NCBI RefSeq assembly: GCF_036785885.1 | Contig: NC_092330.1 | Coordinates: 4,498,525-4,562,524, forward strand | Length of the DNA: 64,000 nt | Source: Coffea arabica | Taxonomy: Eukaryota > Streptophyta > Magnoliopsida > Gentianales > Rubiaceae | Direction: 5' to 3' | In this document: positions 1-64,000 of the stretch, piece by piece | Layout of the letters: each line of letters starts with the position of its first letter | Numbering within the stretch: position 1 is the stretch's first letter | Position numbers and translations under genes: made by a program | The notes under the pieces: generated by a model | Seen by the model: only the letters and a program-made list of their open reading frames with translations | Databases searched by the model: none | Told to the model about the DNA's origin: nothing

Positions 1-107
1 GGGTTCTAATGTTAAATCAAACTGGTGACCTTGTTGGTTCTTGGTTTCAGTCGAACCAACTAGTTTAGCTCAAATTTAATAACACTAGCTTCTTACCCTT
101 GCACTCT

Positions 108-665
108 CTTAGCTTTCTCATGATTTGGATTAAAGTGTCACAGTTAATTTATTCATTAAAACTAATGGTTAATAGTAAAAAGTCAAAATCAAACTAATAA
201 ATTGATAAATGTACCCTTGCACTACTTTTTTTCTTTTTTCCTTCTCTCTCTCTATCTCTGTCTCTCCCTCTCTCGAAAGAGAATATATGATTTTGAAAAC
301 TTATATTTTGGTCTATAAAGTTTTAATTTTCTCCAAATACAGAAGAGATGGAAGGAAAATAAATAATAAATAATAATCCAAAAAGATGGAAGAGAAATAT
401 AAAACTAATAAATAAGAAACAAAAAATGCCAAATATTTTTTGGCTATAAATATCATTATAGGTTTTTAAACCAAATCTTTAATGGCATTTTCTAATTCTT
501 TTTTATCTATTTTTTTCAATTTCTTCTTTTTTATGTTTGGAGGAAAAAAAAAGAAATAATGAAAGGATAAATTTGTCAATTTATTAGTTTGACTTTGATT
601 TTTTACTATTGAAAAATTAAAAGTAACACTTTAATTCAAACTATGAGAGAATTAATATAAACCAA
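108..665. repeat. Fold-back repeat (MITE-like), about 110 bp arms
   Basis: Sequence around 110-220 recurs as its reverse complement around 560-665. Matching blocks include GGATTAAAGTG against CACTTTAATTC and AATCAAACTAATAAATTG against CAATTTATTAGTTTGACT. The loop (about 221-560) is AT-rich and contains the CT tract. No coding potential is seen. Length and inverted arms fit a non-autonomous fold-back DNA element, but no clean target duplication was found, so the class is open. The rest of 1-756 holds nothing else recognisable. Confidence 0.55.
238..276. repeat. CT-rich microsatellite
   Basis: Imperfect CT/CTCTAT tract in the loop of the fold-back repeat. Simple sequence without other content. 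Confidence 0.7.
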
Positions 666-756
666 GGGGGTTTATGTAGTAAAGTATCAAATTACAGTGT
701 GGTAAAAGATAATTTATCAAAAATTTAACAACTAATACCTACGTGAATTGTTACAA

Positions 757-1148
757 TGTTATGAAATAATAATAAGATGTAGATGTCCATTGATATTCTC
801 TAGATGTGACTGTCCGTTGATATTCTCAAGAAGAATTACAAGATGAAAATGTCCATTTGTATTTTCAAGATAATAGTCACATGTATTCTCCCTAGATTCA
901 TTGGTACATTGGATGAACTCATTTATGGATGTACTTGATGTACTAAATTCATGTATTTGTATTTAATAGGGTTCATGTACCTTTGATCTTGGATCACCTA
1001 TATATAGGGGTGTATCCTACTTCATTTGTAACCTTGGAAACCTTGAAACCTAGAAGTATTTTGATCAGTAAATATAATAATTCTATCTCTCTCTTCTTCT
1101 CACTCTACTATTTCAATCCCTACGTTTTATTTTATTAGTTTTACAACA
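757..1148 (+). repeat. 5' LTR of copia composite (392 bp)
   Basis: Begins TGTTATGAAATAAT and ends ACAACA (TG...CA). It is preceded by the target repeat TACAA and followed directly by a primer-binding-like site. It lacks a 6 bp GGGAGT-type block near its 3' end; the inverted LTR at 3707-4098 lacks the same block, while most other copies keep it, which makes these two sister copies. Confidence 0.9.
998..1007 (+). promoter_or_regulatory. TATA box in copia 5' LTR
   Basis: CTATATATAG lies about 140 bp upstream of the LTR end and is followed by GGGGTGTATCC. The same core recurs in every LTR copy of the block, for example at 13162-13171. Expected to be the U3 core promoter with transcription starting a few tens of bases downstream; inferred from position. 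Confidence 0.6.
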
Positions 1149-1163
1149 CGTTATCAGCACGAG
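1149..1163 (+). other. Primer binding site of copia element
   Basis: The bases directly after the LTR, CGTTATCAGCACGAG, sit where the minus-strand primer tRNA pairs. The string is repeated downstream of each complete LTR copy (as reverse complement before 3707 and 8460). The primer tRNA was not identified here. Confidence 0.6.
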
Positions 1164-1321
1164 TCTCTACCTTGAATTAAGGAAAAGCACGAGTCTCTAC
1201 TTTGAGTGAAGGAAAGGCGCGAAGCAAAAGTGAAGCACGAGACGTATCAAGGTTCTGCCCGAACAACTTTTGACTACTTATCAAGGTAAAATTCTTTCCT
1301 ACGAATCTATTGCATAGTCTT

Positions 1322-2338
1322 ATGACTAATCTCACAAAACAAGAGTTCATACCTCTTGATATTTCTGGAAAAAATTATTTATCGTGGGTTTTGGATGTTG
1401 AAATTCATCCTGAGGCAATGGGTCTTGGCAATACTATTGTTGATGAGAATGATGCCTCAAACCAAGACTGTGCTAAGGCCATGATTTTCCTTCGTCGTCA
1501 TTTAGATGAAGGATTAAAAATGGAGTATCTTACAGTCAAAGATCCTCTTGTCCTTTGGCAAGATTTGAAAGAAAGATTCGACCACCTGAAGTTGATCGTT
1601 CTTCCAAAAGCCCGATATGATTGGCTTCACTTACGACTACAAGATTTCAAATCTGTCAACGAATATCATTCAGCTATGTTTAGAATTACTTCTCAATTAT
1701 CATTGTGTGGCGAAAAGGTCACTGATGAAAATATGTTAGAAAAAACATTCTCTATTTTTCATGTCTCTAATATGCTCCTGCAGCAGCAATATAGAGAGAA
1801 AGGATTTAAGAAATATTCTGAACTTATTGCATGTCTCCTCTTGGCTGAACAAAATAATGAATTATTGCTGAAAAATCACGAGTCCCGATCAACTGGTGCA
1901 AGTCCATTCCCTGAAGCGAATGCGACTCAATTTCAAAATTCTGTTCGAGGTCGTGGACGTGGACGTGGCCATAGAGGTGGCCGTGGATGTGGCCGTGGCC
2001 GTGGACGTGATCGTAGTAGATTTATGCCCCATGAAAATTATCACCGTAGCAAGCAACAAAATATTTCTCAAGAGAGAGAAAATGACTACAATCCGAAAGA
2101 AGGAGAAAAGAAAGTTTATGAAGAAAAATGCTACCGATGTGGTATGGAAGGTCACTGGTCCCGTACCTGTCGTACGGCTGAACATCTTGTTGACCTCTAT
2201 CAAGCATCATTGAAAAAGAAGGACAAAGATGTCGATACAAATTTTATCGACCAAAAGGATGCTTATAATGATGATGATGTTGACATGACACACCTGGATG
2301 TTGTCGATTTCTTTGAGCATCCTGAAGATGCAAAATGA
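1322..2338 (+). CDS. gag: Ty1/copia Gag polyprotein (retrotransposon nucleocapsid)
   Basis: A continuous reading frame of about 338 residues from the first ATG (1322) to TGA (2336-2338). The N-terminal two thirds is the copia-type Gag domain (UBN2/retrotran_gag-like), with motifs such as NYLSWVLDVE, HLDEGLKMEYLTVKDP, KARYDWLHLRLQDFKS and LLQQQYREKGF. A long RGRGRG/HRGGRG basic tract follows, then one CCHC zinc knuckle (CYRCGMEGHWSRTC) and an acidic C-terminus. Gag assembles the cytoplasmic particle and binds element RNA. This is the only uninterrupted gag of the three in the block. The frame stops before protease, and the homologous minus-strand copy stops at the same residues, so the separate gag frame is probably ancestral. 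Whether it is expressed is unknown. Confidence 0.88.
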   Translation: MTNLTKQEFIPLDISGKNYLSWVLDVEIHPEAMGLGNTIVDENDASNQDCAKAMIFLRRHLDEGLKMEYLTVKDPLVLWQDLKERFDHLKLIVLPKARYDWLHLRLQDFKSVNEYHSAMFRITSQLSLCGEKVTDENMLEKTFSIFHVSNMLLQQQYREKGFKKYSELIACLLLAEQNNELLLKNHESRSTGASPFPEANATQFQNSVRGRGRGRGHRGGRGCGRGRGRDRSRFMPHENYHRSKQQNISQERENDYNPKEGEKKVYEEKCYRCGMEGHWSRTCRTAEHLVDLYQASLKKKDKDVDTNFIDQKDAYNDDDVDMTHLDVVDFFEHPEDAK

Positions 2339-2475
2339 TCATATATTTAATATTTGTCTAGATGTTTGATATGTTGTTAGTTTTGCAGGATTGTCAATTA
2401 CTTTGGTATGTTGTTTGATATGTTATTAGTTTTATCAATTTACTTTGCATATGTCTATTCTCACATCTTTTATTA

Positions 2476-2802
2476 ATGTTTATTTATTTTCTTCCTAAAG
2501 AAGAAATGGATGTCAAATATTTGGGTCTATATAATGGTGATGATATCATTTGTCTCATTGATAGTGCTTCTACGCACACTATATTAAAAAATAAAAGATA
2601 TTTTTCTTCTTTGGAGATGGGAGAGACAAATATTAATACCATCAGTGGTAGTACAAAATTAATTGAGAGCTCCGGAAGAGCCACTCCATTTCTCCCTAAA
2701 GGAATTAAAATTGTCATAAATAATGTACTATTCTCTCCCAAGTCTCGAAAAAATTTATCCGTCGAAATAGATATCAAATTGAGACATTCTATGAGACAAT
2801 AA
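2476..2802 (+). pseudogene. Copia protease fragment (start of pol)
   Basis: The frame encodes YLGLYNGDDIICLIDSAST followed by HTILKNKRYFSSLE, aligning by eye with the retropepsin-like domain of copia pol, where DSG(A/T)TH is usual. Here the catalytic Asp is followed by Ser-Ala-Ser. The frame is lost at 2802, and about 70 bp later the element breaks off at the inversion junction (about 2872), so integrase and RT do not follow in this orientation. It is separated from gag by 137 bp without a good start codon context; those bases contain TTTTGCAG, which resembles a splice acceptor. Confidence 0.75.
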
Positions 2803-2872
2803 TAGAGATCATGTTTATAAATCAAGTGAAATAAAGGTTAATCATATCATAATAATCATTCGAGTGCGTAAC

Positions 2873-3533
2873 GGCCACCTCTATGGCCACATCCACGTCC
2901 ACGACCTCGAACAGAATTTTGAAATTGAGTCGCATTCGCTTCAGGGAATGGACTTGCACCAGTTGGTCGGGACTCGTGATTTTTCAGCAATAATTCATTA
3001 TTTTGTTCAGCCAAGAGGAGACATGCAATAAGTTCAGAATATTTCTTAAATCCTTTCTCTCTATATTGCTGCTGCAGGAGCATATTAGAGACATGAAAAA
3101 TAGAGAATGTTTTTTCTAACATATTTTCATCAGTGACCTTTTCGCCACACAATGATAATTGAGAAGTAATTCTAAACATAACTGAATGATATTCGTCGAC
3201 AGATTTGAAATCTTGTAGTTGTAAGTGAAGCCAATCATATCGGGCTTTTGGAAGAACGATCAACTTCAGGTGGTCGAATCTTTCTTTCAAATCTTGCCAA
3301 AGGACAAGAGGATCTTTGACTGTAAGATACTCCACTTTTAATCCTTCATCTAAATGACGACGAAGGAAAATCATGGCCTTAGCACAGTCTTGGTTTGAGC
3401 CATCATTCTCATCAATAATAGTATTGCCAAGACCCATTGTCTCAGGATGAATTTCAACATCCAAAACCCACGATAAATAATTTTTTCCAGAAATATCAAG
3501 AGGTATGAACTCTTGTTTTGTGAGATTAGCCAT
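2873..3533 (-). pseudogene. gag: Inverted partial copia gag (truncated 3')
   Basis: Minus-strand Gag domain nearly identical to the plus-strand gag at 1322 (MANLTKQEF through the start of the RGRG tract). It is cut within the Arg-Gly-rich region at about 2873, before the zinc knuckle. The open frame runs a few codons past the junction into foreign sequence. With its leader and LTR it forms the right arm of a palindrome with 757-1983. It differs from the plus copy at scattered positions (for example Glu-Thr for Glu-Ala in the HPE motif). Confidence 0.85.
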
Positions 3534-3706
3534 AAGACTATGCAATAGATTCGTAGGAAAGAATTTTACCTTGATAAGTAGTCAAAAGTTGTTCGGGCAG
3601 AACCTTGACACGTCTCGTGCTTCACTTTTACTTCGCGTCTTTCCTTCACTCAAAGTAGAGACTCGTGCTTTTCCTTAATTCAAGGTAGAGACTCGTGCTG
3701 ATAACG

Positions 3707-4098
3707 TGTTGTGAAACTATTAAAATAAAACGTAGGGATTGAAATAGTAGAGTGAGAAGAAGAGAGAGATAGAATTATTATATTTACTGATCAAAGTACT
3801 TCCAGGTTTCAAGGTTTCCAAAGTTATAAATGAAGTAGAATACACCCCTATATATAGGTGATTCAAGATCAAAGGTACATGAATCCTATTAAATACAAAT
3901 ACATGAATTTAGTACATCAAGTACATCCATAAATGAGTTCATCCAATGTACCAATGAATCTAGGGAGAATACATGTGACTATCATCTTGAAAATACAAAC
4001 GGACATCTTCATCTTGTAATCCTTCTTGAGAATATCAACGGACAGCCACATCTAGAGAATATCAATGGACATCCACATCTTATCATTATTTTATAACA
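3707..4098 (-). repeat. Inverted copia LTR, 392 bp
   Basis: Reverse-complement LTR: plus-strand reading starts TGTTGTGAAACT and ends TTATAACA. It is joined through its leader to the inverted gag at 2873-3533. Same length and same small deletion as the LTR at 757-1148. Confidence 0.9.
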
Positions 4099-4105
4099 AA
4101 AAAAA

Positions 4106-4456
4106 AACTCCCAAAAGTAGGGATTGGAATAGTAGAGCAAGAAAAAGAGAGAGATAGAATTATTATATTTACTGATCAAAGTACTTCCAGATTTCAAGGT
4201 TTCCAAAGTTACAAATGAAGTAGGATACACCCGTATATATAGGTGATCCAAGATCAAAAGTACATGAACCCTATTAAATACAAATACATGAATTTAGTAC
4301 ATCAAGTACATCCATAAATGAGTTCATCCAATGTACCAATGAATCTAGGGAGAATACATGTGTCTATCATCTCGAAAATACAAACGGACATCCACATCTT
4401 GTAATCCTTCTTGAGAATATCAATGGACATCCACATCTTATCATTATTTCATAACA
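4106..4456 (-). repeat. Partial inverted copia LTR
   Basis: A second LTR copy directly abuts the previous one. Its outer 20-25 bp are missing and replaced by an A-run (4099-4107), after which it is collinear with the family through to the CATAACA end. It is separated from the next complete LTR by a single C (4457), giving an LTR-LTR-LTR run without internal sequence. Confidence 0.85.
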
Positions 4457-4457
4457 C

Positions 4458-4864
4458 TGTTGTGAAACTAATAAAATAAACTCCCAACGTAGGGATTGAA
4501 ATAGTAGAGTGAGAAGAAGAGAGAGATAGAGTTATTATATCTACTGATCAAAGTACTTCCAAGTTTCAAGATTTCCAAGGTTTTCAAGGTTACAAATGAA
4601 GTAGGATACACCCCTATATATAGGTGATCCAAGATTAAAGGTACATGAACCCTATTAAATACAAATACATGAATTTAGTATATCAAGTACATCCATAAAT
4701 GAGTTCATCCAATGTACCAATGAATCTAGGGAGAATACATGTGACTATCATCTTGAAAATACAAACAGACATCTTCATCTTGTAATCCTTCTTGAGAATA
4801 TCAACGGATAGTCACATCTAGAGAATATCAATGGACATCCACACCTTATCATTATTTCATAACA
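4458..4864 (-). repeat. 3' LTR of inverted copia element B
   Basis: Complete LTR from TGTTGTGAAACT to CATAACA in plus-strand reading. The following bases (4865 onward) are the reverse complement of the element's 3' internal end; the polypurine tract is mutated (TTTTCC instead of CCCCC), so this is the 3' LTR of the minus-strand unit occupying 4458-8847. Confidence 0.88.
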
Positions 4865-5085
4865 CTTTTCCTTGGATGTCCATGACACAAAGAATATGCC
4901 TCGTTAAAATCTTACTAGGAAAAAATCCAGTGGGACAAAAACCCTAGTGAAGGAAAAAGAGTACACTATTCTTGTGTAATAAATTCTCCCCCTGATGCAA
5001 ACATTATATGAGATCTTTTAGCCGACGCATTCCAATGTCGTTTTGAAGGCGAGGAACTAAATCTTGCTAATAAATTCACAGCAAA

Positions 5086-6015
5086 TTATATATCTGGCCT
5101 TGTACAATTAGCAAGATACATAAGCGCACCAATTGCACTGAGATATGGTACTTCAGGACCAAGTATCTTTTCATGTTCCTCTTGTGGCCTAAAGGGATCC
5201 TTATAAGGATCTAATGATCTGATGACCATTGGGGTACTTAATATATGTGCTTTATCCATACGGAACCGCTTTAATACCTTCTGGGTATAAGCAGTTTGGT
5301 GAACAAAAATTTCACCTTCTAAATGCTCAATTTGTAAACCAATACAGAATTTTGTCTTTTCAAAATTTTTGATCTCAAATTCTTTCTTCAAATATTGGAC
5401 AGCCTTTTGGATCTCTTCAGGAGTTCCAATCAAATTGAGATCATCAACATATATTGTAATAATTACAAAATTTGACTCATTTTTCTTGATTAAAACACAT
5501 GAACATATTGGGTCATTGGTATAACCTTCTTTAGTTAAGCATTCATTGAGGCGGTTATACCACATACGTCCAGATTGTTTGAACCCATATAAAGACTTTT
5601 GTATTCTAATAGAATACACATCTCTAGGATTTGATTTACATGCTTCAGGTATGTTGAATCCTTCAGGGATTCTCATGTAAATATTATTGTCAAGATTCCT
5701 ATACAAATAAGCAGTGACAACGTCCATCAGACGCATATCAAGTTTTTCATGTACTGCAATACTCACAAGATATCTAAATGTGATCGTATCCACCACAGGT
5801 GAATACGTTTCATCATAATCAAATCAAGGCCTTTGTGAAAAGTCTTGAGTTACAAGTTTTGCTTTATATCTCACTATTTCATTTCTTTTCCTTACAAAAA
5901 CCCATTTATATCCAACTGACTTTACATCTTCAAGTGTTTGGACTACAGGTCCAAATACATTTCTTTTAGCTAGTGAATCAAATTCAGATTGTATCGGCCT
6001 TTTCATTTTGACCAA
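5086..6015 (-). pseudogene. pol: Copia reverse transcriptase of element B, RNase H deleted
   Basis: Minus-strand RT (RVT_2). It contains SVGYKWVFVRKRN, MDVVTAYLYRNLDNNIYMRI, IQKSLYGFKQSGRMWYNRL and the catalytic YVDD box (IYVDDLNLIGTPEEIQ), then LSAIGALMYLANCTRPDI. A Gly codon after SQRP has become TGA near 5824, splitting the frame. About 550 bp encoding the rest of RNase H is missing: the sequence jumps at about 5030-5040 from the CCGACGCAT end segment to CCAATGTCG, with CATxCCAAT similarity at the deletion ends. Upstream, 6016-6801 holds only degraded post-integrase linker. The copy cannot make a working polymerase. Confidence 0.87.
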
Positions 6016-6801
6016 TTATTACTATGCCGACATTCATCAACCGATCTAGATTCATGATTTTCATCAACTTCTATAATATTAAGTGCTATATTTCATTAGG
6101 CTCCAATTAACTTTTTTATAATTTCATTCTCTTTAGGAGTTGGCTCTTCTGGAGCTGGCTCTTCAGGAGCGACCTCTTCAGGAGGTTAAATTTTGTCATG
6201 ACATTTATTTAATCTCCGGAGATATTTGAAATCAATTTATACCTTATATAGGTAGGTCGGCCTTTATTTGTAGCACTTGTACATGTCCTTCAGGGACATC
6301 AATTTTAACAAGAATATTTTCTGCAGGAATAGTTGATTTAATAACTCTTCTGGTGTCGATAAATATAACTTTCTTCAAATGAAGAATTTCTTGAACTTCT
6401 AGTTCACGTTATTTTATATGAGAATCGAGAAAATCCAATTTTCAGATAATTTCCCTTCGGTTGATCATTTCCTCCCCCTAATGTCGGGAATCGTAGCTCA
6501 TCAGAAGAAATAAAGTTTTCGATAGATCACTCTTCGGGGTGATGCATCCTGACATAAATTTCTTTTGAAACTATGTATAATATAAAAGGGGTATGTATAA
6601 ATACTTGTCGACATTCAAATATTCTCACTTTTGTCAAATCATATATTTATTGGAATCAATAAACTTCTGGTTTACTGCAGGTGATGATTATAAAGCAAAT
6701 GAGAATGAAGATAACTATATCGATAACCATTACGCTCTCGAACGATTATTAAGATATAATTAACCTTTATCTCATTTGATTTCTAAACATGATCTCTATT
6801 A

Positions 6802-7104
6802 TTATCTCATAGAATATCTCAATTTGATATCCATTGTGACGGATATCTTTAATAAATTTCTTCGAGACTTGGGAGAGAGTAGTGTAATATTTATGACAAT
6901 TTTAGTTCCTTCAGGGAAAAATAGAGTGACTCTTCCGGAACCCTTAATTAATTTTGCACTACCACTGATGGTATTAACATTTGTCTCTCTCATCTCCAAA
7001 GAAGAAAAATATCTTTTATTTTTCAATATACTGTGCATAAAAGCACTACTAATGAGACAAATGTTATCATCACCATTATTTGATCCCAAATATTTGGCAT
7101 TCAT
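6802..7104 (-). pseudogene. Copia protease fragment of element B
   Basis: Homologue of the plus-strand frame at 2476-2802 (YLGSNNGDDNICLISSAFMH, KNKRYFSSLEMRETN). The catalytic Asp of the DSx motif is replaced by Ser (ISSA), so the protease is dead. It is followed by a non-coding remnant (about 6460-6740) where integrase would be expected. Confidence 0.75.
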
Positions 7105-7277
7105 TTCTTCTTCAGGAAGAAAATAAATGAAACTAAATATTGATAAAAGATACGAGAATAGACATTAGCAAAGTAAATTGATAAAGCTAACAACATATCA
7201 AACAACATACCAAAGTAATTGACAATCTTGCAAAACTAACAACATATCAAATATCTAGACAAATATTAAATATATGA

Positions 7278-8294
7278 TCATTTTGCATCTTCAGGATGTT
7301 CAAAGAAATCGGCAACATCTAGGTGTGTCATGTCAGCATCATCATCATCATAAGCATCCTTTTGGTCGATAAAATTTGTTTCGACATGTTTGTCCTTCTT
7401 TTTCAATGATGCTTGATAGAGGTCAACAAGATGTTCAGCCGTACGACAGGTACGGGACCAATGACCTTCCATACCACATTGGTAGCATTTTTCTTCATAA
7501 ACTTTCTTTTCTCCTTCTTTCGGATAGTAGTCATTTTCTCTCTCTTGAGAAATATTTTGTTGCTTGCTACGGCGATAATTTTCACGGGGCATAAATCTAC
7601 TACGATCACGTTCACGGTCACGGCCTCTTCCACGGCCACCTCTATGGCCACGTCAACGTCTACGACCTCGAACAAAATTTTGAAATTGAGTCGCATTCGC
7701 TTCAGGGAATGAACTTGCACCAGTTGGTCGGGACTCGTGATTTTTCAGCAATAATTCATTATTTTGTTCAGCCAAGAGGAGACATGCAATAAGTTCAGAA
7801 TATTTCTTAAATCCTTTCTCTCTATATTGCTGCTGCAGGAGCATATTAGAGACATGAAAAATAGAGAATGTTTTTTCTAACATATTTTCATCAGTGACCT
7901 TTTCGCCACACAATGATAATTGAGAAGTAATTCTAAACATAGCTGAATGATATTCGTCGACAGATTTGAAATCTTGTAGTCGTAAGTGGAGCCAATCATA
8001 TCGGGCTTTTGGAAAAATGACCAACTTCAGGTGATCGAATCTTTCTTTCAAATCTCGCCAAAGGACAAGAGGATCTTTGACAGTAAGATATTCTACTTTT
8101 AATCCTTCATCTAAATGACGACGAAGAAAAATCATGGCCTTAGCACGGTCTTGGTTTGAGGCATCATTCTCATCAACAATGGTATTACCAAGACCCATTG
8201 CCTCAAGATGAATTTCAATATCCAATACCCACGATAAATAATTTTTTTCAGAAATATTAAGAGGTACGAACTCTTGTTTTGTGAGATTAGCCAT
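7278..8294 (-). pseudogene. gag: Copia gag of element B with one in-frame stop
   Basis: Full-length Gag homologue from MANLTKQEF (ATG at 8294) to the same C-terminal HPEDAK and stop as the plus copy. The zinc knuckle CYQCGMEGHWSRTC is intact. A CGT/CGA-type codon in the Arg-Gly tract has become TGA near 7650, separating the domain from the knuckle. It has more substitutions relative to the other two gag copies than those have to each other. Confidence 0.87.
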
Positions 8295-8459
8295 AAGAAT
8301 ATGTAATAGATATGTAGGAAAAAATTTTAAGTAGTCAAAAGTTGTTCGGGCAGAATCTTGACATGTCTCGTGCTTCACTTTTGCTTCGCTCCTTTCCTTC
8401 ACTCAAAGTAGAGACTCGTACTTTTCCTTAACTCAAGGGAGAGACTCGTGTTGATAACG

Positions 8460-8847
8460 TGTTGTGAAACTAATAAAATACACCACTAACGAAGGGATTG
8501 GAATAGTAGAGTCAGAAGAAGAGAGAGATAGAATTATTATATTTACTGATCAAAATACTTCCAGGTTTCAAGGTTACAAATGAAGTAGGATACACCCCTA
8601 TATATAGGTGATCCAAGATCAAAGGTACATGAACCCTATTAAATACAAATACATGCATTTAGTACATCAAATACATCCATAAATGAGTTCATCCAATGTA
8701 CCAATGAATCTAGGGAGAATACATGTGACTATCATCTTGAGAATACCAATCGACATCTTCATCTTGTAATCCTTCTTGAGAATATCAGCGGACAGCCACA
8801 TCTAGAGAATATCAATGGACATCCACATCTTATCATTATTTCATAAC
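8460..8847 (-). repeat. 5' LTR of inverted copia element B
   Basis: In plus-strand reading it runs TGTTGTGAAAC to CATAAC and is preceded by the reverse-complement primer site and leader. It pairs with the LTR at 4458-4864 to bound unit B (about 4.4 kb). Confidence 0.87.
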
Positions 8848-8861
8848 GTGTTGTGATAACG
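8848..8861. other. LTR-LTR junction with primer-site remnant
   Basis: Between two tandem LTRs the minus strand reads CACAACACGTTAT twice before GAAATAATG. CACAACA is the LTR end and CGTTAT the first bases of the primer site, while GTTATGAAAT is also the LTR start. The junction therefore looks like a fusion of LTR-primer site to LTR start through the shared GTTAT, followed by a 13 bp duplication. Confidence 0.75.
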
Positions 8862-9249
8862 TGTTGTGAAACTAATAAAATAAACTCCCAACGTAGGGAT
8901 TGAAATAGTAGAGTGAGAAGAAGAGATATTATATTTTTTGATCAAAGTACTTCCAAGTTTCAAGGTTTTCAAGGTTACAAATGAAGTAAGATATACCCCT
9001 ATATATAGGTGATCCAAGATCAAAGGTACATGAACCCTATTAAATACAAATACATGAATTTAGTACATTAAGTGCATCCATAAATGAGTTCATCCAATGT
9101 ATCAATGAATCTAGGGAGAATACATGTGACTATCATCTTGAAAATACAAACGGACATTTTCATCTTGTAATCCTTCTTGAGAATATTAACGGACAGCCAC
9201 ATCTAGAGAATATCAATGGACATCCACATCTTATCATTATTTCATAACA
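8862..9249 (-). repeat. Inverted copia LTR (3' LTR of unit C)
   Basis: Complete LTR with a small internal deletion, followed in plus reading by CTCCCCCTTGGATGTCC, the reverse complement of an intact polypurine tract. It is therefore the 3' LTR of the minus-strand RT-RNase H segment at 9508-11012. Confidence 0.87.
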
Positions 9250-9258
9250 CTCCCCCTT

Positions 9259-9462
9259 GGATGTCCATTACACAAAGAATATGCCTCGTTAAAATCTTAC
9301 TAGGAAAAAATTCAGTGGGACAAAAACCTTAGTGAAGGAAAAAGAATATGCCTCAGTGGGACAAAAACCTTAGTGAAGGATGTCCATTACACAAAGAATA
9401 TGCCTCGTTAAAATCTTACTAGGAAAAAATTCAGTGGGACAAAAACCTTAGTGAAGGAAAAA
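9259..9462. repeat. 119 bp tandem duplication next to polypurine tract
   Basis: GGATGTCCATTACACAAAG occurs at 9259 and again at 9378, with the following TATGCCTCGTTAAAATC and CAGTGGGACAAAAACC repeated. A shorter duplication of the CAGTGGGACAAAAACC block lies inside the first unit. It is present only in unit C, so it arose after the copies diverged. Confidence 0.8.
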
Positions 9463-9507
9463 GAGTACACTATTCTTGTGTAATAAATTCTCCCCCTGAA
9501 GCAAACA

Positions 9508-11012
9508 CTATATGAGATTTTTTAACCGACGCATACCAATATTTTTCACCAGTTTCCCAAACGTAGCAGTCGGCAAATCCTTGGTAAACAAATCTGCCAA
9601 ATTATTATCCGATCGGATTTGTAGCACATCAATCTCACCATTCTTCTGCAAATCATGAGTAAAGAAGAATTTGCGTGAAATGTGTTTCGTCATATCTCCC
9701 TTAATATATCCTCCTTTTAATTGAGTTATACAAGCTGCATTATTTTCATATAAAATAATTGGAGGAATTTTCTTCTCGAATGATAACCCACAACTTTTTC
9801 GGATGTAGTGGGTCATTGATTTTAGCCAAATGCATTCTCGACTGGCTTCATGAATTGCTATTATTTCAGCATGATTTGATGAAGTGGCAGTTAAGCAATG
9901 TTTTGTAGAACGCCAAGAAATGGCTGTTCCGCCACAAGTAAAGAAATAGCCAGTCTGAGATTGTGCTTTATGTGGGTCAAACAAATACCCAGCATCAGCA
10001 TATCCAAGCAACTCAGGTTTAGATTTATTTGAATAAAACAAACCAAGATCAATTATTCCTTGGAGATAGCGAAAAATGTGTTTAATGCCATTCCAATGTT
10101 GTTTTGTAGGCGATGAACTGAATCTTGCTAATAAATTCACAGCAAATGATATATCTGGCCTTGTACAATTAGCAAGATACATAAGTGCACTAATTGCACT
10201 GAGATATGGTACTTCAGGACCAAGTATCTTTTCATGTTCCTCTTGTGGCCTAAAGGGATCCTTATAAGGATCCAATGATCTGACGACCATTGGGGTACTT
10301 CATGTATGTGTTTTATCCATACGGAACCGCTTTAATACCTTTTAGGTATAAGCAGTTTGGTGAACAAAAATTTCACCTTATAAATGCTCAATTTGTAAAC
10401 CAAGACAGAATTTTGTCTTTCCAAAATTTTTGATCTCAAATTCTTTCTTCGAATATTGGACAGCCTTTTGGATCTCTTCAGGAGTTCCAATCGAATTGAG
10501 ATCATCAACATATATCGCAATAATCACAAAATTTGACCCATTTTCTTGATTAAAACACATGGACATATTGGATCATTGGTATAACCTTCTTTAGTTAAGC
10601 ATTCATTGAGGCGGTTATACCATATACGTCCAGATTGTTTGAACCCATACAAAGACTTTTGTATTCTAATAGAATATGCATCTCTAGAATTTGATTTACA
10701 TGCTTCAGGCATGTTGAATCCTTCAGGGATTCTCATGTAAATATTATTGTCAAGATTCCCATACAAATAAACAATGACAACGTCCATTAGACGCATATCA
10801 AGTTTTTCATGCACTGCAATACTCACAAGATATCTAAATGTGATCGTATCCACTACAGGTGAATACGTTTCATCATAATCAAATCCAGGCCTTTGTGAAA
10901 AGCCTTGGGCTACAAGTCTTGCTTTATATCTTACTATTTCATTCTTTTCATTTTGGCCAATCATTTCTATGCCGACATTCATCAACCGATCTATATTCAT
11001 GATCCTCATCAA
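9508..11012 (-). pseudogene. pol: Copia RT-RNase H of unit C (frameshifted)
   Basis: Minus-strand RVT_2 with RPGFDYDETYSPVVDTITF, MDVVIVYLYGNLDNN, SLYGFKQSGRIWYNRL and the YVDD box, followed by copia RNase H (ISWRSTKHCLTATSSNHAE, GDMTKHISRKFFFTHDL, LADLFTKDLP). A 1 bp loss in the T-run near 10543 shifts the frame, and a TAA at about 10342 replaces the Gln codon of the TQKVLKR motif. Upstream (about 11013-11412) lies a Pro/Glu-rich linker with stops, reaching the inversion junction near 11412. RNase H is the best preserved in the block. Confidence 0.87.
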
Positions 11013-11412
11013 CTTTTATAATATCAAGTGCTACATTTTATTAGGCTCTAATTAACTTTTCTATAATTTCATTCTCTTCAGGAGTTGGCTCTTCGGGAGC
11101 TGGCTTTTCGGGAGCTGACTCTTCAGGAGCGACCTCTTCAGGAGGTTAAATTTTGTCATGACATTTATTTAATCTCCGGAGATATTTGAAATCAATATAT
11201 ACCTTATATAGGTAGGCCAGCCTTTATTTGTAGCACTTGTACATGTCCTTCAGGGATATCAATTTTAACAAGAGTATTTCCTGCAAGAATAGTTGATTTA
11301 ATAACTCTTCTGGAGTCGGTAACTTTCTTCAAATGAAGAATTTCTTGAACTTCTAGTTCACATTAGTTTATACGAGGATCGAGGAATCCAATTTTCAGAT
11401 GATTTCCTTTCG

Positions 11413-12780
11413 GATGAAACGTATTCACCTGTAGTGGATACGATCATGTTTAGATATCTTGTGAGTATTGCAGTGCATGAAAAACTTAATATACGTCTGA
11501 TGGACGTTGTCACTGCTTATTTGTATGGGAATCTTGAAAATAATATTTACATGAAAATCTTTGAAGGATTCAACATGCCTGAAGCATGTAAATCAAATCC
11601 TAGAGATGTGTATTCTATTAGAATACAAAAGTCCTTGTATGGGCTCAAGCAATTTGGACGTATGTGGTATAACCGCCTCAATGAATGTTTAACTAAAGAA
11701 GGTTATACCAATGACCCAATATGTCCATGTGTTTTTATCAAAAAAAATGGGTCAAATTTTGTGATTATTGCTATATATGTTGATGATTTCAATTTGATTG
11801 GAACTCCTGAAGAGATCCAAAAGGCTGTCCAATATTTGAAGAAAGAATTTGAGATCAAAGATTTTGGAAAGACAAAATTCTGTCTTGATTTACAAATTTG
11901 AGCATTTAGAAGGTAAATTTTTTTTCACCAAACTGCTTATACCCAAAAGGTATTAAAGCGGTTCCGTATGGATAAAACACATACATTAAGTACCCTAATG
12001 GTTATCAGATCATTGGATACTTATAAGGATCCCTTTAGGCCACAAGAGGAACATGAAGAGATACTTGATCCTGAAATACCATATCTCAGTGCAATTAGTG
12101 CGCTTATGTATCTTGCTAATTGTACAAGGCCAGATATATCATTTGCTGTGAATTTATTAACAAGATTCAGTTTCTCGCCTACAAAACGACATTGGAATGG
12201 CATTAAACACATTTTTCGCTATCTCCAAGGAACAATTGATCTTGGTTTGTTTTATTCAAATAAATCTAAACCTGAGTTGCTTGGATATGCTGATGCTGGA
12301 TATTTGTCTGACCCATATAAAGCACGATCTCAAACTGGCTATCTCTTTACTTGTGACAGAACAGCCATTTCTTGACGTTCTACAAAACAATCCTTAACTG
12401 CCACTTCATCAAATCATGCTGAAATAATAGCAATTTATGAAGTCAGTCGAGAATGCATTTGGTTAAGATCAATGACCCACTACATCCGGAAGAGTTGTGG
12501 GTTATCCTCCGAGAAGAAAATTCTTCCAACTATTTTATATGAAGATAATGCAGCTTGTATAGGTCAATTAAAATGAGGATATATTAAGGGAGATAGGACG
12601 AAACACATTTCACCGAAATTCTTCTTTACTCATGATTTGTAGAAGGATGGTGAGATTGATGTGTTACAAATCCGATCGGATAATAATTTGGCAGATTTGT
12701 TTACCAAGGCTTTGCCGACTGCTACGTTTGGGAAACTGGTGAAGAATATTGGTATGTGTCGGTTAAAAGATCTCATATAA
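11413..12780 (+). pseudogene. pol: Copia RT-RNase H, plus-strand 3' part of composite
   Basis: Plus-strand pol begins abruptly at DETYSPVVD (11413), exactly where homology with the minus-strand RT meets the inversion junction. It includes MDVVTAYLYGNLENN, the YVDD box, LANCTRPDISFAVNLL and the RNase H end LFTKALPTATFG, finishing with TAA (12778-12780). Damage: an extra T after LQI near 11898 shifts frame, a Trp-to-TGA change lies at 12373-12375, and further stops follow. Fingers and integrase are missing. Confidence 0.87.
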
Positions 12781-12910
12781 TGTTTGCATCAAGGGGAGAA
12801 TTTATTACACAAAAATAGTGTACTCTTTTTCCTTCACTAGGGTTTTTGTCCCACTGGATTTTTCCCTAGTAAGGTTTTAACAAGGCATATTCTTTGTGTA
12901 ATAGACATCC

Positions 12911-12919
12911 AAGGGGGAG
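12911..12919 (+). other. Polypurine tract of copia element
   Basis: AAGGGGGAG immediately precedes the 3' LTR (TGTTATG at 12920), the expected plus-strand primer position. Confidence 0.8.
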
Positions 12920-13319
12920 TGTTATGAAATAATGATAAGATATGGATGTCCATTGGTATTCTCTAGATGTGGCTGTCCGTTGATATTCTCAAGAAGGATT
13001 ACAAGATGAAGATGTCCATTTGTATTCTCAAGATGATAGTTATATGTATTCTTCCTAGATTCATTGGTACATTGGATGAACTCATTTATGGATGTATTTG
13101 ATGTACTAAATTCATGTATTTGTATTTAATAGGGTTCATGTACATTTTGATCTTGGATCACCTATATATAGGGGTGTATCCTACTTCATTTGTAACCTTG
13201 GAAACCTTGGAAACCTGGAAGTACTTTGATCGGTAAATATAATAATTCTATCTCTCTTTTCTTCTCACTCTACTATTTCAATCCTTACGTTGGGAATTTA
13301 TTTTATTAGTTTCACAACA
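12920..13319 (+). repeat. 3' LTR of copia composite (400 bp)
   Basis: TGTTATG to CACAACA, followed by TACAA (13320-13324), the duplicate of the bases before the 5' LTR. It contains the TATA core CTATATATAG at 13162-13171. Confidence 0.9.
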
Positions 13320-13479
13320 TACAATGCATTTTAACATGTTATACTTGGACCGGCTGATCAAGAGGATTGCAGATGAATTGGCACAAAGTTGAACATATCA
13401 AACTGGCTAGTGTTGGCAAAATAAACTACACTAGAAGTTTCAATCAATTATTGTCATTAAATTATCTAGATTGAATAGA

Positions 13480-13800
13480 CGATATAAACCAAAGTATTGA
13501 CTACGAACGTTAGAAATTTTAATTTGGGGATAAAAATTATGATATCCTTGTATTTAGTGGTTTATTGAGAAATAATGTTTAAAAGGTAAGAAATTAAGTG
13601 GAGGATTTAAAGATGGAAAATATATTCTAAGGAAGGCTAAGAAAAAAAGGATTTTCAAATCCATTGCTTACCTAAAGTATCTAGTGGGACCACTAATTAC
13701 CGTAGAAGTTTTAATAAACACCTAACTAAATGGATAAACACCTAACTAAATTGATAATCTTAAATGGAATACTATGAGTATATAAAAGGAAGAAATAGAA
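13480..13800. repeat. Dispersed repeat, first copy (pair at 28463-28720)
   Basis: CCAAAGTATTGACTACGAAC, AAATTAAGTGGAGGATTTAA and TAGAAGTTTTA blocks recur in the same order and orientation at 28463-28720. No coding potential. 13325-13479 and 13801-14557 hold no recognised feature; weak short ORFs there look random. Confidence 0.7.
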
Positions 13801-14557
13801 TGATCATACGAAAAAGTAAAAGCACTCCCTTCATTCTTGTTCTTCTATTAGCATAGTTGACAAATTATCCTATAATAATTTGGTAATTGACAGACGAGTG
13901 TTATAAACTTTGTACCGGAATGTTGGAGTAGAGCTGGAGAAAATACGTCTCGCAATTTGCGGAGAATTTGGTGATTTAACAGCACTTGGGTGTGAATAGA
14001 TCTTGTTGAAAAAAGTCTCCTAATCTACCCTTTCAATTTGGCAACTTGAAGATTTAACACTACTTGGAGGCTTGAGGAACTTGAGCAACGCGTAACAAAC
14101 TGTGCTAAATTTCAGGACTTGTGGATCAAAAAAAGTAGAACGATTGTAAAATTTCAAGAACTTGAACCTTTGATAATGATGTGATGTAGAGCTCCAAATA
14201 GGCCTATCAGTTGGACCATCTAAGTTGAATTTTAATAAATTCAAATTTGACTCATATATAGTTAGTACATTTTTGAATTAATGGAGTGGAGCAACAAAGC
14301 CTCCTTGCCCATACTAACGCTTTTAGACAAGCTAATGGTTCCGCTTGAACTGCAGATTCCACAAAATTACAAACATTTTATTTAGTGAGTTTGTGTATTA
14401 CCTGACCATGAGAATTTAAAACTACGAAACCAATACTACCACTCATCAACTGAGCATCAAATGACCCATTTGTGACAATAGTGATGCAATGTGTTTATTT
14501 GGATATGTAATTATTAATTATATATACCAAAGTATATATGTATTATATATATATATA

Positions 14558-15930
14558 TGACAGGTGTCGAACCTGTTCAAAAATAAAGAACCTAATTGCC
14601 ACCAAAAAGTCTAATGAATTATTAAATTGAGTACAATGGCAAGCAGGGTCGTTTCCTCAGGGACCGAAGAAAATTCGCTCCTTTTCAAGTCAAAGAGAAA
14701 CGGGGGTTTTGAGAATTAAATGCTAACGAATTATTAACCAAATTAATCAACTGTGAAAATTAATTAAGAGAGACAAATAATGGGAAAAACTCTAGCTAAG
14801 GATACACTTCAGAAGTGGTTCAGGTAACTAATCATTGATGCAGTTATAATTTCAACATTCATTAATAAACAGGTTTTAACTGCCGATACGATCTGACAAT
14901 CAATTCCTCCATACTGTTTCGATAGTCAAGGTACGACCATTAACTATTTTCCTAATTTAGGAATAACCCTAGGTATGACTTTAGAATTTAATTCCTCAAT
15001 TGCATTAGAAATTAGAGAAATCCTGTTCTAATCAATAAAAACGCTAGGAGGGTTTATTTAAATTAGATCGTGCGTTTTCCTGACACAAATCTAATTATGT
15101 CAGTTGCTACCGGGATTAGAGTAGTCAAACAATTACGGATCCAACTATTCTAATTAGCAAATATATTATGTGAATAATTAAATATTGCGTACCTATTTAA
15201 TCATACACAATAATCTTAACCTATAAAAGCAGAAATCTTGCAAATACCAATAAGTAGAAGAAACAAATAAAATCAGTTAGATCTCATAGTGATAGCTGAA
15301 CCAAATCTGCAGTTGTCCCTTGACTAGAGAATACGAAATTAGTTTTCCATTAATAGAGAACAAGCCACGCAAGAAGAATCTGTTGGAAGCTTACAATCCT
15401 TGTTTTTCTTAATTGTCGCCGAAGAAAAAAACTAAGTCTTTTCCTCCTAAAACGAAAGCCTTCCGCCACCCTAAATCTCCTTTCTTCGCGGCCCTCTCCC
15501 AAAGGAATGAGAGCCCCTCATGATCTAGAATCCAAGTCTATTAGAACTTTTCTAATCTGTAATCTAACAGATTTCCTAATAACAAATATCACCAAAAAAA
15601 ATATTTTAGTTTCTGATAGTACTCAACTACTAAATAGAAAAGGGCAATAAGTATTCCAGCATAGCCACGGACTTGAAATCCACAATTCTTTGGAAACTGT
15701 CCACGTGCGCGTGAGATCCCAACAATCCAGTTTTGGAAATATGACTGGAGCGCGCCCAGGTCTAACTGTCAAACGGTCTTTACGAAGGTTGATTTTCAGC
15801 ACCTTTTTTCACCAATTTCTGCAAGTAGCACCAAACACAAAACCTAAGTAGAATCCACCAAATGGCGCAGTATTTAGCCCGAACAATTAGGAAATATTAA
15901 TGAAATAACCCACTAAAATGTACCCTATCA
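14558..15930 (-). mobile_element. Solo LTR of a gypsy/LARD-like element (1.37 kb)
   Basis: The block starts TGACAGGTGTCG and ends TACCCTATCA, i.e. TG...CA on either strand, and lies inside an (AT)n tract, so ATATA-type flanks exist on both sides. On the minus strand it starts TGATAGGGTACATTTTAG, and near its 3' end it has the GTCCCTGAGG-type segment typical of LARD/Tat-Athila LTR ends. No internal region or second LTR is present, so it is a solo LTR left by LTR-LTR recombination. There are no ORFs of note. Confidence 0.65.
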
Positions 15931-18900
15931 ATATATATATATATATATATATATAGCTATAGATTAATGGGCCGAACCTATATTTGGTTTGAACTTAATA
16001 AGGTCCAACCTCAGTTCACATTTAATTCAGGTATAATATATTGGTCGAATCTCAATTCATTCCAATAAAACGGTTAGACTCATCGAATTGTTTATTGTAT
16101 CAAACAGGTTGATTGGCTTGATCCCATTGATAGTCCTAGCTCCAAGGATTTGAAAGATTGAACTCCAAGAATTCGAGTGTCGAAAAACGTAAATCCCTTG
16201 GAGGAACTTGATGAAACTTAGGATTTGAGGATGACTTCAAAGACTTAAGGGATTCAATCCAGATTTGAGAGACATGACCATACTTTGTCTTGAAGCCTAT
16301 CTCTGCAACTTGTTTCTCTCAGTCCCATAATTAAAGGCAACATATTGGGTTGGACCATTTGGCCCATTGAAATGGTCCAAAACATTTTTAGTGGACTTCA
16401 ATTAATTTAAAGTATAGCCTCTAGTTTGGACCGAAATCCAATAAGGCCCAATTACTTGTTTTACAAATGAATGGGGTTTAACTTAGGTTACCCATTTAAT
16501 TAACTGATAAAGAAAATACATCTAATTATAAGTTAATAATATTATATATGCTGATAGCATTTACTATTCTATAATAGCTGAATGCATGACACACATAAAT
16601 TTAGATTTCAAAGTCAAACTCAGATTCATTGATATGAATCCAAACCTGACAATTTATACACTATTAGAGTATAGAAAAATTAATGCTTTAATTATTTGTG
16701 AGACTAATTAGATGCCAAAATTTCGATGTCCGACTAGGATCTGGATTAAATCAATTGCAGCAATAGTGAATGGGCACCTTTAACTATAATTAAGTTTGAA
16801 TTGGAAAGCATTTTATAATAGTATCAATATATATATATATATAGTAAATCTTATATATACTGACAGTGCATGCACTATTATCGTTGGATCCATGACACGT
16901 GCAAAAATTGAATTTTAAATTCAAATTTTGTATAATTGTCATTCATCTAACACTGACAATATAACGCTAATAATGCACTGAAAGATTAATCCATATATAA
17001 TTTATACGTGTAAGACTTGGAGTCTATGGAATTTGCTTCTGCCTTCTATGGGATTGGAAGAATTTACGGGAAGATGGTCCGAGCACTCGTCGGATACAGT
17101 TGCACTCAGTCAACTTTTAAACTCAAGCTCGTACGGCGTTAACTAATGACTGAGCTTAATTTCTGTGGATTACTCACACCAGATAAATGTTATTAAGTGA
17201 AGCTAGTATACATTAAACTTATAATTTGATTTGTTTAGTTTAGACTTAAAGAAACTATGATTCTGGTTGAATTCAATTGAATTAATGAGAAATACAGCAG
17301 TGATGCCCAATATTTGGCCTGTGTGCCAAATTGGTTTCCAATATTTTGACCAAAACAAATTTAGTCACCAAAGTTTTTAATTTTAGGCAGATTTAGGACG
17401 ACTAAAGGAAATTGTTTTAACTCTGCATTTTTGGTCCCTAATGTTTTTATTTTGAATCATATATTTTTCTAAATTTTAAATGATGATATTAAGGATTTTA
17501 TCATTAATTGAGATGCAAATTAGAATGAAATAGTATTCAATGAGTAATAAGAATTCTAATTAAACTTCTTTTCTTCTTTTTTATTTTATTTATTCATGCT
17601 ATTAATATACCATATGTTTCTTTTCTTTTGAATAGTTAGTCTTTGGTATAATATACGTATATTATTGTTTCTCACTATTAATAATTAATTGATAATCAGT
17701 ATTATTATTTATATTTATAATTATAATTAAAAATTAATTAAATATTCCTTTAAAATATAATGAATATATACTTTTTGTAAATTAAATTGATCTTTTTTTG
17801 GCATTTTAATAGGTTATCAATTGATTTTGAAATAAATTTGACATTTTTTACACATTATATATAACATTAAATTATCATCAAGGTACATAAATATTAAAAT
17901 AAATACATTAAAAAGACAATGTTGGAACCTTAGATTTTAATTACCAAGAAAGACAACAAAAACTAAAAAGATAGTTTTCTTAAGAATTTCTAAAATTACT
18001 TCATATTTATACCTACCTTCACTAGTTTCTATAAGTACAATGCCTAACATTTAATTAAGTTTTTAATTATCATTAGAAATAAAATGATAAAACTCATTAT
18101 CAATTAATTACTAATAGTGTGAAACAATAATATACATATACACTAAAATGTCTATAAATTAATTCCTTTGGGAGCATACAAATTCTATTAATTTAGAGAG
18201 GTATTAATTAATCGATAAATTAATAATTTATTAATATGTCAAATATACTTATAATTATATCTAAAGAATATTAATCAATCCATATCTACTTGATTTGTAA
18301 GTATAATTTAATTCTATTAATATCTACATAATCGATATCATTTTTGTATTATCAAGATGCCAAAAAGATTTAGGAATACTAAGTAATAGATGTCAAAAAG
18401 ATAGATGCCCACATGCATGTCGGGTGCTCTCTATTATATTCACTCACATAATGCTTTATGCATTTGATCAGTCATGGTTGATTTTGGACGATATTCAGTT
18501 AGATTTAAGTTTTAAGAAAAAACAAGTAACAATAGACTTATATTTTAGGAAAATGTAATATGAAATTTTAGTTAATTATTAATTATTATATGAATGGGAC
18601 CAAAGGACTATATAAGGTTTTCAAAAAATTACTATCTTATTATTTTATCACAATTATTAATTTAGCTTGTTAGCCTAAGTAGGGACTAAAAAAATTATTA
18701 TTTAATAGAAGTTATTAATTTATCGAATATTATTTTTTGACTTTCAACGTAAACCTCTGATATTTGTGTGTGTATGTATATGTATGTATGTATTCTTTAT
18801 AAACTTTGCTGCAAGAACCTGGATAAATAGTCATTTAACTAGTCGTTAGTATCCACCGTTATTTCATGTATTATTGGTAAATTTCTTTCAATTGCACGAC

Positions 18901-19082
18901 AACCATTGAATTTTACTAATTCTTAATAGCTTTTCATAGTTTGTCATTTCTTTATTAATACAACTTGGCAAGTAGTATGAAGGGCAAATCTGGTACAAAT
19001 TTCTCATCTCACTCCTTACAAAAAAAAATTTAATGGTAAATTTTCTGGTATGGACTGAATGTGCAACACAAACCTTATGTTC
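15931..19082. other. AT-rich intergenic DNA without recognised gene
   Basis: Apart from the MITE-like repeat near 16845, this stretch is AT-rich with only short random frames. Low-complexity TGTATG runs lie near 18770-18790. No promoter or RNA gene could be supported. Confidence 0.6.
16845..16996. repeat. MITE-like repeat, copy 1 (others at 54043-54337)
   Basis: It opens AGTAAATCTTATATATACTG and closes with a GATTAATCC end; the interior has CACTATTATCG and TTTTAAATTCAAATTTT. The two copies near 54043-54337 share the terminal GTAAATCTTATATACAC / GTATATAAGATTAAT arms, so this is a dispersed small fold-back family. Confidence 0.6.
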
Positions 19083-19168
19083 AAGGGTGGTAAGTGCTAT
19101 TTTTTAAACTACAAGGGAGGTAAGTGCTAGTGTAAGAAACCTCAGGGGAGGTTTATGCAATTTCCCAA
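19083..19168 (-). repeat. Terminal part of MITE family (mate at 24151)
   Basis: CAGGGGAGGTTTATGCAATT is the reverse complement of the AATTTCATAAACCTCCCCGG type start at 24151. The GGGAGGTAAGTGCTAGTG block mirrors CACTTGCCTCCC there. It is a dispersed element end; the other boundary was not resolved. Confidence 0.55.
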
Positions 19169-19430
19169 ACTTATATGTTGGTCTGCCCCTTCCAAGAATG
19201 ATTCCAACTGAACACTGGGGAGGGTGTGTTTTATTGGAACTCCGCTGTGAAACAAATGCGTGTGGAGAATAAAGGGGTGAACCTCTTTTGGCAAAGGCCC
19301 TTGACATCTCTCAAATTGAAGTTGAAGTTGATGTAGAAACTGTCCTATCTCCAATGCTGACATAAATATGCTGCTTTTCTTGTGGACTGTCGGCTCCTGA
19401 TTTCATCCTTCGAAGGGGTCCACCTCAACC

Positions 19431-19592
19431 ATGTTTATTTACAGAGAAGGAAACCAAGCGGCTGATGCTTCAGCAAAGTTAGGCTGTGATCAAACTGTTT
19501 CTTTTGTCTCGCATTTTGTTTGGCCTCCAGAAATTATATCTATTCTGGATAGAGACATTAGGGCCATGAGTACCCCACCCCATGTTTTGTAA
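19431..19592 (+). pseudogene. LINE RNase H tail fragment
   Basis: A 53-codon frame (MFIYREGNQAADASAKLG ... STPPHVL stop) matches the end of the RVT_3-type RNase H domain of plant LINE ORF2, where YREGNxxADxLAKLG is the usual motif. An A-run at 19636-19647 follows the stop by about 45 bp. The fragment is a 5'-truncated LINE insertion on the plus strand; its 5' limit (perhaps about 19340-19390) and target duplication were not found. Confidence 0.75.
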
Positions 19593-19715
19593 TTGAGAAA
19601 CTTTAATCTTAATTCAATTTCTTTTATTATCAAATTAAAAAAAAAAAGAAGGAAATGATGTAATTTCGGTAACGACTAAATTAAAAATACAAAAGAAAAA
19701 AGCACCATGGATACT

Positions 19716-19821
19716 TTTTTTTTTAATCAAGCAAGGCAAAATATATTAAAAGAAGCAAGATTACAAACGTACGTAAAATAGGATGGATCTGACAGTATTA
19801 ATAGTAGTCTTGGCAGAATGG
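19716..19821 (-). mobile_element. 106 bp LINE tail insertion with 14 bp target duplication
   Basis: GCACCATGGATACT (19702-19715) and GCACAATGGATACT (19822-19835) bracket a segment that begins with a T-run and contains ATATATTAAAAGAAGCAAG. On the minus strand this is a short 3' end with a poly-A tail: a severely 5'-truncated LINE. It lies just 3' of the UGT stop codon, in its probable 3' flank or UTR. Confidence 0.7.
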
Positions 19822-19879
19822 GCACAATGGATACTGATCAGTGTTTATACTGTGCAAAAGTGTATGAGATAGTTCCTTC

Positions 19880-21268
19880 TTATTTGGATTCATTTCTGTT
19901 CTTTTCCAAGTAATCTACAGACTTCTGTAGATAACTGTTGTGCAAATCCTGATCTCCAAATATTGCACCAATTTCTTTAGCTTTGTCCTTGAAGACTTTA
20001 CCTTCATTTTCCACCATAACCAACCTTACCGAGTTGGCAACCGAGTCGCTCGTGTACGATCCATCTACATCATTTCTTGGTATTTCTATCCCCACCAGTT
20101 TCTCCTCTAGCACCCTAGCAATCAACCCCGTGTCTATGACAAACGGCAGCATAATGAGCGGATGACCAAACATGAGCCCCTCTATACTCGAACCCCACCC
20201 GCAGTGAGTCAGGAATCCACCCACTGAATCATGACTCAGTATGTTAAGCTGAGGTGCCCAATTCTTCCAAACAATACCCCTTCCCTTGACTCTATCTTCA
20301 AACCCTCCTGGCAGGCCAGATGGATTCCTTAGAGCCCAGAAAAATGGTACCCCGGATGACTCGAGCCCCAGAGCTAGCTCACTGAGTTGGAGTTGATTCA
20401 GTGATACCTCACTCCCAAGTGCCACATAAACCACTGAGCCTTTACCTTGACCATCAAGCCAATCCTTGATTGCAATCCATGACTCATTGTTCTCCAAGCT
20501 GCTTTTTTCCACCGGGGGTGGCATTAATCCCACCGGTATTAAAGGCCGTGCTTGCAAATCTTCCACCAACTTCAACCACTGGCCTTCAAACTCGTGGCAA
20601 TGTCTCATTAATATAACATCTGCACCCTTTACAACCGATCCAACCCGATACAAATCCGATACACCCGATCCATCTAGGTTCCTAGATTCCAACATCCATC
20701 TACTCTCGTGTAATTTAAAAGCCACTTTACTCTCGAATGGGATCCACTTCGGTGGAACCGTAAAATCCTCGACCTTAGTTCTGGGATCAGCACCGGCGAT
20801 CAATGCTTCAAAAGGGGGTGCCAAGAATGCCATAGAGAAAGCGCTATAAATAGAAAAGAATGATTTAGATATGTTGAGCTTAGCTGCGATGGGAGGTAAC
20901 CAATATGGGGCAAAGTCGTAAATGATCCAGTCCGGAGCTGAGTATCCCAAGAAACGAGTCAACTCAGGCTCAAGTCCGTCGTAGGCTTTCTTGAGAACGG
21001 CAACATCAAGACCACCGAGGTCTACGGTGGCCTCCACATTTTCCGGAAGTCCATCAACTCGGGGAAGTGGGATTTTTACATAGGTAATAGAAGAAGCAAA
21101 CTCTAGGGGGATTTTGGGGAGGCGATCGACGTTTTTAGGGGTGGAAATGAAGCTAACTTTGTGACCCCTTTGAGCAATGAATTTGGAGAGATCTAGAAAA
21201 GGGATGAAATGGCCGAAAGCTAACCAAGGAAACATGACAACACGTAAGCTGCCGGATTTGCCTGCCAT
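19880..21268 (-). CDS. UDP-glycosyltransferase, UGT91-like (family GT1)
   Basis: An intact single-exon frame of 462 residues, the usual length for plant GT1 enzymes, from ATG (21268) to a stop at 19880. Such enzymes transfer a sugar from a UDP-sugar to a small acceptor in the cytosol. Visible features: the N-terminal acceptor domain with catalytic His20 (AFGHFIPFLDLSKF) and its Asp partner Asp118 (DWIIYDFAPYWLP); the linker; and the 44-residue PSPG donor box at 337-380 (WAPQLNILSHDSVGGF ... HCGWGSSIEG), with His355 and Glu363. The last PSPG position, usually Gln, is Thr380 after Asp379. MFPWLAFGHFIPFLDLSK and PLPRVDGLPENVEAT resemble the UGT91 group (sugar-on-sugar glycosyl- or rhamnosyltransferases such as soyasaponin III rhamnosyltransferase). 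The acceptor and donor are not determined. It is the only clearly intact host gene here. A LINE tail sits about 60 bp downstream. Confidence 0.92.
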   Translation of the reverse strand: MAGKSGSLRVVMFPWLAFGHFIPFLDLSKFIAQRGHKVSFISTPKNVDRLPKIPLEFASSITYVKIPLPRVDGLPENVEATVDLGGLDVAVLKKAYDGLEPELTRFLGYSAPDWIIYDFAPYWLPPIAAKLNISKSFFSIYSAFSMAFLAPPFEALIAGADPRTKVEDFTVPPKWIPFESKVAFKLHESRWMLESRNLDGSGVSDLYRVGSVVKGADVILMRHCHEFEGQWLKLVEDLQARPLIPVGLMPPPVEKSSLENNESWIAIKDWLDGQGKGSVVYVALGSEVSLNQLQLSELALGLESSGVPFFWALRNPSGLPGGFEDRVKGRGIVWKNWAPQLNILSHDSVGGFLTHCGWGSSIEGLMFGHPLIMLPFVIDTGLIARVLEEKLVGIEIPRNDVDGSYTSDSVANSVRLVMVENEGKVFKDKAKEIGAIFGDQDLHNSYLQKSVDYLEKNRNESK

Positions 21269-23300
21269 GAAATAGTATTGGAATTTTAGCTCTACGATTT
21301 TTCTCCTTGCCTACAGCTTTTCTTGAGGTGTTGACATATGCACGATCATGGTCGCAATTGATTGGTTTTTCTATCGTATCGTCGCGTGTCCATCAGCCAA
21401 ATTCACGGATTGACTCGAGTAAATTTTAAGCAGAATCGAATTTAAAATAGTTAATCCAAGTATTTTATTCCTTTCATTATGTAGGATTAGGAGCCTAACA
21501 GTTAGCTCAAGTATTTTTATTCCTTTCCTTAATTTGCACTTAAGGACTCTGTCTTATACGAAGATTACTCGGTTATTGCCTATTGGTGGTGTCTGTCAAT
21601 CACATCAAGTGAAAGAGCAAAGTCGGAGAGTGATTTTATACGTTGCAAATCGTATAATTTTATTTATATATGATATAATTTTATTTATATAATATATAAT
21701 TTTAAAATAAATATTTATACATTTTATACACATTATTAAAAATAAAGTAAAAAAATAATTCTAACAATATATAATTTTTCAGAATCAAATTCTGACCGTT
21801 CACTATTGAGGACGATCCTTTGATAAACATCCTGTCCCGTCCCGTCCCGTCCCCAACAAAGTCATAGCTCAGGGTGAATAATTGGGAGTCGTTGTAGTAT
21901 TTATCATGCCAGACTGTACTATGACGTGCTTGACATAAAATATTCGTCGTGAGTCAGTTGCACAGTATCGTAGGCGCTCCATCTACCACAAGTTAATACA
22001 CGAGTTGCTATCATGTTGCAGATTTTTCGGGAGAAATTTGCAATGCTGATTGAGGCCTCTTGGTTTTGTAATCACAGAGTCGCAGTCACATTCCAGTGAA
22101 ATATTGGCAAAAATGTACCATCTAGCGTTTTGGATGTGTAGTGAAATTTCACTTCTTGTGGTGGATGGATACTAAAGGTACGTGCAAAGCAAAGCTTGAA
22201 CCTCTAGAAACTTAATTGAACACGTAATATCAAATTATTTTGACACATAACGATTATAAATATAGAAAAAAAATTGAGCATCAAAAGTCAAAACAATTAA
22301 AATTGATAAATGTTATTTGCATTTTAATTTTTATTCATCACAATTTTACTATCATTTTTATCTTATAATTTTTATTTATTTGACTTTATAATGAAACAAA
22401 TAATAGGAATACAATTAACAAAATACAAAGTATAAATAACATTTCCCTCAAAATCTGTTGGGAAGAGAAATCCATCTATGAAGTCAGCTCCCTATTTATT
22501 GTAATTTGGATAAAGAATTTTGAACCAGTATCATGATAATACTCTAAAAGAAGAGAGAGTTAATGCACTATGAGTGCATTGCTGGATTAATAGCATTATA
22601 ACTTTAGTTGTAACTTAATCAGAAGAAGTCATAATGTTTCTAGTACTTTAATAATAATAAAAAAAGTTTAGAAAGCCATTAAGACCTGGCACAATCTTCA
22701 ACGTCAATAAAGATTACTAAACACTTGCCCATTTTTCTTTCTTTTTGAGAGAAGAAACTAATTCATCTATTTAAATCCTGCCTAAAGGTGAGAACATTAC
22801 CCCTTACCTCTAGTATATAAATTGTAAATTTAGATAAAAATATGAACTAAATTGCAAACTTAGATAAAAATATGAACTATCATGTTTCCAGATCTATATA
22901 TACAAATTAGGATCCAACCATTTTTTTATTGCCAAAAAAGTTCCTAATCAAAACTAAATTTTCTAACAATTTTTTGTTGAGTAGCATTGTAGGGTGAAAG
23001 TCTCAATGCCCTTCCAACTCCTTTTATAATCACAATGAACTAGTCAAATTAACAAAATGCTGCCAACTCCTTCAACCATATGGTCATGATATGCCCACTT
23101 TAATGCGTAGCAAGGAAACCTTTATGGTAGGAAGGGCATTGACCATCCTACCGTAGCAAGGGTGGTTGAAATTTTTATAAAATATCTCAAATAATTCTTA
23201 AATTCTAAAAATATCCCAAAATACAACCATAAAAACACCCCTAAAAACAATCTCATTATTTAAAATATCAAATCTATGAATGTGTTTTAACTATTATCCA
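21269..23300. other. Intergenic DNA upstream of the UGT
   Basis: AT-rich, with a short (GTCCC)n run near 21829-21853 and no supported gene. The UGT promoter must lie at the left of this region, but no convincing minus-strand TATA box was seen within 300 bp of the ATG. Confidence 0.5.
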
Positions 23301-23329
23301 TTGGTATCCTAAAGTATCATTTTCCCATC

Positions 23330-23965
23330 AAATACCAGTTCTTTATGGCTTTCCTCTATTATAAGAACAGAGTACCTATGTTCCCATAAACAAATTTATT
23401 TATTAGATAAAATAAAAATAAACCTATTTCCAATAAAACACCAGCTCTTTATGGCTTTCCTCCATTATAAGAATAGAGTACCCATTTTCCCATAAACAAA
23501 TTTATTTATTAGATAAAATAAAAATAAACCCGTTTTCCAATAAAACACCAGTTCTTTATGATTTTCCTCTATTATAAGAACAGAGTACCCATTTTCCCAT
23601 AAACAAATTTATTTATTGGATAAAATAAAAATAAATCCGTTTTCCAATAAAATACCAGTTCTTTATGGTTTTCTTCCATTATAAGAATAGAGTACCTATT
23701 TTCCCATAAATAAATTTATTAATCAGATAAAATAAAAATAAACCCGTTTTCCAATAAACCACCAGCTTTTTATGGCTTTCCTCTATTATAAGAACAGAGT
23801 ACCCATTTTTCCATAAACAAATTTATTTATCGGATAAAATAAAAAAAATCTATTTTCTAATAAAACACCAGCTCTTTATGGCTTTCCTCCATAAATTATC
23901 CAATTACCCATTTTTCCATAAGCTAATTTATTGGTTGAATAAAATCAGAATAAAATTAGGTTGAA
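23330..23965. repeat. Minisatellite, six copies of about 107 bp
   Basis: CCAG(T/C)TCTTTATGG starts at 23335, 23441, 23548, 23655, 23762 and 23868, giving periods of 106-107 bp. Each unit also carries TTTTCCCATAAACAAATTTA and GATAAAATAAAAATAAA. The last unit is degenerate and shortened. Neighbouring copies differ at few positions, so the array is fairly recent. Confidence 0.9.
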
Positions 23966-24150
23966 TGCAAATTACCCTTTAGGATACAATGGAAATAAGA
24001 AATTAACCTATAGCATGTTTAAACTCCATTTCCACTAGCTATAGATATGCAAGAAATTGTTTTTGCAAATTCAAGACACCTAATTTATAAAGTCTCAAGC
24101 AACCTTTAGAATTGTTATAAAAAGCAACTTATTCATTCTAAATTTTTGTT

Positions 24151-24290
24151 TGGGATAATTTCATAAACCTCCCCGGAGGTTTCTAACAATTTTACTTGGC
24201 ACTCACAAATACTAAAAAATCTCACTTGCCTCTTTTTTTTTCTTTTGGGGTGTGAAACTCACTTGCCTCCCTTACTTTAAACTATATGTT
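24151..24290 (+). repeat. MITE family terminal part (mate of 19083-19168)
   Basis: TGGGATAATTTCATAAACC then TCCCCGGAGGTTTCTAAC and CACTTGCCTCCCTTAC. This matches the reverse complement of 19083-19168. The far end, perhaps before 24790, is unresolved. Confidence 0.5.
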
Positions 24291-24910
24291 TATTTACAGC
24301 ACATTTTAAAATATACTATTAAAAAAAATTCATTTTGAGTATATTAAAAAATGTAATTCCAAATTTACCCTTTTGTTGTCTTACTTTCTATTACCAAAAC
24401 TTGAGTATATTAAATACAAATAAAAAAATAAAAAAGTATAAGGATTTATTCTGATTCGATAAAATATAGTGCATTTTTTAAATACCAATAGTTAGTATTT
24501 GAATGTTTATTTGAAGTTTTTGCAAGTTACAAAGATAATGTTTTGGGTAGTCTATAAAGTGTTTTTGAGTTAATTTATGAATCTTTTACATATTTTCAAT
24601 TTTATTTTATTTTTTTGGTCCAAACTGATGTATTGAAAATGAAAAAGATACAAGAAGAAAAAAATGAGAGTTTTTGGAGAAAATGAAAGAAATTAAATTG
24701 ATCATATTTGATCAATGTCTTGAAAATGGTAGTGTATTAAAATATACCAAATCACATACAATACTTCTATATGGCTGACATTCTCCACGCGCGTTAGGAC
24801 TACAACATAACCGGTCCGTTAACACTTTTATTTTCAAATACACGTGTTATGCTCTGCTCCTCTACCCAACGTAGGACGATCAATGCCCTTTCTACCATAA
24901 AGGTTTCCAG

Positions 24911-25241
24911 CAAATTGTACCAAACTCTAACTACTCTATCATTAAGGACAATAAAAAAAAAGGATAATAGTACAAAGCTATAGAACCATTTCAAGATACT
25001 GAAATCTAATTTTACATTTCTTTTATTGTGCAAAACACATCTTGGGCCCACCTAAACCTTCAACCATATGGTTCTGATAAGCCCACTTTAATGCGTAGCA
25101 ATTGTACCAAACTATGCTATCATTAAGGACAATAAAAAAAGCGATAATATTACAAAGCTATAGAACCATTTCAAGCAAAAAGATTCCGAAATCTAATTTT
25201 ACATTTTTTTATTGTGCAAAACACATCTTGGGCCCGCCTAA
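24911..25241. repeat. Direct duplication of about 145 bp
   Basis: ATTGTACCAAAC ... ATCATTAAGGACAATAA ... CATCTTGGGCCC occurs at 24911-25055 and again at 25098-25241, about 186 bp apart. The block between them (CTTCAACCATATGG, GCCCACTTTAATGCGTAGCA) also recurs near 23068-23115. Confidence 0.8.
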
Positions 25242-25259
25242 AGATAGAATCTCTGATAA

Positions 25260-27130
25260 AAATTTGATAACAAAATAAAATTTCTACAAAATGAATTGTA
25301 AGTCTGTAACATAGGAACCAAAATTAAGCATAACAAAGTTTCACATTTGCTATAGTGGTGAACTCTATAGTAAACTTGAGTTGTTCAACTATCTGATTTT
25401 AGTAACAAAACTTGTCAATTTGATGCTGAATTAGGCTAGACTATGCAGTAAATATCTTACTTTTCCAATATAATTTTTTGCACATCTATGAGAAGTACGA
25501 ACAAGTCATACAAACAAAATGAACCAAAAAAATTCAGAGTCGTAAATCATGAAATAAATTAAGACATGCCTACATTATTGGTAATATCCTTCTCTTTTTC
25601 ATCAATAATAAAGTCACCAAAGCAAGTTTGATAATAACCTCAACTGAGAACAACTAAACTCGATTTCCTGGAACTTCAATGCGTCAAAAAAGGTCTCTAC
25701 AAGTCTCTTTAAGAGGTTCCAAGAAGCTGAAAAATAGACAATAAGCAATCAAAGTCTATGTTAGCAAGCAGGAAATATTCTCTTAAATCGTTAAAAGAAA
25801 ATTGCTACATTTAAAATAGTATTACACATATTACTTCTAAACACAAATTGTAAAATTTTATTTAGGCTCAGTTCATGAATAAGATACTAATTCGAAAGCA
25901 AGGATGATTTGTGGCAAATGGGGAGGCTGCATTTTGAAAGAAAAACAGGAAAATATTAGATTACATGAAAAAGGAAAAACTAAATAAAAGAGATGATATG
26001 TACGTGAATAAGAATGTGATATGTTTGACATCTCATTGAAAGTACTTAGTTATGAATCCAATGATGGAAAAGTTTCTACATTATTCCCATTGTGAGTTCA
26101 TAGTTCCACGTCAATATGCCAACCAGATTGATACATATTACACATTAGCACAACCATGTATTAAAATTACAAACATCCATTTAGGACCAAAATTTTGGTA
26201 TAAAGCAGCTACCTATCAATTTTGATTGCATTCTCACAACAATCTCTATTTTAACACAATCAATAAATATGTCCAAATTTCAATAGTTAACAATTCAGGT
26301 GTATGAATACTATTAGCAAATCATAATGAAAACTTGTCTCAATTACCTAAGAGTTGTATATTATGCAAATTTTCCAACCTACAAGATTACACTATATGAA
26401 AAAATAAATGAAAAAATTAGGTCTTTTCCCAAGCTAGTTGCTACAATTATTATGCAAGGATAGATAGGACATGCCAATATACAATTTTATGTTTAAGTGA
26501 GGATTTTTTTCAAGGCAATTACAATGCTTTTTCTTTGACAAATTTTATGCCTTTTCACACCTAACACCATCAAGCCTTGAGACCTTCTATGGGAATGATA
26601 AGAATCAAATCCTCAACATATTATTATACTATATGAACTTCCTATGTGATTACAAAATGGGGGAAAAAAGAAATAGAGAGAAGCAGAGATAGAAGAATAC
26701 CTAGCTAGAATTATCTTGGTGGAAGCGTTATATGATATGTCTTTTCTTCTAAAAAAATATACAAGAATTGTAGATAATTACAAAATAGAACAAAAAAAGG
26801 AAAAAATGTGAAGTAAGAAATCAAATTCTGGGAGGAGAAAAGAAAAGAATAAATTTTTTCTTTATTCTTCATGGAAGAGGGTCACTGGCATAAAATGAAT
26901 CCTAAGAGTTTTTTACATATTTTAATATTTCACTTTTTATCCATGAAGAAATACCAAATAATAATGTCATCCTACAAATTCAGCAAATAAATGTCTGTTG
27001 GCTATAACATTAAGATCGAAAAATAGAGCAAACATGAGAGATGAGAGATGAAGAAGAAAAGAAAGAAAAGAAAATGTAAAACGGATTCAAACAAATGATA
27101 AGGACCTCTCCTTGCTATGCAACTAATCAC
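25260..27130. other. AT-rich intergenic DNA, nothing recognised
   Basis: Short random frames only. No repeat structure or RNA gene could be supported by eye. Confidence 0.5.
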
Positions 27131-27137
27131 CTTGGGG

Positions 27138-27712
27138 AAAAAAACATGGCAACAATCTTAGTTAGATTAGTTTTAAAACATAAAAAATAAAAAAGGTGAG
27201 AGATGGCAGCAATTGCTATCACAAGAAGAAGAAGAGGAAGAGATGAAGTAGGTCTTTTGAGTAAGTAAGGATATTTTAATCTTTTTGGCCCAATTGAAGA
27301 AAAAAAGAGAAGGAAAAATTTAGCTAAAAGGAGCAATGTTCCACTAGTCAAACATAGACAATACACATGTCAAAAGGATGGGTTACTATACTAACTTGGT
27401 TTTTTTCTTATATACAAGGTATAAAAAAAACATAGCAACAATCTTATTTAGATTAGTTTTGAACAATAAAAAATAAAAAAAGGTGCGGGATGATAGCAGT
27501 TACTACCACTAAAAGAAGAAGAAGAAGAGATGGAGTTTGTTTTCTGAGGGAGCAAAAATATTTTAACCCTTTTGACTCAATTGAACTAGAAAAGGGAAGG
27601 AAAAGTTTAGCTACAATGAGTAAGGTTCTACTTGTCAAAAATATAGGCAATATACATGTCAAAAGGATGGGCTGCTATAGTAACTTAGTTTTTACTTATA
27701 TGCAAGGCAGAT
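27138..27712. repeat. Tandem duplication of about 286 bp
   Basis: ACAT(G/A)GCAACAATCTTA starts at 27144 and 27430. Both units contain GATTAGTTTT, GAAGAAGAAGA, CACATGTCAAAAGGATGGG and end before a TTATAT(A/G)CAAGG segment. Frames in the second copy (27453-27873) are not conserved in the first and are probably not coding. Confidence 0.85.
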
Positions 27713-28009
27713 ATATTTTTCAACATATTAAATATTATTATTATTATTTTGATTTCAAATGTAAACTCATGTATAGTACGGATCATAATACTAGTTTTTC
27801 ATATGCTAAAGATGAAAATATCTCTACAAATATGGTGTGCAAACTTGTGTGCCGTGAATTCCATCTCCCTTAACCAAGCAAATATACGAAATGGTCCAAG
27901 TAATCATTTTCAGGAGTTTAGGGGATACTTGACACCAATAGTAATATAACGGGCAATGAGACATGGATTCAATGGCCAATCCTATATGTTTATGTATGTG
28001 TGTGTTTGA

Positions 28010-28405
28010 TTTGCGCAACGGATTTTCTGTCTTAATTTCTATATCACTCTCTGTCTCACTTTTTATTATATTGCCATTTCTCTTTCATAAATATCGTATT
28101 TTAACTCTTTTTTGTTTTATCAAAATCCAACAACTATTAACTAAATAAAAAATAAATACAACAATACCAAAAAATGATATATAATAGAAAATTTAAGAAT
28201 ATATAGAAAATTCATAAAAATATCATTTGAGTATTTTGACTTTTTGAGTTTGCTAAATTTTGGATATTACTCAATTAATAGTTGTTGGATTTTAAGAAAA
28301 TAAAAAAGAATTAAAATATAATATTTATGAAAGAGAAATAGTAATATAATAAAAAATTGGACAGAAAGTGTTACATTGAGTGAAACAGAAGATCCATTGC
28401 AATTT
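28010..28405. repeat. Fold-back element with about 130 bp arms
   Basis: TCAAAATCCAACAACTATTAA (one base short of this at each end is used for the match) near 28119-28138 pairs with its reverse complement near 28268-28293, and TTTCTCTTTCATAAATAT near 28077 pairs with ATATTTATGAAAGAGAAA near 28320. The outer ends TTGCGCAACGGATTTTCTG and ATCCATTGCAA also match as inverted repeats. The loop is about 28141-28267. Probably a MITE; no target duplication was assigned. Confidence 0.7.
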
Positions 28406-28462
28406 GTATATAGGGAACTATGTTGTAGGTGGTAAAGGAGATGGTGATTATTGAATAAACAA

Positions 28463-29075
28463 TCCAAACCAAAGTATTGACTACGAACATTAGCATTTTT
28501 GAAATTAGGTTTAAAAGGTTTCGAAATAAGGTTTAAAAGGTAATAAATTAAGTGGAGGATTTAAAGACAGAAAATATGGTCTTAAGAAGGTTAAGAAAAG
28601 AAGGATTTTGAAATCAATGACTTACCTAATTAAGTATCTAGTGGAAACACTAATCACCATAGAAGTTTTACTAAGCAACTAATTAAATGGATAGTACAAA
28701 ATGAAATTTTATCATTGATTGAAAAGAAGAAATAGGATGATAGAAAAATTAAAAAGAAATTGATAAAATTTGAAAAGTAATAACCATAAGTGAGGCAAAT
28801 TATAAGGGTACAAAAATAGAAAAAATTTAAAGAATTTTAGAAACCCTAAGAATCTAGCATTGCAAGGAGAAACAAAAAATAAAATTAGAGAATTTATTGA
28901 AAGTAATGGGAAAAACATATGAAAATATCTTTAGTTCAGGAAATTCAAGATAAGCTAAAATTTGCATAGCTCATATTTAAAGTTATAATTGGTCAACATT
29001 TAGAAAAATCTTCTTTGTCAAATTTGAAACAATCGGCACATTTCTTAATGAACACATCTATTTAAAAAATTAGTA
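28463..29075. repeat. Dispersed repeats shared with 13480-13800 and 55848-56195
   Basis: The left part (28463-28720) is collinear with 13480-13800. The right part (28725-29075: GAAGAAATAG(G/A)ATGATAGAAA, TTTTGAAAAGTAAT, TAATTGGTCAACAT, TTCTTTGTCAAATT) is collinear with 55848-56195. The three loci together suggest one longer repeat of which pieces survive. Confidence 0.75.
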
Positions 29076-29108
29076 TTAAAGATGACATAGAATAAATATA
29101 GGAGAATA

Positions 29109-32100
29109 TGGCTGCTCACGATTCGAGCTGCTCGCAAGCTGTTCGAATCAAAGTTCGACTCAAGTTCAATAAACATCAAACTTGAGTCGAACCTGAGCTA
29201 GCTGGACATAGGCTTAGGAGCTCGTCGAGCCGCTCGACTAGCCGTGCAAAATTACATAAATATCCCTATTTGTATAACTAATTACTAACTTAGAATTCAG
29301 ATAATAACTTCCATTTCCACACAACTTCAATTTCCATTTCCTGTTCCTTATTATTATCAGTCATCACTCTTTCCCCAAATTAAAAAACCAATCTAACCTA
29401 GTCGTCACTGCCGCAAGGTCCGCAACCACTAGTCTACCTCCATCATGACCACAACCACCACTGTCACCAAAACTCTTTCCTAGGTTCCCAACCCATAACC
29501 ACCACCACCACCACCACCATTTCTTTCCCATTTATTGGCTAGCTACATGAGTAGCAATAGCAGCCGTTTGCACCTCATCTTCAGCAAAATCGACAGTAGC
29601 TTTAGAAACAAGGGTACGCGATTGGGTTCTTTCAAACTAATCCATTTGAAAAAGTTTGACTAATTGGGATATGCTCTTTATCTTTTGAGTTTTCTTTGAT
29701 TGAAACAGGGCACTCTTTTACTTTACTTGAAGTCCTTGAGAATTTTAAAGAAGAGAATATATTACTAATACCATCGAGCATTGTCCATCATGTTTTGTTT
29801 TGTGCTCCAATTTCTTGCTTGTTGGCTAGCTTTTGTAAACAAATGGAGGTTGCTTACTGATGTGTTGGAACTTAAGTGGTCCATAATTTGGTTAATTATA
29901 TGGTCCATTTTTTGATAAATAGTAGAAAATTAATTATTGGATTAAGCCAATAGTTTCAAAATATAAAAAGAATTCGTAAAAACTATAAAGAAATCCCAAT
30001 CTTTTAATAGTTTAACATTTATAATCTAAATCTTTGTAAATGTCATCCTATAGTGATGACCATTGAGGCCCTAAATGTGATGGATATTTGCATTTTAATC
30101 TTTATGACAAAAAAAGTGTTGATGTGGCCCAACAAATTTTTTTTAAGAGACAAATGGATGCCACGCTCTTTGCATGGCTGATTTGTTAGGCGGCATTTAG
30201 TAGGGATTGCCAGAGGTTGAAGAAGGTCAAGTTGTTTTCAACTTTTAGGCATTAGGATTTTATTAACTCATTCAAATTAGGATTTTATCATTAGGAGACG
30301 CTTGCTCTTTGCTAAAATTGTACAGCAGCTTCAATTACATGGGAAAGTGCTCATTTATAATTAAAAAACAAGATGGAATTCGACCTATGAGATGTTGGCT
30401 TGTGCTCTCATGTTTTAAGAGGTTTTTCCAAGATTTAGAGATAGAGAGCCAGACTTCAATTTCTACCCAGCCACAAAAGATTGGGAAAAAGCGAAAAAGT
30501 TTGTGACGTTTTACAAGTTTTCTGGACAGCTACTCATATCATATCTAGTAGTGATTATCCAACAACAAATTTGTATCTAAATGAAATCTGTCGAATAAAA
30601 GTACTATTAGACAGTAAGGCAAATGATAAAGATGACTTTGTTCAGTCAATAGTTAGGAGGATGAAGCAGAAATTTGACAAGTATTAGGGTGAGTGTATTT
30701 TATTGATGGCCATGGCAGCAATCTTGGACCCGAGGTGCAAAATGAGAGTAATCAATTATTGCTTTCCATTGATATATCCTCCACATAAAGTGTAAGTTAA
30801 TATAATTAAGGTTTGGCAAGCATTGTATGATCTATATGATGAATACGCGCAGATGCACCTTTCAAGTTCAAGTGGTTCATCTTCATCTTCTCAACTACAG
30901 ACCGGCAAGTAAACAAGAGTAGTGGCAGTTCATCTTCATCGATGACACATCTTTTAGGTATGAGTGAATTTCTTAGCCATATTGCTACTATGAAAAGTGT
31001 TCAAATCCTCAAGAATGAGTTGGATACCAACTTTGAAGATGGTCTTCTCACTGCCATAGAGGATTCAAATGTGGATATTATGAATTTGGATGCTTTGAAG
31101 TGGTGGAAAGACACAAAAAATACAAGATTCTGCATAGAATGGCTGCTAATATTTTAGCCATTCATATAAGTATTGTAGTTTCAGAAGCTACATTTAGTGC
31201 TAGAACTAGAGTGATCGACTCCTACCATGCATCATTCGCTCCAGAAACTGTAGAAATGTCGATGTGCGCTAGAGATTGGTGTTGCAAACTACACAGGGTT
31301 AAGAAAAAGGAAAAGGTGACTAAAAGACAAAATTACTATACATAGTATTTGAAATATGTCTTACTCTTTATATTTCTTGACTTCCTTTTCTTTATTCTTT
31401 TCTTTTTACAAAAAGTGAAGACTTCACAAGAGATTGTATTGCCTATTTCTTGACTCTATCTCATTTGAGGTAATCTACATTTCATTTTTCTTTTCATGAT
31501 CTTACTTGTGAATGGTTTTTAGTTGTTTTTTGGTTGATTTTTTGGTGTTTTTATTCTTGGCCAGTATTTTGCTAGTTTTTGGATTGTTTTATGTTAGCTG
31601 GTATTTGGCTGTTTATGTTGGCTAGTACTTGGCTGTTTATGATGTATATTTGGCTGGTTTTTTTAATTTTTCCTTTGATGGTATTTGGTTGGTTTTTGGA
31701 CTATTTAATTTTGGCTAGTATTTGGCTATTTTATGTTGTGTATTTGGCTGGTTTTTGACTTTTTTCTAGGCTGGTGTTTGGCTGTTTTTTTTTTTTTTGC
31801 CAACTCACTTGGTGTTTTTTTTGGTTGTTTAGTGTAGTCAATGGTGCATATTTTAGCTCCTATGCAAAGCTGAGAACTTGAGGCTTGACTGCAGAGGATA
31901 AGTGGAGAACTCATGGCTTGTTCATAGATTTATAGCTATTTAAAATAATGCATTTCCCCTTTGAACATTGTTTATCTACTTGATTGATTGTATTATGTGT
32001 GTGACAATGGATGAACAGTCCTCGAAGTATTGGATATTTGGACTTTATGTGTTCATGTGTTTTTAATTTTATGATTGTATTAGTGGATAATTTATAGGCC

Positions 32101-32450
32101 TAAATTCGATCGAGAACATGTGAAAAACTATGACAAAATATAGCGTAAATTGTAGGCTGTTATTATGCTCAAATTTGATTAGGAATAGGTGGACAAAAAG
32201 CTGTTTTTATAGCTTGAATTTCCAGAAATTTGAGCTACTCATGAGCCCGAAAATCAAGTGCAACTTGAGCTGCTCGCGAGCCAAAATCAAGTTTTAGGTC
32301 ATAAGCCTTGTCGACTTGAGTTCGAACTTGCATTTTCCTTGGTCGAGTTGAGCTCGACCTCCAATTTCTTAGCTCGTCGAACTCGAGCTCGAATTTGAGC
32401 CCACAATGAACAAGTCGAACTCTGCTCAATAGGTTTAAAACTTGACTCAA
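29109..32450 (+). mobile_element. Degenerate hAT transposon
   Basis: The two ends carry dense GAGCTCG/GCTCGA-type motifs (29109-29250 and 32225-32440) in opposing arrangement, as in the subterminal regions of many plant hAT elements. Between them lies a broken hAT transposase (30390-31345). An (ACC)n run lies at 29498-29520. Exact TIRs and an 8 bp target duplication could not be placed, so the limits are approximate. The 31380-32200 part is non-coding and T-rich, with repeated TATTTGGCTG words. Confidence 0.65.
30390..31345 (+). pseudogene. hAT transposase pseudogene (RICESLEEPER-like)
   Basis: Order of remnants: CWLVLSCFKRFF, then KVCDVLQVFWTATHIISSSD and YPTTNLYLNEICRIKVLL (the RNase H-like fold segment with the W..T....S..YPT pattern), a Trp-to-TAG change at KYWGE (30687), ILDPRCKMRVINY, and the C-terminal dimerisation region LDALKWWKD ... 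HRMAANILAIHISIVVSEAT and ARTRVIDSYHASFAPETVE. At least three frame changes and two stops interrupt it, and the N-terminal BED zinc finger is not seen. Non-functional. Confidence 0.85.
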
Positions 32451-32530
32451 CACGATTTATTTGTTGGAGAAAAAGGAAACAAAATAGAAAAATGAAAAAT
32501 TGAGGGAGAGGGAAAGAGATGAAACTAATT

Positions 32531-32645
32531 GGCCTAATTGGTATTATGTGAAACTATCCAAATCAGCAAATTTATCATGTATGCCGAATTGGGCGCTAGG
32601 ATTTTTCTCTTTTTATTTGGGAACAATCAATTAGCTCCCATGTGT

Positions 32646-32691
<46 letters not shown>

Positions 32692-32758
32692 CGTGCATAT
32701 ATATGAATGACTAGATAAATATGCTAATTTGGATAGTTTCACATAACGCCAATTAGGC
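32531..32758. repeat. MITE with about 45 bp inverted ends, containing a GT/GC microsatellite
   Basis: GGCCTAATTGGTATTATGTG at the left is matched by CACATAACGCCAATTAGGC at the right, continuing through AAACTATCCAAAT. A short relative lies at 56542-56634 and a half element at 53789-53831. An (AT)n(GT)n(GC)n tract fills 32648-32705. The right end abuts the gypsy LTR start at 32759. Confidence 0.75.
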
Positions 32759-33821
32759 TGATAAGTGTATATTTTACGTGTTTTTTAGTGTGTTTTATTA
32801 GTTAGTTTTGGTGTGTTTTATTTGATTTTATAGCTAATTAACTAAGTTTCTAGTGAAAATGTGCATTTTGTTGTTTAAGTGATAAAAATTGTATTTCTAT
32901 GGATTTTTATGGTAAGAATTTCATATTTTTGTAGTTTAATGATTCAATCATCAAATGGAGCGATTTGAGAAGATATTTAGATGATTGGCGATGGTTTAAA
33001 GTGATAAAAAGAGAATTTTGAAGTGCAAGAGAAGAAATGCATTCAAGAATAAATGGAAGCAAGTTTCATAGGTTTGACACCTTGTGATATTTCGATTATA
33101 TCTTGAGCTACAAGTATGGGATTGAGGTGATTCTTGAACATTTTGAAGCCAAGAGATAGGTCTATATTTTTTATAAAGGCATCAAAATCCAATTCAATTG
33201 TTTTCATAGTCGAAAAGTCGAAATACAGAAGTGCAACTCTGTTGTCGAAAGCTGAAACAGAGCCCTAATCAGTCGAGGGTATTTTGGTTATTTCTCAATC
33301 CACAGATCTCCAAATTGGTTGATTCTTGAGCATTGGAAAGATAACTCAAAGAGCTACAATTTGATGTTTTATACAAGAGCTATTTCAGTTTCTATCATCA
33401 TGAAAATATTAGTTAAAATTGGACAAAAAACAGAGCAAGTAAATCCGAGTTAGGATCATGCTAAACTCGACCTCGGACAAACTTCTGTAATCAAAAGCTA
33501 CATCCGAGAGGAGGATCCGAGCTTGGATCCCTATGTTACAGGCCTCGGATCCTAAAGTGAAGATAAAAATGAAGAAAAATGAGATCCGAGAGGAATTTTG
33601 AGTTATCCGACCTCGGGATCTTGCCCTCAGATCCCTAATTGTGGCTCTGCAACATGCTCTGCAACTTGTGCTCTATTCACACAAGATTTTTGACCAATTT
33701 ATCTGTAAGAAATCCAATTGGAATTGAGCAAGCAAGTATAGAGAATTCAAGAAGCATCTTTTGGTGATTCCAAGAAGCAATTTACATCAACCTCAACAAC
33801 TCATCTTGAGCTCGAATTTCT

Positions 33822-33831
33822 CTATAAATAG
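33822..33831 (+). promoter_or_regulatory. TATA box of LARD 5' LTR
   Basis: CTATAAATAG, conserved in the 3' LTR at 52584-52593 within collinear sequence. Likely the core promoter of the LTR; position-based inference. Confidence 0.6.
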
Positions 33832-34467
33832 AGGTCTTGGAGAACATTTTCACAACTTTTGGAAAGCTATAGAAACTCACAAAAAATGTAGACTTTCACT
33901 AGAGTTTCCTTAGTTCATTAGTTTGAGTAGTATAGTATAGGTAGTGTAGTTTATCCTTCTTGTATTTGTAGTTAGAGTTGGATGAAGATTGACGAGCAAA
34001 GATGGAGAGGTTGATCTCATGTGACAAGGGTGATATCTTTTCTACTACTTTCTCTCTTATATTTGATTTCATGTTTAGTTATAATACAAGTTTGAATTTG
34101 TGTTTTTATCATGTTTAGTTAAAGTTTATGGCTAGAGTTATGGATGAACTTTCTATATCTTATTTGTGATATTTATTTGGTTATTTGGTGATATTATTTT
34201 GAGCAAGTTATTTATCACTTTTTCTTTTGTAATCATGATTAACTAACCATTAATTATGATAATCTTAAGGTGTTAAGTTTGCAATGAAAATTGTAATTTA
34301 ACGCTAGTTCAAGAAAGTGATAAACTTAGGGAGTACACTCACGAGAGTAGGGGTGCACCTTTGTGGCTTAGTGACTTGTTTCATATAATTTCATGGAAGA
34401 AATGAACTTGTAGTTAGTTTCATAATCTCGAAAGTAGGTATGAATTAACTATAGGTATAGTTGGTAC

Positions 34468-37400
34468 TGTGAGGACTCGAAAATTCGATTATTTTAAAAT
34501 CTCTAATTTTGGCTTAATTAATTATTTATTTGGATTTTTGCTACGAATAATATTTTCTAACCTTATTAGATCTAAGTACATGATTTTATAGTTTCGTTAT
34601 ACTTTTAAAGCATCTCATTTCAAGAATTATTTTCTTAAAAGCTTGATTAGTGAAAAGTGAAAACGTGTCCGAAAACTTTAGCCAATTGGGAGTACAATAA
34701 GCTCAAAAATTTGAGACATATTCAATGGTCCTAAAATAGGCAAATTTTGGTTTAAGTACTCAAGTGATAGTTAGTGGTACGATCGTTATAAGAATTTCTC
34801 GAAGGTTTCATTTTATCGCGCCTAAATTGGAAATACGTGTTTTCACGTACGCGCTTAATTGAGGGATTTTGGACCATTATTTTGGGACAATTAAGAATGA
34901 ATAATTTTTATATGAATGTAAGTGCCTAAGAGGTTTAGTGCACTAGTGCAACAAATTTAAGAGAAATCGAGCACAAAACCCGCACGTATGCGCACCAATT
35001 GCGGTTGACTTTTGTGGCCTTAAAATATTAGACGTCAAGCTTCATTTGTATGCAAAGGAATCAGACCAACATTTCATTTCTCCTAGCTGCCATGGATGGA
35101 TAGCTGACTGCAAAGGAACAACCGCAGCTCTTCACCATTTCCTCTACAAAACTCACTCAAATCACCACCAAATCTTCTCAAAATTTAGCACTACTTAGCC
35201 TAAGCCTTGGAGTTCACATCTAGCTAAAAAGGGGAGGATTTTCACGGCTCACTTAGGAGCAAGGAGGGACCGAATCTCTGACTGAGACATCAACTAGAGT
35301 AAGTTTTAATTTAGCTTTCTAACTTTAATTTTTGGAAATTCTAGTATATCTTTTAGCTCTTAATTTCTTATGGGTTGTTGTTGATGTTGGAAAAAAATGG
35401 AAGGTGGGCTCTATGAACTCCCACCTCTGTCTTGATGGCTGATATGGTGATTGATGCTGTTTATAATGTTGATTTAATGTTTGAAATGGTGGATTAATGG
35501 AGTTTAATTAGTAGAAACCTCAAGGAACTCATGAGATAGAAATTTCCGATTTTGCCCCTGCCTGTCCGGTTATTTTAAGGCCAATTTTTGATGATCTAAT
35601 GGCTTGAATATGATGTTTATATGTTGTATTAGTTGTGTAAAAATTTTCATTGAAAAATATTGAGTTTTGGTTGGTCAAATGAATTTATTTCCCAAAGCTA
35701 GTAATCTGGAAACTGTTTTCGTAATGACCAGACCAGTGTTCGTATTTCGTCCATAACTCTGTGCTCCGATGTCAAAATCAAGTGCCGTCAGCTGAATCTT
35801 AAAACGATTTCTTCTGTGAAATTATAGCCCTATGAATGTAGTTTCTAACACTATCAACCATGCTCAAATTCGAGTTAAATTGAGTGAGTTATGATCAAAA
35901 TACGGTGACTGCCTTGTTCTTGAAAACCTTGGATTTAGACAGATTTGATGTGAGACTTGTTGTGGTCTTACTAAATGAATTTCTTAGTGCTAAACACCTA
36001 CCAAATGTACCATGAATGTTTCTTAGACTTTTCTTGCACAAATAAACCATGTTTGGAGGTTTTCCTTAGCCGAATGTTTGGAAACGGAGAGAAAGGGAGC
36101 TAAAGGCAGTTTTGCCTTAGTATTTCAAAACTTTGGTTGATTGGTTAACCACCTTCCTGAAGGTATTTTTTCACGAAATTTGATAGAGAAATACCTTTCA
36201 TATAGGAGTAATATATTGCAAAATTTGGTACCAATCCAAGTCCGTTTCGACATTTAACTAAAGGTCCAAAATCGGAAACCCAAATCTGAAAATTGTTCAA
36301 CAGTCTTGAATTTTTCCCAATTTTGAGCTACCATATCTTGGTGCTCGAAACTCCGATTCTCGATCTGCTTGTTCTGTCCTAAACCTTACTTGCACCTATA
36401 ATTGAGCTATAAACTTCAAGGACTGGTTTGCAACGGGTGAATTCTGCCGAATTTTCAAAGTTAGCGAAAAACCAACCCCGACTCAATCCTGGGTGATCTA
36501 GAACAGCAACTTTAAGCTCATTTTTGAATACCTTCCATTTAGATTCATAGAATAGTGTCTTCTAAGAACATTTAGTACTTTCAAAGATGATTCCAACGGT
36601 ACCAAGTTTATAAATTTTTGACTAGTATAAAAGAAGTTATGATTTTTTAAAGATTTTACCAAAAATAGAAAATTCTGAAATTTCAAAAGAAATCCGCGCG
36701 GGAAGCATTCTTCTAGAATCCGGCCTTGAATCCGGCCAGAAACTGGCCGGATAGGCGGCCGGATTGTAGTTGGGATTTGAAAAAAATGAGGATGGCTACT
36801 GCCTCCAATCCGGCCAGAAATCCGGCCGGATATTCGGCCAGGTTCCGGCCGGATTGTGACGTGGCCAGTCCACTTTCAATTTCGGTCACTCCTTTCGAGA
36901 TTTATTCGCACGTACTCGTTTTCGTCCAATGATTTCGAGAATAATAATCCAATTTTACTCGAGTCCTGCACCCTTTTGAGAATCCAACTTCAAAGACAAG
37001 CTTAATCGAAATTTTCAAAATATTTCTGAACCCTATTCGTGTTCAATCTTTCTCGCCACTTGGGGACTTATAGAAATTGTCTACTATTCGATACTCAGGC
37101 ACGCACGAGAACCTCCAAGAGGACCCTACCGTGGAAGTTTGAACTCTCAATCCAACCTACTTGTTTGCATATCTTGGTGAGTGTCAAGTGTATGACTACT
37201 TGAACTCTATAGACTTGATTCATGCTTGACTTACCTGATTACATGCTTAGCCTATTTGGTTTTGAAAAAAAAAAAGAGTCGAGTGTGTACTTAATCGCAC
37301 TCGTTCTCATTTGAAACAAATGACTCATGCCTAACATGCTTTGCCTGGTTTCTATGACCTGAAATGCATGTTTAAACCTGTCAAATGCTTGAATACATGA

Positions 37401-38282
37401 CATAGTATGCTATGACTGCATACATCGTTGGAGTGAATCTTCTCGACACTTACATGATATATGAGGGACGCCCAAACTCATAGGCCGACCTTGGAACTCG
37501 AGCCGGCATGGGCTTGGTCGGGAACCTCGGTGAGCCATGAGATTCACATGATAAACTTGATCTATTGAGAGATCTCGCTTGGCATACTCGTGAAGTATCG
37601 CCTTATAAATATCGTGCGGGCCCGAAGCGGTGTATGGTGGACGGATAAGAAGTAAGTGGTGAACTACGGATATGAAATATCGACCCGATTGATGGAGAGT
37701 CATCGCGGGGAGATATACGAATGACATCGGCAAAATGTGGAACTTAGCTCCTGAGAGCTACCATATCCTTGAATTATTTTTGGTTACATTTTGTTGGCAT
37801 TATTAATTACTTTCAAATTATTACTTGAATTGTTACTTGGACTTGTTACCTGAACTATGTGCCTGCATGTGTGTTCTTGGCCTCACGAGCGTTTTGCTCA
37901 CCTTGTAGATTTGTTTTTCTTAACAGGATTGAACTTGGCGAGGTATCGAAGAAACCTTCCTGATACATTTTTGTTTAGGATTTCTATTACTTTTGACTAT
38001 GTCCTGGCTTTTGGGTTGTATTTTTGGAATCCGAATGTAACTTTTGGGGTATGATGTATATTTGGGATTTATGATGGTTGTTGAACACCCGATGTGCGGG
38101 TTGAATAACGGATGACTTTTATTAAATTTGAACGCTTCCGCGTTTATTGTATCTAAGTTATTGACTCGTATTGTGTGGTCCGGTAATAAGCTTGAATGGA
38201 ATTACTTGAGTCTTGGCGAGAGTTAGGCAGGCGTCCCGCGGATACCCTTTGGTTCGCCTTAGGGAGAAGTGGGGGCGTCACA
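34468..38282 (+). mobile_element. Large solo LTR (3.8 kb), gypsy Del/Tekay-like
   Basis: Starts TGTGAGGACTCG and ends GGGGGCGTCACA (TGTGA...TCACA), flanked by a perfect 5 bp duplication GGTAC (34463-34467 and 38283-38287). The GGGGGCGTCACA end resembles LTRs of the chromoviral Del/Tekay group, which can be several kb long. No internal region, primer site or pol is present. It contains a GC-richer patch with repeated CCGGCC words (36715-36860) and no credible gene. It inserted after the host LARD element. Confidence 0.75.
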
Positions 38283-38680
38283 GGTACATCGGCTAAAGTG
38301 GGTATAACGTATATTAGGAAATTACACCATAACTAACTAAGATAATAGCATTCACTTAATTGGTAATTTCATTGGCAAGAGTAATGAGGAATTTCATATC
38401 TCTAGGAGTTTTCTATTATTATTTTTATTACTTTTATCTCATATTTATAGTGTAGATTTAATATCTAATACTTGTGATAGTCTAAATAATAAAGGAGTTC
38501 GAAAAATATCGATAATTGACAATCTTTCCTATGGGATCGATACCTAATACTCCTATGCTCAATAAACGACTCGTATACTTGCGAAAAATCACGTGTGGGA
38601 TATTTAGAATAATATAAATATAAAACTTGAATATGGAATGAACTAATTGTTATATGTATACCTCACGCACGTCAAATTTT

Positions 38681-38696
38681 TGGCCCCATTGCTGGG
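38681..38696 (+). other. Primer binding site of LARD element
   Basis: TGGCCCCATTGCTGGG, a mutated form of the TGGCGCCGTTGCCGGGG site typical of Athila/Tat-like elements, six bases after the LTR end CACGTCA. Confidence 0.75.
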
Positions 38697-38850
38697 AAAG
38701 ATTTGTCAATATCGGTGCTAAGAGCAACTTTATTAGTTTAGACATTTTTACTTGTTTTTCTTATATTTGGTGTATTTAGTGTCTTGTTTTTATATGTGTC
38801 GAGTCATCTATTCTCTTTGACTAAACTTGTTTTTAAATTACTTTGAAAAC

Positions 38851-39787
38851 ATGTTTAGAGATTCAAGAAGAGTAGAACACATGAGAAGACAATACATGAG
38901 AGAAGAAAGATTGGCAATGAATGGTTATCATATGCAAAGGTCTATGGATAGAGGTAACCAAAAAATTATCGAAGGTATGCCATTTGATGATGGCTTGAGG
39001 TGCTTAAAGGCTAAATGCAATTTTATAACATTAAAATTTCAATTGGACACCATTGCTTGAACAAAAAAGGAATTTTAATGCTTTCAATTCTTATCATGAG
39101 ATTTGTGACTTGTGTAGAAATGATCATGCTACTTGTATACGTAGGCAAGCACAAAATAAACATTATTATGATGAATTGGGGCATTACAAGCCTTATTTTG
39201 ATCAAAATGGACCTAACTGGAGTAATTCTTATACTTATGGTTGGGATAATCAATGTGCATATAGTGATTTTTCATGTTTTTATAATTACCAACCCAAATG
39301 TGTCCAATATGAATCTAAGCCATCTTGGAAATTGGCAATAGAAAGGTTAGCTAATGCATCTTTACCTTGGGAATCAAAAAGTGTACTATTAGCTAATGAT
39401 TCTAATGCATCTTCGAAACTAGCCATAGAAAAATGTTCTAATCAATTTGATTTGACCATAGAAAAGCTAGCTAATGTGACCTCCGATCGTTTTGCTTGGA
39501 TTGAGGAAAGGTTAGATGAATTAGCTTCTCACTTTAGTAGAATACAAGACCAATTGTATGAGTTGTGTGAAGTTATTTCTTCTAATGACATACACTATGA
39601 CCCTAGTATGAATGGTGAGCATGTTGCAAGTGAAAGTGGATTGCATTTCGATGAAAATGATGAATCCAATTTGAGTTTCAATGAGGAAATGTCTATTTCA
39701 CAAGATAATATCTTCGGAACTAACATTGAAACTCAAGAGATGAGTATTAGTGTCTCTTTTTTCACCCCTCTTGAGAAATGTGTTTGA
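38851..39787 (+). pseudogene. Gag-like protein of LARD element (frameshifted)
   Basis: Two overlapping frames, 38851-39060 and 39053-39787, read as one protein after a shift near 39050. The first has RRVEHMRRQYMREERLAMN. The second has a Cys/His-containing segment CDLCRNDHATCIRRQAQNKH, aromatic YDELGHYKPYFDQNGPNW repeats, WKLAIERLAN / KLAIEKCSN / LTIEKLANV tandem motifs and an acidic C-terminus. Proteins of this kind are found in plant LARDs, but the fold is not characterised. No protease or RT follows. Function is unknown; a structural or RNA-binding role is a guess. Confidence 0.6.
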
Positions 39788-40055
39788 AGTATAGGTTTTA
39801 AAGATATTATTGCCCAAGAAGGTCATGTGGACATTCCTTTGGTAAGAACTAAAGTGACACACATTCAACGTAAACTCTATGAATCAATCACTTGAGATAG
39901 ATAAGCTACTTCCATCTCTCACATCATTAGAATACGTGGCTTTTGCTATTGAGCCACCATTTAATGATTCACCAAGTCCAAAAATAGTGGATTATTCTTT
40001 AACAAAACCTCCTTGAAAAAATGAGGTGATATAGTCAAACTAATGACTATACAGA

Positions 40056-40080
40056 AGCGTTTGTTGGGAGGCAACCCAAC
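40056..40080 (+). other. Conserved hairpin motif of Athila/LARD interiors
   Basis: GCGTTTGTTGGGAGGCAACC followed by CAAC forms a GTTGGG/CCCAAC stem. This GCGCTT-TTGGGAGGCAACCC type string is recurrent after the coding part of Athila/Tat and LARD elements; its role is not established. Confidence 0.6.
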
Positions 40081-43000
40081 GATTTCTAGTTTTTTTAGTA
40101 GGTTTTAGTTATTTGATTAGTATTTTTGTGTGTTTTGTAGGTAACAATGATAAGAAATCATGCGAATTATTTCAAGTGCAAAGGAGTTTATCAGGAGTGA
40201 AAACTGATGTGAAAAGGGAAGCTTAACCTTTAGTTTTGAGTTTACAATGCTTAAATTCATGATATAAGGTTAAGTTAGTTATTTGCATGAAGTTGAAGTG
40301 AATTCAAGTGTTTAAATGTATTCATGACCTATTTGTACTCTTTTGACCATTTGAGCACCACAATGTGCATTGGAAGTGTTGAGGGGACTATTTGATCCAA
40401 TAACCTCAACCCTTAATTTGTATTCTACATGTTTTGATTTGTTTTGAGGTGTTGAGATTTGTGTTTAAGTCACTTTTCATGTGCATGAAGTGTTGAATTG
40501 TTGAACATTTTGTTGTAGAGCACAAATTGGAGAGTGTGTTTCAAATTGGGGTCAAATTGAAAATGGCAGAAAATTCTGCAATAAGTGTAGATTCAATGGA
40601 TCCGAGACCTCGAATCTATTTCTGCAATCAGAAAACAATTCGAGCTTTTTGATCCAAGTTTAATCATCACGATCCGACCTCGGATCCTTTCAGAAACGAT
40701 TCAAAAGCGAAGGCTCAGTTCACTTTTCCTCATTCTTCCCTCTCTTCCTCCAACTCCACACATATACTCATACCCAAAACACACACTACTCACTAAATCA
40801 CTCTTTTCACCATCTAATCTTCAAACAAACTTCACCACTTTACTCCTTACACCATCTAGAGTGGTTTTTATGGTTTAATTCTTTCAAAAAAATCTCCAAA
40901 TTTGAATGTAAGATTCAAGTAGGCTAGGGTTTCATTTTTTCATATTTTGCAATTGTGGCCAAATTGGAGTGAATTTCTTTGGGGTTTTCACATCATTTTC
41001 ATCTTTAATAATCACCACAACATTTTGAGGTAACAAATCTTCACCTAACTTTATCATTTGAATTTTGCCATGGTTGACTATTTTCTATTCTTAGGCATTT
41101 TTTAATTTTATTAATAAGTGAAGTTTGGTGTATTTATTTGAGCTTATTGATGCAATTGGTGATTGTTAGTGATAAATAAATCTTGAGGGTGTGTTTATTG
41201 TATTCATTTGGTGAATTTTAGCTAAATTTATGCTTAATTTGGTTTGGTAATAAAGTTGCATATTAAGTGGCCAATGTAGCATTTTAATTAGTTTTGTGAG
41301 AGTTTATGATATTCAAGTGAGTAGTCTAAATTGCCTAATGAATGAAAAGGTGCTTGGTGGAAGGATTTCTTGAATTCTTAGGTACTTCTAAAAGAAGAGA
41401 TGAATTGAAGATGACCTTAATTGATGGAATTCACAAATGCACTTATAATCTTTGTGGTTCAATAGTTTTTAGGATTTCATGAGTTCTCAAGAAGGTCATT
41501 TATATTTTGACTTGGTGTGTTTGCTTCCATTTTGAGATTACTTTTGTACTTATGGGAACTTGATCATTGATGACAAAATGTATAAATGGAACTTACTTTG
41601 TTCATGATGATGGGCACATTTTGAGAAATTAACTTCCCTTTGCTTTGGATACTAATGCATATACTTGATTAGCGAAGATTAGCTCATTTTATGCTTTTAT
41701 TCCTTGAACATTATATGGTTCCACATGCTTGATCACTTTCCCCTTTTCCCTTGATTTGCATGCTTACTTCTTGATCAATGCAAGTTTTTACTCAATTGTT
41801 TTATTTTGATTTTGCCATTTGAAATGGTGCATTAATTGAATTCTCCTTTCTTTGCAAATAAGGTTGAAAATTCATCACTTGGCTATGGATTTGGATAGCG
41901 CAAGTTCAATAGGGGAGTACTATTTTCTCTTACTTTCGTTATTTTTCCTTTTTCACATTGAGGACAATGTGAAGTTCAAGTGTGGGGGAGGAAAATATTT
42001 CAACTTGCATTCTAGTGCCATGTAATGATATTTTGTGGATTTAAATGTTTTAGAAATGTTGGAATTGTGCTTGAAAATATTGCCATATTGAACTTTTCTT
42101 GAAAAATTGGTTTGTTGGCAAGGAGTTTCATCCAATTATAAGGGGAAACTCTGTCAAAATTTTTCTAAAATCTTTTCCAATATTTCACTATGGCTCAAAA
42201 AATTTTGCAATTTTGTCTTTATTTAAAAAAAAGAGCCAATTTGTTCCAACCTTGAGCATTGTAATTCTTTCACTTGTTGAAACTTTATATGTATTTTGGA
42301 AGATTTATTTCTCATTTGACTTAGAAATAGTTATTATGCAATTAGGATTTTTACATTTTAGAAAGTATATCCAATAAAGTAGGGAGAATTATGCCTATAA
42401 TTTTGCATGTTTAACGAGATTTCTCTTCTTTATTTAATTTTACAAGTGATTGATATAATCAATAAAATCTATACTCTTCCTTTGATTATTCTTATACATT
42501 TTCTACGAGGGAATGTCTACTTATTGTCTTATACTTTAAAAGAAAAAAAAAAGAAAGAATAAGAGGTTCTGTTCTACTCCAATGATTCTGGTACCGAATA
42601 ACCAGAGGTTGGCATCTATAAATGTCGATACTCGCTTAAAAAGATACTTGAATTAAGAGTATGTATAGCAATTTAAATAAGTAAAATGTTGAGTAACCGG
42701 AGTTCTTCACCTAAAAGTATCGATTTTCGCGTCAAAAGACGTTTTCACTATTTAAATAAGATGTCCGGCCGTAAATCACTCTTAGTTAAAATTTTTAAGG
42801 AAAGGATGATTATAGGAGGAGGAAAGCTATAAATTGACTATGTGATTTGCTTGCTTGTGAAATCAAGTTAGGGTGAGAGATTAAGTTTAACTTGTTAAAA
42901 TTAGGATATACTTATCTTTCCTTTACTTGATATTATGAGTATTTAGTGTAAATTGAATAATTACATAATGATTGTTTGCCAAGTTATGAGGAATTGAATT

Positions 43001-43082
43001 AAAAAAAGTGCATCTACTGTTTCACCTCTTGAATCATTGTTGTTGGAGATGTGTTGATTGTTTGAGAACAAGCAATGGTTCA
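40081..43082 (+). other. Non-coding 3' interior of LARD element
   Basis: No supported frames. It contains a second PPT-like string, TTCAAGTGTGGGGGAGG, near 41970, preceded by TTGAGGACAATGTGAAG, and CGAGACCTCG/CCGACCTCGG words (40600-40690) also present in the LTRs. Such interiors are usual for LARDs. Confidence 0.6.
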
Positions 43083-43094
43083 AGTGTGGGGGAG
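43083..43094 (+). other. Polypurine tract of LARD element
   Basis: AGTGTGGGGGAG, three bases before the 3' LTR start TGATAAG (43097). Confidence 0.75.
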
Positions 43095-43313
43095 TTTGAT
43101 AAGTGTATATTTTACATATTTTTTAGTGTGTTTTATTAGTTAATTTTGGTGTGTTTTAATTAGTTTTATAGATTTTTTTTAATGAGAATCTCTTTTTTTT
43201 ATTAAAAATTTTAGCAGAGTTTCCCCTTATAAATGGACGAAACTCCCTGCTAACAAATCCAATCTCATGAAAATATTCATATGACAGTTATTTAATACAA
43301 ATTCTTAGCTAAG

Positions 43314-46300
43314 CTATAGAAATTTTCTATGAAAATTAGGAAAATCTAAAGTGTCCATGATAATCTCCCCACGGACAATAGCCGGCAAAGAACGAAAATC
43401 ATCAAAAACATCATCTTGCTTCGAATTTGCGCCAAGGTTAGCTAGATAATCAGCGCGTTTGTTCGTCTTTCTATAACAATGGGTTATCTCACGGAAATGA
43501 TGCTTAAAACTGAGCAATTCATCCACTTCATGTTGCAGTCTCCAAGGGCAACCATATGTCCCTTGGAGTATTTACACCAAGACAAGTGAGTCAAATTCAA
43601 CATGCAAGTCTTGTAAGTCTCGAGCAATACAAAACCGCACCCTAAAGAGTATGGCCTTGAGATCCGAGTGTAAACTGGTCAATAACCCAAAAAAACAGGA
43701 ATAACAGACAATAAATCTCCCTTCCCCATCTCGCACAACTCCCCCACCCCCACTAACTCCTGGGTTCCCTTTTGCACAGCCATCCGAATTCAACTTATAC
43801 CTTGCCCTAGGAGCCGACTATGTAATTGGTAAAATAGAAACCCCTTCTTTTCAGAGCTACAAACGAAGAGTGAAGAACATCCCAAGAGACAAAAGAACAT
43901 GTTATTTCCGGAAAATTACAATGTAGTAAATCACATAACTGTTAAAATACCTGATCTGCCACCTCCGTCCACCCCACCTTCCTTCCATCAAACAGTCCCC
44001 TGTTTCTCACTTTCCATAACCCCAGCAGACGAGCATAGATAATGTATGATAAATGAACTTGAGATACACGTTGTGCCCCTTACGCAGCCACCACTGTAAC
44101 ATCACATGTTTTAACATGGACACCATATCCAAATCTCCCAGGACACCCTCAAATATATTCTAGACTGGTTTAGCTAAATCTCCTGTCAAAAATATGTGAT
44201 TAACCTCGTCATCTGCTGGCTCAGAACAACAATGACACTTAGACGGACCCTATACCCCAAATCTACGTAGCAGATTCATTAGAGGAAGACGCAAACGTAG
44301 CAACCATAACATAAAGAAAGAGATTTTGATAGGAAACCCCTTCAGCCACACATGCGAAACCACCCAAGAATAATTAGAAGCTTGCGAAACAAGCGTGTAA
44401 GTCGAAGAAATCGAGAATGAACTATTCTGCGTTAAAGCCCACACCATCCTATCAGAGCTATGAGTGGATGAAAGGGAAATCTTCACAACTTGCCTAAACA
44501 ACTCAGACTCTAAAACTTGATTAAGGAGCCGCATATTCCATTGCGCTTGAAAGACAAAATCTGACACAACATGCTCATGAAAAATTTTCACCTGATGACA
44601 TATAGCCCCAGTTCCCATCTAATTGTCATGTCAGAAATCCATCGATCCCACACTGATGACCTAGCAAATATGCTCATCTACCAACTGTTGAATCGAACAT
44701 AACCTCTTCCAAGTGTAAGAAAGCGAATAGCTCTCTTCTGCCAAACAAGGGTGCACCCTTCTACTATATTTTGCTATTAAAAATTCAACCCATAGGGATT
44801 TCCTTTGCCGAAAGTTCTACCAAAGCTTGATGAAAAAAGCATCATATACTTTCGTCAAATTACAAACTCCAATCCCACCCTCCTGATGTGGGCGACACAA
44901 CTTCCCCCAACTTAACCAATAAAATTGCTAGCCCATAACGTCGAGCTCCACAAAAAATTTGTCATCACTCTTTCTACGGAAGCAATGACTCCCTTCGGAA
45001 GAGATGCAGCTGCTAACAAGTGGATTGGCATTGAAGACAGAACACTCTTTAACAGCACAATCTTGCCCCCCAAATGAGAGGACCTGATTCTTCCATGATA
45101 GGATTTTGGTTGTTACCATGACGCAGAGTTTAGCAAAATAATGCATCCGCCTTCTTCCAACATAAAGGGGCAGCCAAGATATTGATTGGAAAATATTTGT
45201 ACGAGAAGCCGGTTACCATTCCAATCATCGTACGTCATTGCAAAGACAAGGTGAGATGCACCAAATAACAACTCTTCTGACAATTAATACGCTGTCCGAA
45301 AAATGCACAGTATCAATCGACTTCTTCTTTGACCAATGTTATTGAAGCTTTAAGGCCGCTAGTTAAAATGATTACGTCATCTGCATAGTCCAAATGTGTG
45401 ACCATAGAACAGCCTTTAGGGACTTTGAATGGTCTGAATTTTCGATGCTCCGCCAGTGCATTGAGTGAACGGGACAAGACCTCTGCACTAATAACGAACA
45501 AGGCTGGCGAAATTGGGTCATCTTGTCTCACAGCCCGTGAGGACTTAAAGAAACCGTGGGGCAAGCCATTGACAATGACAGAAAACCAAACATTTGATAT
45601 CAGTCTCCATATCATATCGATCCAAATTTCACTAAACCCAAATCGACGAAGCACTTGTATCAAAAACAACCAAGACACTCTATCATATGCCTTCATCATA
45701 TCCAACTTGAGCATCACATTCCCTCCCCTATTAGGTTTTTTAATATCATTCAACAATTCTTGTGCTAATAGAAAATTATCCGCCATTTGTCTGCCTTGCA
45801 CAAAATCACTCTGCTGCGGTGAGATAATGTGAGGAAGAACCTTTGCCAACCGGCAAGATAAAATCTTGGAGATGACCTTATTGATAAAATTGCATAAATT
45901 TATCGGGTGATATTGAGTGAAATCTTAAGGGCATTGTATCTTCAATAAAACAATTAAAGTAGCTGAGATACTTCTTGGCAACGTTGCACCACAAAAGAAA
46001 CTGACAATAGCCCTTTGAACATCCTTAGCGACCATCTCCCAAGTAGACATGAAAAATTTTTCTGTAAAACCATCCGGACCTGTAGCACTCTCCTCGTCCA
46101 TTGAAAAATTACTTCCTTTACTTCCTGCATGGATGGAACCTCAATCAACATCTCATTATCCTGCTCAGTGATCAACTTTGGAATAATGTCTAGCATGTTA
46201 TTTGAGGACTGTTCTCTCTCATTTGTAAACAATTCTTGGAAGAACGAGACAGCCTCATTATAAATACTTGACTCATCAGTCACCTAGTCACCATTTGTCT

Positions 46301-47446
46301 TCCTAATTTTATGAATCACTGACTTGCTTATTTTCTCTGTCATCACAGCGTGAAAAAATTTCGTATTTTTGTCCTTATCTGATAGCCATTTGACACGAGC
46401 CTTCTGCCTCCAGAATTCTTCCTCAATCACCAGAGTATGCTTCAATCTTGCACGTGCCTCTTGTACAGCCACCAACGACCTTTCTGACGGATGGTTATCA
46501 TGATCTATTTCAGCTTCCAGCACCCTCTGTTCTGCTGTCTGAATCGCCAAGAAGATGTCACCAACAGATTCCCTTGACCATAGTCTTAGTGCCTATTTAA
46601 CCCGTCGCAGTTTTGCCAACAAAACCTGAAGGGGGGAACTAGGGGAGGAAATAGACCAACTCTCCTTAATCACATCTATAAAACCTGGTTTTGTGGTCCA
46701 AATATTTAGGAATCTGAATGACCGTGGCTTGTCATCTAATCTCGTTGATGCCGATATCAAAAGAGGAGCATGATCAGAAGGGTCTCTCCCCAAGTGCTGC
46801 ACTAAAATATTATTCTCCATAAGCATATCAGCTGAGTTGAGCAAAAGCCTGTCTAGCCGCTTCCAAACTCTTAAAATACCCTGCCGATTGTTACACCATA
46901 TGTACCTAGACCCAGAGAACCTAGCATCCCCAACTTCCGCCAATGACATAAACTGTGATAATTCTATTCCTTGAATATGTCTAAAAGGTAGGCCACCCCT
47001 TTTTTCCTCTGCATTTAAGATAACATTAATGTCCTTTACAAGAAACCCTGGTTTTATCTCCGGCTTGTCATTCAACAACTCGATCCATAAACCTTCCCTC
47101 TCCTGGACGGTGCACTTCGAATGAATAAATGAAAAGTAGACCCCTTAGCCAATAATTGGAATCGGAGGCTTAAAGTGAGATGTTGATCCGACTCACCTAT
47201 CGTTTGGCAATCAATGAAAGATTTATAAAGCACCCAAATGCTACCCCACAGGTTTGCAATAGAAAAATCCATCCCCACCTTCATCCGAATCATATCCATG
47301 TTTGCAATCGAGGTCTTAGGTTCACAAATCGCTACCAAAGAGATAGAGTGCATTTTAACTAATTTACGGAATCTCTTAAGATTAGGGGCACGTGAGACAC
47401 CCCGAATGTTTCGAAAGAGAAAGTTAATCATTAGACAACATTGCAA
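43314..47446 (-). pseudogene. LINE ORF2: endonuclease, reverse transcriptase, RNase H (degenerate)
   Basis: Order on the minus strand: APE-like endonuclease (FRNIRGVSRAPNLKRFRKL, 47446-46593, ending SDHAPLLI); a linker with WLSDKDKNTKFFHAVMT (46550-46284); RT with SDFVQGRQMADNFLLAQELL, MLKLDMMKAYDRVSW and the YADD box (HLDYADDVIIL) at 45849-45313; zf-RVT region (44618-44250); and RNase H (43793-43314) with NSDGCAKGNPGVSGGGGVVR and CYRKTNKRADYLANLG. Many stops and shifts separate the pieces, so the element cannot move itself. Confidence 0.87.
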
Positions 47447-47672
47447 AAGAATTTTGTGAAGAAGTCACCTTAGAGCGTAACGTGCGATCTGACGGAAAAG
47501 GCAGCCGAGTACCTCTTTTCTTTGGTTGAGATAATGCAAGCGACCCAACTTGTCGCAACGTGGAGTTCGATATGAAAACAGGGTCTAGATTGAACACAGC
47601 AAAGGATAAACTATCACTACTCATCCTTGCTTTATTAGATTCTCCCCTTGGAGACAAATTGCCCACCCATTC

Positions 47673-49148
47673 CTACAACTCATTAAGCTCTTCGTCCTCC
47701 GATACCACAGTAGCAAGCCTATTCATTTCCCCCGCTGCACATTGATCCACTGGTTTCCTTCCAAAATCAGTCTGCGATATATCCTTAACCCTCTCCACTG
47801 ACGAAGAAATGCCTGTGACCACCATCCTTGATGACAAATTGCCTGCCATTAGAGAGAGTTCCACCTCTCTCCCTTCCTTACTCGCATCGCTTTCTTCCAT
47901 GTCTACTACCGCTGCTCTCGCGCCTCGCAACTCTATGGTCAACTCACCTCGCATTTCCTCTAGTTGCAATTTGCTGCTGGGTTGCGATTTCTCTACACAC
48001 CCACGCAAGCTATCAGGTTGCCCCTTTACCAGACACTGCCGTGGTTGGTTCTCCTGCGCAAACGCCGCCGTCGTTGTCCTATGCTTTGTCGGATGAAGCT
48101 CTCTTTCAAATGCCCTTTCTTCTGCCTGCGTAGTCGCACACTCACGTTCCTCTCTCTCCCTACCCAAACTCTGGCTAGCCCCGCCTGCCTTTCCCCCCAC
48201 CAAGTCTACCTCTGCCACCTGTGATGCCCGTGGCACTATCTCTTCCTCCGCCTGCGCATCAGCCACAAACTGGGTGTTCACTACCGTAGCGAAAGGTTCC
48301 TCCACTGGAGCTGCCATCACGGGCAGCGGTTCGACCACTGCGGCCAAATGCCCACCCACTTCATCCTGGTCAGTCTCCTTGCGTTGGTGCACCTCCTTTG
48401 GTTGTAGGCGAAACTTCTCAGCTTTCTCACCCTCCATTTTAGATGCTCGGAGGTCTGGGTGCAAGAAATGGCACCCCTCTACTCCATGTCCCTGCCAAAA
48501 ACAATAGGAGCAGTATTGAGGGAGATTTTCAGGAATGAATCTCTGCCAAAACCCATCATTTTCGCCGTTCCCAATCCATATACATGATGGCTGAGGCTTG
48601 AGTAGGTCAACCTCCATACAGACTCTCGCACAACTTGGACGAGTCATCTCCGATGTTACCGCATCCATCAATAACGGATTATCTAGTGTTGAGACGATCT
48701 GAAAGAGAACCTCCTTATTGAAGTAGTGCACCAGCAGTTTTGGGAGTTGGAACCAAACGGGGGTGATAGACGGTTCCTTATCCACATGAAACGCCGTCAA
48801 CCACTTGAAGACTCTCATCAGATAGCCATGGACATACTATATGCTTCTAGCCCAGAGTCTATGAAAATCAATTTCATTCCCCAGCTTTATGAACACATGC
48901 CGTGAGTCAAGCAAATCCACTGAAGTAACTTCTCGTAAATCTAATGAGAGGAAGAACCTGCGTATCTCCTCCATTTTTGGTCTTCCCCTAGAAAATTTCC
49001 CCACTAGGGCATACTTGTAAGGAGTGGCCAGCCGATTGAGATCCCGCTGTGAAAACATGAGAGCTGGTTCCCCTTTATGGGTCGCAGACAATGCATGGAC
49101 GGTTAGTGCAGCTGTGAAGAACCAGCTGAGAATAAAGCAGCAAATCAT
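47673..49148 (-). pseudogene. LINE ORF1 (DUF4283 plus CCHC-type knuckle)
   Basis: Two frames (49148-48837 and 48818-47673) joined by a stop/frameshift near 48830. The first gives GKFSRGRPKMEEIRRFFLSL and VDLLDSRHVFIKL, the DUF4283 RNA-binding-like start. The second continues RVFKWLTAFHVDKEPSITPV and VCMEVDLLKPQPSCIWIG, then a knuckle variant YCSYCFWQGHGVEGCHFLH (C-x2-C-x4-H-x4-C with altered spacing) and a long low-complexity tail. Such proteins coat LINE RNA. Inactive. Confidence 0.8.
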
Positions 49149-50029
49149 TTGAGTTGGAAGGCTTGAGAAGGAGAGGGATGCCTCCCAGCAGGCGGCTGGA
49201 GGGCAGACATGGCCGTGGAAGACAACCTACTAGTGGCGCACAATACGCAAATGTTGCTGTTCCTATTTTCTAAAACTATAAGAAAACTTTTTTCAAATCA
49301 GATTTAACTTGGACATTTTCTCAAACATGTGGAAGGCATGATTTTAGCTCACATGTTTCTTGAAATTTGGCCTAATATAAAGCTCAAAAATTTTTGCCAA
49401 CAATCAAATGTTGAAAATAAGAAAATGTATGAAAGGAATTGTAAGTGCTTTTGATACTCGAGAAAATTCAGTAGAAGATCAGTATAGCAGCACCTTCATA
49501 AGTGATGGAAAGTCCGAAGCCTTCGTTGTGAAACTCTATAGATCTTGAACGAACCTAAAATAGTACTATCTATGTGATCGGCAATTATTCTGGTTATGTT
49601 CTTAACTTAATTTCTGAGCATTGGGATTAGTAGTATTTATTTGTAATCTATGCCACAAGTGGTAGTGATATGTGCTTTGTGTTTTCAATGATTAATTTCT
49701 TCTTTTGAATAATATCACGTCTTGTCTAAAAGACTTAGAAATGATCTAAGTTTTTGAATTAAATTATATTTAGGATAATTGATAGAAATTCAATAATGAC
49801 TTGTAGTTTTATAGCTAATTAACTAAGTTTCTAGTGAAAATATGCATTTTGTGGTTGAAGTGATAAAAATTGCATTTCTATAGATTTTTATGGTAAAAAC
49901 TTCATGTTTTTGTAGTTTAATAATTCAATCATCAAATAGAGTGATTTGAGAAAATATTTGGATATTTGGAATCATCTAAAGTGATTTGATGATTGATGAT
50001 TGATAATTTGGAGTGATTTTTACTTTGCA

Positions 50030-51420
50030 GTATAGCCATCACTACAAAGAGATCTCACATTGCTTTCGAGAAGCGAATAAACCTGCGGATAGACTTTCTA
50101 AGGTTGGGGTTGATTTTGGGGAGTCGTTAGGTTATGATTCCATCCTTGATCTTCCCCGCATGGTTAGAGGAGATTAGAAGTGGCAAAATGGGTGGGATTT
50201 GTTTGGGTTCGAAATGGAACCGAATCATATAGGTTTGGATCTAATCTTACCCATATGTGTTTTGGGACTAACTTGGGTGGGATCACTTTGGGATGGGTTT
50301 AGATTGATCCCGCCCAATAGCCAAATCTATTTTCTATTTTTTTTTCCTTTAATTCTTTTTTATTTTTATATAACTTTAATATTTTTATTTATTAAATTTC
50401 TTTTGATCTTATTGTAAATTTATATTTTTCTGAATTCATTTACACTCTAGAACGATCAACAATTACTTTAAAAAGACATAACATTTTGGTAAGAATGAAT
50501 ATATCTTCTCCCTGGATTAAACCAAAAATTGGATTAACAAACAAAGAAAAAGATAGATATATAGTCATATTCCAACCTTACCCATAATGTTGTCTGACAT
50601 AAGGACTAGAAATAAGATTTTTTAACACCAAATTCATTCTTAGTGACATTTTTAAAATTTTTAAAATTTGATACAAAAGAAATTCACATTAAATGCTGAA
50701 TAAAGCTAGCACAGAAACAAAGAAGCTGATTAAAAATTGATAACAGGGTTGCATATAGAAATCTATGTAGATAGTTCAACAAATAGCATAAAATCAACAT
50801 AAAGGGTGCCAACAGTTGTTAGTAAAGCATTGATTCTTGTAGACACCAAAATTTTACCAATTCATTTGGTTTTTATTATTATCTTTATTTTTTTAAGTTG
50901 TTTAAATGAAATCATTTTTACTTAATTGGTTTTCTTTTATAGGAAAGTGAAGAAAGGAAAAGAAAGAAAATAGAAGTGGAAAAAATCAGATTTTTACAAA
51001 AAAAAAAAAAAATCAAAGATGAATTTTTGGATAAATGAAATTTTTTGAGAAAATATTTGGGCCCAATGGGTACCCAAATATTTCCCAACATTTTCCATCA
51101 AAAAATGGGTACAATTGGAATGCATCCCATTTTAAATCCCATATCAAATTACGATACCCATCTCGTTCAAAGTCCTTTTGGGCATGGGTAACCTATTGGG
51201 ACTTGGGACAAATTGCCATCTCTAGAGGAGATGTTACTTTAGATAGGTGGGGTTATCCTAATTTTCATAGGGGTAGATATGAAAGGTAACTTTGTCTAAT
51301 CGGTCAAGTAGTCTGGAGGTAAGGTGTTGTCCCTCTCTATGTATTTTTGATTTCTTATAATAAAAGTTGGGCTGGCATCCCATCCCCGTGTACGGGGTTT
51401 GCCAAAAAAAGAAAGAAAGA
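50030..51420 (+). pseudogene. 5'-truncated LINE, split by a hAT element
   Basis: Plus-strand RNase H tail: HHYKEISHCFREANKPADRL then SKVGVDFGESLGYDSIL and LPRMVRGD. After the inserted 1,050 bp element the frame resumes exactly as VTLDRWGYPNFHRGRYER stop. It matches the end of the inverted LINE (VRGEII...DFPNFHRKF). The 3' UTR has CATCCCATCCCCGTGTACGG and an A-rich tail (51403-51420). It sits inside the LARD 3' LTR, which resumes at GATGGTTTAAAGTG. The 5' limit is approximate. Confidence 0.8.
50175..51224. mobile_element. Non-autonomous hAT element (1,050 bp)
   Basis: Flanked by a perfect 8 bp duplication GAGGAGAT (50167-50174 and 51225-51232). Ends are imperfect inverted repeats: TAGAAGTGGCAAAATGGG at the left and, as reverse complement of the right end, TAGAGATGGCAATTTGTCC. 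TIR sequence and 8 bp duplication fit hAT. There is no transposase; subterminal GGG(A/T)GGGAT words are repeated. Removing it restores the LINE reading frame. Confidence 0.88.
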
Positions 51421-51530
51421 TGATGGTTTAAAGTGATAAAAAGAGAATATGAAGTGCAAAAAATAAAAGGAAGCAAGTTTCATAGCTTTGACACCTTGTG
51501 GCATTTTGGCTATATCTTGAACTACAACTA

Positions 51531-51867
51531 CTCCCTCCGTCCCATTGTTAATGTCATGTTTTCACTTTTTTGTTGTCCCAAAATAAGAGTCTCATGGCAA
51601 AAGTCAAACAACTTTCACTACTACTTTCCTTTTATACCCTTAGTAATAATGACAAGATTCCATCAACTAATAATAAACAATTACATATGGCCCACCACAA
51701 CACGTGCACACTTTCATCATTCCTGTGACCTTTTGCTTTTAGCTGGCTATTTCCGTGTGTCAGACAAGGGGTAAAACTGGAAGAATATGAAAAGTGCAGT
51801 CCACCATTTTACTGTGCATAAAAAGTGCTATTCCCGAAAAACGTCCCAAATTTTGGGACGGAGGGAG
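51531..51867. mobile_element. Stowaway-type MITE (337 bp)
   Basis: Begins CTCCCTCCGTCCC and ends GGGACGGAGGGAG, with TA on both sides (51529-51530 and 51868-51869). These are the hallmark ends and target site of Stowaway (Tc1/mariner) MITEs. It interrupts LTR sequence that is continuous at the homologous place in the 5' LTR (near 33105). Confidence 0.93.
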
Positions 51868-52583
51868 TATTAGATTGAGGCGATTTGTAAACCATTTTGA
51901 AGTTAAGAAATAGATCTACATTTTTTATGAAGGCATCGAAATCTAGTTTAATCGTTTTCATAGTCAAAAAGTCTAAATAAAGAAGTGCAACTCTGTTGTC
52001 GAAAGCTGAAATAGAGCCCTGACTAGTCGAGGGCTTTTTGGTCATGTCTAAGTCCATAGAGCTCCAAATTGGTTGATTCTTGATGCATTGGAAAGATAAC
52101 TCAAAGAATTACAACTTTTATGTTTTACACAAGAGCTATTTCAGTCTCTATCATCAGGAAAATATCAATTAAAATTGGACAAAAAACAGAGCAAGTAAAT
52201 CCGAGTTAGGATCTATGCTAAACCCGACCTCGGATAAACTTCTGTAATCAGAGGCTACATCCGAGGGAAGGATCCGAGCTCGGATCCCCATGTTACAGGC
52301 CTCGGATCCTAATGTACAGTGAAGATAAAAATGAAGAAAAATGAGATCCAAGAGGAATTTTGAGCAATCCGACCTCGGGATCTTGCCCTTGGATCTCCAA
52401 TTGCAACTCTGCAACGTGCTCTGCAACTTGTGCTCTGTTCACAGAAGCTTTTTGACCAATTTATCTGCAAGAAATCCGGCTGGAACTGAGCAAGCAAGTA
52501 TAGAGGATTCAAGAAGTATCTTTTGGTGATTCCAAGAAGCAATTTACATCAACCTCAACAACTCATCTTGAGCTTGAATTTCT

Positions 52584-52593
52584 CTATAAATAG
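52584..52593 (+). promoter_or_regulatory. TATA box of LARD 3' LTR
   Basis: CTATAAATAG at the position equivalent to 33822-33831. Confidence 0.55.
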
Positions 52594-53788
52594 AGGCCTT
52601 GAAGAACATTTTCACAACTTTTGGAAGGCTAGAGAAACTCACCAAAAATGTAGACTTTCACTAGAGTTTCCTTAGTTTATTAGTTAGAGTAGTATAGTAT
52701 AGGTAGTGTAGTTTATCCTTTTTGTATTTGTAGCTAAAGTTGGATGAAGATTGAGGAGCAAAGATGGAGAGGTTGATCTCATGTGACAAGGGTGATATCT
52801 TTTCTACTACTTTCTCTCATGTATTTGATTTTATGTTTAGTTATAATACAAGTTTGAATTTGTGTTTTTATCATGTTTAGTTAAAATTTATGCCTAGAGT
52901 TATGGATGAACTTTCTATATCTTATTTGTGATATTATTTTGAGCAAGTTATTTATCACTTTTGCTTTTCTAATCATGATTAACTAGTCATTAATTGTGAT
53001 AATCTTAAGGTGTTAAGTTTGCAATGAAAAATTAGAATTTAATGTTAGTTCAAAGAAGTGATAAACTTAGGGAGTACACTCACGAAAGTAGAGGTGCACC
53101 TTTATGGTTTAGTGACTTGTTTCATATAATTTCATAGAAGAAATGAGCTTGTAATTAATTTCATAACCACGAAAGAAGGTATGAATTAACTATATGTATA
53201 GTTGGTACACCGGCAAAAGCAGGTATCACATATATTAGGAAATTATGCCATAACTAATCAAGATAATAACATTTACTTAATTGGTAATTTCGTGTGCAAG
53301 AGTAGTGAGAAATTCCATATCTCTAGAAGCTTTCTATTATTATTTTTATTACTTTTATCTCATATTTTTAGTGTAGATTTAATACCTAGTACTTGTGATA
53401 GTTTAAATAATAAAGGAGTTCGAAAAATAGCGGTAATTGACAATCTTCCCTATAGGATCGACACCTAATACTCCTATGCTCAATAAACGACTCGTATACT
53501 TGCAAAAATTCATGTGTGGGGTATTTAGAATATTATGAATGTAAAACTTGACTGTGGAATGAGCTAAATAGGATATTATTTAGTTTCATGCTAACATATA
53601 GGATTAATCTTTTTTACATATATATATATTATTGTATGAATTACAACTATGCAAAATTTAAATTTAAAATTTAATTTTTGGATACATGTCATGGATTTAA
53701 CGATAATATTGTATATACTGTAGGTATATATAAGATTTACTTTAACATATTTGATGTTAGAATTTTTTTCCTTTTTTATGGGAACAAT

Positions 53789-53831
53789 AATTGGCATTAT
53801 GTGAAACTATCCAAATTAGCAAATTTATCAA
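53789..53831. repeat. Half of the GGCCTAATT MITE family
   Basis: AATTGGCATTATGTGAAAC and TATCCAAATTAGCAAATTT match the left end of the MITE at 32531, including the preceding GGGAACAATAA segment shared with 32620 and 56695. No right end follows. Confidence 0.6.
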
Positions 53832-54042
53832 GTCATATATATACACACATACATTCACACATATATTCAACATTGTTTTTTTTCTTAGGACAATTTTTTC
53901 CATGAAAGGATAGCAATTTAGAAGGTAAGTGATAATTTTGAAGATTTTTTTATTTTCAATGACTGCCCGAGGGCAATCGTTAGTACACATTTATTGCACT
54001 TAAATTGCCATCTGAATGTACACACTCATATTTATTATAGAG

Positions 54043-54337
54043 TAAATTGTATATACACATCAATGTATACACTATCACGGTTAAATGGATGACATATAAG
54101 CGGATTTTGAATTTCAAATTCAAATTTTATACATGTGTCATATATCTAATGGTAATAGTGTGTACACTAACAATGTATATAAGATTAATTTTTTATTATA
54201 TGAGTAAATCTTATATACACTGTCAGTGTATACACTATCACGATTAGATAAATGACACACGAGCAACCATGTGTCATATATCTAACGGTGATAATGTATA
54301 CACTGATAGTGTATATAAGATTAATACTTATTATATC
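54043..54337. repeat. Two adjacent fold-back MITE copies
   Basis: Copy one (54043-54187) and copy two (54203-54337) each start AGTAAAT(T/C)(G/T)TATATACAC and end GTATATAAGATTAAT. Inner arms ACACTATCACG and (T/C)GGTGATAATGT also pair. A third member is at 16845-16996, and a worn partial one near 53640-53745. Confidence 0.7.
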
Positions 54338-54803
54338 TCTTGAATTCATACACTTTTTGAAAATAGTTACATTTTTGCTAGAAAAATAATGCTCCTAAAT
54401 TTGAAAACTTTCTTAAAATAGTTACACTTTTTGAAAAAATAAACACCTAAGACTCCTTTTAATGGGACACTCGTTAGTCAAATCCTTTAAACGCGTTCAT
54501 CATGTACGCTGAACAAAAAAAAACCATACATAAAATGGCAAGTTTTGTTATGGTTATTAAGCAACTTATATGGTAATTCAATAAGTTGCCCTATAAGTTG
54601 CTTAATAACCGACTAAAACTTGCCAAGTAGGCGCCACTTACCGAAAGTTAGTACCGTATCTTCCTGTCATATTCCTTGTTGATAGTGAAATGTTCACAAT
54701 GTTTTTGGACACTGCATTCACTTCGAGGTCCAGACTAAAAGCATAAATATTTAGCACCAAGACCATTCTCTGCATCAAGGTTACGTTCTCTCATATTTAT
54801 TAG

Positions 54804-55427
54804 TTGATATTCTTTTCAGTATCAACAAAAATTGCCTCCTTCCAATTTCATGCTCGTTTGAATCATCTCCTACTCAAAATCCTCCTCCTAACCCTTGTGA
54901 CGAAACCATCCTTCAGTGTCACACCAGATGATCCTACTTCTCAGTTAATCATCAAAATTTGTGACCAAACACCAGATAAACAGTTCTGTATAAACGTCTT
55001 ACAGCAAAATCTACCTAGTCCATCAACGGATGCTCAAACTTTTGCCAAAATATCGATCAATCAAGTGCTGGCAAAAGTTACCAATACTTTAAGTGCTGTA
55101 AGACAAGCAAAAGCTAGTACAAGTAAGGAGGTTGCAGACCTCCTTACAATTTGTGAAGAGGGTTATTGCAACCTCCTTACAATTTGTGAAGAGGGTTATA
55201 CCGTTGTATCTTCTTCATATAATGATGCCTTGCAGGCACTTGCCATAAACGATAGTGCTTCTGTGTTCTTGGATGAAGAACAGTCGGAAAGGCCTATAAA
55301 TGACTGCGCAAATAACATTAATCCTGTGCTGCCTCAGTTTGAAAAATATAACGCCCAAAATCTAGCACTTCAGAAGATCTCAGTTGCTGCTGCTTCTATA
55401 TATTTCCAACAGCCACCTAGATCTTAG
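54804..55427 (+). pseudogene. PMEI/invertase-inhibitor-like reading frame without ATG
   Basis: The frame (207 codons counted from TTG at 54804, directly after an in-frame TAG) encodes a hydrophobic N-terminus (LLLKILLLTLVTKPSFSV) like a signal peptide and then a PMEI domain. This family is secreted and inhibits pectin methylesterase or invertase in the cell wall. The domain shows Cys53 and Cys62 (IIKICDQTPDKQFCINVL), the Cys of LLTICEEGY and Cys168 (INDCANNI), matching the two disulfide pairs of the family. There is no in-frame ATG anywhere before the domain, so the start codon has been lost or lies in an unseen upstream exon. A 33 bp in-frame duplication doubles LLTICEEGY and adds Cys122 and Cys128. 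A TATA-like ATAAATATTT lies near 54742. Likely a recent pseudogene, possibly a functional gene with a non-canonical start. Confidence 0.75.
55134..55199 (+). repeat. 33 bp in-frame tandem duplication in PMEI frame
   Basis: Two units (55134-55166 and 55167-55199) share ACCTCCTTACAATTTGTGAA and GAGGGTTAT. They differ only near their first bases (CAG against TGC region). Each encodes 11 residues ending LLTICEEGY. Confidence 0.92.
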
Positions 55428-55847
55428 GGCCCGGAAATGTTCAGTCACATCGATGGATTTATAGCTTTGAGAATGTGATTAGAGCAGATTTATATGATAA
55501 TTCATTTCTATCTAGTTTTCTTGTTTCTTACCCAATTTTCTATCTAGATTTGCATGCGCACATTACCGAAATACCCATGGATACTCTTTGGGTACCTAAT
55601 TTCGGTCGAAATCGTACAAAAGGCATGTCCGTAGCTTTGGCTGGCTATGATAAAACCATCTCCAAAATTGAAAACCATGTGCAATTTGTAGTAGCAAGGT
55701 CCCTCAACTATGAAGGAAATTTTTGAACCTTTTCTTTTCCCAACTTCGATGAATGTTCCCACTTCACTTAATCAATTTGCCAAATTAGCTTATAAACAAT
55801 GTCACACCGTTGTTTCTCATAATGCACTTTGCCAAATTAACTTATAA

Positions 55848-56195
55848 AAAGAAGAAATAGAATGATAGAAAAAATAAAAAAAAAATTGACAAAATTTTGA
55901 AAAGTAATATCCATGATTGAAACAAATTGTAAGAGTAAAAAATAGATAAAATTGGAGGAATTTTAGAAATCCTAATTATGAAGATACCATTACAAGTTTA
56001 ACAAAATCATGAATTTTAATGAATGGAAAAAAAAAGAAAATACATTTAGCTCTGGAAATTCCAAATAAGCGAAAGTTGGTAATTAAAGCTATCATTTAAA
56101 GTCATAATTGGTCAACATATACAAAAGTTTTCTTTGTCAAATTAGAAACAATTGACAAAGTTCTTACTTAACACACTTGATAAAAAAAATATGTA
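55848..56195. repeat. Dispersed repeat, mate of 28725-29075
   Basis: GAAGAAATAGAATGATAGAA, TTTTGAAAAGTAAT, CATAATTGGTCAACATAT and TTCTTTGTCAAATTAGAAAC recur in order. Non-coding. 55440-55847 and 56196-56541 show nothing else. Confidence 0.75.
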
Positions 56196-56541
56196 TTAAG
56201 ATGATGTTAAATGAATATAGTAGAAAAAGATTAAATAATAAAAAAAATGAGGTTGGAGCGGAAGGAATATAACAAGAAACATCGACTACAAAAATCCAGG
56301 AAGGCATAATTGATATATACATAAAAAAAGCAGGACAACCTTGCATGTTTACCAATACATTGGAATATGAGAATTTAAACATTCGCATTTAACTAATTGA
56401 TTGTTACCAAAACAAATATTGATGTATTGAAATGGGAACTGAAAATTAATATATTGAAATGGGAATTAATTGATTGTTCATAGAAAAAGAAAAAAAATCC
56501 TACCACCCAACTTAAAATTATACTTTAACATCAAATTAATA

Positions 56542-56634
56542 AGCCTAATTCGCATTATGTGAAACTATCCAACTCGACAAATTTCTTGACAAATTTGCTT
56601 ATTTGGATAGTTTCACATATTGCCAATCAGGCCT
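56542..56634. repeat. Short near-perfect fold-back MITE
   Basis: AGCCTAATTCGCATTATGTG and CACATATTGCCAATCAGGCC form inverted arms of about 42 bp around a tiny loop. It is a deletion form of the MITE at 32531-32758. Flanks TTAATA and TATTAA are compatible with a TTA/TAA-type target but not decisive. Confidence 0.8.
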
Positions 56635-56905
56635 ATTAATTTCAAGCATCTGTGTTGAGCTGGGAGTTAGGATTTTGTTTCGTTGTTTTGGGAACAATCA
56701 AGTGTGTATGTGTCTAATGGGTATTCGTTAAGCTATAGTTCAGGTGTCAGATTTTTGAAAAGATAATGTAAATTAAGAAAAGTGTATAAATGTAAGAAAG
56801 TGTAATAATTGTTAATAGATATATACTTAATAGGTTAGGTGAAATTTATTTATAGATGTAAATATTCATCTTTGTTTGTATTTGGTAGCCACCACAAAAG
56901 AAGTA

Positions 56906-57223
56906 AGGGTTAATTCCACTTTGTCCCCCCAAACTTTGGATGATTACCACTTTAGTCCCTAAACTTCAAAATGGGACACTTAAATCCCTAAACTTATAAA
57001 TACCTCCCAATTAAGAAAAATTGTGAACAGAATCCTGAATGCCGTGGTGGTCGAAGTGTCCCATTTTATAAGGGTTTAGAAATTTAAGTGTCCCATTTTA
57101 TAAGTTTAGGAACTTAAGTGTCCTAATTTATAAGTTTTAGGGACTTAAGTGTCCCATTTTGAAGTTTAGGCACTAAAGTGGGTAATCATCCAAAGTTTGG
57201 GGGGACAAAGTGGAATTAACCCT
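56906..57223. repeat. Fold-back MITE, 318 bp
   Basis: GGGTTAATTCCACTTTGTCC at the left pairs with GGACAAAGTGGAATTAACCC at the right, and pairing continues through CCAAACTTTGGATGATTACC. The interior has three near-copies of AAGTGTCC(C/T)A(A/T)TTTATAAG. Superfamily not assigned. Confidence 0.85.
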
Positions 57224-58045
57224 ATAATTTCTTTTCATGAAAGGATTGCAATTCAGAAGATAGGTAATAATTTTGACATATTAATACATGATCCACCTTC
57301 CTTTTTTAACGTGCTTATCGTATGCCTTTCAACACTAAATGCCTTTCGACACTAAACAGAAAAAATCATACATAAAATAGCTCTCGAATATTTGTTGCAC
57401 TTTTTATTTTTTAGTTTTTTGTAACTGTTATCTATAATTTATTATTCATGTACTTTTGCACATTCACTAATTAGTTTCTCCTAAACTTTTCTCTCTCCTT
57501 GAGAGAACCTTCCCCCTTACTAGTGGGTTTTCAAAAGTTTTCAAACTTCCAAACTCATGGTTCTCGGCAAAGCACTAAAATCAACAACCTTCCTAAGTCC
57601 CAAAAGGTTTCTTAAATTATTGCTCGGACATAGTAAATGCAAGTGTTAATGCAGACAAAATAGTGGTGGGGTTGGATTAAAGGACCTCTGAGGGTCAGAG
57701 GATTGCAAGCGTCGTATGTATAAAGCTGCAGGCCATGTTGAACTTGATAGCGTACCCTGCTTTCCACAGCCATAACTCCAAGTTTGAGGTATTGTGTGTA
57801 CTTTTAGCTTGTTCTCTTTGAGTATTTGTGTTTTGTGGGTAAAGTTGCTGTTTTTTTCATTTCTGTGTCTTCGTTTGGTGGTAAGTCTTAAAGTTGAGAA
57901 GAGTAAAGGCTCTGAGCTTTGTCGAGGTCAGGAGCCTGATCCTTTCTTTCTATTCTCCCTCTCCAGTCTCCTCTAGGGGTTGTGTCGGTGTACTCATCTC
58001 CTTACCCAGGTTGGTTTTTTACTCGTAGTACCTCTGTTTGTATCT

Positions 58046-59385
58046 ATGGAGTCGGACTTGAGTGACATGATGCAGAAGTTCTCACTAGCTGGAAATGAGC
58101 TTTCTGGAGCTACGTTGGACTTAGGGGACCTGGAAAGTGGTGTAAGGATAGCATAATAGGGACAATTATGGGTGAGAAGGTAGCGAGTTTTACCGGGGTG
58201 AAAGGGTTTGTTATGGTTGCCTGGGGGTATCCCAAAAATTTTGGGGTGGTAGAGTTGGGACCAAACCTTTTCCAGTTCAACATACCAAACCATGAGGATA
58301 GGGAAAGCATCTTGGAAGAAGGGCCATGGGTTATAGATAACCAAGTGTTGGTTTTGAACAGGTGGAAGGAAGGAATAGAAGGAGATGTGGAAGCGTTCAA
58401 AATGGCTCCTTTGTGGGTGCAAGTGTGGAATTTACCGGTGCATTGGATTTCGAAAGAGGTTGGACGTAAGATAGGAGCAGTATTCAAAGAGGTTAAGGAT
58501 GTTATAATCCCCCAAATGGGGGGAAAGGAAGGAAGGCATTTGAAGATGTTTGTGACTGTGGACCTATCTAAACCTCTGCTGAGAGGGACCATAGTAAAAA
58601 CCGAAGGAACCATGATTTGGGTTGCCTTTAAGCATGAACGTTGTCCTGATTTTTGCTATAACTGTGGATTCGTAGGGCATGGTGAAAGGACATGCACCAA
58701 ACAGCAGGAAATTTCAGGAAGGAATGTGGATAATCAGTTTGGCCCCTGGTTGAGAGCAGGAACAGTTAAAGGAACTCCACAGACAAAGCAAACCAAAACT
58801 AATATGGATAAGAATAAACGTTATTGGAAGTTCCTGAATGGGGAGTTAGTTGAAAGAGTTTAGTCGAGTAGTTTGCTGGAAAAGAATCAATTGGAATTGA
58901 ATAAGGCCTTGGAGAAAAAGAAGCGCAATCGACAGGACATTTCTGAAGGCCTTAATATGATGACGATTGATGTTGAACAGACTGCACTTAATCAAAAGGA
59001 AGAACTTTTAGGGGGAGCAAATAGGCAGCAAGAGGTGCAGGAACATAATGAGGCTGTTAAGAATGAACAGGTAGGAGCACAAGGAGTAGGTGCAGCTTTG
59101 ACTCCCTTGGTGGTAGGTAATACTACGATGGAGGAGGACAGTATAAGTTGAACACTTGTGGTAGATAGTGCTAGCACAATGGAGGGAGGACAAAAGACTA
59201 GGCTACTGATTCATGAGACGTGTAACAACAATCGGAAAGTACAGGAGGCAATAAGGAAGCAATCTGAAAGGCTGAATAGAAAGGTGTCTTCCCCTACTAA
59301 AACTAGAAGGCCTCTTAGAGAGTTGACTAGGCAAGGCAGCAATCAAACTGGTGGGAGGGAAAAGGAAAACAATGATGAAAGATGA
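58046..59385 (+). pseudogene. LINE ORF1 (DUF4283, CCHC zinc knuckle)
   Basis: The likely start is ATG at 58046 (MESDLSDMMQKFSLAGNEL), which meets TAA near 58154. The frame then continues after a shift as GEKVASFTGVKGFVMVAWG (58168-58863). The DUF4283 region includes FQFNIPNHEDRESILEEGPW and VLNRWKEG. The knuckle CYNCGFVGHGERTC is intact at 58662-58703. After a stop at 58861 an acidic/Gln-rich tail continues (58873-59151) and then a basic stretch to 59385. Expected to bind LINE RNA; broken here. Confidence 0.83.
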
Positions 59386-59511
59386 TGATATGGAGTGCGA
59401 TGGAAGTGAGAATCAGAACTGGAAGAAGACTAAATCCTTTGAGATGATGGTGGTGTTAGAGGCTGACCAGGTGGAGGTGGGGTCCTTCCCTAATGGGGCC
59501 GCCGTGGGTAA

Positions 59512-62500
59512 ATGAGGGTTATGGTGTGGAATTGTCAAGGAGTGGGGAGCCCCTTTACAATTTCCCATCTGAGGGAGGTTAATAACCCCTTCTCTCCAGA
59601 TATCATTTTTCTGAGTCAGACAAAGAATAGGGAACAATATATGAATAGAGTCAAAAGCTGGCTTAGGTCTGACAATATTGTGGTTACTGAAGCTATGCAT
59701 AGATCAGGTGGCATGTGTCTTTTATGGAATGATGGGGTTAGTGTCATGACGACAATCCAAACAACTTTCACTATAGAAGCTAAAATAGGAGGAAGATCCA
59801 CAGGAGGAGTGGTGGTTCATAGGAGTGTATGCAAGTTGTGACTCTCAAATTCGAAAACAACAATGGGAAGTGTTGAAGGAAAGGAGTAATTTATGGGGGA
59901 AGAAATATGTGATAGCAGGAGACTTTAATGATATTATTTCTAATGAAGAGAAATGGGGGGTATCCAGAGAAAGGAGAAGAGTTTTAAGGCCTTTAAGGAC
60001 TTTATTGCTGAGAATAGTTTAGTGGATATAGGCTTTGAGGGCCACCCCTGGACTTGGAGCAACCACTGGGAGGATATAGGGGAAGTAAGGCAACGTCTTG
60101 ATAGATGTCTAAGTAGCTGTGAGTGGAGCCTGGCGTTTGAGGGGGCAATTTGCAAGCACATTGAATCTTTTGCTTCTGATCATAGTCTGCTCATGCTGGA
60201 TACTGAACCAGCAAAAAGGAGAAAGAAACAAAGGTTTTATTTTGATAAGAGATGGATCCAAAAGGAAGGAATTCAGCATATTATTGAGCAGGCATGGAGT
60301 AAGGACGAACAGGGAACCAATATGTTTAGAGTTACCAGGAAAGTGAGAAATTGTAGAATTGAGATCTTAAAGTGGAAAAACACCTTCCAAGCAAACTCTA
60401 GAGCTAGTATCACTGACCTTAAGGACAAACTGGAAACTCTAGAGATGTCAAACGTGGAGAACAAAAGGGTCATAAGGTCCGAGCTTAAGGAACAATTGAA
60501 GAAGGCATATAGAGATGAGGAATCTTTTTGGAGCCAAAAAGCTCGAGTAAACTGGTTAAGAGAGGGAGACAAAAATACTAGCTTCTTCCATGCTAATGTG
60601 AGGGGTAGGAGGAATAGGAATAAGATCCTTGAGGTCCAAAGAGAAGATGGAACTTGGACCAAGAATGAAGAGGAACTTGTCAACGAGATGTCCATGTTTT
60701 ATAACAAGCTGTTTTCTAGTGGTGAAGAAGGAGAGAGTTCAGAGGTATTGAGGGGTATTAATCACACTATTACTGAGGAGATGAATACCAATTTGATCGG
60801 ACCAATTCATGAAGAGGATATTCGATCATCAATTTTTTCTATGAACCCAGATAAAGCTCCTGGTGTGATGGAATGACTCCACTGTTCTTTCAAAAATTTT
60901 GGACTGTGATAAAAAAAGGATGTAATCAAGGCAGTTCAAGATTTCTTCTTGTCTGGTTGCATGTTGAAATCCATTAATCATACCCAAGATCCTAAATCCA
61001 ACGTGTTTGAAAAACTATAGGCCAATAAGTCTGTGTGTGCTGTACAAGATCATCTCAAAATCCTTGCTAACAGACTAAAACCAGTCCTTGATAAATGTAT
61101 CAGCAAAAATCAGTCTGCTTTCATTCCTGATAGACAGATTCTTGCTAATGTGATCATAGCTCAGGAATACATGCATTATCTGAAAAACAAAAGGCAAGGG
61201 AAAGAGGTGTACATGGCTATCAAGTTAAACATGGCTAAAGCTTATGATAGAGTGAAATGGCATTTTCTGAAAGCCATGATGCTCAAAATGGGTTTTTGTG
61301 AATAATGGGTACACTGGATTGCAAGATGCATGGAGACTGTCTCATATTCTTTTAACTGCAATGGGGAAGTCAAGGGATTTGTGAAGCCAGGAAGAGGGAT
61401 AAGACAAGGTGATCCATTGTCACCTTTTCTGTTCTTGATCTGCTCTGAAGGCTTTTCAAACTTGCTCCAAAATGCTGCTGAAAATAGGAGGTTAAAAGGT
61501 ATGAGGATCAGTAGGCAAGGCCCAAACATCACTCATCTTTTCTTTGCAGATGATTCACTTATCTTCTATGGTACGGATGTGCAGCAAGCTGAGGAGCTCA
61601 TGAATATACTACAACCTTATGAACAAGCTTCTGGACAGTTGATTAACTTAGAGAAGTCATCAGTGATTTTCAGCAAGAACTTGTCCACTAGACAAAAATA
61701 GGAGATATGCAGTAAGCTTGGGGGTATAGAAGAAGTGAAACAAGGGAGATATCTTAGTCTACCAATGGTTATCTCAAGGACAAAAGAACAAATCTATGGC
61801 TACATAAGAGAAAACATCAACAGACGACTGGAGAGCTAGAAGAACAAGTTGTTAAGCCATGCAGGGAAGGAAGTCATGCTCAAAGCAGTCACAATGGCCA
61901 TGCCCACATACGCCATGTCATGTTTCAAATTGCCAAGGAAATTGTGTAAGGATCTCAGCTTAGCTATGGCAAATTATTGGTGGGGGGTAGCCAATGGCAA
62001 AAACAAAATGCACTGGGTTTCCTGGAAGAAAATGGCTCAGGAAAGAAAGGAAAGTGGATTGGGCTTTAAGGATCTGGAAGCGTTTAACAAAGCTCTGCTA
62101 GGAAAATAGATTTAGAGGATAATCACTAAACCAAATCTCCTTGTAAGCAAAGTTTTGAAAGCCAAGTACTTTCTTAAGGAATCAATTTTTTCATGCAAAG
62201 TGCAAGGTAGTGCTTCATGGTTTTGGAAAGGACTGATGAGTGTGAGAGGAGTGATGGAAGAAGGTATACTGAGGAGAATCGGTAATGGTGGCAGTACTAA
62301 AATATGGGAACATAAGTGGATACCACAAGCTCCAAATGGTAAGCCAACTACACCAAGGCCCCAAAACTGTGAATATGACACAGTTCAGCATCTGATCAAT
62401 AACAAAAGATGGAACTCAAACGTGGTATTCAGATTTTTCAACAAGTCCGATGCTGAGAAGATCCTTAGTATTCCAATAAGTTTAGCTAGTAGAGAAGATT

Positions 62501-63597
62501 CAAACTACTGGAAATACAGTGAAGGAGGAGAATACACGATAAGATCTGGCTACAAGAGGTTAATGATAGAGAGTTCAAGTAGTAACACTAAAAAGGAGAA
62601 TGCTGGAACAAGCCTTGAGGCAGGCAGTAGCCAAAGCAATCAGCTATGGAATACACTGTGGAAGCTCAGCATCAAACACAAAATTAAAGTGTTTATCTGG
62701 AAGTGTATCAATGGAGCTCTCCCAGTCACAGAGGCTATATTCAAGAGAACTACACTAGGGGACCCAGTGTGTAAAGATTGTGGAGAAGAGCCTGAAAAAG
62801 TCAAACACACTTTACTGCAATGTCCTCTAGCACTAGCAATTTGGAAAGTAGCTCCACTAACATGGGAGGGTGCTAAAGACCAGGTGGGAAACTTCCAAAG
62901 ATGGTGGAGCAGGATCACAGAGGCAAGGAAAAGGCAAGATGGGAGAAGCCACTTGGGGCTCACTACAAAGATACTTTGGTAGATTTGGAAGGACAAAAAC
63001 AAGAGGGAGTTTGAGCACCAGGCTAGCTATAATCCGAGTAGAGTTATTCAGAAAGCACACAAAGAATGGCTGGAACTAGAGGAGCTAGAGTCTAAGAAGA
63101 TTGCTTAGAGCACAACAGAAACAGTGCTACCACTGGTAGAGGCCAGTTATGCACAAGAGAGCCATGAAGGAATAATAGTGCAGGTGGCAACCAGAAGCTT
63201 ACAAAGACCGGCAGTGCTGGGAATTGGAGTTGCTGTTAGTAGAATGCCAAATGAGGCAAAGGAATTATGGGCCTTAAAAGACAGAAGCTCGGGAGACCAA
63301 ACTATTGATGATGCTGCAGCAATCAAATTGACTTTATGTAAAGCAGTGGAAAGAGAATGGTGCAACATTAGCATACAAGTTCGCAACAAGGCACTGCTAA
63401 AGCAACTTAAGACTGGTAAATCCACAGATTGCAGAATGACAACAATACTTGAAGATATCTTAAGTCTAAAGTCACTGTTTCGAATGTGCTCATTTTGCTT
63501 AGTTAATTATGATAATAATGATGTTTGTGAGCATGTTAGCTCTTATGCTTTAGGCATTTTGATGGATGAGGAATTCCTTGTTCCTCCGTGTTCTTAA
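59512..63597 (+). pseudogene. LINE ORF2: endonuclease, reverse transcriptase, zf-RVT, RNase H
   Basis: Domains in order: APE-type endonuclease from RVMVWNCQGVGSPFTISHLR (59512), with GDFNDI (59919) and SDHSLLM (60177); the linker with WLREGDKNTSFFHANVRGRR (60550); RT with NQSAFIPDRQILANVIIAQE (61111), AIKLNMAKAYDRVKW, GRGIRQGDPLSPFLFL (61391) and the FADD box (FFADDSLIFY, 61541); the zf-RVT region with HKIKVFIWKCINGALPV and CKDCGEEPEKVKHTLLQCPL (62155-62982); and an RNase H-like end to TAA at 63597. Frame changes near 59840, 60010, 60880-61030, 61310, 61700 and 62110 disable it. Confidence 0.87.
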
Positions 63598-63719
63598 ACA
63601 CATGTTGTACAGTTTCTCGGGCCTTTGCTTGAAGTGTAAACTCTTATTATAGTTCAATGCAAGCTAACTAACGTTTCGAATAAAAAACTAATTAGTTTCT
63701 CCTATAATACAATCACTTA

Positions 63720-64000
63720 GGGCTTGTTTGGTTCACGAACTGGATGAGATGGGATGACTCATCCTTGGATTATTAATCTTGGGTTAAATCATTCTCGAAT
63801 TACTAATCCAAATCATCTAGTATTTGGTTGATTCTAGGTTGGATAGGATATATTGGAAAATAATCCTATCCTATGTTTGGTTGGAGATTGGATGAGGTAG
63901 AATTACTATTTTAATGACCAAAATACCTCTTAATTTGCCGGATCATTTTAATAAAATAATTTATAAATTTATAAATTTTATTAAAATAAAATAATTTTAA
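63720..64000. repeat. MITE start, cut by window edge
   Basis: GGGCTTGTTTGGTTCACGAA directly follows TTA (63717-63719). The GGGC.TGTTTGGTT end and a TTA target are typical of Tourist/PIF-Harbinger-like MITEs, though similar ends occur in hAT MITEs. The right end is outside the window. Confidence 0.55.

Follow-up and report, generated by a model that had tools for sequence, protein, structure and literature searches.

The window, a stretch of 64,000 nucleotides of Coffea arabica DNA (contig NC_092330.1, positions 4,498,525 to 4,562,524 of the forward strand), harbors at 757-13319 a composite of Copia halves and units ordered plus-minus-plus, with seven LTRs in total, a structure read from the assembled sequence alone. 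An earlier note on this DNA had described the same order, which is confirmed here; likewise, all six LTRs that it named are present, but a seventh, X (4099-4456, minus strand), had been overlooked. The locus comprises:

752..756, left target site duplication TACAA (single-copy TAGAA at the C22 empty site)
757..1148, plus, LTR A5, outer left LTR of 392 bp; a 6-bp deletion close to its 3' end also occurs in D5
1149..2874, plus, left half-element (Copia), opening with primer-binding-site-like CGTTATCA, followed by gag, including a zinc knuckle, and the first part of pol (zf-CCHC; Retrotran_gag_2 below curated cut-off; Pol_BBD)
1061..1984, plus, putative gene-conversion tract, partner 2871-3794 minus (15 differences in 924 positions; against B this stretch has 45 in 916)
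2871..2874, strand switch 1, 4-nt overlap ACGG; its 23-nt joint is unique in the genome with up to 2 mismatches allowed
2871..3706, minus, D, the gag-containing 5' internal portion of a Copia element
3707..4098, minus, LTR D5
4099..4456, minus, LTR X, an additional LTR from a different lineage, which has a 27-bp internal gap and lacks at least 13 bases at the 3' end; abuts D5 directly
4457..4457, minus, 1-nt spacer at the B3-X LTR-LTR joint (sense CAACA-G-TGTTATG)
4458..4864, minus, LTR B3
4865..8459, minus, B, internal region of the sole LTR-to-LTR copy, ~550 bp missing after the reverse transcriptase part (RVT_2)
8460..8847, minus, LTR B5, with seven private transversions
8848..8861, minus, 14-nt spacer at the C3-B5 LTR-LTR joint; in element sense it opens with CGTTATCA
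8862..9249, minus, LTR C3
9250..11412, minus, C, 3' half of a Copia element in which 87 bp are duplicated internally (9259-9345, 9378-9464; RVT_2)
11412..11414, strand switch 2, ~1-nt overlap; its 26-nt joint is unique in the genome with up to 3 mismatches allowed
11413..12919, plus, right half of a Copia element, from reverse transcriptase to polypurine-like CCAAGGGGGAG (RVT_2)
12920..13319, plus, LTR A3, outer right
13320..13324, right target site duplication TACAA (by the C22 empty-site comparison and a 5-mer match test)

The composite displays the Ty1/Copia features of TG...CA LTRs and a short (5 bp) target duplication, together with a Copia-type reverse transcriptase and gag. Ten ORFs were scanned for domains, the segment from gag-protease to reverse transcriptase lying outside them: RVT_2 was found in three (E 4.6e-33, 7.7e-39 and 5.4e-31), zf-CCHC in two, and a Retrotran_gag_2 match reached E 2.1e-4, yet fell under its curated cut-off. 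The same intervening segment varies among forms of this Copia family.

The two copies of TACAA lie directly outside the TG...CA LTR ends, and random 5-mers drawn from 40 kb of the window match by chance with p ~0.0017. At a paralogous locus on C22 these flanks enclose a single target copy (TAGAA), with no element and no LTR match; the resemblance to the right flank is ~96.5% over 595 and 1,190 bp. Since the same flanks there surround a single copy, the whole composite is the filler of one target site; the empty paralogous site shows that it is one integration unit, as had been proposed earlier from the outer repeats. A single 5-bp repeat was also found in all nine external copies with both outer ends readable. 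Several units of one family inside one target duplication, a trait of tandem LTR-retrotransposons, are present; on the other hand, the units are not in one orientation, and neighboring units have no LTR in common, the LTRs standing back-to-back at B3-X-D5 and C3-B5.

Several independent nested insertions could be envisaged, given the abundance of this Copia family (the best 40 of 519 candidate LTR places were scored). However, the 1-nt gap at B3-X is too small for a 5-bp duplication, neither strand switch has an LTR, and matching 5-mer partners were not found at the listed inner LTR ends; such a history is very improbable, and simple nesting, which the earlier note had already considered insufficient, was rejected for the lack of inner target duplications and of LTRs at the strand switches.

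The minus block ends within coding sequence and not at LTRs, as previously recognized, and both strand switches (2871-2874 and 11412-11414) look like end-joining, with overlaps of 4 nt and ~1 nt. Autointegration was not adopted, since integrase chemistry is expected to give every joint an LTR end. An artefact uniting similar copies might be suspected in a structure taken from an assembly, in a window within a 45.8 Mb contig. Nevertheless, the in-locus copies are ~4-7% apart in their LTR, gag and RT stretches, and 2.4% in the closest arm pair, when a hairpin read artefact would yield near-identical arms; moreover, each strand-switch oligo occurs once in the genome and the outer repeats agree with the empty paralogous site, and we regard misassembly as very unlikely.

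It had been suggested that re-inverting 2873-11412 would restore three complete head-to-tail elements. This reconstruction fails when the halves are mapped on C4:10022-10027 kb, the external copy of most similar architecture among the matches listed. The left half from 757 reaches C4 10024447, and the minus half from 11412 starts at 10024723; the minus half that terminates at 2871 runs as far as 10023536, and the right plus half starts at 10025303. Gaps of 275 and 1,766 bp rule out complete elements. The alternative pairing, plus with plus and minus with minus, leaves 855 and 1,186 bp missing, an identical total loss. Because both pairings of halves lose the same total, completeness does not favor re-inversion, nor does it place inversion above an insertion in which a plus element received the minus block. 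Such an insertion may be pictured as a single plus element at TACAA in which a double-strand break in pol, later or in the same cell, captured a minus cDNA chain (C-B-X-D) with ~0.86 kb of target loss. Such a capture covers the ends in coding sequence, the microhomology and the LTR-LTR joints without any inversion, at a junction number and total loss equal to those of the inversion model, and end-joining capture of Ty1 cDNA at breaks is described in the sections of a yeast study drawn on here (PMC10802722).

LTR-LTR joints with 1-nt and 14-nt spacers occur as an exact pattern 2 times in the assembly, both in this composite, and the exact-pattern search of the assembly gave 0 occurrences of head-to-head and tail-to-tail patterns. 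As the exact joint pattern fits only 22/26 external LTR starts and 27/52 external LTR ends, and would detect ~44% of such joints, others could be missed. A relaxed pattern gave 21 matches, vs 16 with a reversed control, one being the B3-X joint; among the other 20, the five with the closest-looking letters (C11, C5, C4:68209380, C3 and C1) were fetched and none had an LTR of this family around it, the remaining 15 being judged on matched letters only. LTR tips joined within a few nt (1 and 14 nt) with a CGTTATCA remnant kept are a trait of 2-LTR-type cDNA end-joining; this remnant, opening the C3-B5 spacer, is the sequence that follows 5' LTRs in this Copia family. The joints also bear on growth in situ, by which one element would acquire tandem units through unequal or illegitimate LTR recombination and then undergo deletions and an inversion. 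Tandem LTR-retrotransposons are common in plants, some with one flanking 5-nt duplication, and this process has been proposed for tandem LTR arrays and Cassandra, according to parts of two studies (PMC11899658, PMC7215508). Nonetheless, it would give one common LTR per neighbor pair, and here two or three LTRs stand back-to-back, 0-14 nt apart; X comes from another lineage, and repeated deletions ending a few nt from LTR tips would be required, which makes this course of events unlikely.

External copies were taken as a sample, the genome similarity searches having scored the best 40 of 519, 390, 577, 587, 592 and 569 candidates. Five of the six family LTRs are 0-2 transversions apart in 10/10 pairs and at least 5 from each of 51 external LTRs among the matches listed (5/56 external pieces, of 295 bp or less, were left out). 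LTR X is a separate lineage, grouping with C3:10051725 at 99/94 (IQ-TREE, among the matches listed). In gap-free columns the private substitutions number 9 in A3, 8 in C3, 7 in B5 and 6 each in D5, A5 and B3, and 7 informative columns are in conflict. An informative fraction of 7/50 was reached by none of 3,000 random six-LTR sets drawn from 15 external elements among the matches listed (one LTR per element, none shorter than 370 bp), a control that is lenient because the sets include more distant subfamilies. The similar private counts (6-9) and the 0-2 transversions among five LTRs fit copies born together. The differences between B5 and B3, seven private transversions in the former and a different number of a 9-bp unit, are odd for two LTRs of one copy. 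Mean LTR divergence for all changes is 5.2%, vs 58/1,781 (3.3%) between the flanks and C22, figures compatible only with a higher transition rate in the element; for transversions the LTRs differ by 0.74% (0.21% without B5) vs 1.2% in the flanks.

The likelihood tree (IQ-TREE) left the six LTRs without one supported clade, A3 and B5 standing in a polytomy with external LTRs; FastTree drew the six as one group, to which no weight was given because IQ-TREE disagreed. Constraining the six together, without X, was not rejected (p 0.435, lnL 1.4 lower), and all seven in-locus LTRs as one clade gave p 0.096 (lnL 24.5 lower). LTR similarity gave no pairing of the halves in the four constrained pairs tested (A5+A3 p 0.40, A5+C3 p 0.44, D5+A3 p 0.07, A5+D5 p 0.45); D5+A3, a pair required by the inversion, is near rejection, and A5+C3 is not. 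In the tree of the 3' piece (loci spanning <700 or >1,700 bp left out) B and C are sisters (94/95) with A3 apart, although a single clade is not rejected (p 0.389) and is found in 28% of bootstrap trees; the FastTree RT tree likewise sets A3 apart from B and C. Transversions within the locus number 6-8 in RT, vs 5 to the nearest external copy, and 7 (A-B) and 8 (D-B) in gag, vs 5-7, among the matches listed (those covering <600 bp left out of the gag and RT trees), so that the internal regions are no nearer each other than the nearest external copy. The grouping of B and C apart from A3 speaks for capture of a minus cDNA chain at a break. In contrast, that capture requires two insertions of similarly old copies, the outer LTRs (6 and 9 private substitutions) resembling the inner (6, 6, 7 and 8), and A5 and A3 have no LTR state exclusively in common; as A5/C3 has one and D5/A3 none, these states say little either way. 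On balance we hold the capture to be doubtful, though a credible minority reading.

The arms at 757-1984 and 2871-4098 are 97.6% alike, gap-free, and form the closest long pair in the locus. Between A and D the differences are concentrated in the LTR (17/392, vs 13/836 inside; Fisher p 0.005), but not between A and B (18/382 and 40/828; p 1), and we infer from this contrast that the left palindrome arms probably underwent gene conversion.

Based on these observations, we somewhat favor one integration of several cDNA copies joined LTR to LTR, with the middle inverted before or after integration and a subsequent gene conversion between the palindrome arms. A single retrotransposition event of a plant Copia family would have put several cDNA copies into one TACAA site, the copies having probably been joined before integration, linked by their LTR tips outside the chromosome like 2-LTR circles. 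The resulting joints would be C3-B5, with its primer-binding-site remnant, B3-X, with one added G, and X-D5. The outermost LTR ends would then have integrated normally, giving the 5-bp duplication. Two breaks in coding sequence, rejoined by microhomology with ~2 kb lost overall, may have turned around the middle 8.5 kb, whether within the chain of cDNA or, at a later time, within the chromosome, the block thus being presumably inverted rather than inserted; the left arms would later have exchanged sequence by gene conversion. More tentatively, the whole assembly may precede integration: whole and broken cDNAs in both orientations, together with X, possibly a replication intermediate the size of an LTR and from a different lineage, would be ligated by host end-joining into a 12.6-kb chain, and integrase would use its two outer LTR ends as if they were a single element. 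The earlier note had offered as causes an inversion within a tandem array or a concatemeric or rearranged cDNA; its single integration unit finds support here, but its three complete elements were wrong and X was missed.

Multi-copy Copia-type insertions have reportedly been tied to cDNA in an earlier study, under a model of homologous recombination between cDNAs. A chain joined LTR to LTR with an inverted middle was not found reported in the literature searched, which holds few subscription papers, and we regard the composite as belonging to a known kind of tandem insertion, though in unusual form. In the portions of the 2025 survey considered (PMC11899658), the tandem LTR-retrotransposons of rice and other plants (TLI1, TLI2 and the IDENTAM set) similarly place several copies of one family inside one target duplication, and two closely studied loci are read as tied to a single insertion; in contrast to the coffee composite, with its LTR-to-LTR joints, an LTR of another lineage in between and a reversed middle, their internal LTRs are common to neighbors and LTR and internal region alternate, more complex arrays having been filtered out of the rice set. 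The long arrays of Cassandra TRIMs are also tandem plant retroelements, with concatenated cDNA among their proposed sources, but these elements are short, their LTRs alternate with internal domains instead of standing back-to-back, and the parts of that study consulted mention no inversion (PMC7215508). Likewise, LTR-LTR joints in plant LTR-retrotransposon 2-LTR circles are ascribed to end-joining of full-length linear cDNA in the relevant sections of PMC10959353, those circles being extrachromosomal and the present joints lying inside a chromosomal insertion. Array searches that require common LTRs or a single orientation are expected to miss a composite of this type. Its joints, its empty site and the apparent gene conversion in its palindrome make it open to tests on extrachromosomal DNA and on the genomes of relatives. 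The survey leaves open, in the portions considered, whether tandem LTR-retrotransposons originate by post-insertion recombination or from ready-made tandems (PMC11899658), and the joints of the coffee composite are more easily explained by the insertion of ready-made tandems.

The left flank of the composite, when searched against the assembly (1.198 Gb in 131 contigs), matched contig C22 at 14928382-14929076 (window 1-659, 90%) and at 14929466-14929528 (window 694-756, 92%), and in a 2-kb stretch of that contig (14929300-14931300), in which no LTR match was found, the left flank passes directly into the right flank. The right flank is ~96.5% identical to C22 over both 13320-13912 and 14097-15284, which points to a recent duplication or to related subgenomes, and the C22 site carries one TAGAA in place of the two TACAA of the window. 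Since the C22 flanks are joined around one target copy, the 12.56-kb composite fills one target site. A 5-bp repeat was found in all nine external copies (same-family sequences sampled elsewhere in the assembly) with both outer LTR ends readable, and in 17 LTR pairs of external elements the divergence within the pair is 0-8.07%. The left flank also holds a MITE-like dispersed element (110-730; inverted ends 171-242 / 541-610, 86%) with many genome matches at ~77-84%, and a dispersed repeat at 13569-13736, close to the composite's right end, recurs, 85% identical, 15 kb onward (28523-28693). Further along are LINE-like remnants with open frames, at 45313-49226 (minus strand; RVT_1, DUF4283) and 58099-63597 (plus strand; DUF4283, zf-CCHC_4, zf-RVT, RVT_3). 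Domains for UDP-glycosyltransferase and pectin methylesterase inhibitor also occur in the window and, with the element type, suggest plant DNA.

Self-comparison of the window (contig C21, 4498525-4562524) resolves seven LTRs in the composite, which lies near the window's left end.

Features of the composite (window positions; LTRs from self-comparison)
752-756 and 13320-13324: target repeat TACAA, outside the outer LTRs
757-1148, plus: LTR A5
up to 2874, plus: left half element
2871-3706, minus: left part of element D
3707-4098, minus: LTR D5
4099-4456, minus: LTR X
4458-4864, minus: LTR B3
between B3 and B5, minus: copy B, LTR to LTR
8460-8847, minus: LTR B5
8862-9249, minus: LTR C3
9250-11412, minus: right half C
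11413-12919, plus: right half element
12920-13319, plus: LTR A3

The six LTRs of one Copia family named in the earlier note are all present; X (4099-4456, minus), of another lineage, had been overlooked. The proposal that re-inversion restores complete elements was overstated, as 275 bp and 1,766 bp would be absent (in the coordinates of the external copy C4:10022-10027 kb); pairing plus with plus and minus with minus leaves 855 and 1,186 bp absent in the same coordinates, the total being equal for both. The family occurs in a short form of ~4.3-4.5 kb and a long form of ~5.6-5.75 kb that are unlike in the stretch separating gag from reverse transcriptase; in architecture, a mixed 4.8-kb form on contig C4 comes nearest to the composite. 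About 550 bp are missing from copy B after its reverse transcriptase part, where a 9-bp overlap (5028-5036) is present, and short external copies on contigs C9 and C13 have a deletion with the same start and an earlier end. The 3' part of C contains an 87-bp perfect duplication (9259-9345 and 9378-9464) beside its LTR.

Plus and minus halves overlap by ACGG at 2871-2874 and by ~1 base at 11413, and neither joint oligo has a second place in the genome when up to 2 and up to 3 mismatches, respectively, are allowed; these short overlaps are putative end-joining products. In element sense, the B3/X joint reads CAACA (B3 end), G, TGTTATG (X start), and the C3/B5 joint CAACA (C3 end), CGTTATCACAACAC, then B5 from GTTATG; X abuts D5 and lacks at least 13 bases of its end. 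In the composite's family, 5' LTRs are mostly followed by CGTTATCAGCACGAG and complete 3' LTRs mostly preceded by CCAAGGGGGAG; by position, these are the putative primer site and polypurine site, respectively. Given these sequences, the joint spacers look like remnants of the putative primer-site and polypurine-site bases. The exact LTR-LTR joint pattern occurs at two places in the assembly, both in the composite; since its letters are present in 22 of the 26 starts and 27 of the 52 ends read from external LTRs, it would detect ~44% of such joints. A relaxed pattern gave 21 places, one being the B3/X joint, against 16 for a reversed control; none of five others whose sequences were inspected belongs to the composite's family, and the remaining 15 were assessed from matched letters alone. 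Exact head-to-head and tail-to-tail LTR joints number zero in the assembly.

We hypothesize, as the best and a somewhat probable reading, that several cDNAs from closely related sources were end-joined outside the chromosome, that an LTR-sized piece of another lineage (X) was incorporated, that the chain was inserted by one integration, and that two more breaks, prior to or following integration, reversed the middle 8.5 kb. We infer that joining came ahead of integration and that the minus middle block arose by inversion, not insertion. The main rival, in which a break within a single plus element captured a cDNA chain, has a described parallel in the end-joining of Ty1 cDNA into breaks (PMC10802722), and we regard it as rather unlikely. 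Further LTR-LTR joints could have escaped the exact pattern, which slightly weakens the case for the end-joined chain and slightly strengthens that for nested insertions, the latter remaining highly improbable.

Five of the LTRs (A5, A3, B3, C3, D5) differ by 0-2 transversions over ~390 bp in all 10 pairs, and each by at least 5 from every one of the 51 external LTRs sampled among the best candidates. B5 has 7 private transversions and lies 6-8 from the other family LTRs in the composite; X lies 7-8 from the five close LTRs, 14 from B5 and 3 from an LTR on contig C3 (C3:10051725). In gap-free columns each of the six family LTRs has 6-9 private substitutions and the 7 informative columns conflict, a star pattern. 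Among 3,000 random six-LTR sets from 15 external elements, which take in distant subfamilies, none had an informative fraction as low or a largest distance as small, and 18 had a mean distance as small. Counting against a common origin, A3 and B5 form a polytomy with external LTRs in the likelihood tree; holding the six family LTRs as one clade was not rejected (p 0.435), and no more than one alignment column comes close to setting them apart. The pair expected from inversion, D5+A3, came near rejection (p 0.07), the 3' piece tree places B and C as sisters (94/95) with A3 outside, and in internal regions the nearest external copy is, by transversions, at least as close as in-locus copies.

Between the palindrome arms 757-1984 and 2871-4098 there are 30 differences in 1,228 positions (28 of them transitions), 17/392 in the LTR vs 13/836 inside (p 0.005); differences between A and B are evenly spread (18/382 and 40/828). 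A 6-bp deletion is common to A5 and D5 and absent from A3, B5, B3 and C3. Later gene conversion over roughly 1061-1984, edges picked after data inspection, would be the simplest account. The other palindrome (9378-10874 and 11413-12910) is 93.7% identical, without comparable excess. Transitions are the majority of LTR changes, and a transition excess is expected in methylated repeats. Counted by transversions, the LTR pairs (0.74%; 0.21% if B5 is left out) seem to postdate the divergence of the C21 and C22 flanks (21/1,781, 1.2%).

A literature search that covered few subscription journals found no precedent for this combination; the composite unites known elements (tandem insertion, 2-LTR joints, multimer transposition) in a form not seen in the literature searched. 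Complete linear cDNA, end-joined, has been given as the source of plant 2-LTR joints (PMC10959353), and in yeast lacking SGS1 Ty1 multimers transposed (PMC4378997). Tandem LTR-retrotransposons are common in plants, some with one target duplication; as described there, neighbouring units have LTRs in common, in contrast to the composite (PMC11899658).
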